Shown here in pieces: positions 1 through 64,000 of a stretch of 64,000 bases of DNA. The notes under the pieces were generated by a model. It did not search any database and was not told the origin of the DNA. It saw only the letters and a list, made by a program, of their open reading frames with translations. The position numbers were made by a program, and so were the translations under genes. Origin of the DNA: Oxalobacteraceae bacterium OTU3CAMAD1 (GTDB lineage: Bacteria > Pseudomonadota > Gammaproteobacteria > Burkholderiales > Burkholderiaceae_D); NCBI GenBank assembly GCA_024123915.1, contig CP099650.1, forward strand, positions 2,604,001 through 2,668,000. The letters are read 5' to 3'. Each line of letters opens with the position of its first letter. The first letter of the stretch is position 1.

Positions 1-81
1 GCAAAGACGGCGGGTATGCCGTCTGTGGTGAGGTGAACGACAGCCCCTGAAAATCTGTCGGCAAATAGAAAGGGATTACCC

Positions 82-2202
82 ATGTTTAACAAAGTTACGA
101 AAACCTTCCAGTACGGCCAACACACCGTGACGCTGGAAACCGGCGAAATCGCTCGCCAGGCATCCGGTGCGGTGATGGTGTCGATCGAAGACACCGTCGT
201 GCTGGCAACGGTTGTGGCACGCAAAGATGCCAAGCCAGGTCAGGATTTCTTCCCGCTGACCGTCGATTACGTCGAAAAAACCTACGCTGCCGGTAAAATC
301 CCGGGCGGTTTCTTCAAGCGCGAAGGCCGTCCTTCGGAAAAAGAAACCCTGACGTCGCGTCTGATCGACCGTCCTATCCGTCCGCTGTTCCCTGAAGGCT
401 ACCTGAACGAAGTGCAGGTCATCATTCACGTGCTGTCGGTCAACCCTGAGATCGATCCGGACATCGCCGCCATGATCGGCGCATCGGCCGCCCTGTGCGT
501 GTCGGGCGTGCCATTCAACGGCCCGGTCGGCGCAGCGCGCGTCGGCTACGCCAACGGCCAGTACATCCTGAACCCGACCGTCGAACAACTGAAGACCTCC
601 GAAATGGATCTGGTTGTCGCCGGTACCGAAACGGCCGTGCTGATGGTCGAATCGGAAGCCAAGCAACTGTCCGAAGAAATCATGCTCGGCGCCGTCGTCT
701 TCGGCCACACCGAAATGAAAGCGGTCATCGACGCGATCCACGAACTGGTGCGCGACGGCGGCAAGCCGGAAGTCGAATGGGTTCCACCTGCCAAGAACGA
801 AGCACTGATCGGCCGCGTGACGCATTTCGCCGCCAGCAAGATCAACGAAGCGTATCAGACCAAAGACAAGCAAGAGCGCACCGCCAAGCTCAAGGCCGCC
901 ACCAGCGAAGTGCTGGCCGACCTGTCGGCTGAAGCCGCCGCTGCAGGCGCCGCGCCGGTCGATTCGGCCGAAGTGAACAACATCCTGTTCGACATCGAAG
1001 CGAAAATCGTCCGCACCCAGATCCTGGACGGCGAGCCACGCATCGACGGCCGCGACACCCGCACCGTGCGTCCGATCTCGATCCGCACCTCGGTGCTGCC
1101 ACGCACCCACGGTTCGGCTCTGTTCACCCGTGGTGAAACGCAGGCGCTGGTCGTCGCCACCCTGGGCACCGCCCGCGACAGCCAGAAGATCGACGCGCTG
1201 ATGGGCGAGTTCACCGACTCGTTCATGCTGCATTACAACATGCCTCCGTTCGCCACCGGCGAAACCGGCCGCGTCGGTACCCCTAAACGCCGCGAAATCG
1301 GTCACGGCCGTCTGGCCAAGCGCGCGCTGATCGCCGCGCTGCCGGCACCGGAAGAGTTCAGCTACTCCGTGCGCCTGGTGTCGGAAATCACCGAATCGAA
1401 CGGTTCGTCGTCGATGGCTTCGGTCTGCGGCGGCTGCCTGGCGCTGATGGACGCCGGCGTTCCAATGAAAGAGCACGTCGCCGGTATCGCGATGGGCCTG
1501 ATCAAGGAAGGCGGCAAGTTCGCCGTGCTGTCGGACATCCTGGGCGATGAAGATCACCTGGGCGACATGGACTTCAAGGTCGCCGGTACCCGCAACGGTA
1601 TCACCGCGCTGCAGATGGACATCAAGATCATGGGCATCACCAAGGAAATCATGCAAGTGGCACTGGCGCAAGCCAAGGAAGGCCGCGAGCACATCCTGGG
1701 CGAAATGCAAAAAGCCATGCCGCACGTGAAAACGGAACTGTCCGATTTCGCCCCGCGCCTGATCACCATCAAGATCAACCCTGAGAAGATCCGTGACGTC
1801 ATCGGCAAGGGCGGCGCCGTCATCCGCGCGCTGACCGAAGAGACCGGCACGCAGATCGACATCAGCGACGAAGGCGTGGTCACCATCGCCTCCGTCGACG
1901 CCGCCGCCGGCCAGGAAGCCAAGCGTCGCATCGAAGAGCTGACCGCCTCGGTCGAAGTGGGCAAGACCTACGACGGCGTGGTGTTGAAGCTGCTGGACTT
2001 CGGCGCGATCGTCCAGGTCATGCCAGGCAAAGATGGTCTGCTGCACATCTCGCAAATCGCCAACGAGCGCGTCAACGCCGTTGCCGACTACCTGAAAGAA
2101 GGCCAGGCAGTGCGCGTCAAGGTTCTGGAAACCGACGACCGCGGCCGCCTGAAGCTGTCGATGAAAGCAGCCGCTGAAGAAGCGGCCGCCGCAGCGAACT
2201 AA
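82..2202 (+). CDS. pnp: Polyribonucleotide nucleotidyltransferase (PNPase)
   Basis: 3'-5' exoribonuclease that phosphorolytically degrades mRNA to nucleoside diphosphates; a trimer and usually a degradosome component. The 706 residues match the family length. Two RNase PH-like domains lie at about 15-145 and 325-460 and flank a helical linker. A KH domain near 555-612 carries the GxxG loop in IGKGGAVIR, and an S1 domain follows at about 622-690 ([10 protein letters not shown]). The start ATG follows an AAAGGGA ribosome site at about 70-76. In proteobacteria pnp normally follows rpsO, which would lie just left of the window. An intrinsic terminator follows directly. Confidence 0.98.
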
Positions 2203-2221
2203 TCTCGGACCAGTCTGAGCG

Positions 2222-2256
2222 AAAACCGCCGGAGCGCAAGCGCCGGCGGTTTTTTT
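2222..2256 (+). terminator. Rho-independent terminator of pnp
   Basis: An inverted repeat AAACCGCCGG / CCGGCGGTTT with a short GC-rich loop is followed by a run of eight T. It starts about 20 nt after the pnp stop codon. Confidence 0.92.
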
Positions 2257-2314
2257 TGTCTGAACCTTTGATCACCTGGCGCCTCTAACTGAATGTGTGA
2301 GGAGGGGAGCCGCC

Positions 2315-2782
2315 ATGGGCACGCTATACGATGAGGACGTCGTTGCATGGGCCGAGCAGCAAGCGGAACTGCTGCGCGCGAGACAGTGGTCGCAACTGGA
2401 CGTCGACAACATCGCCGAGGAGATCGAGGATGTGGGCAGAAGCGAAAAAAGCGCGTTGCGCAGCCATCTCATTGTCTTGCTGGTGCATTTATTAAAATGG
2501 ACGTATCAACCCCTCCGTCGCGGCGCGAGTTGGAACGCATCCATCTGCACGCAACGCGACCTCATTGAGGACGCACTTGAAGATTGTCCGAGTCTAAAAA
2601 AACTATTTGATGACCCCGGGTGGATCGTCACCACTTATCGCCGCGCTGTGCGGAAGGCCAAGCGCGAAAGCGGAATAAAAGCATTTCCCCCCGAGTTGCC
2701 TTGGGAATTGACACAAGTGCTGGATCCCGAATTCTTCCCGCAACCGAAAATTCCGGTTGCCAAGGTCCGGCGTATTCGCTGA
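2315..2782 (+). CDS. DUF29 family protein
   Basis: A small cytoplasmic protein of 155 residues from the DUF29 family, whose function is unknown. The family pattern is visible: N-terminal LYDEDVVAWAEQQAELLR, then the acidic helix DNIAEEIEDVGRSE, then HLLKWTYQP. The ATG at 2315 is chosen because AGGAGGGG lies 6-7 nt upstream; a GTG at 2297 is in frame but lies before that ribosome site. It is convergent with the next gene, and the two stop codons abut at 2782/2783. Its base composition is slightly lower in GC than its neighbours, which may indicate a later acquisition. Confidence 0.85.
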   Translation: MGTLYDEDVVAWAEQQAELLRARQWSQLDVDNIAEEIEDVGRSEKSALRSHLIVLLVHLLKWTYQPLRRGASWNASICTQRDLIEDALEDCPSLKKLFDDPGWIVTTYRRAVRKAKRESGIKAFPPELPWELTQVLDPEFFPQPKIPVAKVRRIR

Positions 2783-4207
2783 TTACTTGCCGTCGTACGT
2801 CACGCGGAATACGCGCCCGCCGTGGTCGTCGGAGACCAGCATCGAGCCGTCGGCCAAGGTGACCACGTCGACCGGCCGCGCCACCACTTCCTCGCCGCGC
2901 AGGAAGCCGTCGATGAACGCGGTGTCGCTGACGACCTTGCTGCCGTATAAGGTGATCTGGCGTACGCTGTAGCCGCTCTTGGTGGCGCGGTTCCACGAGC
3001 CATGCTCGGCGACATAGACGTTGTTGCGGTACTCCTCCGGGAACTGCTTGCCCGTGTAGAACGTCAAGCCCAGCGGCGCGACGTGCGGCCCCAGCTTGGC
3101 GACCGGTTCGACATACTCCTCGCAGGCGCGGCCCTTGAAGGTCGCATCCGGCACCACGCCGCCGTGGCAGTACGGAAAGCCGAAGTGCAAACCGGCCTTG
3201 GGTGCGATGTTCAGTTCGCACGAAGGGCTGTTGTCGCCCAGTTGATCGGCGCCGTTATCGGTGAACCACAATGCTTTGGTGGTTGGATGGAAGGCGAAGC
3301 CGACCGTATTGCGGATGCCGCGCGCATATTCTTCCAGCCCGCTGCCGTCGGCGTTCATGCGGTAGATCTTGGCGTGCCTGGTGTCGTCGGTGTCGCAGAT
3401 GTTGCAGGGCGCGCCCACCGGAATGTACAGCTTGCCGTCCGGACCGGCCTTGATGACCTTTTCGCCGTGCCATTTGTCGTCCGGCAGATCGACCTTGACC
3501 ACCTCGTACGACGGCTTTTGGGCGTAGCGCTTGTCGATATCGTCGAAGCGGATCACGCGGCTGATCTCGCCGACGTACAGCGCGCCGTTGAGGAGGGTGA
3601 CACCGATAGGATTTTCCAGGCCGGAGGCGATGGTGACCACCTCGGCCGTCTGCTTGTCGCCGCGCGGCACCAGCGCGTACACCTTGCCGGCCTTGCGCGA
3701 GCCGACATAGACGATGCCGCTGTCGGACACGGCCATGCTGCGCGCGGCATCGACCTGGTTGGCATAGACGCTGATGCGGAAGCCTTTGGGCAGCTTGAAG
3801 CCGCTCAGGTCGATGCCGTCCGGGGCGGCCTTGGCTGCGGCTGCGGGCGCGGCGGCTGCCGCAGTGGTCGCCGCAGCGGCAACGATCGGTTTGTTGGCGC
3901 CGGCGGCGATGTAGTCGGCCAGCAGCGCGATCTGCGGCGCGCTCAGCGCAGGGGACCACGCCGGCATATTCTTCTCCGGCACGCCCTTGCTGATCACCTT
4001 GATCAGATTGGCCTTGGTCGGCTCGCCGTGCAGCCAGGCGTGCTTGCCCAAGGTCGGACCGATGCCGCCTTCCATCTTGACGCCGTGGCAGGAGGCGCAG
4101 TTGGCCTGATAAAGTTTTTCAGCGGCCACCGATGGCGCGGCGGCATGCGTAGCGAAAGAAGTGAAGGCCAGAGCGATAGCGGCGGCGGGCAAGGCGATCT
4201 TTTTCAT
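2783..4207 (-). CDS. Cytochrome c-linked sorbosone/glucose dehydrogenase-like protein
   Basis: A periplasmic protein of 474 residues. A signal peptide (about 1-23, ending ATHAAA) precedes a class I cytochrome c domain with CASCH at 37-41 and a probable axial Met at 81 (KNMPAW). An Ala-rich linker (about 105-130) joins it to a six-bladed propeller of the GSDH/sorbosone dehydrogenase type, with IPVGAPCNICD and FTDNGADQLGDN. The fusion would let a PQQ-type sugar or alcohol oxidation pass electrons straight to heme; substrate and cofactor are inferred from the family. The ATG at 4207 gives the signal peptide; the longer frame upstream overlaps the chemotaxis gene and has no coding character. The stop abuts that of the DUF29 gene. 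Confidence 0.85.
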   Translation of the reverse strand: MKKIALPAAAIALAFTSFATHAAAPSVAAEKLYQANCASCHGVKMEGGIGPTLGKHAWLHGEPTKANLIKVISKGVPEKNMPAWSPALSAPQIALLADYIAAGANKPIVAAAATTAAAAAPAAAAKAAPDGIDLSGFKLPKGFRISVYANQVDAARSMAVSDSGIVYVGSRKAGKVYALVPRGDKQTAEVVTIASGLENPIGVTLLNGALYVGEISRVIRFDDIDKRYAQKPSYEVVKVDLPDDKWHGEKVIKAGPDGKLYIPVGAPCNICDTDDTRHAKIYRMNADGSGLEEYARGIRNTVGFAFHPTTKALWFTDNGADQLGDNSPSCELNIAPKAGLHFGFPYCHGGVVPDATFKGRACEEYVEPVAKLGPHVAPLGLTFYTGKQFPEEYRNNVYVAEHGSWNRATKSGYSVRQITLYGSKVVSDTAFIDGFLRGEEVVARPVDVVTLADGSMLVSDDHGGRVFRVTYDGK

Positions 4208-4277
4208 AAGTGTCCCAAGGTCAACAATGCCGTATTGTGCCAGTTTTCTTGCGCTGGAGACATCTTGAAGATCACTG

Positions 4278-5870
4278 TCAGCGCAATGCCAGCGCCTTGT
4301 GCCCGCGCGCCGGCCCGGCGTCCAGCTTGAACATGCTGACCAGCTGCGCCAGATGACCGGACTGTCCTTGCAAGGCATCGGCTGCGGCCGCCGCCTGTTC
4401 CACCAGCGCCGCGTTTTGCTGCGTCACGCCGTCCATCTCGACGATGGCCTGGTTGATCTGCTCGATGCCGGCCTCCTGCTCGCCGCTGGCGGTGGCGATC
4501 TGACCCATGATGTCGCTCACCCGCTGGACGCTGGCGACGATCTCCGTCATGGTGTCGCCGGCCTGGCCGACAAGCCTGGCGCCATCGTCGATCTTGCCGA
4601 CCGAGTCGCCGATCAACTGCTTGATGTCCTTGGCCGCGCTGGCCGAGCGTTGCGCCAGGTTGCGCACTTCCGACGCCACCACGGCGAAGCCACGCCCTTG
4701 TTCGCCGGCGCGCGCCGCTTCCACCGCCGCGTTCAGCGCCAGAATATTGGTCTGGAAAGCGATGCCGTCGATCACGCCGATGATGTCGACGATGCGGCGC
4801 GACGACGCGCTGATCGAATCCATCGTCGTCACCACCTCCGCCACCACGCCGCCGCCGCGCACCGCTACCGAGGCCGCGCTGGCCGCCAGCTGGTTGGCCT
4901 GGCGCGCGTGGTCGGTGTTTTGCTTGACGGTCGAGGTCAGCTCTTCCATCGACGAGGCGGTCTCCTCCAGCGAGCCTGCCTGCTGCTCGGTGCGGGTCGA
5001 CAGGTCCATATTGCCGCTGGCGATCTCGTTCGACGCGGTGGCGACGGCGTCGGTGGTGTTGCGCACTTCGCCGACGATGGCCGCCAGGCGGTCGCGCATG
5101 GTGGCGATGCTGAATAGCAGACTGGAGCGGTCGTTGGCGCGCAGCGCGACGTCCACCGTCAGGTCGCCGGCGGCGATGCGGTCGGTGATGCCGGCCGCGT
5201 AATCGGGTTCGCCGCCGAGCTGGGTCAGCAGTGAGCGGGTGATCAGCCAGCCCAGCAGCAGCGCTACGGCGATCGACGCCACCGACAGGATCAGGATGGT
5301 GATCACGGCCGCTTCGCTGCGTTTCTGGATGCCGTTGCCGATCTCGTCGATGGCGGCCTTCTGGCGATCGGCAAGCGCCTCGATGCTGCCCACATAGACA
5401 TCGCCGGCGGGCACGAATTTTTGCGCGATGATGGCGTTGGCTTGCTCGATGTCGCCCTGCGCCTTGGCGCTGAATGCCGCCTTGCGGTGGCCTTGATAGA
5501 TCGCGCGGTTTTCCAGCGCTTTGGCGAACAGCTCTTTGGCGCGCGGATCGATCAGCAGCTTGCCGATTTGTTCCTGCGCGCCGGCCACCCGCTGGGACGC
5601 GCGGGCGATGCCGTCTTCGAAGAATTTTTGTGTCTCTGGGTCGCTCGTCTTGGCGGCGGCCTGTGCGCGCTGCACATTGGCTTCGATGATGCCTTTCCAT
5701 TCGGTGACCAGGCGCTCGGTCTGCAACTGCTGTTCGAGCAGGTTGGTGGTGTCGGCGGCGATGCTGCGGATGGTCAGTTCACTGGCCACGGAGATCGTTA
5801 GCAGCAGCAACAGGGCGGCGCCGAAGCCGACCGCCAGCCGTTTTCCGACCTTCATCTTGGAAAAAATCAT
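4278..5870 (-). CDS. Methyl-accepting chemotaxis protein
   Basis: A 530-residue inner-membrane chemoreceptor of the Tar/Tsr class. TM1 lies at about 13-33, a four-helix-bundle-type periplasmic domain at 34-190, TM2 at about 191-211, followed by HAMP and a long cytoplasmic coiled coil. The conserved tip ([19 protein letters not shown]) lies at about 367-385 and contacts CheA/CheW. The C-terminus (GHKALALR) has no NWETF-type CheR/CheB tether. A ribosome site AAGGAAG precedes the ATG. The dehydrogenase gene starts 70 bp downstream on the same strand; a functional link is possible but not shown. The ligand is unknown. Confidence 0.92.
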
Positions 5871-6045
5871 TGTGCTTCCTTACATTAAAGCAGGTCTATG
5901 CGACCGATCCACAACAGGCCAATATTTTATTATTGACAATACCTGTTTCTTGAATGTAATTTTACACGCTATTTGTGCGGGACGTACCTACGTAGTTTCA
6001 CTTGCGCTGGCGCTGGGTGACGGAGCGCGGGAGGCGGGGGAAGAG

Positions 6046-6141
6046 TGGCGGAAGGCAGTAGGAGTCGAACTTACAGGAGAGCGTCTGACGCCCCCCACCG
6101 GGTTTGAAGCCCGGCCCCATCACCGGATGAGATTGCCTTCC
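6046..6141 (-). tRNA. selC: tRNA-Sec (anticodon TCA)
   Basis: Read on the minus strand, this is a 93-nt tRNA plus an encoded CCA. It has the tRNA-Sec hallmarks: an 8-bp acceptor stem (GGAAGGCA / TGCCTTCC), a 6-bp D stem (CTCATC / GATGGG), an anticodon arm CCGGG-CTTCAAA-CCCGG with TCA, a long variable arm, and discriminator G followed by CCA. The T stem (GTAAG / CCTAC) contains one A-C mismatch. It lies 26 bp downstream of selB on the same strand, so it is probably co-transcribed. It serves the UGA codon of fdoG in this cluster. Confidence 0.96.
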
Positions 6142-6167
6142 GTGGTGCGATATCGGCGCTATCGTCG

Positions 6168-8105
6168 TTATTGCGCGCTGAACGACCAGGCCGCGTTGGG
6201 CCGGATCAGGTGGACGTTGCCGACGCGCCGAGTATAGCCGACGCGATTGAAGAACTCCAAGATTTGAATCGCGCGCTTGCGTCCCAGGCCGGTGGCGTCG
6301 CGGAACGACGAGGCTTGCACTTCGGGCAAAGTCGCCACCAACTCCGCCAGCTCGGCCAGCGGCGCTGGATGGTAGAACAGATCCGGCACCAGTTGGCTGA
6401 TCTCGCCGGTCTTCGACAGTTTGAGCAGCAGGCGCCGCACTTCCGCCTCGGGCAAGCCGTGCTGGCGCACCAGATCGCGCACCCACGGCGGATCGAAGCG
6501 GCCCGCGTGCAAGGACACCAGCAGCGGTTGGACCAGCGCCTGTTCAGCCTCGCTCAACTCCACGCTGTGGCTGGGCAGATGCAGGCTGCGGCCGCGCTGC
6601 TTGACTTGTCCGGCGGCGGTCAGCGTCTCGACCAGGCGGCTCCACAGCCGGTCCTCCATTTCCGGTGCGACGATGCGTTTGAGGCGCCATAGCTCCGGTC
6701 CCGCCTCGTCGGGCGCGCGCGCGTGGAATCGCGCCAATCCCTCCAGAATGCGCGCCTCCAGCACTCGCACCTCGGCCGCCGCGATCAGCAGCGCGTCGCC
6801 GCCGGACAGCGACACTTCGACGGTTCCCGGCGGCGGCACGATCTCGCGCGCCGGCAGCTGCGACAGCCGCACCAGCGTCGACATGCGCAACCCCAGCGGG
6901 CTGCGCGCCAGCAGGGCGCCGATGCCTCCCGCGCCGCGGTCATGATCGGGATCCTGATCGTGATTGCCATCGATGAAACCGGCCAGCGCCCGCAGCCAGT
7001 CCAGCCGCTGTGCGCTACGCCGCTTGCGCGCCGCGCCGAAGGGATCGAGCACCACGCCGCCGCCGATGGTGGCGGTGGCCTGGGCGTTGCGGATCACGAA
7101 GCGGTCACCGGGCACCGCGTGCACCGGGGCGCCGAGCACCAGCTGCGCGCGGCCGCTACCGCCCGGCGCCAGGGTTTCGCCGTCCAGCGGCACGATGTTG
7201 GCCACATGGTGCGCCGCGCCCAGATGCACATGCAGCGGCGACCATGGCTTGAGGGTGACGCCGCAATCCGGCGTCAACGTCAGTTCGACGTCGATGCGTT
7301 CGGAGCATGCGGCGAGGGCCGGCGCGACGATCCAGCTGCCGCGCGCTATGTCGTCCTTCGATACCCCGCTCAGGTTGAGCGCCAGCCGCTGGCCGGCGCG
7401 GCCGGTGTCGGCGGCGCGGTTCTGCGCGTGGATGCTGCGCACCCGCATCTGCCGCTCGCCCGGCGCCACTTGCAGCGTGTCGCCCACGCGCACGCTGCCC
7501 GCCAGCGCGGTGCCGGTGACGATGGTGCCCTGGCCGGACAAGGTGAACACGCGGTCTACGCCCAGGCGGAAGAGGCGGCGTTCATCGGCGGCCGGCAATG
7601 CGGCCGCCATATCCGTCAGATGCGCCAGCAGCGCCTTCACGCCGGCGTCGCCTTCGCTGGTGGCATTGGTGCGGAAGATTCGCGCGCCGGCGAAATCGGT
7701 GGTCGCCAGCAGCGCCTCAATGTCGGCTTCCACGCGTTCCAGTTGCTGCGCGTCGGCGCGGTCGATCTTGGTCAGCGCCACCGCGCCGCGCCGCACGCCA
7801 AGCAACCGCAGAATGGCCAGGTGCTCCAGCGTTTGCGGCATGATGCCGTCGTCGGCGGCGATCACCAGCAGCGCGGCGTCGATGCCGGTGACGCCGGCCG
7901 CCATCGTGCGGATGAATTTTTCGTGGCCGGGAACGTCGATCACACCGAGGATGTCGCCGTTGGCCAGCGGCGCGTAGGCGTATCCCAGTTCGATCGAAAT
8001 GCCGCGCGCCTTCTCTTCCTTCAGGCGGTCGGTGTCGACACCCGTCAGCGCGCGCGTGAGCGTGGTTTTCCCGTGGTCGATATGACCTGCCGTGCCGACG
8101 ATCAT
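6168..8105 (-). CDS. selB: Selenocysteine-specific translation elongation factor SelB
   Basis: A GTPase that delivers Sec-tRNA to the ribosome at UGA codons followed by a SECIS hairpin. It has 645 residues. The EF-Tu-like G domain shows [11 protein letters not shown] (G1), DVPGHEKF (G3) and TKID (G4). Beta-barrel domains follow, and a C-terminal set of winged helices that bind SECIS RNA ends in [14 protein letters not shown]. The ATG at 8105 gives [13 protein letters not shown], the usual SelB N-terminus, and overlaps the selA stop by 4 bp (ATGA). The same frame stays open through selA, but that extension is not coding. Confidence 0.97.
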
Positions 8106-9559
8106 GCGGGTGTATGCGCCAGCAGGGGCAGTTGTTCGGTGAAGCGCTGTTGCTGGTGGTCGTCCAGGCAGCGCAGGTCGAGCCACAGCGCATCCTGCGA
8201 TACGCGGCCGATCACCGGCAGCGGCAGCGCGCGCAGGCGCTGTTCGAGCACGCCCAGCGCGTTGCCGGTGCGGACCGTCGCGGCGGCGCGTATCACCAGT
8301 CCGTGGCTGTGCAGCTGATCGACGGGCAGGGCGCCGCTGCCGATCTGGCTCATCATCGGTTCGGCGCCCACCAAGTAGCCGTCGCCCAGCACCGCCTGCA
8401 GTTGCGGCAGGATGGCCTGCGCCTGCTCGCGCATGGCGGCGGCGGGGCGCGTCAACAGCTTCAGGGTGGTCAGGCGCTCCGGCAGCAGGTCCGGCGCCCG
8501 GTACAAGGCCAGCACCGGCTCCAGCGCGGCGAGGGTCAGTTTGCCGACGCGCAGCGCGCGCTTGAGCGGATTCTTTTTGATCTGCGCGATCAGGTCCGCG
8601 CGGCCGACGATGATGCCGCATTGCGGGCCGCCGAGCAGCTTGTCGCCGCTGAAGGTCACCAGGTCGGCGCCCCCGGCGATGGTTTCGCGTACCGTGGTCT
8701 CGTGCGGCAGGCCGTATTGTTCGAGGTCGACGAGCGTGCCGCTGCCCAGGTCCACGGCGGTCGGGATGCCATGCTTGCGGGCCAGCGGCGCCAGTTCCGG
8801 CAGTTCGACGCTCTTGGTGAAGCCGGTGATCGCGTAATTGCTGCAATGGACCTTCATCATCAACGCGGTCTGCGGGCCTGCCGCTTCGGCATAGTCCTTC
8901 AGGTGCGTGCGGTTGGTGCTGCCCACTTCGCGCAGCACGGCGCCGGCGCGCGTCATGATGTCCGGGATGCGGAAGGCGCCGCCGATTTCCACCAGCTCCC
9001 CGCGCGAGACGATCACTTCGCGGCCCTGCGCCAGGGTGTTGAGCATCAGCAGCACGGCGGCGGCGTTGTTGTTGACGATGGTCGCCGCTTCCGCGCCGGT
9101 CAGTTCCAGCAGCAGTTCCTCGACCAGGTTGTCGCGGTCTCCGCGCTTGCCGGTGTCGATGTCCCACTCCAGGTTCATCGGCCAACGCAGCGCCTCGGCC
9201 ACGGCCTGCACCGCGCTGTCGGGCAGCAGGGCGCGTCCCAGGTTGGTGTGCAGGACGGTGCCGGTCAGGTTGAAGACGGGACGCAGGGGCGAGCGGTTGG
9301 TCCCTCGCAGCCGCGCCGCCAGCATCGTCAGCAGGGTGGGGATGGAGGTGTCGGTGGCGGCCGGGCCGTGGCCGGAACCATCGCGCGCCGCCAGCAGCAG
9401 GCCGCGCAACTCGGCCAGCAGCGCGCGCGCCGCCTCCGTCGTTTGCGTGCGGCCGTATTCGGCGATCAGCGCTTCGCAGCCGGCGTCCGACAGAATCAGA
9501 TGCACGGCCGGCAGGTGGATCGCACCGGCCGTCTTCACCGGGTTGGCGGGGCCGCTCAT
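8102..9559 (-). CDS. selA: L-seryl-tRNA(Sec) selenium transferase SelA
   Basis: A PLP enzyme that converts Ser-tRNA(Sec) to Sec-tRNA(Sec) using selenophosphate. It has 485 residues, close to the family norm. Visible motifs are FNLTGTVLHTNLGRALL in the N-terminal part, a glycine-rich stretch, and the PLP-lysine motif SGDKLLGGPQCG near residue 305. The ATG at 9559 overlaps the fdhE stop by 4 bp, and its own TGA stop overlaps the selB start, so translation is coupled along fdhE-selA-selB. SelD, which makes selenophosphate, is not in the window. Confidence 0.97.
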   Translation of the reverse strand: MSGPANPVKTAGAIHLPAVHLILSDAGCEALIAEYGRTQTTEAARALLAELRGLLLAARDGSGHGPAATDTSIPTLLTMLAARLRGTNRSPLRPVFNLTGTVLHTNLGRALLPDSAVQAVAEALRWPMNLEWDIDTGKRGDRDNLVEELLLELTGAEAATIVNNNAAAVLLMLNTLAQGREVIVSRGELVEIGGAFRIPDIMTRAGAVLREVGSTNRTHLKDYAEAAGPQTALMMKVHCSNYAITGFTKSVELPELAPLARKHGIPTAVDLGSGTLVDLEQYGLPHETTVRETIAGGADLVTFSGDKLLGGPQCGIIVGRADLIAQIKKNPLKRALRVGKLTLAALEPVLALYRAPDLLPERLTTLKLLTRPAAAMREQAQAILPQLQAVLGDGYLVGAEPMMSQIGSGALPVDQLHSHGLVIRAAATVRTGNALGVLEQRLRALPLPVIGRVSQDALWLDLRCLDDHQQQRFTEQLPLLAHTPA

Positions 9560-10569
9560 GCGGCGTTGAACCACAACAGCGGGTTGCCGCTGGCGCGGGC
9601 GTAGCCGGCTTCGCCGACCAGCAGGTCCAGGGTCAGGCTGGCCAGATCGTCGGCCAGCGGCTCGACGTTGAAGTCGTGCTCCTGGTTGAAGATCTTGCGG
9701 TATGTTTTGCAGTCCTCGCAGGTCTCTGCGCGCGCCACCTTGCTTGGATCGTTGGCCTTGTTGATCGGCGCGGAGTCGGCAGCGACAACGTCGGCCTTGT
9801 CCTCGTTGGTCTCCAGGCTTTGGTAGGCGATTTTGGACGTGTGCTCGCAGCACGAGCACTTGACCCGCACCATGTGCCATTCGCTGGCGCAGGCGCTGCA
9901 ATGCAGATAGCGGTAGCCCTGCGACTGGCCGCCGATGCGGATCACGCTGGCGACCGGGTGAGAGCCGCACACGGGACACAAGGTGTTGGTCACCAGCGGT
10001 TGCACCGCCGGGGAATCGAGCTGGCTGGCGCGCATCGCCCACACCACCTGCAGCGCGGCGGCGACAAACGGCGCGTGCAGCGGATCGACGCCCTCGGTCA
10101 CTTCGGCCAGCACGGCGTCGGCGCATCCTTCCAGCTGGGCGGTGTCGAGTTCGCGCAGTTGCGCCAGCACGCCGGCCATCTGCGGCTGCTCTTTGACCAG
10201 CGGATCGAGGCGATCGAGGAGGGCGGCGAACACGGTACGCCATGAGGCGGGGCGCGTGCCGCTGACCGGCAGCGGCGGCATATTGTGTTCCAGCGACAGG
10301 GCGATTTCCGCCGCATCCGGCAGTGCGAACGTCTCAGCCGGCAGCGACGCGGCGACGGCGGCCTGCGCGTCGACCAGGGCAGCCATCAGTTGAAGATAGC
10401 CCTGCATCGATTCGGCGACGGGAATTCCGGTGATGTCGTTGTTCGCCAACTGGCGCAGGCGCGCAGCGCGCGCGGTGAACAGGCTGCGTGCTTGCGGCAG
10501 CAGCAGGCGCGGTATGGCATTGTGATCGAGCGATTCGATTTCGCCCGGTTCAAGCAGACGTTGTACCAA
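9556..10569 (-). CDS. fdhE: Formate dehydrogenase accessory protein FdhE
   Basis: A cytoplasmic maturation factor for respiratory formate dehydrogenase, with a rubredoxin-like iron site in the known family. The 337 residues carry four cysteine groups: C198/C201 (CPVC), C224/C227 (CSAC), C238/C240/C241 (CSCC) and C284/C287 (CEDC). The start is probably TTG at 10569, with GGGAGA 5 nt upstream; no ATG or GTG is in frame just upstream. It sits between fdoI and selA and links the structural and selenium genes in one operon. Confidence 0.93.
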   Translation of the reverse strand: MVQRLLEPGEIESLDHNAIPRLLLPQARSLFTARAARLRQLANNDITGIPVAESMQGYLQLMAALVDAQAAVAASLPAETFALPDAAEIALSLEHNMPPLPVSGTRPASWRTVFAALLDRLDPLVKEQPQMAGVLAQLRELDTAQLEGCADAVLAEVTEGVDPLHAPFVAAALQVVWAMRASQLDSPAVQPLVTNTLCPVCGSHPVASVIRIGGQSQGYRYLHCSACASEWHMVRVKCSCCEHTSKIAYQSLETNEDKADVVAADSAPINKANDPSKVARAETCEDCKTYRKIFNQEHDFNVEPLADDLASLTLDLLVGEAGYARASGNPLLWFNAA

Positions 10570-10647
10570 AGATGTCTCCCATGTTGCCGGCGGCGTTAGT
10601 GATCCTGGCCGCCGGCTTGGGAACTATTCTAATCCCAAATTAATAAA

Positions 10648-11334
10648 TCAATCGCGCGGTTTGTTGGTGCTCCGCGCGACTTCCTCGAACCAGCGCGGGT
10701 GGTGCTTGCGCGCCCACCCGTAGGTCACCGTGCCGCGCACCATCGCGCCGAGCGAACCCTTGATCCAGATGCCCGCATAAATGTGAACCACAATCGAGCA
10801 AATGATCACAAACGCGCAGAAGGCATGCAGCAGCGCGGCGAAGCGTACCACCTCGATCGGGAAATAGAACGCGAAGTAGGCGCGCCAGATCACGATGCCC
10901 GAGAACAGAAGCCCGAGCATGCACAGGATCAGCACGTAGAACAGCACCTTCTGGCCGGCGTTGTAGCGCCCGACCTTGGGCAATCTGTCTTCACGGTTGT
11001 TGACCACGTCGCCGACCTGTTTGAGCCACTGCTTGTCGCCCTTTTCGAAGCGGTTGTGGTGCCAGAAGCGCACCACCAGCAGCGCGAACGAGGCGAACAT
11101 CAGTATCCCGAAGAAGGGATGCAGGATGCGCGTCCATTGCCCGCCGCCGAGGAACACCGCCATCCACGCCGTCGCCGGATGGAACATGGCAAGGCCGGAC
11201 ACCGTCAGCACGATAAAGCAGATGGCGGTGACCCAATGGTTGCTGCGTTCATTCGGCGTATAGCGCTCGATCAGTGGATTGCCGTCCTTGTCGCGCAAGG
11301 GTTTGTTTTCGGGTGTGCTCATCGGGGTGGTCAT
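10648..11334 (-). CDS. fdoI: Formate dehydrogenase cytochrome b556 (gamma) subunit
   Basis: A membrane-anchoring di-heme subunit that passes electrons from the FeS subunit to quinone. The 228 residues start with a soluble stretch ([15 protein letters not shown]), followed by four hydrophobic helices with heme-ligand histidines ([35 protein letters not shown] region). The ATG at 11334 overlaps the fdoH stop by 4 bp, with AGAGCGAGAA as its ribosome site. It belongs to the FdnI/FdoI family; fdo against fdn cannot be settled by sequence alone. Confidence 0.95.
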
Positions 11335-12245
11335 TTCTCGCTCTCCCTGATCCGGTTGGCCTCATGCAGCGCCTCCGCTTCCTCGTCCTTGCTGACCTCT
11401 ATCGGACCGACGCGCGAGTAGTGGAACCAGCCCGCCAGCGCCGTCGCGGCGATGCCGGCCAGCGCGAGCGGCTTGGTCAACCCCTTCCATAAACCGACCA
11501 TCGGGCTGATGCTCGGATTCTGCTTCAGTCCATGATACAGCGGCGCCTTGTCGGCATGGTGCAGCACATACATCACGTGCGTGCCACCGACACCAGCCGG
11601 ATCATACAGGCCGGCGTTGGCGTAGCCGCGCGACTTCAGGTCCTCGATGCGATCGGCCGCGTGTACCTTCATGTCTTCCTTGGTGCCGAAGACGATCGCG
11701 CCGGTAGGACAGGTCTTGACGCAGGCAGGTTCCTGGCCGACGGCCACTCGGTCCGAGCAGAGCGTGCACTTGTAGGCGCGGTCGTCCTTCTTGGAGATGC
11801 GCGGCACGTCGAACGGACAGCCGGCGACGCAGTAGCCGCAGCCGATGCAGTTCTCCTGATGGAAGTCCACAATGCCATTGGTGTACTGGACGATGGCCCC
11901 CGGCGCCGGACAGGCCTTCAGGCAGCCCGGGTCCTCGCAGTGCATGCAGCCGTCCTTGCGGATCAGCCATTCGAGGTTGCCGTCGTTGGTCTCGTGCTCC
12001 GAAAACCGCATCACGGTCCACGATTGCGGCGTCAGGTCGAGCGGGTTGTCGTACACGCCGGTGGTTTCGCCGACGTCGTCGCGCAGGTCGTTCCACTCCA
12101 TGCAGGCGGTCTGGCATGCCTTGCAGCCGATGCACTTCGACACGTCGATCAGCTTGGCCACCGTGCCGGTCGCCGGCGTGCGCGCCACCGGCGACTGCAC
12201 CGTGGTGGCCGACATTCGTTTGATATCAAGTGATTGTAAAGCCAT
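11331..12245 (-). CDS. fdoH: Formate dehydrogenase iron-sulfur (beta) subunit
   Basis: A periplasm-facing electron-transfer subunit of 304 residues with four ferredoxin-type cysteine clusters: [41 protein letters not shown], and CTLCSDRV with [10 protein letters not shown]. Together they hold four [4Fe-4S] centres. One C-terminal transmembrane helix (about 260-280, [15 protein letters not shown]) anchors it beside FdoI. The ATG at 12245 has GAGGAG 8 nt upstream. It lies 20 bp downstream of fdoG. Confidence 0.97.
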
Positions 12246-12265
12246 GTTTTATTCTCCTCGGGCCG

Positions 12266-15200
12266 TCATGCTTTTTCCACTTTCACCAGGAACGACTTGA
12301 ATTCCGGTGTCTGTGAATTGCCGTCTCCAACCGTCGGCGTCAGGGTGTTGATCAGGTAGCCCGGTTTGGTGACTCCCTTGAACCCGAAGTGAATCGGCAA
12401 TCCGACCTGGTGGGTCTTCTTGCCGTCGATGGTCAATGCCTTGATACGCTTGGTCACCACGGCCTTGGCCACGATGTGTCCCCGCTTGGAACTGATCTTG
12501 ACACGGTCGCCATGGGAGACACCGAGCTCCTTGCCAAGGTCTTCGCCGATTTCGACGAATTGCTCCGGCTGGATGATCGCGTTCAGCAGCGCGTGCTTGG
12601 TCCAGTAGTGGAAGTGCTCCGTCAGACGGTAGCTGGTCGCCACGTGTGGATACTCGTTCGCCTTGCCCAGCTTCGCCCTGTCGTTCGGGAACATGCGGCC
12701 GGCCGGATTGCTGGTGGCGCGCGGGTTCGCCGGATGCAGCGGGTTGTGGCCGATCGGCGTCTCGAACGGCTCGTAGTGCTCGGGGAAGGGGCCCTCGGCC
12801 ATGGCGTCGCGCGAGTAGAAGCGCGCCACACCCTCGGCCAGCATGATGAAGGGACCCATGCCGTTTTCCGGCGGTTCGTCCGCCTTGAAGTCTGGTACGT
12901 CCGCGCCGGCCCAGTTGGTGCCGTTCCAGGCCACCAGCTTGCGGGTCGGGTCGAACGGCTTGCCCTTGGTATCGCACGAGGCGCGGTTGTACAGCACGCG
13001 GCGGTTGGCCGGCCAGGCCCAGGCCCAGTTCAGCGTGTTGCCGATGCCGGTCGGGTCGCTGTTGTCGCGGCGGCCCATCTGGTTTCCGGCGGCCGTCCAC
13101 GAACCGGCGAAGATCCAGCATCCGCAGGCCGTGCTGCCGTCGTCGCGCAGTTGCGCGAAGCCGGCCAGCTGCTCGTTCTTCTTCAGGATGACTTTCGTCG
13201 GGTCCTTCGGATCGGTGAGCTCCTTGAGCGCCTTGCCGTTGAACTCCATCGCGATTTCCTCCGGCTGCGGGCTCAGAGGCTGGGCGTAGTTCCACGTCAG
13301 GTTCAGGATCGGGTCGGGGAATTTTCCGCCGTCGGTCTGGTACATCTTCTTAATGCGCATGAAGATGCCGGACATGATCTCCAGATCGCTCTTGGTCTGG
13401 CCGGGGCCTTCGGCGCCTTGCCAGTGCCATTGCAGCACGCGCGAGGAGCTGACCAGCGAGCCGCGTTCCTCGGCGAAGCAGGTGGTCGGCAGGCGGAACA
13501 CCTCGGTCATGATCTTGGTTGGATCGACCTGGTGGAACTCGCCGAACGGACGCCAGAATTCCGCCGTCTCCACGGCCAGCGGGTCCATCACCACCAGGAA
13601 TTTCAACTTCGACAGCGCCTCGGTGATCTTCTGCTTGTCCGGCGCCGACGCCAGGATGTTGAAACCCTGGCAGATGTAGCCGTTCATTTTCCCCTGATGC
13701 ATAAGCTCGAAGGCCTGCATCATGTCGTAGGGTTTATCGAGCTTGGGCAGATAGTCGAACGCGTAGTTGTTTTCCTCGGTGGCGGCGTCGCCCCACCAGG
13801 CCTTCATGAAGGAGACCAGGAACTTCTTGGCGTTGCTGTAGTAGCTAAGCTGGTTCGGACGCAAAGGCTTGAGCGCCCGCTTAGCCGTATAGGCTTCCCA
13901 ATCCTGTTCCGCCTCGCCGGGCAGGGTCAGGTAACCGGGCAGCATATTGGTCAGCAGACCCAGGTCGGTCAGGCCCTGGATGTTGGAGTGGCCGCGCAGC
14001 GCGTTCATGCCGCCGCCGGCGATACCGATATTCCCCAGCAGGAGCTGCACCATCGCGCCGGTGCGCAGGGTTTGCGCACCGGTCGAGTGCTGGGTCCAGC
14101 CCAGGGCGTACAGGATGGTCGCGGCGCGTCCGGGGACTGCCGTCGACGCCAGCATCTCGGCGACCTTGTGGAATTTCTCCGGCGGCACGCCGCAGGCTTT
14201 CTCCACCATCTCCGGGGTGTAGCGCGAGTAGTGCTTCTTCATCAGCTGGTACACGCAGCGCGGATGCTCGAGCGTCGGATCGATCTTGGCGTAGCCGTCG
14301 TCGCCCATCTCGTAGTTCCAGCTGCTCTTGTCCGTGTACTTGCCGGCCGCCTCGTCGTAGCCCGAATACAGGCCGTCGGTGAAGGAGAAGTCCTCGCGGA
14401 CGATGAACGGCATGTCCGTGTAATTGCGGACGTACTCGTGCTGGATTTTGTCGTTCGTGAGCAGGTAATTAATGACCGCGCCCAGGAATACGATGTCCGA
14501 GCCGGTGCGGGTAGGGACGTAATAGTCGGCTACCGAGGCGGTTCGGGTAAAGCGCGGATCGACCACCACCAGCTTGGCGCCGCGATGCGCCTTCGCTTCC
14601 GTGACCCATTTGAATCCGCAAGGGTGTGCTTCAGCGGCGTTTCCGCCCATGACCAGGATGACATCCGCGTTCTTGATGTCTACCCAGTGATTCGTCATCG
14701 CACCACGTCCAAATGTCGAGGCAAGACCTGCCACCGTCGGACCGTGTCATACACGTGCTTGATTGTCGAATGCCAGCATGCCCAGACTGCGCATGGTTTT
14801 ATGGGTTAAGTAGCCTACTTCGTTGGAGCCGGCCGACGCGCACAGCATGCCGGTCGTGGTCCAGCGGTTGACGGTTTTGCCGTCGGCGCTTTTCTCGATG
14901 AAGTTGGCGTCGCGGTCGGCCTTCATCAACTTGGCGATACGCGTGAGCGCGTCGTCCCAGGCGATCGGGCTCCATTCCGTGGCGCCCGGGGCGCGGTATT
15001 CCGGCACCATCAAGCGATTCGGGGAGTGTATAAAGTCGATCAGGCTCGCGCCCTTGGGACAAAGCGTGCCGCGGTTGACCGGGTGGTCGGCGTCGCCTTC
15101 GATGTGGATGATTTTGGCGGTGGCGTTTTTCGCGCCGTCGCCCAGGCCGTACATCAGGATTCCGCAGCCTACGGAGCAGTAGGGGCAGGTGTTGCGGGTT

Positions 15201-15337
15201 TCGGTGCTGCGCGCCAGCTTGTACTGCCGGACTTCGGCCAGGGCCGTTGCCGGCGCAAAGCCGAGGAGCGCAATGCTCGAACCCGCGATGGTCGCGCCAG
15301 TCACCCTAAGGAACTGTCGCCTGGACATCTGGTTCAT
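12266..15337 (-). CDS. fdoG: Formate dehydrogenase alpha subunit, selenoprotein (in-frame UGA = Sec)
   Basis: A molybdopterin catalytic subunit that oxidises formate to CO2 in the periplasm. Full translation is 1023 residues with selenocysteine at residue 197 (TGA at 14747-14749); E. coli FdnG has Sec196 in the same context (QARV-U-HGPTVA). A twin-arginine signal (MSRRQFLRV) leads, then a [4Fe-4S] motif CPYCSVGCG. The C-terminal half continues without break (ASTFGRGAMTNHW onward) and ends with NTLTPTVGDGNSQTPEF. The ATG at 15337 is chosen for AAAGG about 8 nt upstream; a TTG 24 nt earlier is in frame. Simple ORF calling would split it into two fragments. Confidence 0.96.
14709..14749 (-). promoter_or_regulatory. 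Selenocysteine UGA codon and bacterial SECIS hairpin in fdoG
   Basis: The UGA codon at 14749-14747 is followed on the minus strand by a stem-loop. The apical stem is GGCA / TGCC with loop GGTCT (14732-14720), which resembles the AGGUCU loop of the E. coli fdnG/fdhF SECIS. A lower helix CCGA / TTGG (14740-14737 with 14712-14709) closes it. This is the SelB-binding signal that recodes the stop. Confidence 0.85.
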
Positions 15338-15403
15338 GGAAATGCCTTTCAGTAAGGACAAAGACCTTTCGAGTGTAGCACCAGAAAAACATTAATGTTT
15401 GCG

Positions 15404-15459
15404 CTGACATGTATCAAACGTTGGGTTAACGCCAGTGCAATACTTTTGATATAGCGCAA
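15404..15459 (-). promoter_or_regulatory. Candidate FNR/ANR-type sites upstream of fdoG
   Basis: On the minus strand 15417-15404 reads TTGAT-ACAT-GTCAG, one base from the ANR-type box TTGAT-N4-GTCAA. On the plus strand 15446-15459 reads TTGAT-ATAG-CGCAA, a weaker match. A possible -10 (TACACT, 15377-15372) lies downstream of the first, but the distance is about 4 bp longer than the classic class II arrangement. Oxygen regulation of the operon would make sense, but the evidence is slight. Confidence 0.3.
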
Positions 15460-15528
15460 AGAACAACGTTTTAGCGGATTTCAAAGAAAAATGATTGTTT
15501 TGTTATCGCCGCGGCGGGCTGTGGACCG

Positions 15529-15563
15529 CGTCGGGCGGATCGGCTAACGCGATCGGCCCGACG
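15529..15563. repeat. Palindrome related to the REP-like family
   Basis: CGTCGGGCGGATCG and CGATCGGCCCGACG form a 14-bp stem with one mismatch around a 7-nt loop. It lies downstream of the fructokinase gene and upstream of the fdo operon. No T-run follows on either strand, so it is not a standard terminator. The core GGGCGGAT...ATC.GCC resembles the palindromes at 30739 and 45808. Confidence 0.6.
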
Positions 15564-15589
15564 TGTCCGGGGAGAGGTGGCTGTGGGTG

Positions 15590-16522
15590 TTAAGCGTTTG
15601 CGGTTGACTGCAGCAGCGCCTCGATCGCCGCCAGCGACGGTGGTGATGCGCCCGGCGCCAGACAGGCCGCCGCGCCGGCCGCCACCGCGAAGCGCAGATG
15701 CTCCAGCGGCGCGCGGTCGGCGTGGTGCATCATGCTGTAGGCCAGGGCCGCGATGCTGGCGTCGCCCGCGCCGACGGAGTCGATCACGGTGATGCTCGGC
15801 GCAGGCAGCGCCCAGGCTTGGTCGCCGATGTGCAGCGAGGCGCCGTCGCCGCCCTTGGTGTACAGATAGGTCGCCGCCGGATTCCAGCCGCGCAGCGTGG
15901 CGAACGCGGTCCCGATGTCGTCGGTGCGGAACAGTCCCGCCAGATCCTCCTCCGACACCTTGACCACGTCGGCCAGCTCCGTCATGCGGCGCAAGGTGGC
16001 GTCATAACGCTCGTCCATCAGCAGCCGGTAGTTCGGATCGAAGCTGATACGCACGCCTTGCTGCTTGAGCTGTTCGGCCAGCGCCACCAGCTTGCCGGCC
16101 AGCGGCTGGCGCGCCAGGCTGATGCCGCCGAAGTGCACCCATTTGCAGTGCGCGCGCCAGCCCTCCGGCAGCAGCGCGGCGTCGAAGTGCAGGTCGGCGC
16201 TGTCGTCGCCGACGAAGAAGTAGGCCGGCGGATCGGTGCGGTGCACGATCGCCAGCAGCGGCGACTTCGCGTAGCGCTGCAGGAAGCGCATGTCGAGGTT
16301 CGCCGCCACGCTGGCGCCATGCAGCGCGTCGCCGAAGACGTCGACGCTGATGGCGCCGGCGAACGCGGTCGGCACCTCCAGCTTGGCCATCGTGCGCGCC
16401 ACGTTCCAGGTCGAGCCGCCGACCTGGCTAAGCCAGCGCTGGGGATTGGGCTGGTCGCCGTCCTGCACGATCATGTCGGTCAGCGCTTCGCCCGCCGCGA
16501 CAAACAAAGGAAAAGTCGCCAT
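15590..16522 (-). CDS. PfkB-family carbohydrate kinase, probable fructokinase
   Basis: A cytoplasmic ribokinase-fold sugar kinase of 310 residues. The N-terminal substrate site has VGGSTWNVARTMAKL, and the C-terminal PfkB signature DSVGAGDAS holds the catalytic Asp. It starts 1 nt after the stop of the epimerase gene, so the two are translationally linked. With a mannose isomerase next to it, phosphorylation of fructose to fructose-6-phosphate is the likely reaction; the exact sugar is inferred from context. Confidence 0.85.
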   Translation of the reverse strand: MATFPLFVAAGEALTDMIVQDGDQPNPQRWLSQVGGSTWNVARTMAKLEVPTAFAGAISVDVFGDALHGASVAANLDMRFLQRYAKSPLLAIVHRTDPPAYFFVGDDSADLHFDAALLPEGWRAHCKWVHFGGISLARQPLAGKLVALAEQLKQQGVRISFDPNYRLLMDERYDATLRRMTELADVVKVSEEDLAGLFRTDDIGTAFATLRGWNPAATYLYTKGGDGASLHIGDQAWALPAPSITVIDSVGAGDASIAALAYSMMHHADRAPLEHLRFAVAAGAAACLAPGASPPSLAAIEALLQSTANA

Positions 16523-16523
16523 C

Positions 16524-17738
16524 TCAGTCCTTCTTCAACACGTTCAGCACTTCGTAGCAGGCGCCCATGGTGTGGTAATCCACCTTGCCGGCCGGGCTTT
16601 TCTCGTCCGTCAGCTTGCTGTTGTCGGTGCCGAGGATGCGGTACCAGGCGCCGTGCTGGTGATCGACGAAATGCTCCCAGCTGTAAGCCCAGATCTTGTC
16701 GTACCAGGTCCAGTAGCTTGCTTCGCCGGTGCGCGCGCCCAGCAGGGCGGCGGTGGCCAGGCTTTCGGCCTGCACCCAGAAGTATTTGAGATCGTCGCAG
16801 ATGCTGTCGTCCGGCCCGAAGCCGTAGTAGATGCCGCCGTGCTGCGCGTCCCACGCCTTGTCCATCGCCGCGCTGAACAACTCCACCGCGCGCGGCAGCA
16901 GCCAGTCCTTGCCGCCTTCCAGCTGGTCGCCGTGGCGCTCCAGCAGCAGCAACAGCTTGGCCCATTCGGTCAGGTGGCCCGGCTGATAGCCCCACGGACG
17001 GAAGATATTGCTCTTGTCGTGGCGGTTGTATTCGGTGTCGACCGACCAGTCGGCGTGGTAGTGCTCCCAAATCAGATTGTCCGCCAACGCGGCCTGGCGC
17101 TGGGTGATGTTGCGCGCCAGCGTTTCGGCGCGCAACAGGAAGGCGCGCTCGCCGGTCGCTTCGAAGGCGGCAATCAGCGCTTCGCAGGCGTGCATGTTGG
17201 CGTTCTGGCCGCGATAGCCGTCCAGTGTCGACCAGTCGGCGCTGGCCTCGTCGGCATACAGGCCGTATTTGGCGTCCCAGAAGCGCCGTTCCATCAGCTC
17301 GAAGGTCTCGTCTATCCATGCGCGGGCCTCGGTCTCGCCGGCCATCAGCGCGTGGCTGTAGGCGAGCAGCACGAAGGCCAGGCCGTAACAGTGGTTGGTG
17401 CCGTCGGTGACGCGGCCTTCGCCGTTGTGCCAGTCCAGTTGCCACGCGTAGCCGCCGGTTTCCGGATTGCGGTGGGCGCCGCGCAGGAAGGCCAGGCCGT
17501 GGCGCAGGCGCTGCTGGTCGGCCGCCTCGCCGAACTGGCGCCAGGCCATCGCGTGGGTGAAGATGAAGCGCGTGCTGCTGACCAGATGGCGGGTGCGGGT
17601 GTCGTAGACGGTGCCATCATCCTTGTAGAAGTGATAGAAGCCGCCGCTGGCGTCCACGCAACGGTTGTCGTAGAAGTTGCGGGTGTGGCGGATGTGGTTG
17701 AGCAGCGTAGCGCGGGATTGAAAATCTGGTACCATCAT
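16524..17738 (-). CDS. AGE-family sugar epimerase/isomerase, probable D-mannose isomerase
   Basis: A 404-residue (alpha/alpha)6-barrel protein of the N-acylglucosamine 2-epimerase superfamily. Family features are HYHADWSVDTEYN, GYQPGHLTEWAKLLLLL with a catalytic-type His, and a C-terminal DYHTMGACYEVL with the second His. Members of the YihS/mannose isomerase branch interconvert mannose and fructose. It lies 71 bp downstream of the lacI-type regulator and directly before the kinase, consistent with one operon that turns mannose into fructose-6-phosphate. N-acetylglucosamine epimerase activity is an alternative. Confidence 0.85.
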   Translation of the reverse strand: MMVPDFQSRATLLNHIRHTRNFYDNRCVDASGGFYHFYKDDGTVYDTRTRHLVSSTRFIFTHAMAWRQFGEAADQQRLRHGLAFLRGAHRNPETGGYAWQLDWHNGEGRVTDGTNHCYGLAFVLLAYSHALMAGETEARAWIDETFELMERRFWDAKYGLYADEASADWSTLDGYRGQNANMHACEALIAAFEATGERAFLLRAETLARNITQRQAALADNLIWEHYHADWSVDTEYNRHDKSNIFRPWGYQPGHLTEWAKLLLLLERHGDQLEGGKDWLLPRAVELFSAAMDKAWDAQHGGIYYGFGPDDSICDDLKYFWVQAESLATAALLGARTGEASYWTWYDKIWAYSWEHFVDHQHGAWYRILGTDNSKLTDEKSPAGKVDYHTMGACYEVLNVLKKD

Positions 17739-17809
17739 TGGGTCCGTTTTTAGTTGATAGGCGGGCGCTTTCTTGTCGCGTCCCGAGGTCGTGCGAAGTT
17801 CTCTTTTGT

Positions 17810-18874
17810 TTATGCCGCTGTCACGCCGCTCCCTTTGGCCTGCGGCTTCTGTACCCGCCAGCCGTCGAACACTGTGCTGGCGCGGACCACCAGTTCCACC
17901 GGCGCGATTTTTTCCACCGGCTCGTTGTGCGGGCCGTTCAACAGCATTTCCACGCCCAGGGCGCCCAGCGCTTTCTTATCGATGCGCAGCGTCGTCAAAG
18001 GGCGATGCCCCAGCACGGCGGTCGAGATGTCGTCGAAGCCGACGATCGCGATGTCGTGCGGGACCTTCAATCCTTTGGCCAGGCAGCAGCGCATTGCCAC
18101 CAGCGCGGCGCTGTCGTTGTAGCAAAACACGGCGTCGGGCGGATGGGGCAGGGCCAGCAGCTGCTCCATCGCTTCCCATGCGCCGGTTTCCAGGTCGACG
18201 CCGTCGGGCAGGCCCGCTTCCAGGCGCGGGTCGGCCAGGATGCCCTCTTCGAACAGCGCCTGGCGGTAGCCGCGCGCCCGTTCCCGAATACTGTAATGCG
18301 ACAGCGGACCGGAAATGAAACCGACCCGCGTGCGGCCGGTATCGATCAGGTGCTTGGTGGCCAGGTAGCCGCCCATCATATTGTCCGGATTGACCGAGCT
18401 GTAACCGCGCAGCTTCATATCGATCAGCACTAGCTGCTTGCCGGTCGAGCGCAGGGCGCTCAATGTTTCGGGTTCGAAGAAGCCGGCGCAGACGATACCG
18501 TCCGGCGCGTGCATGCGTATCTGGTCGATCAATCCATCCGCCGGGCCGACCGCCATGAACGACAATACGATGCCCTGTTTGCGGCAGGCTTCCTCGGCGC
18601 CGTGCAGCACCGGCGAGTAGAAAGGACTGCTCGACGCGGTGTTGTGCTGCCGGTGCAGCAGGAAGGTCAGGCGGCGCAGCCGTTTCGGCCGCAGTTTGCA
18701 AAAGTCGTAACCGAGTGCGCGCGCCGCCTCCAGCACCATCTGGCGTGTGGCCTCGGTCAATCCTGGTTCGTTTTTGAGGGCGCGGGAAATGGTCCCCGCC
18801 GACACGCCGGCCACCCGTGCGATATCACGTATCGTCACTCCCGTGGTCGCAGCGCTATTTGTGGAATCGCCCAT
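17810..18874 (-). CDS. LacI-family transcriptional regulator of the mannan locus
   Basis: A 354-residue repressor/activator. The N-terminal helix-turn-helix with hinge reads VTIRDIARVAGVSAGTISRA, then GLTEATRQMVLEAARALGYD, followed by a periplasmic-binding-protein-like sugar-sensing domain. The ATG at 18874 has GGAG 6 nt upstream; an in-frame ATG 21 nt earlier has no ribosome site. It is divergent from the symporter gene across an intergenic region holding two copies of a 21-bp inverted repeat (18996 and 19073), its probable operators; a third copy precedes the TonB receptor. Its inducer is unknown, perhaps mannose or mannobiose. Confidence 0.92.
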   Translation of the reverse strand: MGDSTNSAATTGVTIRDIARVAGVSAGTISRALKNEPGLTEATRQMVLEAARALGYDFCKLRPKRLRRLTFLLHRQHNTASSSPFYSPVLHGAEEACRKQGIVLSFMAVGPADGLIDQIRMHAPDGIVCAGFFEPETLSALRSTGKQLVLIDMKLRGYSSVNPDNMMGGYLATKHLIDTGRTRVGFISGPLSHYSIRERARGYRQALFEEGILADPRLEAGLPDGVDLETGAWEAMEQLLALPHPPDAVFCYNDSAALVAMRCCLAKGLKVPHDIAIVGFDDISTAVLGHRPLTTLRIDKKALGALGVEMLLNGPHNEPVEKIAPVELVVRASTVFDGWRVQKPQAKGSGVTAA

Positions 18875-18941
18875 CTCGGTCTCCAAATCTCTCATGAACC
18901 GGCTCGCGGCGGTGCCGTCGGCGGGTTTCTGGTGTGAATAC

Positions 18942-18971
18942 AGTCTTGCATAATCGTCCAGCCACGGTCAA
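18942..18971 (-). promoter_or_regulatory. Probable promoter of the lacI-type gene
   Basis: On the minus strand a -35 TTGACC (18971-18966) is followed after 18 nt by AAGACT (18947-18942), preceded by TG as in an extended -10. The operator-like repeat at 18996 lies 24 nt upstream. Confidence 0.5.
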
Positions 18972-18995
18972 ACGACACGTCGACTTTCCCGAAAA

Positions 18996-19016
18996 GTTTA
19001 GCGCAATTTACTAAAC
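18996..19016. promoter_or_regulatory. Operator-like inverted repeat, site 1
   Basis: A 21-bp inverted repeat, GTTTAG-N9-CTAAAC, in the lacI/symporter intergenic region. On the minus strand its edge is 24 nt from the TTGACC -35 of the lacI promoter. Confidence 0.75.
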
Positions 19017-19072
19017 ACGAGATTTTTAGCTGTACGCTGCAGCGCAACACGGCGTATCTGCTGGTATCGCGT

Positions 19073-19093
19073 GTTTAGTGAAGGCGGCTAAAC
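19073..19093. promoter_or_regulatory. Operator-like inverted repeat, site 2
   Basis: A second 21-bp GTTTAG-N9-CTAAAC repeat with the same arms as site 1, centred 77 bp from it. Its edge is 23 nt upstream of the TTGACC -35 of the symporter promoter. Confidence 0.75.
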
Positions 19094-19116
19094 TGCGCCC
19101 CAAACGCGCTTGCTAT

Positions 19117-19145
19117 TTGACCCTTGGGCGCTGCCGATGCAGAAT
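19117..19145 (+). promoter_or_regulatory. Probable promoter of the mannan-locus plus-strand operon
   Basis: TTGACC (19117-19122), 17 nt, then CAGAAT (19140-19145). The start site would be near 19152, about 34 nt before the symporter ATG. A -35 of TTGACC also appears at tpiA and the other promoters of this locus. Confidence 0.6.
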
Positions 19146-19185
19146 CTTTTCATTACTATAAAAACCATCCAAGAGGAGACAGCTG

Positions 19186-20454
19186 ATGGAGCACGTTGCA
19201 CCGGCAACTTTGAGTACCCACGATCATGCGCGTCAGGGCGGTGGCAGCAATACCTTCCCGATGATGATCATCACGCTGTTGTTCTTCATGTGGGGGTTGA
19301 TCACCTCGCTGAACGATGTCCTCATTCCCCACCTTAAATCGATTTATACGCTGACCTATGTGCAGGCGATGCTGGTGCAGTTCTGCTTCTTCGGCGCCTA
19401 CTTCATCGTCTCGCTCCCCGCCGGCATGTTGATCAAGCGCCTGGGCTACCAGCGCGGCGCGGTCGCGGGGCTGGTGGTCGCCGCCATCGGCTGCGCCATG
19501 TTCTATCCCGCCTCGATGGGCGGTTACGCGCTGTTCCTCCTGGCCTTGTTCGTCCTCGCCGGCGGCATCACCATCCTGCAAGTGTCCGCCAATCCCTACG
19601 TCGCGGCGCTGGGCGCGCCGGCCACCGCGTCGAGCCGCCTGACCCTGACGCAGGCGTTTAATTCGCTTGGCACCGCGATCGCTCCGGCGCTGGGCGGGTT
19701 CCTGATCCTGTCCGAAGGCGTTCCCGCCGTTGCCAACATCGTCAAGACCAAGGCAGAGGAAGCCGCCACCGTGCAGGGCCCTTACCTGGTGCTGGCCGCC
19801 ACCTTGCTGGCCATCGCCATCCTGTTCGCGCTGGTGCGCCTGCCGAAGATCGTCGACGCCGAAGAATCGGGCGCCTACACGTTGGATAAAAAAGTGACGT
19901 CGCACCGCCATCTGGTGCTGGGCGCGATCGGCATCTTCCTGTACGTCGGCGGAGAGGTCAGCATCGGCAGCTTCCTGATCAATTTCCTGGGCGAGTCCAA
20001 CATCGCCGGCATGTCGCACGGCGCCGCCGCCAACTACGTCAGCTTCTACTGGCTCGGCGCCATGATCGGCCGCTTCATCGGCTTCGGCGTGATGCGCTAC
20101 GTCAGCCCGGGCAAGGCGCTGGCCTTCAACTCGGCCGCGTCCATCGTGCTGCTGCTGACGGCGATCTTCTCCCACGGCGCGGTCGCCATGTGGGCCGTCA
20201 TCGCCGTGGGCCTGTTCAACTCCATCATGTTCCCGACCATCTTCAGCATGGCGCTGTACAAGCTCGGTCCCCTGACCAGCCAGGGTTCGGGCATCCTGTG
20301 CATGGCCATCGTCGGCGGTGCGCTGGTGCCGTTCGCGCAAGGCCTGCTGGCCGACACCATCGGCCTGCAGCTGTCGTTCTTCGTGCCGGCCGCCTGCTAT
20401 ACCTTTATCCTGTACTACGGCCTGAAATATGCCGGCATGTACTCAGACCGTTGA
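19186..20454 (+). CDS. FucP/GluP-type sugar:proton symporter (MFS)
   Basis: A 422-residue inner-membrane permease with about 12 transmembrane helices. Family features are the first helix [19 protein letters not shown], the A-motif-like [12 protein letters not shown], and [20 protein letters not shown] lies 7 nt before the ATG. It is the first gene of the plus-strand run of glycoside hydrolases and probably carries glucose, galactose or mannose released in the periplasm. The exact sugar cannot be read from the sequence. Confidence 0.9.
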
Positions 20455-20493
20455 TTTTTGATTTCGCCTTCCAATAATAAAGTGAGACAGCTA

Positions 20494-22797
20494 ATGAACT
20501 CCGAATTGAATCTGCGTCCGCTGGCCATCGCGCTGGCGGTGGCGGCAACGCTTGCCGCCGCAACCGTCGTCACCGTGGCGACCTCGCTGCCGGCCTACGC
20601 CGCCGGACAAGCGGCCACCGCGCCGGCCGAACCAACTTCCAAGCCTTGGCTGGACAAGTCGCTGAGCGCCGACAAGCGCGCCAAGCTGGCGCTGGAAGCC
20701 ATGACGCAGCAGGAAAAACTGAACTGGGTGCTGGGCTACTTCGGCGCCGACTTCGTCCCCAACAAGACCAAGAAGCATCCGGCGGCGCTGCCTTTCTCGG
20801 CCGGCTACATCCCCGGCGTGCCGCGTCTGGGCCTGCCGGCGCTGTTCGAGACCGACGCCGGCCTGGGCGTCGCCACGCAATTGAGCAAGAACCCGCGCGA
20901 GCGCACCTCGCTGCCTTCCGGCTTGGCCACCACCGCCACCTGGAACCGCGACCTGGCATACCAGGGCGGCGCCATGATCGGCCGCGAGGCGCGCGCCTCC
21001 GGCTTCAACGTGATGCTGGCCGGCGGCGTGAACCTGCTGCGCGAACCGCGCAACGGCCGTAACTTCGAATACGCCGGTGAAGATCCGCTGCTGGCCGGCA
21101 CCATGGTGGCACAGCAGGTCAAGGGCATCCAGTCCAACAACCTGATCGCGACGATGAAGCACTTCGCCGTCAACGACCAGGAGACCGGCCGCTTCGTGCT
21201 GGACGCCCGCCTGGACGACGCCAGCAACCGCATGTCCGACCTGCTGGCGTTCCAGTTCCTGCTGGAGCAGGCCGATCCCGGTTCCGTCATGTGCTCCTAC
21301 AATCGTCTGAACGGCGTCTACGCCTGCGAAAACGACTACCTGCTCAACCAGGTGCTGAAGAAGGACTGGGGCTTCAAGGGCTATGTGATGTCCGACTGGG
21401 GCGCAGTCCACAGCACCGTCGAATCGGCCAACAGCGGCCTCGATCAGCACTCCGGCTGGGAGTTCGACAAGTCGGCGTACTTCGGCGGAGCGCTGGAGGA
21501 AGCGGTCGAAAACGGTCACGTGCCGCAGGCGCGCCTCGACAACATGGCGTACCGGATCCTGTGGGCGATGTTCGACAAGGGCGTGGTCGACAACCCGGTC
21601 AAGGAGGGCGGCGCGATCGACTTCGAAGCGCACAAGCTGGTGAGCCAGGCCGACGCGGAAGAGGGCATCGTCCTGCTGAAGAACACCAACAGCGTGCTGC
21701 CGCTCAAGGCCGGCGCCAAAAAAATCGTCGTCATCGGCGCACACTCGGATGTCGGCGTGCTGGCCGGCGGCGGCTCGTCGCTGGTCTATCCGATCGGCGG
21801 CAATCCGGTGCCCGGCATCGAACCGACCATCTGGCCAGGTCCCGTGGTGTACCACCCGTCGTCGCCGCTGAAGGCGATCAAGGCCCGCGCCGGCGACGCC
21901 AAGGTCATCTACAACGACGGCAAGGATGCCGCAGCGGCGGCCAAGGAAGCGGCCGACGCCGATGTCGTTATCGTCTTCGCCGAGCAGTGGGTGGGCGAGG
22001 CGCTGGACGCCGTGTCGCTGTCGCTGCCGAACAACCAGGACGCGCTGATCGCCGCCGTCGCCAAGGCCAACCCGAAAACCGTGGTGGTGCTGGAGACCTC
22101 CGGTCCGGTGGTGATGCCATGGATCGACCAGACCGCCGCCGTGGTACAGGCCTGGTATGCCGGCAGCGGCGGCGGAGAGGCGATTGCCCGCGTGATGTAT
22201 GGCGAGGTCAATCCATCCGGCCACCTGCCGACCACCTTCCCGGTCTCCGAAAGCCAGCTGCCGCGTCCAAAGCTCGATGGCGATCCGAAGAAGGACCGCG
22301 AGCGCTTCACCGTCAACTATCATGAAGGCGCGGCCGTAGGCTACAAGTGGTTCGACGCCAAGGGCCTCAAGCCGCTGTTCCCGTTCGGCCACGGCTTGTC
22401 GTACACGCAGTTCTCGTACTCCGGCCTGGCCGCAAGCCAGAAAGACGGCAAGCTGCAACTGCGCTTCAAGGTCACCAACACCGGCGCCGTCAAGGGCAAG
22501 GACGTGCCGCAGGTATACGTATCTCCGGTAGGCGTGAAGTGGGAAGCGCCGAAGCGCCTGGCCGGCTGGGACAAGGTCGAACTGGCGCCGGGCGAGAGCA
22601 AGGACGTCAGCGTGACGGTCGATCCGCGCCTGCTGGCCATGTACGACAGCAAATCGAAGACCTGGCGTGTCGCCAGCGGCGGCTACAAGGTATTGCTGGC
22701 GCATGACGCCGGTAATGCCAATGATAGCAAGGCCACCAGCATCACCGTGCAGCTACCCAAGCAGACTTTGAACGTCGCAGGCAAGCCAATTAAGTAA
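20494..22797 (+). CDS. GH3 beta-glucosidase, exported
   Basis: A 767-residue glycoside hydrolase family 3 enzyme. An N-terminal signal segment (about 8-38, ending LPAYAAG) is followed by the TIM-barrel domain with KHFAVNDQETGR and the nucleophile Asp301 in VMSDWGAVHS. Then come the alpha/beta sandwich (VVVIGAHSDVGVLAGGGSS) and a C-terminal fibronectin III-like domain (GLSYTQFSYSG onward). The ATG at 20494 is chosen for its signal peptide; an upstream TTG is less likely. In a glucomannan locus it would remove glucose from the non-reducing ends of oligomers; cello- or other beta-glucosides are alternatives. Confidence 0.93.
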   Translation: MNSELNLRPLAIALAVAATLAAATVVTVATSLPAYAAGQAATAPAEPTSKPWLDKSLSADKRAKLALEAMTQQEKLNWVLGYFGADFVPNKTKKHPAALPFSAGYIPGVPRLGLPALFETDAGLGVATQLSKNPRERTSLPSGLATTATWNRDLAYQGGAMIGREARASGFNVMLAGGVNLLREPRNGRNFEYAGEDPLLAGTMVAQQVKGIQSNNLIATMKHFAVNDQETGRFVLDARLDDASNRMSDLLAFQFLLEQADPGSVMCSYNRLNGVYACENDYLLNQVLKKDWGFKGYVMSDWGAVHSTVESANSGLDQHSGWEFDKSAYFGGALEEAVENGHVPQARLDNMAYRILWAMFDKGVVDNPVKEGGAIDFEAHKLVSQADAEEGIVLLKNTNSVLPLKAGAKKIVVIGAHSDVGVLAGGGSSLVYPIGGNPVPGIEPTIWPGPVVYHPSSPLKAIKARAGDAKVIYNDGKDAAAAAKEAADADVVIVFAEQWVGEALDAVSLSLPNNQDALIAAVAKANPKTVVVLETSGPVVMPWIDQTAAVVQAWYAGSGGGEAIARVMYGEVNPSGHLPTTFPVSESQLPRPKLDGDPKKDRERFTVNYHEGAAVGYKWFDAKGLKPLFPFGHGLSYTQFSYSGLAASQKDGKLQLRFKVTNTGAVKGKDVPQVYVSPVGVKWEAPKRLAGWDKVELAPGESKDVSVTVDPRLLAMYDSKSKTWRVASGGYKVLLAHDAGNANDSKATSITVQLPKQTLNVAGKPIK

Positions 22798-22823
22798 CCA
22801 TCCATAAAAAGAGAGAACGAGAC

Positions 22824-24155
22824 ATGAAACAACTCTACAAATTCTGCGCGACCGCGTTGATGATCAGTGCCTGCGGCATCGTGTCCGCCGCCGATGGCGC
22901 GCCGGTCAGCAAAGGCGATTTCGTCACCGCCAAGAAGACCCATTTCGCCCGCAAAGGCCAAGCCTATTACATCGTCGGCGCCAACTTCTGGTACGGCGGC
23001 TACCTTGGCGCGCCAAAAGGCGTGGGCGAGCGCGCCCGCCTGCTGAAGGAACTCGATAGCATGCGCGCGATCGGCATCAACAACCTGCGTGTACTGGCCG
23101 TCTCCGAGAAGACCGATATGAAGAGCGCCGTCAGCCCGGCGACCACCGCCAAGCCGGGCGAGTACGACGAGAACCTGCTGGTCGGCCTGGACTTCCTGAT
23201 GGCCGAAGCGGCCAAGCGCGATATGACCGTGGTGCTCTACCTGAACAACTTCTGGCAGTGGTCGGGCGGTATGACGCAGTACCTGAACTGGTTCGAAGGC
23301 ACGCCGGCGCTGGACCCGAACGTGACCAAGGACTATGACGACTACATGAAGAAGAACGCGCGCTTCTACGTCAACGCGGCGGCGCAAAAAGAGTACCGTA
23401 ATGTGATCCAGAAGATCGTCAAGCGCGTCAACACCATCACCGGCAAGCCGTATTCGGAAGACCCGATCCTGATGTCGTGGCAGCTGGCCAACGAGCCGCG
23501 CCCGGGCAACGGCAACGCCACGCCGGAAGAGAAGAAGGCCTACGTCAAGTGGATCGACGAAACCGCCGCCTATATCCATAGCCTGGACAAGAACCACATG
23601 GTCAGCAGCGGCAGCGAGGGCCTGGCCGGTTCCGCCCAGGACGCGCAGCTGTTCCTCGACTCGCACCGCACCAAGCATATCGACTACCTGACCTATCACC
23701 TGTGGCCGAAGAACTGGGGCTGGTTTGATTCCAAGGACCCAACTGGTTCGTGGGACGGCGCCATCACCAAAAGCCGCAACTACCTGACCTCGCACATCGA
23801 CCTGGCCAAGAAGCTGGACAAGCCTATCGTGCTGGAGGAATTCGGCCTCGATCGCGACGGCGCCTCGTTCAGCATCAAGGCCACCACCAAGATCCGCGAC
23901 CGCTTCTACCGCGAAGTGTTCGACTTCGTCTACGACGGCGCCAAGAAGGGCGATCCGATCGCCGGCTTCAATTTCTGGGCCTGGGGCGGCGCCGGACGCG
24001 CGGCCAATGCGGACTACTGGTGGAAGCCGGGTAACGACTTTGTCGGCGATCCTCCGCAGGAAGAGCAGGGCCTGTACTCGGTGTTCGATTCGGACACCAG
24101 CTCGCTCAAGCTGATCAAGGAATACGCCGACAAACTCAATACCATCAAACGCTAA
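22824..24155 (+). CDS. GH5 endo-beta-mannanase-like protein, exported
   Basis: A 443-residue protein with a signal peptide (about 1-23, CGIVSAADG). The clan GH-A barrel of the GH5 subfamily 7 type shows GANFWYGGYLG near the start, acid/base Glu224 in QLANEPRPG, and nucleophile Glu339 in VLEEFGLDR. The segment NFWAWGGAGR supplies an aromatic subsite. This family cuts the beta-1,4-mannan backbone. It lies 26 bp after the GH3 gene and 10 bp before the alpha-galactosidase, in one operon. No carbohydrate-binding module is seen, so it may act on oligomers in the periplasm. Confidence 0.9.
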   Translation: MKQLYKFCATALMISACGIVSAADGAPVSKGDFVTAKKTHFARKGQAYYIVGANFWYGGYLGAPKGVGERARLLKELDSMRAIGINNLRVLAVSEKTDMKSAVSPATTAKPGEYDENLLVGLDFLMAEAAKRDMTVVLYLNNFWQWSGGMTQYLNWFEGTPALDPNVTKDYDDYMKKNARFYVNAAAQKEYRNVIQKIVKRVNTITGKPYSEDPILMSWQLANEPRPGNGNATPEEKKAYVKWIDETAAYIHSLDKNHMVSSGSEGLAGSAQDAQLFLDSHRTKHIDYLTYHLWPKNWGWFDSKDPTGSWDGAITKSRNYLTSHIDLAKKLDKPIVLEEFGLDRDGASFSIKATTKIRDRFYREVFDFVYDGAKKGDPIAGFNFWAWGGAGRAANADYWWKPGNDFVGDPPQEEQGLYSVFDSDTSSLKLIKEYADKLNTIKR

Positions 24156-24165
24156 GGGGCCGCGC

Positions 24166-25380
24166 ATGAAACGTACCGTGTTAAGCATGGTCGCGGCGTC
24201 CGCCTGCGCATTCGGATTCAATGCCCACGCCCAGAAGTTCGACGGGCTGGCAGACACGCCGCAGATGGGCTGGAACAGCTGGAACACCTTCGCTTGCGAC
24301 ATCAACGAACAGCTGATCAAAGACACCGCCGACGCGATGGTAAAGAGCGGCTTGAAGGACGCCGGCTACCAGTACGTCAACATCGACGATTGCTGGCACG
24401 GTAAACGCGACGAAACGGGCGCGATCCATCCGGACAAGGAGCGCTTCCCGTCCGGTATGAAGGCGCTGGCCGACTACGTCCATAGCAAGGGCCTCAAAAT
24501 CGGCATTTATTCGGACGTCGGCGCCACCACGTGCGGCGGTCGTCCGGGCAGCCGTGGCTACGAGTACCAGGACGCGCGCACCTATGCGTCCTGGGGCATC
24601 GACTACATCAAGTACGACTGGTGCGACAGCAAGGGCCTGAACGCCGTCGGTGCCTACACCACCATGCGCGACGCCATCCACGCCGCCGGCCGGCCGATGT
24701 TGTTCAGCATTTGCGAATGGGGTGACAACAAGCCGTGGGAATGGGCCAAGGACGTCGGCCACTCGTGGCGCACCACCGGTGACATTCACATGTGCTTCGA
24801 TTGCGAATTCAGCGAGGCGTCGTACTCGCGCTGGGGCGTGCTGCAGATTCTCGACAAGCAGGCGGGCCTGCGCGTGCATGCCGGTCCGGGTCACTGGAAC
24901 GATATGGACATGCTGGAAGTGGGCCGTGGCTTCACCGAAGACGAGGACCGCACCCACTTCGCCGCCTGGTCGATGCTGACCTCGCCGCTTATCCTCGGCA
25001 ACGACGTCCGCAAGATGTCCGAGGCCACGAAGCGCATCCTGACCAACAAGGCGGTGATCTCGATCAACCAGGATAAGCTGGGCATCCAGGCATGGCGCTT
25101 CCTGCAGTCCGGCCAGTTGGAGTACTGGGCCAAGCCGCTGGCCAACGACGAGTGGGCCGTGATGATCCTGAACCGCAGCGACGAGGCCAAGCCGGTGACT
25201 TACCAGTGGTCCGCCTCGCGTATCAACGACGATGCGAACAAGCGCGTGCTCGACACCACCAAGACGGTCTTCAACTGGACCGACGCGTTCACCGGCAAGA
25301 CCGGCGACACCAGCAAAAAACTGGAGAGCAAACTGGCTCCGCACGGCGTGATTGTTTTGCGCCTGAAGGCCCGGAGCTGA
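24166..25380 (+). CDS. GH27 alpha-galactosidase, exported
   Basis: A 404-residue family 27 enzyme with a signal peptide (about 1-22, FNAHAQ). Signature TPQMGWNSWNTFACDI opens the barrel. The nucleophile is Asp151 in IKYDWCDS and the acid/base is probably Asp206 in WRTTGDIH; HWNDMDMLEVG follows. The C-terminal beta domain ends in HGVIVLRLK. It removes alpha-1,6-galactosyl side groups from galactomannan, fitting its place between the mannanase and the GH2 gene. Confidence 0.95.
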   Translation: MKRTVLSMVAASACAFGFNAHAQKFDGLADTPQMGWNSWNTFACDINEQLIKDTADAMVKSGLKDAGYQYVNIDDCWHGKRDETGAIHPDKERFPSGMKALADYVHSKGLKIGIYSDVGATTCGGRPGSRGYEYQDARTYASWGIDYIKYDWCDSKGLNAVGAYTTMRDAIHAAGRPMLFSICEWGDNKPWEWAKDVGHSWRTTGDIHMCFDCEFSEASYSRWGVLQILDKQAGLRVHAGPGHWNDMDMLEVGRGFTEDEDRTHFAAWSMLTSPLILGNDVRKMSEATKRILTNKAVISINQDKLGIQAWRFLQSGQLEYWAKPLANDEWAVMILNRSDEAKPVTYQWSASRINDDANKRVLDTTKTVFNWTDAFTGKTGDTSKKLESKLAPHGVIVLRLKARS

Positions 25381-25381
25381 A

Positions 25382-28300
25382 ATGAAGCACACGATGACTG
25401 TGGCGGCGTTGGCCGCGATGATGTGGTCCGGCGCCCAAGCCGGCGACCAGTGGGGGCCCTATAACGCAGAGTTCCCGGCCGCCAGCGATGGTTTGCTGAA
25501 GAAGGTCAAGCAGGCCGACATCTTCGCGTCGGCGGTGGCAGGCAGGGTACAGCCGTTCGGTTTGAGCGGCTGGTTCAAACCATCGGAGCCGGCGCCCGGC
25601 CGCACCTTGATCGCCGGCTTTGCCGGCGCGCAGGCTGGGCCGGGCTGGTTTGTGTGCAGCGTGGACGGCGCGTTTGCTTTCTGCGGCTATGGGCTGGAAT
25701 TGGTCTCGCCGTTGAAGCTCGCGTCGAACGCCTGGGTGCACCTGGCGGCCAGCTATGACGGCAAACAAGTCACCTTGTACGCCAATGGCAGCGCGGTCGC
25801 CCGCCAGGACGCGGCGCTGAAGGCCGAGGAGTTCAAGCCGGTCCAGGTCAAGGACGGCGCGCAGGCCGCGCCGGCCGACGACTTCGGCCCCCGGATTTCG
25901 CTGGGCCCGCGCAGCAGGGCCGCGACAGGCTATGCCGGACGGATCGCCGGCTTCACCGTCACCAGTACCGCGCTGGACGAAGGCGCGGTGCGCGCGATGG
26001 CGGCCGTGCAGCCGAACGACGCGTTGATCAATTTCGAGTCCGGCAGTCCGTCGTGGCCGATACAGGTTCGCCAGATGTACGGCCAGGTCGCGCCGCAGGA
26101 CCCGTGGACCTTGCCAAAATCCGGTTCGCCGTTCCAGGAACCGAAGGCCAAGCCGGCCTACAGCGGTCCGGCGCTGGTGCAAAAAGACGCCAACCTGTGG
26201 ACCATCAAGTCGTGGAAGCTGCAGGCGGCGCCGCAGGTCGACGCCAAGCCGGAGCGAATTTCGTCCGCCGGCTTCGACACCGCCGGCTGGTATCAGACCA
26301 CCACGCCCGGCACGGTGCTGACCACACTGGTCGATCGCGGCGTCTATCCCGATCCCGACTACGGCCTCAATAACATGGCCATTCCGGAATTGCTGAACAA
26401 ACAGGATTACTGGTATCGTACCTTGTTCCAGCCGCCGACCGCCTTAAAACAGGGGCAGCGTTTGTTCGTCACGTTCAAGGGGGTGAACTACGAGGCGGAA
26501 GTCTGGATCAATGGCCGCAAGCTGGGTGGCATGAAGGGCGCCTTCGTACGCGGCACCTTCGACATCAGCCCCTATCTGAAGCTCAAGGGCGAGAACGTCA
26601 TCGCGGTCAAGGTATCGCCGCCGCCCCATCCAGGCCTGCCGCAGGAGGAATCGATCGCGGCGGGCGCCGGCGAAAACGGCGGCACGCTGGCGCAGGACGG
26701 CCCGACCTTTATCGCCTCCGAGGGGTGGGACTGGATTCCCTCGGTCCGCGACCGTAACACCGGCTTGTGGCAGGACGTGGAGCTGCACGCCACGCGCGAC
26801 TTCAAGCTGGGCGACGCCCAGGTGATTACCGCGCTGCCGAAGGCCGACAACAGCGTGGCCGACGTCAGCATCGAGGTGCCGGTCACGAACCTGTCCAAAT
26901 CGGCGCAGCGGGTGACCGTGCGCGCGACGATCTCGCGCCGGGACGGCGGCATGAAGCCTGTCCAGGTGAGCAAGACCGTCAATCTGGCGCCGGGCGAGCA
27001 TAACGTGCGTTTCACGCCGGCCGATTTCGCCGCGCTCAAGCTGAAGAATCCCAAGCTGTGGTGGCCCAACGGCTACGGCGCACCTGATCTGCATGAACTC
27101 AAACTCGAGGCGGTGCAGGGCGCGCAGCTGTCCGACCAGGCCAGCATCCGGTTCGGCGTGCGCGCGGTGACGTACGAACTGTCGCTGGTCGACCAGAGCG
27201 GCCATCTGCGCCGCGTGGAAGCCGACTTCACCAAGGGGCGTGAACTGGGCGTGCGCATCACCGACGGCCGCCACCAGTCCATCCGCAAGCTGTCGGATAA
27301 CAACTGGGCCACGGGACTGCGGCCGGAGGCGGAATGGACGGCGGCGATTCGTCCGCTGGAGGAAACCACGCTCAGTCCTTTCCTCGTCATCAAGGTCAAT
27401 GGCGTGCGCATCGCGGCGCGCGGCGGCAACTGGGGCACGGAAGACTGGCGCAAACGCGTCGACCGTGAACGGCTCGAGCCTTACTTCCGCCTGCATCGCG
27501 ACGCCAACGTCAACATCATCCGCAACTGGGTGGGGCAGAACACCGAGGAGAGCTTCTTCGAACTGGCCGACGAATATGGCTTGATGGTGATGAACGACTT
27601 CTGGGCCTCGACCCAGGATTACAACCTGGAGCCGCAGGACGTCAACCTGTTTATGGAGAACGCGCGCGATGTCGTCAAACGCTATCGCAACCATCCGTCG
27701 GTGATCATGTGGTTCGGCCGTAACGAGGGAGTGCCGCAGCCGGTGCTGAACGAGGCGCTCGAGGCGATGATTTATCAGCTCGACGGCACGCGCTGGTACA
27801 GCGGCAGCTCGAACCGCGTCAATTTGCAGAACAGCGGCCCGTATAACTACCAGACGCCGGTCAGTTACTTCACAGACCACGCCAAAGGCTTTTCGGTGGA
27901 AGTGGGCACGCCGTCGTTCCCGACGATGGAGGCGATCAAGGCGGCGGTGCCGTCGACCGACCAGTGGCCTTTGAGCGACACCGTCACGTATCACGACTGG
28001 CACCCGGACGGCAACGGCAGCGTCAAGACCTTCAATGCGGCGATGGCGACCGGTTACGGCGCGCCCGACTCGCTGGCGGACTTCGAACGCAAGGCCCAGT
28101 TGCTGAACTACGAAAGCCACCGCGCCATCTTCGAAGGCATGAACGCGGGCCTGTGGCGCCAGCACAGTGGACGCATGCTGTGGATGACGCAGCCGGCCTG
28201 GCCGAGCACCATGTGGCAGATACTCAGCCACGACTACGATACGCACGGCGCCTTCTATGGCGTGAAGAACGCGGCGGAGCCGGTGCACGTGCAAATGAAC

Positions 28301-28894
28301 CTGCCCGATTATCAGCTGATGGTGATCAACAACCCGGCCGCCGCGCTGAATGGCGCCACGCTGTCCTACGCCGCCTATGACGTCAAGGGCAAGCTGTTGG
28401 CGAGTGGCGACAAGCCGGTGACGGTAGCGGCGGTAAGCACGTCCGAACCGATCGACGCCGGCATCGCCGCCTTGCTGGCGCAGCATAAGCTGATCGTGAT
28501 CAAACTGGCGCTCAAGGACGCCGATGGCAAAGTGCTGTCGCAGAACGCGTACTGGCCGAGCAGCACGCTGGCCGGCCAACAGGGCTTGAACCAGCTGGCG
28601 ACCGTGCCGCTGGAACTGGCCGCGCGCTGGACCGGCGCCGCAGTGCCGGGCGAACGGCAGTTGGAGGTTACAATGCGCAACGGCGGCGAAGTGCCTGCCT
28701 TGAGCGGTAAACTGACCTTGTTCAATGCGGACGGCGAGAGAATACTGCCGGTGTATTTTTCGGATAATTATGTAGCGCTGATGCCGGGCGAGAGCCGCAC
28801 CGTGACCGTCACGTTCAAGAGCCAGGGCGCGGTGCGCCTGGATCTGCGTGGCTGGAACGTGGCGCCGCAATCGCTGCCGGTGGGCGCGCAATGA
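25382..28894 (+). CDS. GH2 exo-glycosidase (probable beta-mannosidase) with N-terminal LamG-like domain
   Basis: A large exported enzyme of 1170 residues. A signal peptide (1-20) is followed by a concanavalin/LamG-like domain (about 45-205, GLSGWFKPSEPAPG ... WVHLAASYDGKQVTLY). Then come GH2 sugar-binding and immunoglobulin-like domains (about 270-590) and the TIM barrel. Acid/base Glu782 lies in WFGRNEG and the likely nucleophile Glu840 in SVEVGTPSFPT. The active site resembles the mannosylglycoprotein endo-beta-mannosidase/exo-glucosaminidase branch of GH2. The mannan context favours beta-mannosidase, but exo-beta-glucosaminidase cannot be excluded, as a GlcNAc cassette lies nearby. It starts 1 nt after the GH27 stop, with GGAG upstream. 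Confidence 0.88.
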   Translation: MKHTMTVAALAAMMWSGAQAGDQWGPYNAEFPAASDGLLKKVKQADIFASAVAGRVQPFGLSGWFKPSEPAPGRTLIAGFAGAQAGPGWFVCSVDGAFAFCGYGLELVSPLKLASNAWVHLAASYDGKQVTLYANGSAVARQDAALKAEEFKPVQVKDGAQAAPADDFGPRISLGPRSRAATGYAGRIAGFTVTSTALDEGAVRAMAAVQPNDALINFESGSPSWPIQVRQMYGQVAPQDPWTLPKSGSPFQEPKAKPAYSGPALVQKDANLWTIKSWKLQAAPQVDAKPERISSAGFDTAGWYQTTTPGTVLTTLVDRGVYPDPDYGLNNMAIPELLNKQDYWYRTLFQPPTALKQGQRLFVTFKGVNYEAEVWINGRKLGGMKGAFVRGTFDISPYLKLKGENVIAVKVSPPPHPGLPQEESIAAGAGENGGTLAQDGPTFIASEGWDWIPSVRDRNTGLWQDVELHATRDFKLGDAQVITALPKADNSVADVSIEVPVTNLSKSAQRVTVRATISRRDGGMKPVQVSKTVNLAPGEHNVRFTPADFAALKLKNPKLWWPNGYGAPDLHELKLEAVQGAQLSDQASIRFGVRAVTYELSLVDQSGHLRRVEADFTKGRELGVRITDGRHQSIRKLSDNNWATGLRPEAEWTAAIRPLEETTLSPFLVIKVNGVRIAARGGNWGTEDWRKRVDRERLEPYFRLHRDANVNIIRNWVGQNTEESFFELADEYGLMVMNDFWASTQDYNLEPQDVNLFMENARDVVKRYRNHPSVIMWFGRNEGVPQPVLNEALEAMIYQLDGTRWYSGSSNRVNLQNSGPYNYQTPVSYFTDHAKGFSVEVGTPSFPTMEAIKAAVPSTDQWPLSDTVTYHDWHPDGNGSVKTFNAAMATGYGAPDSLADFERKAQLLNYESHRAIFEGMNAGLWRQHSGRMLWMTQPAWPSTMWQILSHDYDTHGAFYGVKNAAEPVHVQMNLPDYQLMVINNPAAALNGATLSYAAYDVKGKLLASGDKPVTVAAVSTSEPIDAGIAALLAQHKLIVIKLALKDADGKVLSQNAYWPSSTLAGQQGLNQLATVPLELAARWTGAAVPGERQLEVTMRNGGEVPALSGKLTLFNADGERILPVYFSDNYVALMPGESRTVTVTFKSQGAVRLDLRGWNVAPQSLPVGAQ

Positions 28895-28905
28895 AAGGAT
28901 TCAAG

Positions 28906-29652
28906 ATGAAGAAGTCCCTGATCTCCGCGATCGTCGCCGCCGGCCTGCTGGCGTTGAGTAGTGCCCCCAGTTACGCCGACGCGGCCCTGAGCCCTGCCGC
29001 GTGCAGCACCACCCCGGCGCCGCGCAAAATCGAGTACCCGTGGATGTCGGTGGCGCGCTGGCACCAGATGTTCAACGAGGATGTCGCGGTCGCCGATGCC
29101 GGCAACGTCGATCTGCTGTTTGTCGGCGACTCCATCACCGAAGGCTGGAACCAGCAGATATGGGACAAGTCCTTCGGTTCATGGAATGCGGCCAATTTCG
29201 GCATCGGCGGCGACCATACCGGCAACGTGCTTTGGCGGCTCGATAACGGACACGCCGAAAAGCTGCATCCCAAGCTGGTGGTGCTGACGATCGGCGTGAA
29301 CAACTTCTTCCATTGCGGTGCCGCGCCGGCCGACGTGTTCGAAGGCGTGCAGGCGGTGGTCAAGAAGCTGCGCGGGCTGTATCCGGATGCGAAGATACTG
29401 CTCAACGCCGTGCTGCCGTACGAGCAATCGGCACAGAGTCCCAAGCGGCAGCAGATCATTGAGTTGAACCGCAAGATATCGACGCTGGGCGATGGCAAAA
29501 CCATCATCTTCAAGGACTACGGCGCGCGCTTCCTGCTGTCGAACGGCGACATGTCGCCGGACGTGATGGCCGACTTCCTGCACCCGACGCCCAAGGGCTA
29601 TCAGATCTGGTCCGATGCGATGCTGCCGGACATACAGAAGCTAATGAAGTAA
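28906..29652 (+). CDS. SGNH/GDSL hydrolase, probable carbohydrate acetylesterase
   Basis: A 248-residue exported SGNH hydrolase resembling the platelet-activating-factor acetylhydrolase subunit fold. A signal peptide (about 1-23, APSYADA) precedes block I FVGDSITEGW with Ser76, block II GIGGDHTGNVLWRL, block III TIGVNNFF with Asn, and block V DFLHPTPKG with Asp223/His226. The catalytic set is complete. The ATG at 28906 has AAAGGA 6 nt upstream; an ATG at 28891 overlaps the GH2 stop and is less likely. By context it deacetylates mannan oligomers. Confidence 0.87.
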   Translation: MKKSLISAIVAAGLLALSSAPSYADAALSPAACSTTPAPRKIEYPWMSVARWHQMFNEDVAVADAGNVDLLFVGDSITEGWNQQIWDKSFGSWNAANFGIGGDHTGNVLWRLDNGHAEKLHPKLVVLTIGVNNFFHCGAAPADVFEGVQAVVKKLRGLYPDAKILLNAVLPYEQSAQSPKRQQIIELNRKISTLGDGKTIIFKDYGARFLLSNGDMSPDVMADFLHPTPKGYQIWSDAMLPDIQKLMK

Positions 29653-30716
29653 TGAACGGCGCCCAACGCCGTATCACCGGCTGCGCGGCGTTGCTTGCCG
29701 CGCTATGGGGCCAGGCCCCGCTGGTCGCGGCGGCGTCGATGACGGCCGCCGATCCACATGTCGCCCGGATGGGTCGAACCGGTATCGACGCCGATGGCGC
29801 CGTGCGGTTTGGCTATCCGGGCGTTAGTTTTTATCTCAACTTCGAAGGCACGCGCCTGAGCGTCGAGGCGGAGGCCAGCGGCGGAAACAGCTACCTGGAC
29901 GTGATCGTCGATGGCGTCGCGCGCAAGGTGCGGCTGGCGTACGGCAGGCAGACCGTTACCCTGGTCGACGGCGCCTCCGCCGGCAGGCACATGGTGGAAA
30001 TCGTCAACCGTTCCGAGACCTGGCACGGCACCGCCGCGTTGCTGCGCTTCGACACCGACGGCAAATGGAACGCTCCGCCCGTCCTCCCTCAACGCAAAAT
30101 GCTGGTGCTGGGCGATTCCGTCACCTGCGGCGAGGCGATCGACCGCGTGGCCGGGGCGAAGAAGGATACGTCCTGGTGGAACGCGCGTTCATCCTACGGC
30201 ATGCTGATGGCGCGCGAGCTGCACGCGCAGGTGCAGTTGGTCTGCTACGGCGGTCGGGGCTTGATACGTACCTGGGAAAACAAGACCGACGAAATGAATC
30301 TGCCGGACTATTATCAGTTGGCGGTCGCGGACCTGCAAAAGCCGGTACGCTGGGACCAGCGGGATTATCGGCCCGATGTGATTCTCAGCACGATCGGTAC
30401 CAACGACTTCAATCTCGGAATTCCAGATCGCGAGCAGTATGTGGGCACCTACGTGCGGTTCGTGCACACGCTGTTGAAGGATCATCCGCAGGCGCAAATC
30501 ATGCTGTCCGAGGGCGGTTTGGTGACCGGCGAGAAGAGGGTGGCGTTGATCGAATATATCGCCGAGACGGTAAAGCGGGTGGGGGACAAGCGCGTTCGCG
30601 CGATCGCGTCGAAACCCTATTCCGGCGATGCGGATGACGGGCATCCGACCCGGGAGCAAACCGTCAATATCGCCAACGATTTGCTCCCCCAGGTTCGTGT
30701 GATTATGAATTGGTGA
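29652..30716 (+). CDS. Carbohydrate esterase family 2-like acetylesterase
   Basis: A 354-residue protein with a signal peptide (about 1-28). An N-terminal jelly-roll domain (about 40-145, FYLNFEGTRLSVEAEA) is followed by an SGNH domain with GDSVTCGE (Ser156), YGGRGLIRTW, IGTNDFN and DGHPT (Asp329, His331). This two-domain layout is typical of CE2, whose characterised members deacetylate glucomannan and xylan. Its ATG overlaps the previous stop (TAATG), so it is the last gene of the plus-strand operon. Two esterases of different families in one operon suggests attack on differently placed acetyl groups. Confidence 0.85.
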   Translation: MNGAQRRITGCAALLAALWGQAPLVAAASMTAADPHVARMGRTGIDADGAVRFGYPGVSFYLNFEGTRLSVEAEASGGNSYLDVIVDGVARKVRLAYGRQTVTLVDGASAGRHMVEIVNRSETWHGTAALLRFDTDGKWNAPPVLPQRKMLVLGDSVTCGEAIDRVAGAKKDTSWWNARSSYGMLMARELHAQVQLVCYGGRGLIRTWENKTDEMNLPDYYQLAVADLQKPVRWDQRDYRPDVILSTIGTNDFNLGIPDREQYVGTYVRFVHTLLKDHPQAQIMLSEGGLVTGEKRVALIEYIAETVKRVGDKRVRAIASKPYSGDADDGHPTREQTVNIANDLLPQVRVIMNW

Positions 30717-30738
30717 GTGTTTAGGTCGCCGACGGAGC

Positions 30739-30772
30739 TTGGCGGATTAGGCGGAACGCCGTAATCCGCCAA
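30739..30772. repeat. REP-like palindrome between convergent genes
   Basis: TTGGCGGATTA and TAATCCGCCAA form a perfect 11-bp stem, extended by GGCG/CGCC with one bulge around GAA. It lies between the CE2 stop and the TonB receptor stop. It could act as a bidirectional terminator, though no T-run is present. It is related to the element at 45808. Confidence 0.75.
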
Positions 30773-30777
30773 ACGCC

Positions 30778-33483
30778 TTAGTAGTTCGCGCCAACCCGGA
30801 ACCCGAACATGCGAGGCTGTACGAAATTGGCCTCCATGAACCCACCAAACACCGAATTTCCGCTCAGTTTCGCATGGCTGTTCGAGATGTTACGGACATA
30901 CAGCTCCGCGTGCCACTTGTCGTCCGGCGCTTCCAGCCGCACCGACGCGTCGCCCATCGCATACGCCTTCTGATAGCGGCCGACGTGCGCGAACTCCGAA
31001 TTGAGCATGTCGAAGTAAGCCTTGTCGCGCCAGTTCACCTTCACATACGGGATCACCTTGTAGCCGTTTTCAAACCCGAACTCCTGCGAGAAGTTGATGT
31101 TGAACTGGTACTTCGGCGTGTTCGGCAGGTGGTTGCCGTCGATGTTGGCCAGGCGGCGGCCCAGCAAGGTCTTATCCGGACCGTTGTAGGCGGTCGGGCA
31201 GGCCGGCAGGCCCAGTTCCACGCGCACGTCGCACTGGTAGTCGTCGCTGTACGAGTTGTAGTCGTGGATGCTGGAGTTGATGTAAGCGAAACCGCCGCCG
31301 ATACGGCCGCCGCGCCATGGCTTGTAATCCCATTCCAATTCGAGGCCAGGGATATTCACCTTGCCGACGTTGATGGTGCGCCAGCCTTCATACACGTCGC
31401 ACTTCGGCTGGTCGGCCGGGCAGGGCAGGCCGTTCGATGGAATGATCTGGTTGATGAAGTAGGTGCCGGTGACCTGCATGTCCTTGTACTTCATGAAGAA
31501 CGCGGTGGCCGACAGGCTTAAACGGTTGTCCAGGAATTTGCCCTTGAAGCCCAGCTCATAGTTGGTGACGGTCTCCGGCTCGTACGGCAGGAAGGTCTCG
31601 ACGCCGGGTTTGCCATCTGCGCACAGGCGGTAGTTGCAGCTGTCCGTCTTGTCGGCGAAGCCGCCGGCCTTGTAGCCGGTCGACACAGAGGCGTACACCA
31701 TCTTGTTGGCGTCGAGCTGCTTCTGCAGGCCGGCACGCCACGTCACTTTTTTCCATTCCTGTTTGTGATCGTTCGAGGTCGGCGCGCCATACAGGTTGTA
31801 AGCGGCCACGCTGCCGCCCATGCCGGGCGTCAGGTCGGTGCCGTCATGGACGCGGAAGCCGGGCGTGCCGGGCGTGCCTTGCGAATACAGGCCGTTGTAA
31901 TAGGCCGAATTGCCGATCCAGTTGGCGCCATACACCTTGCCGCCCTTGTCCTCTTTGCTGTCGATGCTGTAACGCGCGCCGAGGGTACCGGTCCACGTTG
32001 GCATGAACTTCCAGTCGGCTTGGGCGAAGACCGCCTTGGCGTCGACCTGGCGGTTAGGCTGGTTATACAGCACGCTGCCGACATCGCCGTACGGCTTCTG
32101 GATGGTGTTGGTCTGCTCGTAGTCGATGCGGTTACGCTCGTGCATCCAGAACAAGCCGCCGACGTACTGCACATTGCCCAGCTGCTGCTTCAACTGCGCC
32201 TCGTGCACGGTCGACAGATAGCGCGAATCGAGCGTGCGGTGGAAGGAGTCGGTCAGCGGCCAGGTGCCCCAGTTGCCGTCGACCGAATTCGGATACGCGC
32301 CGTTGATCTGGAACGGCGCCGCGTGCTGCATGCCCAGGTCGTCGTCGGTGATCTGCGAGCGGGTTTGGTCGGCGACCTGGAAGGTGTAGTCGAAGTTGGT
32401 GTGGTCGTTGATGTTCCAGTTGATCCCCGTGCGCAGCGTCTTGATACTCAGGTCGTTCTGTCCGGGGACGTTGACGTTAATGTCCCACTTGCCCTGACCC
32501 GGGCCGCAGGCGTAGCGGGTGCCCGCCGTGGCGGCGCAATCGCGGAAGGTGGCGCCGCCGGCGCCGGAATCCTGGAACTGCTCATACGACGCCTTGGCCG
32601 TGAGGTCCTTGTTGATCTTCAAAAGACCGGTCAGGCGGCCGGCCCATTCGTCCTGGTTGGTGTAGTAGTCGCTCGGGCCGACCACGCGGTTGAAGCGCTG
32701 GTCGACATCCGGTTTGCCGTTCGGGACCCAGCCCAATGCCGGCGCGTTGGCTTCGCTCAGGTCGCGCGTCTGGTTGGCGTAGCCGTCGCGCTTGACCTTC
32801 ATGAACGTCGCGCGCAACGCCAGCGCGTCGTTGACGACGATGTTCTGCACCACCGAGATCTGCTTCTTGCGGTAGTTGCCGATATCGATGTCGGCCTTGC
32901 CGTAGTTGCCCGTCCAATCCGGCTTGGCGGGAATCACGTTGACGCTGCCGCCGGTGGAGTTGCGGCCGAACAGCGTGCCTTGCGGGCCGCGCAGCACCTC
33001 GACCTGTTCCAGGTCGAACATCAGCGCCTGCGCGCCTTGTGGACGCGGCGAGTACATGCCGTCGACGTGGAAGCCGACCGCCGGATCGCCGGTCTCGGTG
33101 AAGTTGGTGGAGGTGATGCCGCGGATGGTGATCTGCACGGCCGAATCCTCGCCGGTGTTTTCGATCACGACGTTGGGCATCTCGCCGCTCAAATCGGAGA
33201 GGCTGGTCGCGCCTTTGCGGGTCAATTGATCCTGGCTGAGTGCGGCGACGGCGAGCGGAGTACGCAGCAGCGAAGTGGAATAGCGGGTCGCGGTGACGCG
33301 CACTTCCTGGATCTGGTCCGGATTGGCTGCCGTGGGTGCTGCGGGTGCTGCGGGTGCGCCGGCTTGCGCCTCGGCTGCGGGTGCGGTTGCGGTGTCAGCC
33401 TGGGCCTGGGCGCTGAAGGTCATGAACGAGCAAGCGCTGGCGACGGCCAGGCTCATGAGAGTACGTCTTGTGGGGTGCAACAT
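30778..33483 (-). CDS. TonB-dependent outer-membrane receptor (mannan locus)
   Basis: A 901-residue receptor: signal peptide (about 1-29, TFSAQAQA), an Ala/Pro-rich linker, a plug domain (about 60-180, LSGEMPNVVIENTG ... VEVLRGPQGTLFGRNSTGG) and a 22-stranded barrel ending in FGFRVGANY. It would import oligosaccharides with TonB energy. The ATG at 33483 has GAGGAGA about 8 nt upstream; the longer frame has no ribosome site. It is transcribed towards the esterase gene. Its promoter carries the third copy of the operator repeat (33623), tying it to the LacI-type regulator. Confidence 0.92.
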   Translation of the reverse strand: MLHPTRRTLMSLAVASACSFMTFSAQAQADTATAPAAEAQAGAPAAPAAPTAANPDQIQEVRVTATRYSTSLLRTPLAVAALSQDQLTRKGATSLSDLSGEMPNVVIENTGEDSAVQITIRGITSTNFTETGDPAVGFHVDGMYSPRPQGAQALMFDLEQVEVLRGPQGTLFGRNSTGGSVNVIPAKPDWTGNYGKADIDIGNYRKKQISVVQNIVVNDALALRATFMKVKRDGYANQTRDLSEANAPALGWVPNGKPDVDQRFNRVVGPSDYYTNQDEWAGRLTGLLKINKDLTAKASYEQFQDSGAGGATFRDCAATAGTRYACGPGQGKWDINVNVPGQNDLSIKTLRTGINWNINDHTNFDYTFQVADQTRSQITDDDLGMQHAAPFQINGAYPNSVDGNWGTWPLTDSFHRTLDSRYLSTVHEAQLKQQLGNVQYVGGLFWMHERNRIDYEQTNTIQKPYGDVGSVLYNQPNRQVDAKAVFAQADWKFMPTWTGTLGARYSIDSKEDKGGKVYGANWIGNSAYYNGLYSQGTPGTPGFRVHDGTDLTPGMGGSVAAYNLYGAPTSNDHKQEWKKVTWRAGLQKQLDANKMVYASVSTGYKAGGFADKTDSCNYRLCADGKPGVETFLPYEPETVTNYELGFKGKFLDNRLSLSATAFFMKYKDMQVTGTYFINQIIPSNGLPCPADQPKCDVYEGWRTINVGKVNIPGLELEWDYKPWRGGRIGGGFAYINSSIHDYNSYSDDYQCDVRVELGLPACPTAYNGPDKTLLGRRLANIDGNHLPNTPKYQFNINFSQEFGFENGYKVIPYVKVNWRDKAYFDMLNSEFAHVGRYQKAYAMGDASVRLEAPDDKWHAELYVRNISNSHAKLSGNSVFGGFMEANFVQPRMFGFRVGANY

Positions 33484-33570
33484 TGTGTCAGTCTCCTCGA
33501 TGTTTTTGGAATTATGGAAAGTGCCAGCACCGCAGGTTGTCTGATACGGCTTAGCTTCCTGGCAATGCGG

Positions 33571-33599
33571 AGTATCGATCCGTAATTTTCGAGGGTCAA
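33571..33599 (-). promoter_or_regulatory. Probable promoter of the mannan-locus TonB receptor
   Basis: On the minus strand TTGACC (33599-33594), a 17-nt spacer, then GATACT (33576-33571). The start site would be near 33564, leaving a leader of about 80 nt. Confidence 0.6.
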
Positions 33600-33622
33600 A
33601 TGAAACCAAATTTGAAACCGAT

Positions 33623-33643
33623 GTTTAACAAAATTTACTAAAC
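33623..33643. promoter_or_regulatory. Operator-like inverted repeat, site 3
   Basis: A 21-bp repeat GTTTAA-N9-CTAAAC, one arm base different from sites 1 and 2. Its edge is exactly 23 nt upstream of the receptor -35, the same as for site 2. Confidence 0.7.
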
Positions 33644-33916
33644 ACACAATATTTTGCTGTTTTTTGGTTACCGTGGTTATGAAGACACAAGGCTGTAATT
33701 TCTCGAACTGTTTTGTAAAGATTTGCAAGCATGCATTGCGCAATACCCTGGACAGGAAAGGGGGCGAACGGTGGCTTTGTAAAGAAATGTAAGCGGTATC
33801 ACAGTTGAAATAGACCTGTTTTCAATAAAAACAATGGCTTAGGCGCGGCGGGGCGAGCGCTGGCCTGAGTGGTATTGCACTGGTAGCATGACTCATCGAT
33901 AACTTGGGGGAGCCCC
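33644..33916. other. Intergenic region between the mannan and GlcNAc cassettes
   Basis: A 273-nt, AT-richer stretch between two divergent genes; with the receptor leader the gene-free span is 433 nt. It must hold the nagP promoter, but no clear -35/-10 pair is seen. An inverted repeat TTGAAA-N9-TTTCAA lies at 33805-33825, and AGTGGTATTG is followed by CACTGGTA near 33868-33885. No small gene or RNA is recognised. Confidence 0.5.
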
Positions 33917-35260
33917 ATGCAAATGAGTGCGAACACAACGGAACAGCGGTCACGCGATTCCTCTCGAACGGTAGTGGTCGGCATGCTGTTCGTCGGCCTG
34001 CTGTTCTTCATTCTCGGCTTCGTCACCTGGTTGAATGGTTCGCTCGTGCCCTTCCTCAAGATCGTCTGCGGCTTGAACAACTTCCAGGCGCTGTGGGTCA
34101 CGTTCGCGTTTTACATCGCCTACACGGTGATGGCGCTGCCGGCCGCCGCCGTGCTGGGCCGGATCGGCTACAAAAAGGGCATGACCCTCGGACTGGGCAT
34201 CATGGGCGCCGGCGCCTTGATGTTCATTCCAGCGGCGCGCAGCACGCATTACGAGCTGTTCCTGGCCGCGCTCTTCACCTTGGCCACCGGCATGACCTTG
34301 ATGCAGACCGCCATTAATCCCTACATCGTCCAGATCGGCGACCGCGACAGCGCGGCCATGCGCATCAGCATCATGGGCCTGTTTAACAAGGGCGCCGGCG
34401 TAGTCGTGCCACTGGTGTTCAGCTCGCTGATGCTGGCCGATATCGACAGTTTCTCGCACACGGCGCTGGCGACCCTGGAGCCGGCCGCGCGCGACGCCAT
34501 GCGCGCCACCCTGGCCGAGCGGCTGGTGTTCCCCTATGCCTGCATGGCCGCAGTGCTGTTCGTGATCATGGTGTTTATCCATTTCTCCAACCTGCGCGAC
34601 ATCCCGCCCGAGGCGGACGACGCCACAGCTAACGTCGAGCGCACCGGCGTGCTGCAATTCCCGCAACTGGTGCTGGGCGCGCTGGCCCTGTTCGGCTACG
34701 TCGGCGTCGAGGTGATCGCCGGCGACACCATCGGCCTGTATGGCCACGAACTGAACGTCGCCAACTTCGGCGTGCTCACTTCCTACACGATGGTGTGCAT
34801 GGTGCTCGGCTACCTGGTCGGCGTGGTGGCGATTCCTCGCTACCTGTCGCAGAAGGGCGCGCTGCTGCTGTCTGCGTTGCTGGGTTTGGTGCTGACGGTC
34901 GGCGTCGCCACCGGCTCCAGCCAGTCGAACGGGATCTCGCAGGTGCTGGTGGGCTGGGCCGGCGTGCCGCTGGTGCCGGACACCGTCATGTGCCTGGCGC
35001 TGCTGGGGCTGGCCAACGCGCTGGTGTGGCCGGCCATCTGGCCGCTTGCCCTGCAAGGTCTGGGACGCTACACCGCCGCCGGTTCGGCCGTGCTGGTGAT
35101 GGCCATCTCCGGCGGCGCCGTGCTGCCGCTGCTGTATGGCCGCTTGTCCGATGCGTCCGGTCCGCAAGCTGGCTACTGGCTGATGCTGCCTTGCTACGCG
35201 CTGATCCTGTGGTACGCCGCGAGCGGCCACAAGATCCGCAGCTGGGGTGGCGCCCGATAA
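33917..35260 (+). CDS. nagP: N-acetylglucosamine transporter NagP (MFS)
   Basis: A 447-residue inner-membrane symporter of about 12 helices in the FGHS family. It closely follows the pattern of Shewanella NagP: FFILGFVTWLNGSLVPFLK, GRIGYKKGM, LMQTAINPYIVQ and GLFNKGAGVV. GGGGGAG lies just upstream of the ATG; a second ATG two codons later is possible. It lies before a TonB receptor and a GH20 enzyme, a common set for chitooligosaccharide use. Substrate is inferred from family and context. Confidence 0.85.
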   Translation: MQMSANTTEQRSRDSSRTVVVGMLFVGLLFFILGFVTWLNGSLVPFLKIVCGLNNFQALWVTFAFYIAYTVMALPAAAVLGRIGYKKGMTLGLGIMGAGALMFIPAARSTHYELFLAALFTLATGMTLMQTAINPYIVQIGDRDSAAMRISIMGLFNKGAGVVVPLVFSSLMLADIDSFSHTALATLEPAARDAMRATLAERLVFPYACMAAVLFVIMVFIHFSNLRDIPPEADDATANVERTGVLQFPQLVLGALALFGYVGVEVIAGDTIGLYGHELNVANFGVLTSYTMVCMVLGYLVGVVAIPRYLSQKGALLLSALLGLVLTVGVATGSSQSNGISQVLVGWAGVPLVPDTVMCLALLGLANALVWPAIWPLALQGLGRYTAAGSAVLVMAISGGAVLPLLYGRLSDASGPQAGYWLMLPCYALILWYAASGHKIRSWGGAR

Positions 35261-35298
35261 CGAAGCGATTCCATTTTTGAATAAAACAGGAGAATCAA

Positions 35299-37932
35299 AT
35301 GACCACGACCACCAAGCCGCTGTTGAAGAAAAAACTGTTACCAAAGCTGATCGCGCTGGCGCTGGGAGGCGCTTTCGCTCCCCATTTGTATGCCGCCGAT
35401 CCGGTCGGGCAGGCGCAGGCCGCCGAGGCCGCGCCGGCGGGAGAGCCGGCCGTGGTCGAGGTGAAGGGCATCCGTGAACGCCTCAAGCGCAATCTGGCCG
35501 AAAAGCGCGACTCGGGCAATGTGATCGACACGGTGACGGCGGAGGAAGTGGGCAAGTTCCCGGACAAGAACGTGGCCGACTCGCTGCAGCGCGTGCCCGG
35601 CATTTCGGTCGACCGCACCTGGGGCGAGGGCCGCGACATCTTCGTGCGCGGCACCGACAAGAATTTGAATCTGACGCAGTTGAACGGCCAGGCCGTGGCC
35701 TCCGGCTACTGGTGGAAAAACGACTCGCAAAGCCGTGGCTTCAACTACGACATCCTGGCGTCGGAGCTGGTGGGCAGCATCGACGTCTATAAAAGCCCGT
35801 CGCCCGACCTGGACGAGGGCAGCATCGGTGGCCTGGTCAACGTCAAGACCCGCAAACCGTTCCAGCTCAAGCCTTTCGTGGCGCAGGTGTCGGCGGAAGC
35901 GACCTACAGCGAGCTGCCGAAGAAAACCGATCCCCAGTTCTCCGGCCTGCTCAGCTGGACCAATGAACAGAAGACCTTCGGCGCGCTGGTCGCACTGAGC
36001 CAGCAAAAGCGCACGATGCGCCGCGACGGCCTGGAAAACTTCACCGACACGACCAAGTACAACATCGTCGACCAGAACGGCGCGGTCACGCCGGGCGCGT
36101 ATGCGTCGTGGGGCGGCGGCACGCCGATCTTCCGCCAGGACCGCGAGCGCACCACCGGGAATATCACCTTGCAGGCGCGCCCGAACGCCAACACGGACAT
36201 CTCGCTGAACTACATGAACTCCGATATGAGCATGGACAACAGCAACCAGAACTACCTGTGGCAAGCGGGTGGCCTGGTGGACGCGCAGGGCAATATCGCC
36301 GTCACCGATCCGCGCTTCATCACCACCTCGGACGGCACCAAGGCGCTGGTCGGCGGCACCGTCGGTCCGGCCAACGGCGTATCGTTCGAGCCGATCTTCC
36401 GCCAGTCCTATGTCAAGTCGCAGGTTCTGGACCTGGAAGGCACCTATGACGCCGACAACTGGAAGTTCCACGGCCAGGCCGGCACCACCAAGGGCTCCGG
36501 CGGCAGCGACCATGACCGCAACTTCTGGTTCACCGGGAATACCCGCGCCACCTTCAACCTGGCGCCCGACACGTATGAGATCAAGTACCTGGATATGAAT
36601 CCGCTCGATCCGACCAAACTGACCTTGCAAAGCACGCGCGACTGGATACGCCGCATGGAGACCAAGGAAAACTACGCCCAGGGCGACCTGACGATAGACC
36701 TGGATAACGCCTTCTTCAAATCGATCAAGGTCGGCGTCAAGCTGCGCGACACCAAGGTGCAGAACCGCCGCATCATCGGCACCAATGGCCCCGGCAATCC
36801 GGGCTGGGAGACGCTGACCCTGGCGGACCTGTCGACCGGTCCATCGCCGCTGATCTCGCAGGAGGCGGCCAGCGCCGGCTCGCTGACGCAGTACGCATGG
36901 GTCGATGACGGGCTGGCGTCGTCGCGGGGCTTTGCCATGTTCGACAAGGGCATGGTCTACGCCGAGGCGAAGGGCGAGTACTACCGCATCAAGGAGAAGA
37001 TCTACGCCACCTACGTCCGCGCCGACTTCGCGGTGGGACAGTGGCGCGGCGACTTCGGCGCGCGTCTGGTCAAGACCGACCAGACCTCGGAAGCCTATCA
37101 GGACCTGAACGGCAATGGCAATTACGTGCTGGGGAGCGTTTCGCGCACCTACAACGACGTGCTGCCAAGTCTGAACGCGGTCTACTCGGTGAACAAGGAT
37201 TTGCTGGTGCGCGGCGCCGTCGCCCGCGTGATGGCGCGTAACACCTACAGCGATTTGAGTGCCAGCACGGAAGTCAGCGGCACCACCAACGCCGCCACCG
37301 CCGGCAATCCCTTGCTGAAACCGTACCACGCCAACCAGGCGGAGATCGGCGCCGAGTGGTACTACGCCGACGCCTCGCTGCTGTCGGCGACGCTGTTCGC
37401 CAAGAAGCTCGATACTTTCGTCTACACGCAAAGCGCGCTGGAAAACGTTGGCGGCGTCACCCGCTCGGTCACGCGGCCGTACAACGCCAGCAGCGGGCAA
37501 ACCGTCAACGGCCTGGAACTCCAGTGGCAGCAGGTGTTCGGCAGCGGCTTTGGCGCCGTCGTCAACTACACCTTCACCGACGCCAAGACCGGCGCCAATG
37601 CCAACGGCCAGAAGCTCAATGTGATCGGCAACTCGCGCAACCAGGCTAATGTCAGCGGCTTCTTCGAGAAGGACGGCTACAGCGCGCGGCTATCGTACAA
37701 CTACCGCTCCAAGTCCTACGGCGGCTTGAATGAGGGCGGCCAGGATGTCACCAGCGCCTACGGCCAGTGGGACGCGTCGGCCAGTTGGGACGTCACGCCG
37801 AAAATCAGCTTGTACCTGACGGCGGTGAACATCGGGAATGAACTGATACGCACCAATACCACCGACGGCCTGCCGGTTGGCGTGTATGAGAACGGCGCCC
37901 GGTATAGTGTCGGTCTCAAAGCCAAGTTTTAA
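35299..37932 (+). CDS. TonB-dependent receptor (GlcNAc/chitooligosaccharide cassette)
   Basis: An 877-residue outer-membrane receptor. The signal peptide (about 1-33, FAPHLYAADP) is followed by a short Ala-rich segment and a plug beginning VVEVKGIRERLKRNLAEKRD, with DTVTAEEVGKFPDKNVADSL and QRVPGISVDR. The barrel ends in ARYSVGLKAKF. This plug type is typical of carbohydrate receptors in Xanthomonas, Caulobacter and Shewanella, and differs from the receptor at 30778. AGGAG precedes the ATG; the gene starts 38 nt after nagP. Confidence 0.93.
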   Translation: MTTTTKPLLKKKLLPKLIALALGGAFAPHLYAADPVGQAQAAEAAPAGEPAVVEVKGIRERLKRNLAEKRDSGNVIDTVTAEEVGKFPDKNVADSLQRVPGISVDRTWGEGRDIFVRGTDKNLNLTQLNGQAVASGYWWKNDSQSRGFNYDILASELVGSIDVYKSPSPDLDEGSIGGLVNVKTRKPFQLKPFVAQVSAEATYSELPKKTDPQFSGLLSWTNEQKTFGALVALSQQKRTMRRDGLENFTDTTKYNIVDQNGAVTPGAYASWGGGTPIFRQDRERTTGNITLQARPNANTDISLNYMNSDMSMDNSNQNYLWQAGGLVDAQGNIAVTDPRFITTSDGTKALVGGTVGPANGVSFEPIFRQSYVKSQVLDLEGTYDADNWKFHGQAGTTKGSGGSDHDRNFWFTGNTRATFNLAPDTYEIKYLDMNPLDPTKLTLQSTRDWIRRMETKENYAQGDLTIDLDNAFFKSIKVGVKLRDTKVQNRRIIGTNGPGNPGWETLTLADLSTGPSPLISQEAASAGSLTQYAWVDDGLASSRGFAMFDKGMVYAEAKGEYYRIKEKIYATYVRADFAVGQWRGDFGARLVKTDQTSEAYQDLNGNGNYVLGSVSRTYNDVLPSLNAVYSVNKDLLVRGAVARVMARNTYSDLSASTEVSGTTNAATAGNPLLKPYHANQAEIGAEWYYADASLLSATLFAKKLDTFVYTQSALENVGGVTRSVTRPYNASSGQTVNGLELQWQQVFGSGFGAVVNYTFTDAKTGANANGQKLNVIGNSRNQANVSGFFEKDGYSARLSYNYRSKSYGGLNEGGQDVTSAYGQWDASASWDVTPKISLYLTAVNIGNELIRTNTTDGLPVGVYENGARYSVGLKAKF

Positions 37933-37959
37933 TCGCTAATCGTCATCCAGGGGAGTGGA

Positions 37960-40554
37960 ATGCTGAATCGGAAAATGGCCGGTGGTATCGGACTTGCGTC
38001 GCTGTCGATGTCGTTGTTGATGGCGGTGGCGCCGGCCCCGATGGCGCGGGCGGCGGAGGCCGCGAAGCCGGGCAAGCCGGCCGTGGCGAAGGAGTCGGCG
38101 CGGGTCGCCGCCGCCGCCGGACTGCGCCTGCGCTGGGAGCTGGAGCGCAATGAGTTCAGTCCCGGTGCGCCGGGCGGCATCACGCGTGCGCGTTTCATCC
38201 TGACGAACCTGGACAAGTATCCGTTGCCTTCCCAGGGCTGGTCGCTTTATTTCAATTGCATGGACGGTGTCGCGACCGGCCCGCTGGCCGGCAATCTGAC
38301 GGTAGAGAAGGTGGCGGGCGGCTTGTTCCGTATTCGTCCCACTCCGGGGTTTGCCGGCGTCGTGCCGGGCGAGACGTTGAATGTGCCGTACATTCATCCC
38401 AACCTGGTGATCAAGCTGGCGAAGGCCCCGGCCGGCCCGTATCTCGTCTACGACAGCGCGCCCGATGTCGGGCAGAACATCGCGGACTACGAACTGCTGC
38501 CCGTCGACCGCCCCGAACAACTCGACAAGGGCGGCAGCGGCGCCAAGGCCATTATCACGCCGCAGGACACCTATCGCCGCAACGCCAACGCCGACCTGCT
38601 GCCAGCGGAGGCGCTGCCACCGTTGTTCCCGACCCCGCTGCTGTTGCAGCAGGGACTCGGCAAGCTCAGTGTGACGTCGCGGCCCAAGCTCGTCGCGCCG
38701 GCCGCGTTGAAGACGGAGGCCACCTTCGCGCGTTCGCTGTTCCCGGCGGCCTTGCCGGCCAACGGCGCTGGCGCGCCGGAACTCCGCCTGAGCGTCGGCG
38801 AGGTCGCCGGTCAAACTTCGCCGGAAGCCTACAGCCTGACCATCAAGGCCGATAGCGGCATCGCCATCGTCGGCAACAGCGCCGCCGGCGTGGCCTACGG
38901 CTTGCAATCGCTGCGCGACCTGATGCCGCTGCCGGGCGCCGGCGGCATCGACCTGCCGGAACTGACCGTCGTCGACGCGCCACGGTTTCCGTATCGTGGT
39001 TTCCAACTGGACGTCAGCCGCAACTTCCACACAAAACAAACCGTGTTCAAGCTGCTGGACCTGATGGCGCGCTACAAGCTCAATACCTTCCACTTCCATC
39101 TGACCGACGACGAAGGCTGGCGGCTGGAGATCGCCGGCCTGCCGGAGCTCACCAGCATCGGCGCGGTGCGTGGCCACAGCGCCAAACCGGGCGTGCGCCT
39201 GCAACCGGCCTACGGCTCCGGCGGCAATCCGGACAACGCAACCGGCACCGGCTACTACACCCGCGCCGACTACATCGAGATCCTGCGCTACGCCGCCGCG
39301 CGCCACATCGACGTCATCCCCGAGATCGAAATGCCGGGCCATGCCCGCGCTGCCGTGCAGGCCATGGAGGCGCGCTACCATCGTCTCAAGGCCGCCGGCA
39401 AACGCGACGCGGCGAAATACCTGCTCAACGATTTCGGCGACCTTTCCGTCTACAGCTCGCCGCAGCACTACAACGACCACGTGATCAACCCCGGCCTCGA
39501 ATCGAGCTTCACGTTCATCGAGCACGTGGTCGGGCAGGTCGCCGCGCTGCACCGCGAGGCTGGCGTCAAGCTGCGCACCATCCACGTCGGCGGCGATGAG
39601 CTTCCGCACGGCGCGTGGGAAAAATCGCCTGCCAGCCTAAAGGTCATGCAACAGAAAAAACTGGAAACCGTCGCCGACCTGTGGGACTACTTCTACGACC
39701 GCGTCGACGTCATCCTGCGCAAACAAGGCCTGTTCGCCTCCGGTTGGGAGGAGATGGCTGCGCGCTCCACCATGCTGCGCGGGCAGCACAAGCTGATCCC
39801 GAATCCCCGCTTCACGCAGCGTGGCTTCAGCGCCTATGTCTGGAACAACACCGAGGGCGCCGAGGACTTCGCCTACCGGCTGGCCAACGCCGGCTACGAC
39901 ATCGTGCTGGCGCCGGTGACCAAGATGTACATGGATATGGCCTATAACGCCAACCCGGAGGAGCCGGGCGTCAATTGGGGCGACTACGTCGAGCTGGATA
40001 CGGTGTACGACTTCATCCCGCTGGACTATCTGAAGAACGCCGCCAAGCCGCTGCCTGGCAAGGATGCGTTGACAGATTACGGCAAGCGCCGCATTCGCGG
40101 GCTGGAAGCCACTTTATTCACGGAGACCGTGCTGACCCCGGACCGCATCGACTATCTGGTCATGCCGCGATTGCTGGCGATGGCCGAGCGCTCGTGGGCG
40201 CCGGACCCCGCCTGGGCCACCGAGAACGATCGGGACAAAGCCGCCGTGCTGCACCGCGCCGCATGGTCGGGCTTTGTCAACACGCTGAGCCAGCGCGTGC
40301 TGCCGCGGCTCGACCTGGAGAAAACCGGCGTTAACTACCGCATCGCGCCTCCCGGCCTGCTGATCGAGGGCGGCCGGATTCTGGTCAACCACGTCTTGCC
40401 GGGCATCGCGATGCGCTACACCACCGACGGCGGAACGCCGGACGCCAACAGCAAACCGGTGACAGGGCCGATAGCGGAGAAGGGCGTCATCCAGGTTGCC
40501 GCCTTCGACCGCAACGGCAGGGCGGGGATGGTGGCGCGGATGGAAAACCGCTAA
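37960..40554 (+). CDS. GH20 beta-N-acetylhexosaminidase, exported
   Basis: An 864-residue chitobiase-type enzyme. After a signal peptide (about 1-31, ARAAEA) comes a cellulose-binding-like chitobiase N-domain (about 50-190, NLDKYPLPSQGWSLYFNC). A GH20b domain and the catalytic barrel follow, with FHFHLTDDEGWRLEI and the catalytic pair Asp546-Glu547 in HVGGDELPHG. A C-terminal CHB_HEX_C domain (GMRYTTDGGTPDANS type) closes it. It would release GlcNAc for NagP to import. It lies 27 nt after the receptor gene. Confidence 0.95.
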   Translation: MLNRKMAGGIGLASLSMSLLMAVAPAPMARAAEAAKPGKPAVAKESARVAAAAGLRLRWELERNEFSPGAPGGITRARFILTNLDKYPLPSQGWSLYFNCMDGVATGPLAGNLTVEKVAGGLFRIRPTPGFAGVVPGETLNVPYIHPNLVIKLAKAPAGPYLVYDSAPDVGQNIADYELLPVDRPEQLDKGGSGAKAIITPQDTYRRNANADLLPAEALPPLFPTPLLLQQGLGKLSVTSRPKLVAPAALKTEATFARSLFPAALPANGAGAPELRLSVGEVAGQTSPEAYSLTIKADSGIAIVGNSAAGVAYGLQSLRDLMPLPGAGGIDLPELTVVDAPRFPYRGFQLDVSRNFHTKQTVFKLLDLMARYKLNTFHFHLTDDEGWRLEIAGLPELTSIGAVRGHSAKPGVRLQPAYGSGGNPDNATGTGYYTRADYIEILRYAAARHIDVIPEIEMPGHARAAVQAMEARYHRLKAAGKRDAAKYLLNDFGDLSVYSSPQHYNDHVINPGLESSFTFIEHVVGQVAALHREAGVKLRTIHVGGDELPHGAWEKSPASLKVMQQKKLETVADLWDYFYDRVDVILRKQGLFASGWEEMAARSTMLRGQHKLIPNPRFTQRGFSAYVWNNTEGAEDFAYRLANAGYDIVLAPVTKMYMDMAYNANPEEPGVNWGDYVELDTVYDFIPLDYLKNAAKPLPGKDALTDYGKRRIRGLEATLFTETVLTPDRIDYLVMPRLLAMAERSWAPDPAWATENDRDKAAVLHRAAWSGFVNTLSQRVLPRLDLEKTGVNYRIAPPGLLIEGGRILVNHVLPGIAMRYTTDGGTPDANSKPVTGPIAEKGVIQVAAFDRNGRAGMVARMENR

Positions 40555-40632
40555 GTGACCGGGTTGACGACCCATCCCCGGAGGCGTTCATCTCCGTTAT
40601 AATCATTTTCACTGTTTTCTCAGGGATGATGA

Positions 40633-42030
40633 GTGATAGCGTCGATGGAAAAAGTACTGCCGCCCCGGTTAGGCCGGTTACGATTTCGTTCGAGTGCGCG
40701 TCGCGCATCCGCCATCCGCGCATTTGCGTTCGTCCTGTTTGCGACCGCAGCCGGCGCCGCCAGCAGCGGTGCGGCAGCTTCGGCGCAGGCCTCGGCCAAC
40801 ACCTTCCCGGCCAACACCTTGCAAGTGCTGCACTGGTGGACCTCCTCGAGCGAGCGCAAGGCGGCGGACTTGCTGGCCGCGCGCATGGCCGACGAAGGAC
40901 TGGCGTGGAAGGACGCCGCCATTCCCGGCGGTGCCGGCATCGGCGCCGGCAAGGTTCTCAAGGGACGTGTGCTGGCCGGCGACGCGCCGCAGGTCACGCA
41001 GATCATCGGGGCCTCTGTCGCCGAATGGGCCGAATTGGGGCTGCTGCTCGACATCGACAGCGTCGCCAGCGCCGGCGACTGGAACGGCTTCTTGTTCCCG
41101 ACCGTCCAAAAGCTGATCCAGCACCGTGGCCATGTGGTGGCGGCGCCGGTCGGCATCCACCGCGTCAACACCTTGTACTACAACCGGGCGCTGTTCGCCC
41201 GGCTCAAACTCACGCCGCCACGCACCTGGGCGGAATTCGAAGCGACCGCCCGCAAGCTCCGGGCGGCCGGGGTGGCGCCGCTGGCGCAGAGCAGCGAGTC
41301 GTGGCAGGTGGCCGCGCTGTTCGAGAACCTGGTGCTGGCCGAGAGCGGGCCGGAATTCTACCGCGAGCTGCTGGTCAAGCGCAGCCCTACCGCCGCCGCC
41401 GACCGCCGCACCGCCGAGGCGCTGGAACGGCTGCGCATCGTCAAGGGCTGGATCGGCCGCGAGATGGAGGAGCGAACCTGGCCCGAGGTGGTGCGCCAGT
41501 TCGCGCGCGGCGAGGCGGGCATGATGATCATGGGCGACTGGGCCAAGCCGGAGTTGGCCGAACGCGGCATGGCGCTGGACGAGGACTACGGCTGCGCCGC
41601 CGCGCCGGGAACGGCCCGGTATCACCTGTACAGCGTCGATACGCTGACGATGTTCGCCGGCGCCAACCGCCACAGGCCGGCGCAGGAGAAGATGGCGCGG
41701 GTGCTGGTGTCGCCGTCGGTGCAGGCCGATTTCAACGCGCTCAAGGGCGCGGTCCCGGTGCGGCGCGACGCCGACCCGGCACGCATGGACAGCTGCGCGC
41801 GCGCCTCGTGGACCATCTTCGCGCAGGGCGCGGCGGTGCAGGCTCCGAGCCTGGTGCACCGCATGGCCTCCGACGAGGCAAGCCGCGACGCCATCATCGC
41901 CGAGGTCCACCGCTATTTTCTCGACGACAGGGCCACGCCGGCGGAGGCGCAGCGCCGTCTCGGCGCGCTGTTCCGACTATTCAACATCAAAAGCCAAGGA
42001 GCACCCGGTGCGCAAGATACTGATCGTTGA
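40633..42030 (+). CDS. Periplasmic sugar-binding protein without ABC permease genes
   Basis: A 465-residue type 1 extracellular solute-binding protein resembling the Pseudomonas glucose-binding protein GtsA: LQVLHWWTSSSERKAADLL, KVLKGRVLAGDAPQV, AAPVGIHRVNTLYYN and MMIMGDWAKPE. The signal segment runs to about residue 52 (ASAQA). The GTG at 40633 has AGGGA 6 nt upstream; an ATG four codons later lacks one. A TATAAT at 40598 may be its -10. The 3' end overlaps the response-regulator gene by 23 nt and no permease or ATPase follows. It is therefore more likely a ligand sensor for the histidine kinase than a transport component. Confidence 0.88.
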   Translation: MIASMEKVLPPRLGRLRFRSSARRASAIRAFAFVLFATAAGAASSGAAASAQASANTFPANTLQVLHWWTSSSERKAADLLAARMADEGLAWKDAAIPGGAGIGAGKVLKGRVLAGDAPQVTQIIGASVAEWAELGLLLDIDSVASAGDWNGFLFPTVQKLIQHRGHVVAAPVGIHRVNTLYYNRALFARLKLTPPRTWAEFEATARKLRAAGVAPLAQSSESWQVAALFENLVLAESGPEFYRELLVKRSPTAAADRRTAEALERLRIVKGWIGREMEERTWPEVVRQFARGEAGMMIMGDWAKPELAERGMALDEDYGCAAAPGTARYHLYSVDTLTMFAGANRHRPAQEKMARVLVSPSVQADFNALKGAVPVRRDADPARMDSCARASWTIFAQGAAVQAPSLVHRMASDEASRDAIIAEVHRYFLDDRATPAEAQRRLGALFRLFNIKSQGAPGAQDTDR

Positions 42031-42715
42031 TGATGACCAAAAAACCCGCGAGCTGCTCAAGACCTACCTGGAGAAGAACCAGTACGAGGTGATTTTGTCG
42101 CACAACGGCGAAAGCTTCCTGGCCGAGCTGCACGCGCACGCCGACGCGCTGTCGCTGGTGATCCTCGACGTCATGCTGCCGGACACCGACGGCTTCGCGC
42201 TGTGCAAGCAGGTGCGCCAGCGCTCCAACGTCGCCATCATCATGCTGACCGCCAGCTCGGACGAAACGGACCGCATCGTCGGCCTGGAGCTGGGCGCCGA
42301 CGATTACATCGCCAAGCCATACAGCCCGCGCGAGCTGCTGGCGCGGATCAAGGCCATCCTGCGGCGCAGCGCGGCCGAGCCGCCGTCGGCGCGCTACTAT
42401 CGCTTTGTCGGCTTCACCCTGGACCTGAAGGAGCGCAAGGTGGTGGACCGGGACGGCAATCCGGTGGTGCTGACCGGGCTCGATTTCCAGCTGCTCAAAT
42501 ACTTCGCCGAGCATCCGGGCGTGATCCTCGACCGCGGCGTGTTGTGCGAGGAGACGCGCGGGCGCGACGCCGGCCCGCTGGACCGCTCGCTGGATGTCCA
42601 GATCAGCCGCCTGCGGCTGCGGCTCAACGACGACGGCAAGCAGCCGGCCCTGATCAAGACGGTGCGCGGGGCCGGCTACGTGTTCTCGGCCGACGTCAGC
42701 GTCTCGCATGCGTAG
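42008..42715 (+). CDS. OmpR-family response regulator
   Basis: A 235-residue cytoplasmic DNA-binding regulator: receiver domain with Asp54 as phosphorylation site (VILDVMLPDTDG) and Lys in YIAKPYSPRELLA, then a winged-helix output domain ending TVRGAGYVFSADV. The GTG start has AAGGAG 6 nt upstream, inside the end of the binding-protein gene. It overlaps the kinase gene by 8 nt. It resembles GltR of Pseudomonas, which controls glucose uptake and outer-membrane porin genes. Confidence 0.94.
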   Translation: MRKILIVDDDQKTRELLKTYLEKNQYEVILSHNGESFLAELHAHADALSLVILDVMLPDTDGFALCKQVRQRSNVAIIMLTASSDETDRIVGLELGADDYIAKPYSPRELLARIKAILRRSAAEPPSARYYRFVGFTLDLKERKVVDRDGNPVVLTGLDFQLLKYFAEHPGVILDRGVLCEETRGRDAGPLDRSLDVQISRLRLRLNDDGKQPALIKTVRGAGYVFSADVSVSHA

Positions 42716-44171
42716 ACGCCTGCCAGCTTTGCTGCAAAGGTTTTTGCCGCAATCGCTGCTGGGGCGACTGACCCTGGTGATGGTGGCGGGGCTGCTGGTG
42801 ACCCAGCTCACCGCCAGCATCATCTGGGCCAGCCAGCTGCGCGCCAAGTCCCAGGTGGAGGCGCAATCGGCGTCGCTGTACGTGGCGCACAGCGCCTCCG
42901 GCGCGATCCGGTTTTTCCGCAGCCTGCCGGCCAACTACCGCCTGCTGCTGATCCAGCAGCTGCGCGAGATGGGCGGCACGCGCTTTTTCGTCAACCTCAA
43001 TCGGGCCTACGTGCCGGTCGTGCAGATCGCCGAGCATCCGCTGGCGCGCAGCGTCATCGACACCGTCGGCGCGACGCTCAAAAGCGATCTGCCGCATTCC
43101 CCCAGCTTCCACCTGGCGTTCGCGTGGCCGGATCAACTGGTGGTGTCGGAAAACGACGTTCATCTGAGCGACCTGCCGGACGCCTGGGTGCAGCACATCC
43201 TGCTGCTGCAGCCGGACCCCGCGCCCATCCTGGTGATACAAACCGAGATCGAACCTGGCAACTGGCTGTACATGGCGGCGCTGATGCCCAATCCATACTT
43301 CTTGAGCAGTAACGATCCGCTGGCGTGGGACCGGCTCGCGCTGCAAGGGCTGTCGCTGGCGGCGGTGCTGCTGCTATGCCTTTTGGTGGTGCGCTGGATC
43401 ACGCGTCCGCTGGCGGCGCTGTCGGAAGCCGCCGCCGCCTTCGGCAACGGCCAGGACGACCGCGCGCCGCCGCTGCCGGAGACGGGCAGCAGGGAATTCA
43501 TCAACACCGCGCGGGCCTTCAGCGCAATGCGCGAGCGCATCCAGCGCTACATCGAGGACCGCGACCGGCTGTTCATCTCCATCTCGCACGACCTGCGCAC
43601 GCCGATCACGCGCCTCAAGCTGCGCTCCGAGTTGCTCGACGACGAAGCCTTGCGCAACGAGTTCGAAGAGGACCTCGATGAACTGGACATGATGGTCAAG
43701 GGCGCGCTGCAATGCGTGAAGGACAGCGACATCCACGAGAACCCGGCCGAGGTCAAACTCGACGCCTTGCTGGGGCGCCTGGTGCGCAGCGCGCGGCTGG
43801 CCGGGCACGAGGTGGGCTATCGCGACAGCGGCCAATCGGTGCGTGCCAAGCCGCTGGCGCTCAAGCGGGCCATCGGCAACCTGCTCGACAATGCGCTGTT
43901 CTACGGCGACCGCGCCGAGATCGGGGTGCGCGCCGAGCCGGGCGCGGTCGCGATCACCGTGCGCGACCACGGCCCGGGCGTGCCGGAGGAAGCGTTCGCC
44001 AGTTTGTTCGAACCCTATGTGCGACTCGAGCACGGCCGCGAGCAGAACGACGGCGGCATGGGCCTGGGGTTGGGCATCGCGCGCAGCATCATCGAAGCGC
44101 ATGGCGGCGAGCTGATACTGGAAAACCATCCAGACGGCGGCTTGAACGCGACCATCCGCTTGCCGGCCTGA
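42708..44171 (+). CDS. Membrane sensor histidine kinase
   Basis: A 487-residue kinase: TM1 at about 18-38, a periplasmic domain (about 40-205), TM2 at about 206-230, HAMP (WITRPLAALSEAAAAFG), dimerisation H-box with His294 (ISHDLRTPITRL), and ATPase boxes NLLDNALFYG, DHGPGVPEE and GMGLGLGIARSI. The layout matches GtrS-type kinases. The periplasmic domain could contact the binding protein encoded just upstream; this is inference from operon structure. Confidence 0.95.
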   Translation: MRRRLPALLQRFLPQSLLGRLTLVMVAGLLVTQLTASIIWASQLRAKSQVEAQSASLYVAHSASGAIRFFRSLPANYRLLLIQQLREMGGTRFFVNLNRAYVPVVQIAEHPLARSVIDTVGATLKSDLPHSPSFHLAFAWPDQLVVSENDVHLSDLPDAWVQHILLLQPDPAPILVIQTEIEPGNWLYMAALMPNPYFLSSNDPLAWDRLALQGLSLAAVLLLCLLVVRWITRPLAALSEAAAAFGNGQDDRAPPLPETGSREFINTARAFSAMRERIQRYIEDRDRLFISISHDLRTPITRLKLRSELLDDEALRNEFEEDLDELDMMVKGALQCVKDSDIHENPAEVKLDALLGRLVRSARLAGHEVGYRDSGQSVRAKPLALKRAIGNLLDNALFYGDRAEIGVRAEPGAVAITVRDHGPGVPEEAFASLFEPYVRLEHGREQNDGGMGLGLGIARSIIEAHGGELILENHPDGGLNATIRLPA

Positions 44172-44369
44172 ACAACTCCAGGTTCCCACCGTCGCCTGTC
44201 CGCGTTTTTCGACGTCCGGTCGCCGTTTTGTGCAGTTCATCGCAATCCGCAGCGACGTTGCGCCGGCGATTGATATAGTGACCGCCTACATCATGGGTGG
44301 TTGGCGGCCGTCGCTATTGTTGCTATATTGGCCACTATCAGCTTGTTAAAAAAATATCAGAGGATTGAG

Positions 44370-45140
44370 ATGATGACGAAGCTTTTCCAGTTTGGCCTGC
44401 TGTTTGCCGCGTTGTGTACGCTGTTTGCCCGCGCCAGCGCCGCCGAGGAGAGCGAAACGCGCGTGGTCACGATCGACGCCCGCGTCGTGCGCGTCAAGCT
44501 CGACGGGGTGATCGACGTCAAAATGCGGCAGGGCGATACGCCGTCGCTGCGCATCATCGGAGACAAGCGCGACATGGATAAGCTGAACGCGGCGCAAACC
44601 GGCGACACCTTGTACCTCGATACCGACAACGGCCGTGGCGTCAAAGTGGGGCGATCCAGCGCGCGCGCCGAGCTGATCCTGCCGAATTTGCGCCAGGTGA
44701 TCTGCGAGGGTGTCGGCACGACCGACATCAGCGGCTTCAGCGGAGACGAGCTGGAGTTGACAATGGACGGCGCCGGCAACATGAAGGCGGTGATCGACTA
44801 CAAGGTGCTCAAGGCCAACCTGGGCGGCGTCGGCAAGATGCACTTGCTGGTCGGCGAAAACGAGAGTGTCGAGCTCGACTTGCGCGGCGCCGGCTACATC
44901 ACCCTCGGCGGGCGAAGTAAGTTGCTCAAGGCCACACTCGGCGGGTTGGGCGGACTCAACGCCCAGCAGTTCCAGGCGGAGTCGGTCAACGTCGACCTCA
45001 GCGGCCTGGGCAATGCCACGGTCCACGCCAAAGCCAACGCGACATTGAACCTGAGCGGCCTCGGGTCGGTCATCGTCTATGGCAAGCCCCTGAACCGCAA
45101 CGTCACCGTTGACGGCCTGGGCAAGGTAAGTTGGAAATAA
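44370..45140 (+). CDS. DUF2807 (head GIN domain) protein, exported
   Basis: A 256-residue protein with a signal peptide (about 1-24, FARASAAEE). The body is a beta-helix-like DUF2807 fold with repeated short segments, such as LELTMDGAGNMKAVI, LDLRGAGYITLGG and VDLSGLGNATVHA. The family is often an exported surface or adhesin-like protein of unknown function. AGAGGA lies 5 nt before the ATG at 44370; an earlier in-frame start would destroy the signal peptide. It is 31 nt upstream of the Sel1 gene. Confidence 0.82.
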   Translation: MMTKLFQFGLLFAALCTLFARASAAEESETRVVTIDARVVRVKLDGVIDVKMRQGDTPSLRIIGDKRDMDKLNAAQTGDTLYLDTDNGRGVKVGRSSARAELILPNLRQVICEGVGTTDISGFSGDELELTMDGAGNMKAVIDYKVLKANLGGVGKMHLLVGENESVELDLRGAGYITLGGRSKLLKATLGGLGGLNAQQFQAESVNVDLSGLGNATVHAKANATLNLSGLGSVIVYGKPLNRNVTVDGLGKVSWK

Positions 45141-45171
45141 AACCAAATAAACATACCCACTTATACGTGAT

Positions 45172-45780
45172 ATGAAAAAATTCATACTAGCGATAGGTCT
45201 CGCATTTGCTCTGCAACAGAGCGCGATGGCTGGATTCGCCGAAGGCGCCACCGCCTACAACAACAAAAACTACGCGGTGGCTTTGAAAGAGATCACCCCC
45301 CTGGCCAAGGCCGGCAACGCTGAGGCTCAGCACCTGTTGGGCTTGATGTATTACATGGGCCGTGGCGTCAAGCAGGACTATAAGCAAGCGCTGAGCTGGC
45401 ACCGCAAGGCGGCGCTGCAGGGCAAGGCCGACGCGCAATATGTGGTCGGCGCCATGTACTACACCGGCAACGCCGTGATTCAGGACCACAAGCAGGCGGT
45501 CGGCTGGTTCCGCAAGGCCGCCGAGCAGGGGCATCCGGATGCGCAGCAGGTCATGGGGCTGATGTACCGCTACCAGATGGCCGGCATGCCGCAGGACAAC
45601 GTCATCGCCTACATGTTATGGAATCTGGCCGCGGCCAAGGGCTCGGTCAACGCCGCCGAGCAGCGCTCGGCCGTGGTCAAGCACATGACGCAGGAACAGC
45701 TCGAGGAAGGGCAAGCGTTGTCGGCCGCCTGGAAGCCGAACACGCCGCTGCCAACCAAATCGCGCACCGGGGGAGGGTAG
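45172..45780 (+). CDS. Sel1-repeat (TPR-like) protein, exported
   Basis: A 202-residue protein with a signal peptide (about 1-20, QQSAMAG) and about four Sel1-like repeats. Clear units are AEAQHLLGLMYYMGRGVKQD, ADAQYVVGAMYYTGNAVIQD and PDAQQVMGLMYRYQMAG. Such repeats form a protein-binding solenoid. Partner and role are unknown. Hairpins follow its stop codon. Confidence 0.87.
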   Translation: MKKFILAIGLAFALQQSAMAGFAEGATAYNNKNYAVALKEITPLAKAGNAEAQHLLGLMYYMGRGVKQDYKQALSWHRKAALQGKADAQYVVGAMYYTGNAVIQDHKQAVGWFRKAAEQGHPDAQQVMGLMYRYQMAGMPQDNVIAYMLWNLAAAKGSVNAAEQRSAVVKHMTQEQLEEGQALSAAWKPNTPLPTKSRTGGG

Positions 45781-45784
45781 GCCA

Positions 45785-45803
45785 CGGCGGTCTGAAACCG
45801 CCG
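45785..45803. terminator. Possible weak terminator hairpin
   Basis: CGGCGGT-CTGAA-ACCGCCG forms a 7-bp stem just after the Sel1 gene. No T-run follows, so termination is uncertain. Confidence 0.35.
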
Positions 45804-45807
45804 GAAA

Positions 45808-45906
45808 CACGTAGGGCGGATTAGCGTAGCGTAATCCGCCAATGCTTGCGTCTCGACGGCGCATGCATTGGCGGATTACGGCGTTCCGCCGAATCCGCCC
45901 TACGTG
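45808..45906. repeat. Large REP-pair palindrome (BIME-like)
   Basis: A 99-nt imperfect palindrome. The outer arms CACGTAGGGCGGATT and AATCCGCCCTACGTG match perfectly, and the inner parts TAATCCGCCAATGC and GCATTGGCGGATTA also pair. Each half is itself a GGCGGATTA...TAATCCGCC hairpin, so it is two REP-like units in inverted order. It fills the gap between the Sel1 and oxidoreductase genes. No coding potential is seen. Confidence 0.85.
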
Positions 45907-46013
45907 GTTTAGATTTGGCTTAGTGTGGCGGGCATTGGCGTGACCGCTAGTTTCCCACGCTCTGCGCCGCCGGGGCGTCTCGCGTACAATCGCCGTTTTG
46001 TCCGGAGATGCCC

Positions 46014-46994
46014 ATGCGCGCGATTGAAATTACCCAGCCCGGCCCGGCCGATGTGCTGAAACTGTGCGAACGCCCGATGCCTGTCGTGAAGGCGGGCGAG
46101 GTGCTGATCAAGGTCCATGCCGCCGGCGTCAACCGTCCGGACGTGTTCCAGCGTATGGGTAATTACGCGCCGCCACCGGGCGCTTCCGATCTGCCGGGCC
46201 TGGAAGTGGCCGGCGAGATCGTCGACGGCGACCTCGATTACACCACCCTCGATATCGGCGACCAGGTTTGCGCGCTGGTGCAGGGCGGCGGCTACGCCGA
46301 ATACGTCGTGGCGCCCGTGGCGCAGTGCCTGCCCATCCCGAAGGGCTGGAGCATGCTGGAAGCGGCTTCGATTCCGGAGAACTATTTCACCGTGTGGAGC
46401 AACGTGTTCGACCGCGCCCACTTGAGCGCCGGCGAGACCTTGCTGGTGCAGGGCGGCACCTCCGGCATTGGCGTGGCGGCGATCCAGCTGGCGTCGGCCA
46501 TGGGGCACCGCGTGTTCGCCACCGCCGGCAGCGATGATAAGACCGCCGCCTGCGTCAAGCTGGGCGCCGAACGCGGCATCAATTACAAGACCGGGGATTT
46601 CGTCGAGGTCGTAAAATCGCTGACCAACGACCGTGGCGTCGATGTGATCCTGGACATGGTCGGCGGCGATTACGTGCCGCGCGAGATCTCCTGCCTGGCC
46701 GACGACGGCCGCATCGCGCTGATCGCCACCCTGGGCGGCGGCAAGGCCACGGTCGACCTGGGCCAGGTGCTGCGCCGGCGCCTGACGATCACCGGCTCGA
46801 CCCTGCGTCCGCGCTCGGTCGAGTTCAAGGGCGCGATCGCCAAGAACCTGCTGAAAAAGGTGTGGCCGATCATGGCGGCGGGAAAAATCAAGCCGGTGAT
46901 CCATACGGTGTTTCCGCTGGAGCAGGCTGCCGCCGCGCATGCGCTAATGGAGAGCAGCAGCCATGTCGGCAAGATAATGTTGCAGGTAATTTAA
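46014..46994 (+). CDS. NAD(P)H quinone oxidoreductase, PIG3/zeta-crystallin family
   Basis: A cytoplasmic medium-chain reductase of 326 residues without zinc ligands. The N-terminal GroES-like domain has VNRPDVFQRMGNYAPPPGAS, and the Rossmann fold has LLVQGGTSGIGVAAIQLA. C-terminal EQAAAAHALMESSSHVGKI is typical. The ATG at 46014 has GGAG 6 nt upstream; the ATG two codons earlier overlaps that site. It precedes tpiA with its own promoter between them. Confidence 0.9.
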   Translation: MRAIEITQPGPADVLKLCERPMPVVKAGEVLIKVHAAGVNRPDVFQRMGNYAPPPGASDLPGLEVAGEIVDGDLDYTTLDIGDQVCALVQGGGYAEYVVAPVAQCLPIPKGWSMLEAASIPENYFTVWSNVFDRAHLSAGETLLVQGGTSGIGVAAIQLASAMGHRVFATAGSDDKTAACVKLGAERGINYKTGDFVEVVKSLTNDRGVDVILDMVGGDYVPREISCLADDGRIALIATLGGGKATVDLGQVLRRRLTITGSTLRPRSVEFKGAIAKNLLKKVWPIMAAGKIKPVIHTVFPLEQAAAAHALMESSSHVGKIMLQVI

Positions 46995-47047
46995 GGGTTT
47001 GACGTGGTATTTCCGCCATTTTCGCCGGCGCCGCGCCGCCGGCTGGT

Positions 47048-47076
47048 TTGACCCGCCCCCGCCCTCGCGTTAAAAT
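47048..47076 (+). promoter_or_regulatory. Probable tpiA promoter
   Basis: TTGACC (47048-47053), 17 nt, TAAAAT (47071-47076), about 27 nt before the tpiA ATG. It is a useful reference for the -35 sequence used elsewhere in the window. Confidence 0.75.
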
Positions 47077-47102
47077 AGCGGGTTATTGAATTTTAGGCTA
47101 CT

Positions 47103-47858
47103 ATGCGTCGCAAACTCGTCATCGGCAATTGGAAAATGAACGGCAATCGCGCCGCCAACACGGCATTGTTGTCCGGCGTCGTCGCCGGCCTCAAGGACGA
47201 TGGCGTTCTGCGCGCCGATTGCGCGGTCTGCGTGCCGGCCCCTTACCTGGCCCAGTGCCAGTCCGAGCTGCAAGGCACTCCGGTCGCCTGGGGTGGACAG
47301 GACCTGTCGGTTCACGCCAGCGGCGCCTATACTGGTGAAGTGGCGGCCGGCATGCTGGTCGATTTCGCATCCACCTACGTGCTGTGCGGCCATTCCGAGC
47401 GCCGCGCCTACCACAACGAAAGCAGTGAACTGGTGGCGCAGAAGGCCCTGGCCGCGCTGGCCGCAGGCCTGACGCCGGTTATCTGCTTCGGCGAGACGCT
47501 GGAACAGCGCGAAGCGGGCACCACCGAGTCGGTCATCTGCGGCCAGCTGCAGGCGGCGCTGGATGTGATTCCGGCGGCCGATCTGACCAAGGTCGTGCTG
47601 GCGTATGAGCCGGTCTGGGCGATCGGCACCGGCAAGACCGCCACGCCGCAAATCGCCCAAGACGCGCACCGTTTCCTGCGCGCGCGCCTGGAGCAAAGAA
47701 ACGCCGAGGCGGCGGCCAAGGTACAGATCCTGTATGGCGGCAGCATGAAGCCCGAGAACGCGAAAGAATTGATGGCGCAGCCCGATATCGATGGCGGCCT
47801 GATTGGCGGCGCCGCATTGAAGGCGGTGGATTTCCTCGGAATCATCCACGCTGTATAA
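47103..47858 (+). CDS. tpiA: Triosephosphate isomerase
   Basis: Interconverts dihydroxyacetone phosphate and glyceraldehyde-3-phosphate in the cytoplasm. The 251 residues fit the family. Catalytic motifs are the Lys in GNWKMNG, the His in CGHSERR, and the Glu with flexible loop in [14 protein letters not shown]; the phosphate loop is YGGSMKPEN. It lies upstream of secG, the usual order in many proteobacteria. Confidence 0.98.
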
Positions 47859-47984
47859 GTGTTGTGTAACTGCCGCATTGGAAATCAGGCGGTAATGACG
47901 CGATGGTAAAAAAACCTGTTGGCAGCATATAAACAGGTGTGAAACAAAACGATACAAAACTATTTAATCTTTGAATGGAATAAC

Positions 47985-48401
47985 ATGAGCAGCTTCTTCA
48001 ACCTGGTAGTCATCGTGCAAGTCGTTTCGGCCATCGCCATTATCGGCCTGGTCTTGCTGCAGCACGGCAAAGGCGCCGACATGGGCGCGGCTTTCGGCTC
48101 GGGCGCTTCGGGCAGCCTGTTCGGCGCGACCGGTTCGTCGAACTTCATGTCGAAGTCGACCGGCGTCGCCGCCGCGATCTTCTTCAGCGCGACCCTGGCG
48201 CTGGCCTACATCTCGGCCCAAGGCCACAGCACGGTCAGCGGCGGCGTGATGGACAAAGCGCTGCCAGCGGCGCCAGCCCCGGCACCAGCCACCGGCGCGG
48301 CGGCGATCCCGACCGCTCCAGCGACCGCGCCGGCAGCTCCCGCCGCACCTGCTCCAGCCGCTCCGGCGCCGGCAGGTCCTGCAGGATCGATCCCAAAGTA
48401 A
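47985..48401 (+). CDS. secG: Protein translocase subunit SecG
   Basis: A small inner-membrane component of the SecYEG channel, 138 residues. Two transmembrane helices (about 4-22 and 55-75) enclose the conserved loop QHGKGADMGAAFGSGASGS. The C-terminal tail (about 90-138) is Ala/Pro-rich and low complexity, longer than in E. coli SecG (110 residues) and common in betaproteobacteria. Confidence 0.95.
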   Translation: MSSFFNLVVIVQVVSAIAIIGLVLLQHGKGADMGAAFGSGASGSLFGATGSSNFMSKSTGVAAAIFFSATLALAYISAQGHSTVSGGVMDKALPAAPAPAPATGAAAIPTAPATAPAAPAAPAPAAPAPAGPAGSIPK

Positions 48402-48578
48402 TATAATTACAGCCTGAATGGCGCGGCGCACCATCGGCCGCGCGACATCTGCCACTTGTTTTGGCAGAAGTTACGGTAGTTTTAGAAGTGACCTCCGGTT
48501 GCCCCGTCCGGAAAATCAAACGGGTGATCAAAGAAGTAAAGATTTATCGTTTTTCTCCTTGTTTTACCGCAATACGCA

Positions 48579-48607
48579 TTAACAACAGCGTGAAAACAAA
48601 GTAGAAT
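48579..48607 (+). promoter_or_regulatory. Probable tRNA-Leu promoter
   Basis: TTAACA (48579-48584), 17 nt, TAGAAT (48602-48607), with the tRNA starting 12 nt later. Confidence 0.65.
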
Positions 48608-48618
48608 AGCGGCCTTAT

Positions 48619-48703
48619 GCCGACGTGGTGAAATTGGTAGACACGCTATCTTGAGGGGGTAGTGGCGAAAGCTGTACGAGTTCGAGTCTCGTCGTCGGCA
48701 CCA
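48619..48703 (+). tRNA. tRNA-Leu (anticodon GAG)
   Basis: An 85-nt class II tRNA with encoded CCA. Acceptor stem GCCGACG / CGTCGGC with A discriminator, D loop AAATTGGTAGACA, anticodon arm CTATC-TTGAGGG-GGTAG, a long variable arm, and T loop TTCGAGT. It lies between secG and nuoA. Confidence 0.97.
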
Positions 48704-48716
48704 GAAATATATAGAG

Positions 48717-48755
48717 GCCAGCAAGGGAGTAGTGTGTACCTGAGCTGGCTTTTTT
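48717..48755 (+). terminator. Probable terminator after tRNA-Leu
   Basis: GCCAGC and GCTGGC pair around a 21-nt loop and are followed by six T. It would separate the tRNA from the nuo operon. Confidence 0.6.
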
Positions 48756-48878
48756 ACGAGGATGTGTCGTTCGATCCTGGTCTAAGTTGTACGATTGGGG
48801 CGAACGTTAAGAGAGCACCGCAGAACACCGCAAGTCCTCGCAGTCCCTAACCGATCGTTCAATTTAAGCTCATCAATC

Positions 48879-49238
48879 GTGAACCTCGAAAATTATCTCC
48901 CCGTTCTGTTGTTTATCCTCGTCGGTCTCGGCGTAGGGATCCTTCCCCAGGTCTTGGGCCACGTACTCGGTCCGAACAAGCCTGACGCGGCAAAACTCTC
49001 CCCGTATGAATGCGGCTTCGAAGCGTTCGAAGACGCGCGCATGAAATTCGACGTGCGTTACTACCTCGTCGCTATCCTCTTTATTTTGTTCGATCTGGAA
49101 ACGGCATTCTTCTTCCCATGGGGCGTCTCCGTGCGCGAACTGGGCTGGAACGGGTTCCTCGTGATGATGAGCTTCATCGCTGAATTCGTCGTCGGTTTTT
49201 GGTATATCTGGAAGAAAGGTGCCCTTGATTGGGAATAA
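48879..49238 (+). CDS. nuoA: NADH-quinone oxidoreductase subunit A
   Basis: A membrane subunit of complex I, 119 residues with three helices. The quinone-site loop has [20 protein letters not shown], and helix 2 has [19 protein letters not shown]. The GTG at 48879 ([11 protein letters not shown]) gives the normal length; a longer in-frame extension has no family match. It is the first gene of nuoA-N. The 123 nt between the tRNA terminator and this GTG should hold the operon promoter; none is clear. Confidence 0.95.
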
Positions 49239-49241
49239 GCC

Positions 49242-49718
49242 ATGGCTATTGAAGGCGTATTAAACGAAGGTTTCATCACCACCTCGGCCGACAAGCTGAT
49301 CAACTGGGCGCGTACGGGTTCGATGTTCCCGATGACGTTCGGTCTGGCTTGCTGCGCGGTCGAAATGATGCACGTGGGCGCTGCCCGTTACGACATGGAC
49401 CGCTTCGGCGTGGTGTTCCGTCCATCGCCACGTCAATCCGACGTGATGATCGTGGCCGGCACGCTGTGCAACAAGATGGCGCCGGCACTGCGCAAGGTCT
49501 ACGACCAGATGCCGGAACCGCGCTGGGTCATCTCGATGGGCTCGTGCGCCAACGGCGGCGGCTACTACCACTACTCGTACTCCGTGGTGCGCGGTTGCGA
49601 CCGCATCGTGCCGGTGGACGTCTACGTGCCGGGCTGTCCGCCAACGGCCGAGGCCCTGCTGTACGGCATCATGCAGCTGCAAAACAAGATCAAGCGCACC
49701 AACACGATCGCACGCTAA
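49242..49718 (+). CDS. nuoB: NADH-quinone oxidoreductase subunit B
   Basis: A peripheral subunit of 158 residues carrying the [4Fe-4S] cluster N2 that reduces quinone. Cluster cysteines lie in [29 protein letters not shown] and [12 protein letters not shown]. It begins 3 nt after nuoA. Confidence 0.98.
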
Positions 49719-49736
49719 ACGAGGCCGCTTCAGAAG

Positions 49737-50327
49737 ATGACTACACAATTAGAACAACTGCAAACCGCCCTCGGCACCGCCCTGGGCGATCGCGTTAGTA
49801 TCGCCGTCGCGCTGGGCGAGGTGACGATCACCGTTAAAGCGGCCGAGTATTACGGCGTGATGCAAACGCTGCGTGACGACAAGTCGCTCGGCTTCGAACA
49901 ACTGATCGACCTGGCCGGCGTGGACTACCTGAACTACGGCGACGGCGCCTGGGACGGCCTGCGTTTCGCGGTCGTCGTGCACCTGCTGTCGATCCAGCAC
50001 AACTGGCGCGTGCGCGTGCGCGCGTTCTGCGCCGACGACGAAATGCCGCTGCTGCCGTCGCTGGTGCCGCTGTGGCGCGCCGTCAACTGGTACGAGCGCG
50101 AAGCGTTCGACATGTTCGGCATCCTGTTCGAAGGCCACAACGACTTGCGCCGCATCCTCACCGACTACGGCTTCATCGGCCATCCGTTCCGCAAGGACTT
50201 CCCGGTGTCGGGCTATGTCGAAATGCGCTACGACCCCGAGCAGAAGCGCGTGATCTATCAGCCGGTCACCATCGAGCCGCGTGAAAACGTGCCGCGCGTG
50301 ATCCGCGAAGAAAATTACGGGAAGTAA
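49737..50327 (+). CDS. nuoC: NADH-quinone oxidoreductase subunit C
   Basis: A 30-kDa type connecting subunit of 196 residues, separate from NuoD (fused in E. coli). The family signature [20 protein letters not shown] and [19 protein letters not shown] is clear. It lies 18 nt after nuoB. Confidence 0.97.
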
Positions 50328-50330
50328 AAA

Positions 50331-51584
50331 ATGGCTGAAATTAAGAACTACACCCTGAACTTCGGTCCGCAGCACCCGGCCGCGCACGGCGTTTTGCGCC
50401 TGGTGCTGGAGCTGGACGGCGAAGTGATCCAGCGCGCCGACCCGCACATCGGCCTGCTGCACCGTGGCACCGAGAAGCTGGCGGAGCAGAAGACCTACCT
50501 GCAGTCGGTGCCGTACATGGACCGTCTGGATTACGTCTCGATGATGTGCAACGAGCACGCCTACGTGATGGCGATCGAGAAGCTGCTGGGCCTTGAAGTT
50601 CCGCTGCGCGCGCAATACATCCGCGTGATGTTCGACGAGATCACCCGCATCCTGAACCACCTGATGTGGCTGGGCGCGCACGCGCTCGACGTCGGCGCGA
50701 TGGGCCCGTTCCTGTACGCGTTCCGCGACCGCGAAGACCTGTTCGACTGCTACGAAGCGGTGTCGGGCGCGCGCATGCACGCGGCCTACTACCGTCCGGG
50801 CGGCGTGTACCGCGACCTGCCGGATTCGATGCCGCAGCACAAGCCGTCGATCATCCGTTCGGACAAGGCCATCGCCGACCTGAACGAGAACCGCCAGGGC
50901 TCGCTGCTGGACTTCATCGAAGACTTCACCCGCCGTTTCCCGACCTATGTCGACGAATACGAAACGCTGCTGACCGACAACCGTATCTGGAAACAGCGTA
51001 CGGTCGGCATCGGCGTGGTCGCGCCGGAAGACGCGCTGGCGATGGGCTTCACCGGCGCCATGCTGCGCGGTTCGGGCATCCAGTGGGATCTGCGCAAGCA
51101 CCAGCCGTACGAAGTGTACGACCTGATGGACTTCGACATTCCGATCGGCACCAACGGCGACTGCTACGACCGCTACCTGGTCCGCGTCGAGGAATTGCGC
51201 CAGTCGAACAAGATCATCAAACAGTGCGTAGAATGGCTGCGCAATAATCCAGGTCCGGTCATCACCAGCAATCATAAAGTCGCGCCTCCGGGCCGCGTCG
51301 ACATGAAGACCAACATGGAATCGCTGATTCACCACTTCAAGCTGTTCACCGAGGGCTTCCACGTGCCGCCGGGCGAAGCGTACAGCGCGGTGGAGCATCC
51401 GAAGGGCGAGTTCGGCATCTATCTGCTGTCGGACGGCGCCAACAAGCCATACCGTATGAAGCTGCGCGCCCCCGATTACGCCCACCTGCAGGCGCTCGAC
51501 GAAATGGCGCGTGGACACATGATTGCCGACGCCGTGACCATCATCGGTACGCAAGACATCGTGTTCGGCAGTATTGACCGCTAA
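50331..51584 (+). CDS. nuoD: NADH-quinone oxidoreductase subunit D
   Basis: A 49-kDa type subunit of 417 residues that forms the quinone cavity with NuoB. Conserved stretches are [33 protein letters not shown] and a C-terminal [12 protein letters not shown]. It starts 3 nt after nuoC. Confidence 0.98.
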
Positions 51585-51595
51585 AAGGTAAAAGT

Positions 51596-52087
51596 ATGTT
51601 GTTATCAGAGCAGTGCTTAAAAAAAATCGATCGCGAGTTGGCCAAGTACCCGGCCGACCAGCGCCAGTCGGCCGTGATGGCCTCGCTGGCCCACGCCCAG
51701 GTTGAACTGGGCTGGATCTCGCCCGAAACCATGCAGGAACTGGCCGACTACATCCAGATGCCGGCGATCGCCGTGCAGGAAGTGGCCACTTTCTACAATA
51801 TGTACAACCTGAAGCCGGTCGGCACGCACAAGATCACCGTGTGCACCAACCTGCCATGCGCGCTGTCGGGCGGGGAGCGCGCCGCGCACCACCTGAAGCA
51901 AAAGCTGGGCATCGACTACCGCGACACCACCGCCGACGGCAAGTTCACGTTGATGGAAGGCGAGTGCATGGGCGCCTGCGGCGACGCGCCGGTCATGCTG
52001 GTGAATAACCATCGCATGTGCAGCTTCATGTCGAACGACAAAATCGACGGTCTCGTCGAGGAACTAAGCGGGAACACTACGAAATGA
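51596..52087 (+). CDS. nuoE: NADH-quinone oxidoreductase subunit E
   Basis: A 24-kDa type subunit of 163 residues with a thioredoxin-like [2Fe-2S] domain. Ligands are in [11 protein letters not shown] and [11 protein letters not shown]. The stop overlaps the nuoF start by 4 bp. Confidence 0.97.
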
Positions 52088-53379
52088 CGTCACTCCACAA
52101 TCGTCACATCGACCCTGTCATTCTGGCCGGCCTGGACGGCAAAAACTGGCACCTGGAAGATTACGTCAAGCGCGGCGGCTACAGCGCCCTGCGCAAGATC
52201 CTCGAAGAGAAAATCACCCCGGAACAAATCATCGCCGACCTCAAAGCGTCGTCGTTGCGCGGCCGTGGCGGCGCGGGTTTCCCTACCGGCCTGAAGTGGA
52301 GCTTCATGCCGCGTCAGTTCCCGGGCCAAAAATACTTGGTGTGTAACTCGGACGAAGGCGAACCCGGCACTTTCAAGGACCGCGACATCATGCGTTACAA
52401 CCCGCATGCATTGATCGAGGGCATGGCCATCGGCGCCTACGCCATGGGGATTACCGTGGGCTACAACTACATCCACGGCGAGATCTTCGAAGTCTATACG
52501 CAGTTCGAGGACGCGCTGGAAGAGGCGCGCGCCGCCGGCTTCCTGGGTGACAAGATCATGGGCAGCGAGTTCAGCTTCCAGCTGCACGCGCACCACGGCT
52601 ATGGCGCCTACATCTGCGGCGAAGAAACCGCGCTGCTGGAGTCGCTCGAAGGCAAGAAGGGCCAGCCGCGCTTCAAGCCGCCTTTCCCGGCCTCGTTCGG
52701 CCTGTACGGCAAGCCGACCACCATCAACAACACCGAGACCTTCGCCGCGGTCCCGTTCATTCTGAACATGGGCCCGGAAAAGTACCTCGGCATGGGTCGT
52801 CCGAACAACGGCGGTTCGAAGATCTTCTCGATCTCGGGTGACGTTGAACTGCCGGGCAACTACGAAGTCCCGCTGGGCACGCCGTTCGCCAAACTGCTGG
52901 AACTGGCAGGCGGCATGCGCGGCGGCAAAAAGATCAAGGCCGTCATTCCTGGCGGCTCGTCGGCGCCGGTCGTGCGTGGCGAACTGATGATGAACACCGA
53001 CCTGGACTACGACTCGATCGCCAAGGCCGGTTCGATGCTCGGTTCGGGCGCGGTCATCGTCATGGACGAGACCCGTTGCATGGTCAAGGCGATGGAACGC
53101 CTGGCGTACTTCTACTTTGAAGAGTCGTGCGGCCAGTGTACCCCTTGCCGCGAAGGCACCGGCTGGATGTACCGCATGATCCACCGCATCGAAAACGGCC
53201 AGGGCCGTCCGTCGGATCTGGACGTGCTGAACTCGATCTGCGACAACATCCAGGGCCGCACCATTTGCGCGCTGGGCGACGCGGCGGCCATGCCGATGCG
53301 CGCGTTCATCAAGCAATTCCGCGAAGAATTTGAATATCACGTCGAGCACAAGCATTGCTTAGTGCCCGCTTACATCTAA
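52084..53379 (+). CDS. nuoF: NADH-quinone oxidoreductase subunit F
   Basis: A 51-kDa type NADH-binding subunit of 431 residues with FMN and one [4Fe-4S] cluster. The FMN/NADH loop is [19 protein letters not shown], followed by [13 protein letters not shown] and the cluster motif [12 protein letters not shown] with a later Cys in [11 protein letters not shown]. The ATG at 52084 overlaps the nuoE stop (ATGA). Confidence 0.97.
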
Positions 53380-53401
53380 GCTGCGTCAGGTAACGATCAC
53401 C

Positions 53402-55729
53402 ATGGTTGAAATCGAAATAGACGGCAAAAAAGTCGAAGTCCCTGCTGGTAGCATGGTGATGGACGCCGCCAACAAATTGGGAACCTACATTCCGCACTTC
53501 TGCTATCACAAGAAATTGTCGATCGCCGCGAACTGCCGTATGTGTCTCGTCGAAGTGGAGAAGGCGCCTAAGCCTTTGCCAGCATGCGCTACGCCGGTCT
53601 CGGCCGGCATGATCGTGCGCTCCGCGTCGGACAAGGCCGTGCAGGCACAGAAGTCCGTGATGGAATTCCTGCTGATTAACCACCCACTCGACTGCCCGAT
53701 CTGTGATCAGGGCGGCGAATGCCAGTTGCAGGATCTGGCTGTCGGCTACGGCAAGGGCGATTCGCGCTACGAAGAAGACAAGCGCGTCGTCGTGCCGAAG
53801 GACGCCGGTCCGCTGGTCTCGATGCAAGAGATGGCGCGCTGCATCCAGTGCACCCGCTGCGTGCGTTTCGGCCAGGAAGTGGCCGGCGTGATGGAGCTGG
53901 GCATGATCGGCCGTGGCGAGCACTCGGAAATCACCGCGTTCGTCGGCCAGACCGTCAACTCGGAAATGTCGGGCAACATGATCGACCTGTGCCCGGTCGG
54001 CGCGCTGACGTCGAAGCCGTTCCGCTACAGCGCCCGTTCGTGGGAACTGTCGCGCCGCAAATCGGTGTCGATGCACGACGGCCTGGGTTCGAACCTGATC
54101 GTTCAGGTCAAGAACGGCAAGGTCATGCGCGTGCTGCCGCTGGAGAACGATGCCGTCAACGAGTGCTGGATCTCGGACAAGGACCGCTTCGCCTACGAAG
54201 GCTTGAACACCAACGACCGTCTGACCCAGCCGATGCTGAAGCAGGGCGGCGAGTGGAAAGAGGTGAGCTGGCAGACCGCGCTGGAATACGTCGCGCACGG
54301 CCTCAAGAACATCAAGCACGAACACGGTGACAAGGCGCTGGCTTCGCTGGCGACGCCGCATTCGACGCTGGAAGAACTGCACCTGCTGCAAAAGCTGACC
54401 CGCGCCATGGGCTCGGACAGTGTCGACACGCGTCTGCGCCACAGCGATTTCTCGCTGGGCGACGTGACCCCTTGGCTGGGCATGAGCATCACCGAATTCG
54501 GCGCGTTGAACCGCGCCTTCGTGATCGGCTCCTTCCTGCGCAAGGATCACCCGCTGCTGGCGACCCGCCTGCGTTCTTCGGTGAAAAACGGCGCCAAGCT
54601 GTCGATCCTGAACGCGACCGACGACGACCTGCTGATGAAAGTGGCGAACAAGATGATCGCCGCGCCGTCGGAGTGGTTGTCCGCGCTGTCGCAAGTGGTG
54701 GTGGCTGTCGCCAAGGCCAAGGAAGTGTCGGCGCCGGCCGGCTTCGAAGGCATCGAGGCGTCGGACGCCGCGACCGCGATCGCCGCGTCGCTGGTCTCCG
54801 GTGAAAATAAGGGCGTCTTCCTGGGTAACGCGGCAACGCAGCACCCGCAAGCCGCCGCGCTGCACGCCGCCGCGCAATGGATCGCCGAACAGACCGGCGC
54901 CAAACTGGGCTACCTGACCGAAGCCGCCAACACCGTTGGCGCCTACCTGGTCAACGCCAACGGCGCCAAGGCTCCAGCCTTCACCGAACCTAAGCAAGCT
55001 TACATCCTGCTGAACGTCGAGCCGGAACTGGACGCCTACAATCCGCAAGCCGCCGTCGCCGCGCTGAAAAAAGCCGAGATGGTCGTCGTCATGTCCGCCT
55101 ACAAGCATGGCATGGACTACGCCGACGTGCTGCTGCCGGTGTCGCCGTTCAGCGAAACCTCGGGCACCTTCGTCAACTGCGAAGGCCGTCCGCAAAGCTT
55201 CAACGGCACCGTCAAGCCGCTGCTGGAAACCCGCCCTGCGTGGAAAGTGCTGCGCGTGCTGGGTAACATCCTCGGCCTGGCCGGTTTCGACTACGACACC
55301 TCGGAAGCGATCCGCGACGAAGTCGTTGGCGCCGGCGACTTCTCGGCAAAGCTGAACAACATCAGCAAGCAGACCGTCGTGGCGTCCAACTTCGCCGGTT
55401 CGATCGAGACCACCGGTACCGAACGTATCGCCGACGTGCCGATCTACTTTGCCGACGCCGTTGTGCGCCGCGCCGAGTCGCTGCAGAAGATGGCCGATTC
55501 GGCTGCGCCTAAAGCGCACCTGTCGACCGCACTGGCGCAGCAGCTGGGCGTCGCCGCCGGCGACACCGTCAAGGTCACGCAAGGTTCGGGCAGCGCCATC
55601 CTGGTCGCCGCCGTCGATGCAAGCCTGCCAGCGAACGCCGTGCGCGTCGCAGCGGCCCATCCATCGACCGCCGCACTGGGTGGCATGTTCGGTCCTATCA
55701 CCGTTGAAAAAGCAGGGGAGGGTAAATAA
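53402..55729 (+). CDS. nuoG: NADH-quinone oxidoreductase subunit G
   Basis: A 75-kDa type subunit of 775 residues that carries electrons through one [2Fe-2S] and two or three [4Fe-4S] clusters. N-terminal cysteines lie in [20 protein letters not shown], the His/Cys cluster in [18 protein letters not shown], and the next in [14 protein letters not shown]. The rest is a molybdopterin-oxidoreductase-like domain without cofactor. Its stop overlaps nuoH (TAATG). Confidence 0.97.
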
Positions 55730-56814
55730 TGGCTCTGCCTGAATTCGTCACTACATTGTATGACCTGGGCGCCACCAGCCCGATCGCGCCGGTATGGCCG
55801 ATCGTCTGGACGATGATCAAGATCGTCCTGGTGCTGCTGCCGCTGATGGGCCTTGTCGCCTACCTGACCTTGTGGGAACGTAAGTTCATCGGCTGGATTC
55901 AAATCCGCGTCGGTCCGAACCGCGTTGGTCCGATGGGCCTGCTGCAGCCGATCGCCGATGCGCTCAAGCTGCTGTTCAAAGAGATCATCATGCCGGCCAA
56001 GGCCAACCCGGGCCTGTTCGTCATCGGTCCGATCATGACCATCATGCCGGCGCTGGCCGCATGGTCGGTGGTGCCATTCGGTCCGGAAGCGGTGCTGGCC
56101 AACGTCAACGCCGCCTTGCTGCTGCTGATGGCGATCACCTCGATGGAAGTCTACGGCATCATCATCGCCGGCTGGGCTTCGAACTCGAAGTACTCGTTCA
56201 TGGGCGCGATGCGCGCCTCGGCGCAGATGATTTCCTACGAAATCCCGATGGGCTTCGTATTCGTCGTGATTCTGATGGTATCGGGCTCGCTGAACTTCGG
56301 CGACATCGTCGCCATGCAGCAGCGCGGCATGATGGCCGACCATGGCCTGAACATCCTGTCGTGGAACTGGCTGCCGTTGCTGCCGCTGTTCGTCGTCTAC
56401 CTGACCTCCGGCCTGGCCGAAGCAAACCGCCATCCGTTCGACGTGGTCGAGGGCGAGTCCGAGATCGTCGCCGGTCACATGGTCGAGTACTCGGGCATGG
56501 CCTACGCCATGTTCATGCTGGCCGAATACGCCAACATGATCCTGATCGCGACCATCGGTTCGATCATGTTCCTGGGCGGCTGGTCCGCACCGTTCGCCTT
56601 CCTCGAATTCTGGGGCGGTTTCGGCGGCTTCTTCTGGCTGTTCGCCAAGGCGTTCTTCCTGGTGTCGGTCTTCATCTGGGTGCGCGGTACCTTCCCACGC
56701 TACCGTTATGACCAGATCATGCGTCTGGGCTGGAAAGTGTTCATTCCTCTGACGCTGGTGTACCTGGTGTTCGTGGCCGGCTGGATGCAGACATCCTGGA
56801 ATATCTGGAAGTAA
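55729..56814 (+). CDS. nuoH: NADH-quinone oxidoreductase subunit H
   Basis: A membrane subunit of 361 residues with about 8-9 helices that links the quinone site to the proton channels. Signatures are [19 protein letters not shown] and [20 protein letters not shown]. Confidence 0.98.
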
Positions 56815-56826
56815 GGACAAGAGAAA

Positions 56827-57315
56827 ATGGAACGATTAAAAGACTTCTTCGGCAGCTTCATGCTGGCCGAATTGATCAAAGGGATGGCGCTGACGGGCAA
56901 GTACATGTTCTCGCGCAAAATCACCGTGCAGTACCCGGAAGAGAAGACGCCGATGTCGCCGCGCTTCCGCGGCCTGCACGCGCTGCGCCGCTATCCAAAC
57001 GGCGAAGAGCGCTGCATCGCCTGCAAACTGTGCGAAGCGGTGTGCCCGGCGATGGCCATCACCATCGAATCGGAACAGCGTGACGACGGTTCGCGCCGCA
57101 CCACGCGTTACGACATCGATCTGACCAAGTGCATCTTCTGCGGTTTCTGCGAAGAGTCCTGCCCGGTCGATTCGATCGTCGAGACGCACGTGCTGGAGTA
57201 CCACGGCGAGAAGCGCGGTGATTTGTACTACACCAAAGAGATGCTGCTGGCCGTTGGCGATCGTTATGAAAACCAGATCGCCGAAGCCCGCGCAGCGGAC
57301 GCTCCTTACCGCTGA
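56827..57315 (+). CDS. nuoI: NADH-quinone oxidoreductase subunit I
   Basis: A peripheral subunit of 162 residues with two [4Fe-4S] clusters bound by [12 protein letters not shown] and [12 protein letters not shown], the wires to N2. It follows nuoH by 12 nt. An 81-nt gap separates it from nuoJ. Confidence 0.98.
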
Positions 57316-57396
57316 CGACAGGCGGGCCATGGTGAAGTTTGCCGGTCCGCCGCACAGTGGTGCCGATAATAAAACTGTACGTCTCTTGGGTTAGTT

Positions 57397-58041
57397 ATGG
57401 AATTTAAAACTGCTTTGTTCTACGCCTTCTCAGCCATCATGGTATTGGCTGCGACGCGCGTTATCACGGCCCGCAATCCGGTGCACGCAGCGCTGTTCCT
57501 GGTGTTGGCGTTCTTCTCGGCCGCCGGCATCTGGATGCTGCTCGAAGCCGAGTTCCTGGCCATCGTGCTGGTGCTGGTCTACGTCGGCGCCGTCATGGTG
57601 CTGTTCCTGTTCGTGGTCATGATGCTCGACATCGACACCGACAAGATGCGCGAAAACTTCTGGGGCTACCTGCCGATCGCGTCGTTCGTCGGCGTCATCA
57701 TCGTGCTGGAAATGGCCGCCGTGCTGTGGCGCTCCTTCCTGTCGTTCGACCAGCAGGCCGTCAGCGCCGGCAACATCGGCGGCACCAAGGAACTCGGTAT
57801 CCTGATCTTCACCAAATATGTCTACGGCTTTGAAATCGCAGCGGCGATCCTGCTGGTCGCGATTGTCGCGGCAGTGGCGCTGACCCTGCGCAAGCGTAAG
57901 GACACCAAACATTTCGACCCGGCAGACGCTGTCCGCGTCAAGCGCAACGACCGTCTGAAGATCGTCAAGATCGACCCGGTCCGTCCACGCGTGGACGTGG
58001 CGCCTGCCGCCGGTTCGGCCGAAGTAAAGGAGACCCCATGA
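57397..58041 (+). CDS. nuoJ: NADH-quinone oxidoreductase subunit J
   Basis: A membrane subunit of 214 residues with five helices, including [20 protein letters not shown] with the conserved pi-bulge. The C-terminal tail after about 170 is charged. The stop overlaps nuoK by 4 bp. Confidence 0.96.
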
Positions 58042-58346
58042 CTTTATCGCTAGCTCACTACCTCGTTCTTGGCGCGATTCTGTTCGCGATCTCGATCGTG
58101 GGTATTTTCTTGAATCGCAAGAACATCATTATTCTGCTGATGGCCATCGAATTGATGCTGCTGGCGGTGAACATGAACTTCATCGCGTTCTCCCACTATC
58201 TGGGCGACGCGGCCGGGCAGATCTTCGTTTTCTTCATCCTGACCGTGGCGGCTGCCGAATCGGCAATCGGCCTCGCGATTCTGGTGGTGATGTTCCGTAA
58301 CCTGGACACCATCAATGTGGAAGACCTGGATAGCCTTAAGGGTTAA
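58038..58346 (+). CDS. nuoK: NADH-quinone oxidoreductase subunit K
   Basis: A membrane subunit of 102 residues with three helices and channel glutamates in [16 protein letters not shown] and [19 protein letters not shown] lies just upstream of the ATG, inside nuoJ. Confidence 0.97.
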
Positions 58347-58394
58347 TCCCGCGGCTTTAGTTCTAATCTCGAAAAATAACGATTAAGGTTCATC

Positions 58395-60521
<2,127 letters not shown>

Positions 60522-60552
60522 TTAGCTGATACGCAAAGAGATAACGATAACC

Positions 60553-62052
60553 ATGATGCAGTCAACTATATCTACCTTACCTCCGTACCTGAGCCTGGCG
60601 ATCTGGCTTCCGATTGTCTTCGGCCTGATCGTCCTGGCCGTCGGCCGTGACACCAACGCGGCGCTGGTCCGCGTCGGTTCGCTGATCGGCGCGATCGTCA
60701 GCTTCGCCGCGACCATCCCGCTGATCACCAATTTCGACAACGCCGCCCACGGCATGCAGTTCGTCGAGAAGTCGCCCTGGATCGAGACGTTCAACATCTA
60801 CTACTCGCTGGGCATCGACGGCCTGTCGCTGTGGTTCGTGCCGCTGACGGCATTCATCACCGTGATCGTCGTGATCTCGGCCTGGCAGGTGATCCAGAAG
60901 CGCGTCGCGCAATACATGGGCGCCTTCCTGATCCTGTCCGGCCTGATGATCGGCGTGTTCTGCGCGATGGACGGCCTGCTGTTCTACTTCTTCTTCGAAG
61001 CGACCCTGATCCCGATGTACATCATCATCGGCGTGTGGGGTGGTGAGAACCGCGTGTACGCGTCGTTCAAGTTCTTCCTCTACACCTTCTTCGGCTCCTT
61101 GCTGACCTTGGTCGCGATCATCTACCTGTACCGCGTCACGGGCACCTTCGACATCCTGACCTGGCACCTGACGCCGTTGACGATGAAAGAGCAGATCTTC
61201 ATCTTCATCGCCTTCTTCATGGCCTTCGCCGTCAAGGTTCCGATGTTCCCGGTCCACACCTGGCTGCCTGACGTCCACGTCGAAGCGCCAACCGGCGGTT
61301 CCGCCGTGCTGGCCGCGATCATGCTGAAACTGGGCGCCTATGGCTTCCTCCGCTTTTCGCTGCCGATCACCCCGGACGCGTCGCACTACCTGTCGGGCTT
61401 CGTGATTACCCTGTCGCTGATCGCCGTGATCTACGTCGGCCTGGTCGCACTGGTACAGAAGGACATGAAAAAGCTGGTCGCCTACTCGTCGATCGCGCAC
61501 ATGGGCTTCGTCACCCTGGGCTTCTTCATCTTCAACGCCATCGGCGTGCAGGGCGCGATCGTACAAATGATCTCGCACGGCTTCATCTCCGGCGCGATGT
61601 TCCTGTGTATCGGCGTGCTGTATGACCAGGCGCACTCGCGTCAAATCGCCGACTACGGTGGTGTCGTCAACAAGATGCCGAAGTTCGCCGCGCTGTTCAT
61701 CTTCTTCTCGATGGCTAACTGCGGTCTGCCTGCGACTTCCGGCTTCGTCGGCGAGTTCATGGTGATCCTGGGCGCCGTGCAGTACAACTTCTGGATCGGT
61801 TTGCTGGCCGCGACCGCGCTGATCTTCGGTGCAGCCTACTCGCTGTGGATGGCCAAGCGCGTCATCTTCGGTAAAGTGACCAACCACCATGTGGCCGCGC
61901 TGGTCGACGTCAATGGCCGCGAGTTCTTCATGCTGGGTGTCCTGGCGATCGCGGTGCTGGTCATGGGTCTGTACCCGGCGCCATTCACCGACACGATGCA
62001 AACCTCGGTCGCCGACCTGCTGACGCATGTCGCAAAAAGCAAGCTGCCTTAA
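60553..62052 (+). CDS. nuoM: NADH-quinone oxidoreductase subunit M
   Basis: An antiporter-like proton-pumping subunit of 499 residues. Conserved: LLFYFFFEATLIPMYIIIGV with the essential Glu, FAVKVPMFPVHTWLPDVHVE with the essential Lys, and YSSIAHMGFVTLG. It lies 31 nt after nuoL. Confidence 0.97.
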   Translation: MMQSTISTLPPYLSLAIWLPIVFGLIVLAVGRDTNAALVRVGSLIGAIVSFAATIPLITNFDNAAHGMQFVEKSPWIETFNIYYSLGIDGLSLWFVPLTAFITVIVVISAWQVIQKRVAQYMGAFLILSGLMIGVFCAMDGLLFYFFFEATLIPMYIIIGVWGGENRVYASFKFFLYTFFGSLLTLVAIIYLYRVTGTFDILTWHLTPLTMKEQIFIFIAFFMAFAVKVPMFPVHTWLPDVHVEAPTGGSAVLAAIMLKLGAYGFLRFSLPITPDASHYLSGFVITLSLIAVIYVGLVALVQKDMKKLVAYSSIAHMGFVTLGFFIFNAIGVQGAIVQMISHGFISGAMFLCIGVLYDQAHSRQIADYGGVVNKMPKFAALFIFFSMANCGLPATSGFVGEFMVILGAVQYNFWIGLLAATALIFGAAYSLWMAKRVIFGKVTNHHVAALVDVNGREFFMLGVLAIAVLVMGLYPAPFTDTMQTSVADLLTHVAKSKLP

Positions 62053-62071
62053 GAAAAACGGAAACGCATAA

Positions 62072-63577
62072 ATGACTACACCTATTCCACAAGAGGCGTT
62101 CAATCTCGCACCGGCGTATGCCGAGGTGACGTTGATCATTGGCGCCTCGCTACTCCTGCTGGTGGACATGTTCCTGTCCGAGTCCAAGCGGTCGATCACT
62201 TACGTGCTGTCGCTGGCGATCCTGGCCGTTTTGGCCGGCATCACCTTCGCCGACTTCAGCGCCGGCACCACCGCGTACACCTTCCACGGCATGTACGTCA
62301 ACGATCCGATGGCGAACCTGCTCAAGCTGGCCACGTACGTGGCCGTGGCGCTGACCTTGGTGTATTCGCGCCAGTACGTCACGCAGCGCGGCATGATGAG
62401 CGGTAACCTGGGCGGCGAGTTCTACGTCCTGGCGCTGTTCGCGATGCTGGGCCAGATGGTGATGATCTCGGGTTCGAACTTCCTGACGATCTACCTGGGC
62501 GTCGAACTGATGTCGCTGTCGCTGTACGCGCTGGTCGCGCTGCGCCGCGATAACCACAAGGCCACCGAAGCGGCGATGAAGTACTTCATCCTCGGCGCGC
62601 TGGCATCGGGTTTCCTGTTGTACGGTATCTCGATGCTGTACGGCGCCACCGGCACCCTGGAAATCAGCAAAGTGGCCGCCGCCGTCGCAGCGGGCACCAT
62701 CAAGCCGACCATCCTGGTGTTCGGTATCGTGTTCCTGGTGGCTGGTCTGGCGTTCAAACTGGGCGCCGTGCCGTTCCACATGTGGGTACCGGACGTCTAC
62801 GAAGGTTCGCCGACCGCGGTGACCCTGCTGCTGGGCGGCGCGCCGAAGATCGCCACCTTCGCGATCTGCATCCGCCTGCTGGTGGAAGGCCTGCTGCCGA
62901 TGGCGTTCGACTGGCAGCAGATGCTGATGGTCCTGGCCGTGCTGTCGCTGGCGATCGGTAACCTGACCGCTATCGCACAGACGAACCTGAAGCGTATGCT
63001 GGCTTATTCGACCATCGCGCAAATCGGCTTCGTGCTGCTTGGCCTGCTGGCTGGCGTGGTCGGCACCACCGACCGCACCGGCATCGCCGCCGCTTACAGC
63101 TCGTCGATGTACTACATCCTGACTTACGTGCTGACCACCGTCGGCAGCTTCGGCCTGTTGATGCTGTTGTCGCGTTCCGGTTTCGAAGCCGAAAACCTGA
63201 ACGACTTCAAAGGCCTGAGCAAGCGCAGTGGCTGGTTCGCGGTCGTCATGACGATTTTGATGTTCTCGCTGGCCGGCGTGCCGCCGATGATGGGCTTTGC
63301 CGCCAAGTTCTCGGTGCTGAGCGCCGTACTGGGTACGGGCCAGATCTGGCTGACCGTGGTCGCGGTGATGTTCTCGCTGATCGGCGCGTTCTACTACCTG
63401 CGCATCGTTAAACTGATGTGGTTCGACGAGCCGACCGACACCGCGCCGATCGTCGCCCACGGCGACATGAAGTTTGTCCTGAGCCTGAACGGCCTGGCCA
63501 TCGTGCTACTGGGCGTTCTGCCAGGCCCGCTGCTGGCGATGTGCCTGAAGGCGATGCAAGCGACCCTCGCCACTTGA
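62072..63577 (+). CDS. nuoN: NADH-quinone oxidoreductase subunit N
   Basis: An antiporter-like proton-pumping subunit of 501 residues. Conserved: YLGVELMSLSLYALVALRRD, FKLGAVPFHMWVPDVYEGSP and LAYSTIAQIGFVLLG. Its TGA overlaps the next ATG by one base. Confidence 0.97.
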   Translation: MTTPIPQEAFNLAPAYAEVTLIIGASLLLLVDMFLSESKRSITYVLSLAILAVLAGITFADFSAGTTAYTFHGMYVNDPMANLLKLATYVAVALTLVYSRQYVTQRGMMSGNLGGEFYVLALFAMLGQMVMISGSNFLTIYLGVELMSLSLYALVALRRDNHKATEAAMKYFILGALASGFLLYGISMLYGATGTLEISKVAAAVAAGTIKPTILVFGIVFLVAGLAFKLGAVPFHMWVPDVYEGSPTAVTLLLGGAPKIATFAICIRLLVEGLLPMAFDWQQMLMVLAVLSLAIGNLTAIAQTNLKRMLAYSTIAQIGFVLLGLLAGVVGTTDRTGIAAAYSSSMYYILTYVLTTVGSFGLLMLLSRSGFEAENLNDFKGLSKRSGWFAVVMTILMFSLAGVPPMMGFAAKFSVLSAVLGTGQIWLTVVAVMFSLIGAFYYLRIVKLMWFDEPTDTAPIVAHGDMKFVLSLNGLAIVLLGVLPGPLLAMCLKAMQATLAT

Positions 63578-63882
63578 TGGATGTTTCCGTCGCAAGCTGG
63601 TTGGTGATCGCGATAGCCATCGCGGCCGCCAACCTGCCTTTTTTCAACGACAAAGTACTGGCCGTTGTTCCAGCCACGTGGGGGCGCAAGCCGCTGATCG
63701 TGCGCCTGGTCGAAATGGTCGCGCTGTACTTTGTCGTTGGCTTCCTCGGCTTCGCCCTGGAAGGCCGCATCGGCACCCGCTTCCCCCAGACCTGGGAGTT
63801 CTACGCGATCTCCGGCTGTCTGTTCCTCGTTTTCGGCTTCCCCGGATTCATCGCGCGCTACCTGCGCAAGCATCGCGACTGA
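63577..63882 (+). CDS. DUF2818 family membrane protein
   Basis: A 101-residue protein with about three transmembrane helices (about 5-17, 38-58, 75-92). N-terminal AAANLPFFNDKVLAVVP and the tail PGFIARYLRKHRD fit DUF2818, a betaproteobacterial family that regularly follows nuoN. The ATG overlaps the nuoN stop (TGATG), which suggests translational coupling. Its role is unknown; an assembly or accessory role for complex I is possible. Confidence 0.88.
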   Translation: MDVSVASWLVIAIAIAAANLPFFNDKVLAVVPATWGRKPLIVRLVEMVALYFVVGFLGFALEGRIGTRFPQTWEFYAISGCLFLVFGFPGFIARYLRKHRD

Positions 63883-63912
63883 TACACTAGCGGCTTCAAT
63901 CAAGGAGCCGAC

Positions 63913-64000
63913 ATGTCGAAACTGACAGAAACCCGCATCGACGGTGCATTGGTCTACGACGGCCATTTCCTCAAAGTCCAACGCGACACCATAGAACTCC
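63913..64000 (+). CDS. Nudix hydrolase (ADP-ribose pyrophosphatase type), 5' part only
   Basis: The first 29 codons of a gene that leaves the window. The start MSKLTETRIDGALVYDGHFL resembles NudF-like proteins, with the usual GxxxxxGxFL strand. AAGGAG lies 5 nt before the ATG. A Nudix gene at this place after DUF2818 is common in betaproteobacteria. The Nudix box itself is outside the window. Confidence 0.65.
   Translation, partial: MSKLTETRIDGALVYDGHFLKVQRDTIEL

Follow-up and report, generated by a model that had tools for sequence, protein, structure and literature searches.

A hinge-less LacI-family protein and a directional operator module predicted to activate mannan-use promoters in an Oxalobacteraceae bacterium

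We propose that the LacI-family protein encoded at 17810-18895 acts through a 21-bp inverted repeat to activate four promoters from about -70 in a mannan-sugar-responsive manner, a reading to which we assign a probability of roughly 0.6. The repeat would be the operator of this protein, a ManR-like regulator of galactoglucomannan use, and the four target promoters would be those of its own gene, a transporter/hydrolase operon, a TonB receptor gene and a distant tryptophan-halogenase-like gene. In the most likely mechanism the bound dimer touches RNA polymerase from upstream, probably through the alpha-CTD, and activation would answer a mannan-derived sugar, both the ligand and the direction of its effect being predicted. 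The outcome would be coordinated induction with positive autoregulation. Positions are those of the window, the whole 64,000-nt stretch of DNA that was analysed.

Results

Gene content of the locus

As judged from profile matches and similarity, the gene content points to galactoglucomannan use:

15590..16522, minus strand: PfkB-family sugar kinase; top NCBIfam model fructokinase, scored below cut-off (profile match)
16524..17738, minus strand: AGE-family epimerase; top NCBIfam model D-mannose isomerase, scored below cut-off (profile match)
17810..18895, minus strand: LacI-family regulator, 361 aa, with LacI HTH and sugar-binding domain, without YxPxxxAxxL (Pfam, paralogue alignment, models)
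19186..20454, plus strand: GluP/FucP-type MFS sugar symporter, scoring above the cut-off of the gluP subfamily model (profile match)
20458..22797, plus strand: GH3 glycosidase (profile match)
22824..24155, plus strand: exo-beta-mannosidase-like enzyme, close to Man5A (PDB 1uuq, E 1.1e-167)
24166..25380, plus strand: alpha-galactosidase (Melibiase_2)
25382..28894, plus strand: GH2 enzyme, exo-glucosaminidase / beta-mannosidase like (similarity)
28891..29652, plus strand: GDSL-type acyl hydrolase
29652..30716, plus strand: CE2 acetylxylan esterase / glucomannan deacetylase; the NCBIfam model AxeC2 scores above cut-off (profile match)
30778..33483, minus strand: TonB-dependent receptor, with the ATG at 33483 taken as its start

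The Melibiase_2 alpha-galactosidase presumably belongs to GH27, and the exo-beta-mannosidase-like protein gave no Pfam match at 0.001. As among the Cellvibrio man5A-type mannan degradation genes, a Man5A-type exo-mannosidase (PDB 1uuq) is found beside an alpha-galactosidase.

The regulator lacks the hinge residues

DNA binding by LacI-family proteins involves, in its textbook form, a hinge helix and a central CG in the operator. The regulator has a LacI-type N-terminal HTH (PF00356, E 1.1e-11, above cut-off) and a C-terminal periplasmic-binding-protein-like sensor (PF13377, E 2.6e-30), and it does not contain the YxPxxxAxxL hinge motif. The genome encodes at least 17 further LacI-type proteins, and compared with 17 of these the linker of the regulator, GYDFCKLRPKRLRRLTFLL, is short by about 4 residues. 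When these 18 proteins were aligned, the hinge A..L/M pattern was in register in 15; an automatic flag gave 16/18, from which L232 was excluded because its match is out of register and its hinge alanine is replaced by glycine. L225 keeps the hinge alanine and not the other residue, while the regulator has neither and is alone in carrying a 4-residue gap there. AF2 models show a helix at the hinge (63-69) in a canonical paralogue and a 3-residue turn in the regulator. In each model the linker pLDDT is under 50, and the overall value is 72.8 for the regulator, the poorer model, versus 90.1 for the paralogue. Homologue searching returned 834 proteins at E<=1e-40 among 7998 scored candidates, and none of the best 120 of the 834 was given a function more specific than that of a LacI-family regulator. 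In the accessible part of a family analysis, YxPxxxAxxL is said to mark the more closely related LacI/GalR subfamilies, not all of them (PMC3877293).

Copies of the inverted repeat

A pattern scan of the window for GTTTAR-N9-CTAAAC recovered all three copies listed in a preliminary description of this DNA (18996, 19073 and 33623), and its statement that the window holds no further copy is true of the exact pattern, of which no fourth match was found. Allowing 2 mismatches or fewer raises the count to 9 strand matches, versus 1.65 expected (sd 1.65; highest among 100 shuffles, 6), and the window scan found no such copy from 19094 to 33622. A whole-genome scan, suggested in that description as a check, returned four places in the single contig of 7,481,272 bp, three of them inside the window; their contig positions are 2622996, 2623073, 2637623 and 5566664. 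The window sites and the promoter elements beside them are:

18996..19016, minus strand: operator 1, GTTTAGTAAATTGCGCTAAAC on the minus strand; faces lacI and is conserved 5' of lacI in relatives
19073..19093, plus strand: operator 2, GTTTAGTGAAGGCGGCTAAAC; faces the transporter/hydrolase operon (window scan)
33623..33643, minus strand: operator 3, GTTTAGTAAATTTTGTTAAAC on the minus strand; faces the TonB-dependent receptor gene
18966..18971, minus strand: lacI -35-like box TTGACC, 24 bp downstream of operator 1 (sequence; near-constant distance in relatives)
18943-18948, minus strand: lacI -10-like box CAAGAC (sequence)
19117..19145, plus strand: operon core promoter TTGACC-N17-CAGAAT, 23 bp downstream of operator 2 (sigma-70 consensus scan; conserved)
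33571..33599, minus strand: receptor core promoter TTGACC-N17-GATACT, 23 bp downstream of operator 3 (sequence; module conserved)

The arms had been described as alike around an unrelated centre. The first part stands; the second holds only in part, as the promoter-distal arm runs on to GTTTAGTRAA at all three window sites when these are oriented by their promoters. The distant fourth copy is without this extension. Site 3 is a single mismatch from a perfect palindrome (proximal arm TTAAAC, not CTAAAC), and at their receptor promoters relatives show more degeneracy in the promoter-proximal than in the distal arm. Rather than an even palindrome with a central CG, the operator is an odd 21 bp without CG at its centre; the absence of the CG had been rightly noted, and its counterpart in the protein is the missing hinge-helix residues. 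The hinge-less regulator would thus match an operator that has no CG at its centre: because the hinge helix, normally wedged into the central CG, is missing, both DNA-binding heads of the protein could bind arms 8-10 bp apart without a CG. From sequence we infer that the LacI-family protein is the binder of the motif.

A directional module would place the operator near -70

Each site is directional: the operator is followed after 23/24 bp by TTGAC(C) and, about 17 bp further on, by a -10 box, with TTG 23 or 24 bp downstream at all four genomic sites. This spacing would put the operator centres of the lacI, operon and receptor promoters near -70; we infer that the operators sit roughly 59-80 bp ahead of the predicted start, with centres near -69/-70 and off the core promoter, a position overlooked in the preliminary description. 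The starts are predicted near 18936 on the minus strand, 19152 on the plus strand and 33564 on the minus strand. All loci fetched together gave 155 distinct GTTTA-N11-TAAAC sites. In 104 of them one orientation puts TTGAC at a downstream distance of exactly 23 or 24 bp, against 0.6 such sites on average and never more than 5 in 200 rounds of shuffled flanks. This 155-site count gives the gap distribution without conditioning, another gap spread being restricted to 22-25. Exceptions to the operator-TTGAC gap among the regulator homologues are 22 (twice) and 25 (three times). In class I CRP-type promoters the operator lies upstream of the -35 at a fixed helical phase (-61.5, -71.5). The present operators likewise lie well upstream of the -35 at fixed phase, their predicted binder belonging to another family.

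Read in this way, the sequence suggests that the bound regulator is most likely an activator. We consider it less likely that the same protein, on the same sites, represses, whether by holding polymerase near -70 or by blocking an activator until a mannan sugar releases it. Most LacI-family regulators are repressors, which speaks for repression, as do the core promoters of the 55-63% homologues; these are near consensus (TTGACG and TATAAA at 17 or 18 bp) and would therefore have lesser need of an activator. Against it, the module's operator leaves the -35 and -10 free, the weak -10 boxes of lacI and the operon in Duganella (CAAGAC, CAGAAT) fit activator-dependent promoters, and the receptor and halogenase promoters carry one site each (a single site at <=2 mismatches in each of 26 receptor and 16 halogenase upstream regions). 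Relatives also differ in how far apart the two back-to-back operators lie (28, 42, 76-79 and 88 bp), which argues against a phased loop; pairing of operators by looping was set aside for this reason.

Characterized LacI-family systems bear on the same choice. Available excerpts on E. coli gal describe GalR as acting on RNA polymerase from OE at -60.5, where it represses P1 via RNAP contacts and activates P2 (PMC4693257); such a position therefore leaves the sign of regulation unfixed. GalR shares with the present system a LacI-family protein and an upstream operator (PMC4693257, in part). It differs in its 16-bp operators and a second, internal one, whereas here the operators are 20-22 bp and near -70, with no internal copy at <=2 mismatches. 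GlyR2 of Clostridium thermocellum is, in the portion of its report at hand, likewise LacI-type, mannobiose-responsive and in control of a mannanase gene (PMC10766802). It is described as a repressor in a Gram-positive, and as such it counts towards repression (PMC10766802). So does CytR of E. coli, which acts with CRP by anti-activation and whose relaxed operator-arm spacing is attributed, in the accessible text, to a flexible unstructured linker (PMC3454398). CytR spacing varies within one genome, between promoters, whereas here N9 is found at all four promoters and the variation (8-10) is between lineages and, in some relatives, between divergent operators.

Predicted receptor and halogenase targets

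Among the 26 receptor orthologues, all but L278 have the module in front of them (3 mismatches allowed, gaps 22-25), and each of these 25 modules has a gap of 23 and an N9 spacer. Four lower-identity receptor homologues comprise L297 (58%), which has the module, and three (55-56%) that do not. Service of site 3 to the NagP-like gene at 33917 was rejected, TTG being missing at the right distance there.

The fourth genomic copy lies 2.9 Mb away, 5' of a tryptophan-halogenase-like gene. Its reading as probable chance proved wrong: the module is conserved before the halogenase gene, in 16 of 21 orthologues at >=82% identity (3 mismatches allowed, TTG required at 22-25 bp). It was found in none of the 9 examined homologues at <=72%, two of which come from regulator-bearing genomes (G030, G072). 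With this conserved site so far off, the regulon is not purely local, as it had been called.

The motif travels with the regulator gene

The motif occurs in 43 of 44 genus genomes with a LacI orthologue of >=79% identity (own genome included), versus 3 of 30 without one. G039 is the one orthologue-bearing genome without a strict motif, and in G006 and G036 the single strict match is located away from lacI; the lacI site of all three has an N10 spacer. Regulator genes and homologues were collected as BLAST matches beginning by residue 45 and reaching residue 300 (83 genes in 79 loci), and 76 of the 83 (41+16+19) have a site with <=1 arm mismatch within 400 bp upstream. Module counts tolerated one arm mismatch, a spacer of 8-10 and a gap of 21-26, and used the first match. 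The lacI-side and divergent modules were present in 38/41 and 36/41 homologues at >=79% identity, in 14/16 and 10/16 at 70-78%, and in 17/26 and 2/26 at 55-63% (Undibacterium, Paucibacter, other Massilia, relatives). As relatives are not independent samples, these counts speak for conservation and should not be read as separate events. Across genera, the orthologous upstream regions, whose comparison had been proposed earlier, keep the sequence, orientation and distance to the -35, and the proposed association of the regulator with the hydrolase operon and the receptor is borne out by this footprinting and by the 43/44 versus 3/30 distribution.

The arm spacer is N8, N9 or N10 across lineages; in some relatives N9 and N10 differ between the two divergent operators. 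L165 and L174 have the site and no recognisable -35 at the expected distance, and in L163 TTGACC abuts the operator. Four loci (L094, L096, L097, L119) are arranged differently, TTGACG following their sites at 6-7 bp; these sites may belong to another regulon.

That the motif belongs to another transcription factor, encoded elsewhere and co-inherited with the mannan locus, seems improbable to us. Binding by the LacI protein is a prediction, and the genome holds the other LacI-type proteins as well as further regulators; yet the site is found before 76 of 83 regulator genes or homologues and tracks the gene into Undibacterium and Paucibacter, and 27 of the 30 orthologue-free genus genomes have no copy. 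The other three have single matches without the module in the contexts examined: L057 (G033) and L062 (G041) are low-complexity-like, and L111 (G062) is operator-like without TTG at 22-25 bp. G033 and G062 carry a 70-72% regulator homologue. The AT-rich arms and intergenic location would also suit chance or a structural feature of AT-rich intergenic DNA, such as a cruciform or terminator. We give this explanation hardly any weight: it is contradicted by the footprint, in which sequence, orientation and distance to the -35 are kept across genera, and a scan of 18880-19200 found no terminator-like element at sites 1 and 2.

Discussion

The accessible part of a RegPrecise survey reports 1251 of 1303 LacI-TF motifs as even palindromes, 1173 with a central CG and 4% odd, and lists mannose/mannoside regulons under a LacI-family ManR with 5 groups (PMC4052901). 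Unlike most of those motifs, the present motif has an odd length (21 bp in this genome) and is without CG; it may be that of one of the ManR groups. No description of this regulon was found in titles and abstracts of the literature searched, which was without most subscription papers.

Tentatively, and with somewhat less than even confidence, we suggest that Oxalobacteraceae and neighbouring Burkholderiales may possess a hinge-less, CG-less LacI lineage that is a dedicated class-I-type activator near -70, with positive autoregulation, serving glycan-uptake promoters and a halogenase gene. The promoter module is short, and one reporter construct would be enough to test it. Mannan-responsive genes would become predictable in the 44 orthologue-bearing genus genomes, including a halogenase without known glycan role. 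LacI-family proteins are textbook repressors; a conserved subfamily without hinge helix and central CG, with activator-like operators, would show the fold re-used for activation.

Distribution of the operator

The genes and sites concerned are listed here in window coordinates unless marked genome.

17810-18895, minus strand: LacI-family regulator gene (lacI)
3' of the regulator gene: AGE-family mannose-isomerase-like gene, then fructokinase-like gene
Divergent from the regulator gene (the operon): GluP/FucP-type symporter, GH3, Man5A-like enzyme, alpha-galactosidase, GH2 enzyme, GDSL hydrolase, CE2 glucomannan deacetylase
30778-33483, minus strand: TonB-dependent receptor gene, to the right of the operon and convergent with it
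18996 (site 1), 19073 (site 2), 33623 (site 3): inverted repeats facing lacI, the operon and the receptor gene, respectively
Genome 5564852-5566405 (2353-3906 of fetched locus L103): tryptophan-halogenase-like gene, 2.9 Mb from the regulator in its own genome

The preliminary description had proposed that three copies of the inverted repeat GTTTAR-N9-CTAAAC define a local regulon of the LacI-type regulator. A motif scan confirmed the three positions and returned no further exact copy in the window. Across the whole genome (one contig of 7,481,272 bp) the motif occurs at 4 places; the regulon reading is supported, but the regulon is very likely not purely local, since the fourth copy is conserved and lies outside the locus. 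The link between regulator and motif was borne out in 74 genomes of the genus, this one included: the motif is present in 43 of the 44 with a regulator orthologue of at least 79% identity (134 sites, versus 34 for a reversed control pattern) and in 3 of the 30 without one (one site each; control pattern, 19). The exception, G039, has a lacI site with a spacer of 10, as do G006 and G036, where the counted match lies elsewhere. The nearest named loci are those of Duganella sp. CF517 and Duganella sp. 1411 (98% identity over the regulator), in a list that may omit the window's own species.

Position of the operator relative to the promoter

Read towards the faced gene, all three window sites have the form GTTTAGTRAA-N5-(C/T)TAAAC, followed 23 or 24 bp on by TTGACC. 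A consensus promoter scan of 18880-19200 independently found TTGACC-17-CAGAAT at 19117-19145, and a whole-genome search for the arms plus TTG at 21-26 bp returned the four sites, with site 2 once more in the reverse reading. Among 155 distinct GTTTA-N11-TAAAC sites over all fetched loci (identical 171-bp contexts collapsed), TTGAC starts exactly 23 or 24 bp past the site, in one orientation, in 104, versus a mean of 0.6 and a maximum of 5 in 200 rounds of shuffled flanks. The next distance peaks, 51 and 52 bp, are consistent with operator pairs 28 bp apart. Given a 17-bp spacer, the operator centre would lie at about -69 or -70 from the predicted start.

This module of operator, gap and promoter was surveyed at 83 regulator genes from 79 loci. 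Operator, lacI-side module and divergent module were found at 41/41, 38/41 and 36/41 genes of at least 79% identity, at 16/16, 14/16 and 10/16 of 70-78%, and at 19/26, 17/26 and 2/26 of 55-63%, a class that includes Undibacterium and Paucibacter and has mostly GTTTA(C/G)TAAA and GCTAAA(A/C) arms with spacers of 8-10. The divergent operators lie 28, 42, 76, 77, 78, 79 or 88 bp apart, start to start, depending on the genome, and the gap to the -35 stays at 23 or 24 bp with few exceptions (22 twice and 25 three times in this survey). Receptor orthologues of at least 78% identity carry the module in 25 of 26 cases; in all 25 the distal arm is GTTTAGTAAA, the spacer 9 and the gap 23. The variable arm is the proximal one.

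In Pseudoduganella namucuonensis (L163) TTGACC abuts the operator 5' of lacI (gap 0) and a second -35-like box, TTGCAA, lies at 22 bp; this promoter has possibly been rearranged. Four genomes (G033, G012, G017 and G062; L066-L069) encode two regulators of the subfamily about 10 kb apart, 70-72% and 57-58% identical to that of the window. Similar GTTTAGTR..TAAAC repeats with TTGACG just 6-7 bp downstream (L094 2563-2583, near a GH3 gene; L096 2742-2762; L097 2625-2645, near a TonB receptor gene; L119) probably belong to a different regulon.

A fourth promoter outside the locus

The fourth copy (genome 5566664-5566684) faces the tryptophan-halogenase-like gene, which matches PF04820 (E 6.7e-179); here TTGTTC follows at 23 bp. 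In 21 genomes, and only in genomes that also have a regulator orthologue, an orthologue of at least 82% identity was found. The regulon very likely extends outside the locus, because the module is kept at 16 of these 21 (the gap is 22 in one, and two have 2 mismatches in the arms) and at 0 of 9 examined homologues of at most 72%, two of them in regulator-bearing genomes.

A divergent hinge region

In the LacI family a hinge-helix alanine and a hydrophobic residue, mostly leucine, are tied to the central CG of the operator (excerpt of PMC2978694), and YxPxxxAxxL marks the more closely related subfamilies (excerpt of PMC3877293). A survey of 1303 LacI-type regulators gives a CG centre for 1173 and odd palindromes for 4% (PMC4052901); CytR is the known case of relaxed arm spacing (excerpt of PMC3454398). 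Among the 18 proteins of this genome with a LacI-type HTH match, A..L/M is kept in register in 15, only A in one and only L in one. The window's regulator (linker GYDFCKLRPKRLRRLTFLL) has neither residue and is the sole one with a 4-residue gap. By alignment, the residues replacing the hinge motif are conserved among its homologues: no substitution is seen at L68, R74, R75, F78-H81, Q83 or H84 across 29 sequences, down to 56% identity. For this protein AF2 gives just a 3-residue turn (65-67) within residues 61 to 75, whereas residues 63-69 of a canonical control paralogue form a helix in its model; linker confidence is low in both, overall model quality is unequal and the control used another alignment, and the difference is taken as supporting evidence only. 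Judged by its domains, the predicted regulator is a LacI-family member, but the system lacks the hinge and CG features.

Proposed mode of regulation

Ending 23 bp upstream of the -35, an occupied operator should not occlude polymerase, and a distance this nearly constant suggests an RNA polymerase contact made from the upstream side. Paired sites are unlikely to form a loop, given that the interval between them drifts and that 26 receptor and 16 halogenase upstream regions have exactly one site each (at most 2 mismatches). GalR, a LacI-family precedent, both activates and represses through such contact (excerpt of PMC4693257), so position does not fix the sign. We favour activation (probability about 0.6) and consider repression from these upstream sites less likely. 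The -10 boxes of lacI and the operon, which are weak in Duganella, speak for activation; core promoters near consensus in the 55-63% homologues do not, and neither does the precedent of GlyR2, a LacI-type mannanase repressor (excerpt of PMC10766802).

Gene content of the proposed regulon

Upstream of a further gene set (MFS transporter, TonB receptor, GH20) lie 19-bp direct repeats TTTGTAAAGANNTGYAAGC at 33712-33730 and 33776-33794, 64 bp apart, the only two copies in the window when as many as 2 mismatches are allowed, against 0 expected; the OmpR-type response regulator encoded at 42008-42715 may bind them. Motif copies also precede genes of GH92, an alpha-mannosidase family, in two relatives, with TTGACC nearby solely in G035 (L101; TTGACC-N17-TATAAA at 25 bp) and not in G023 (L092).

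Mannose and mannoside regulators are listed under ManR in the survey (PMC4052901). A literature search by title and abstract found no description of this regulon. The Man5A-like enzyme is very near PDB 1uuq (E 1.1e-167) and the deacetylase scores over the cut-off of the AxeC2 model. The gene set looks complete for galactoglucomannan: it would provide uptake and debranching, deacetylation, a mannosidase step, and the conversion of mannose via fructose to fructose phosphate. From this gene content, the substrate would be galactoglucomannan and the ligand of the regulator a mannan-derived sugar.
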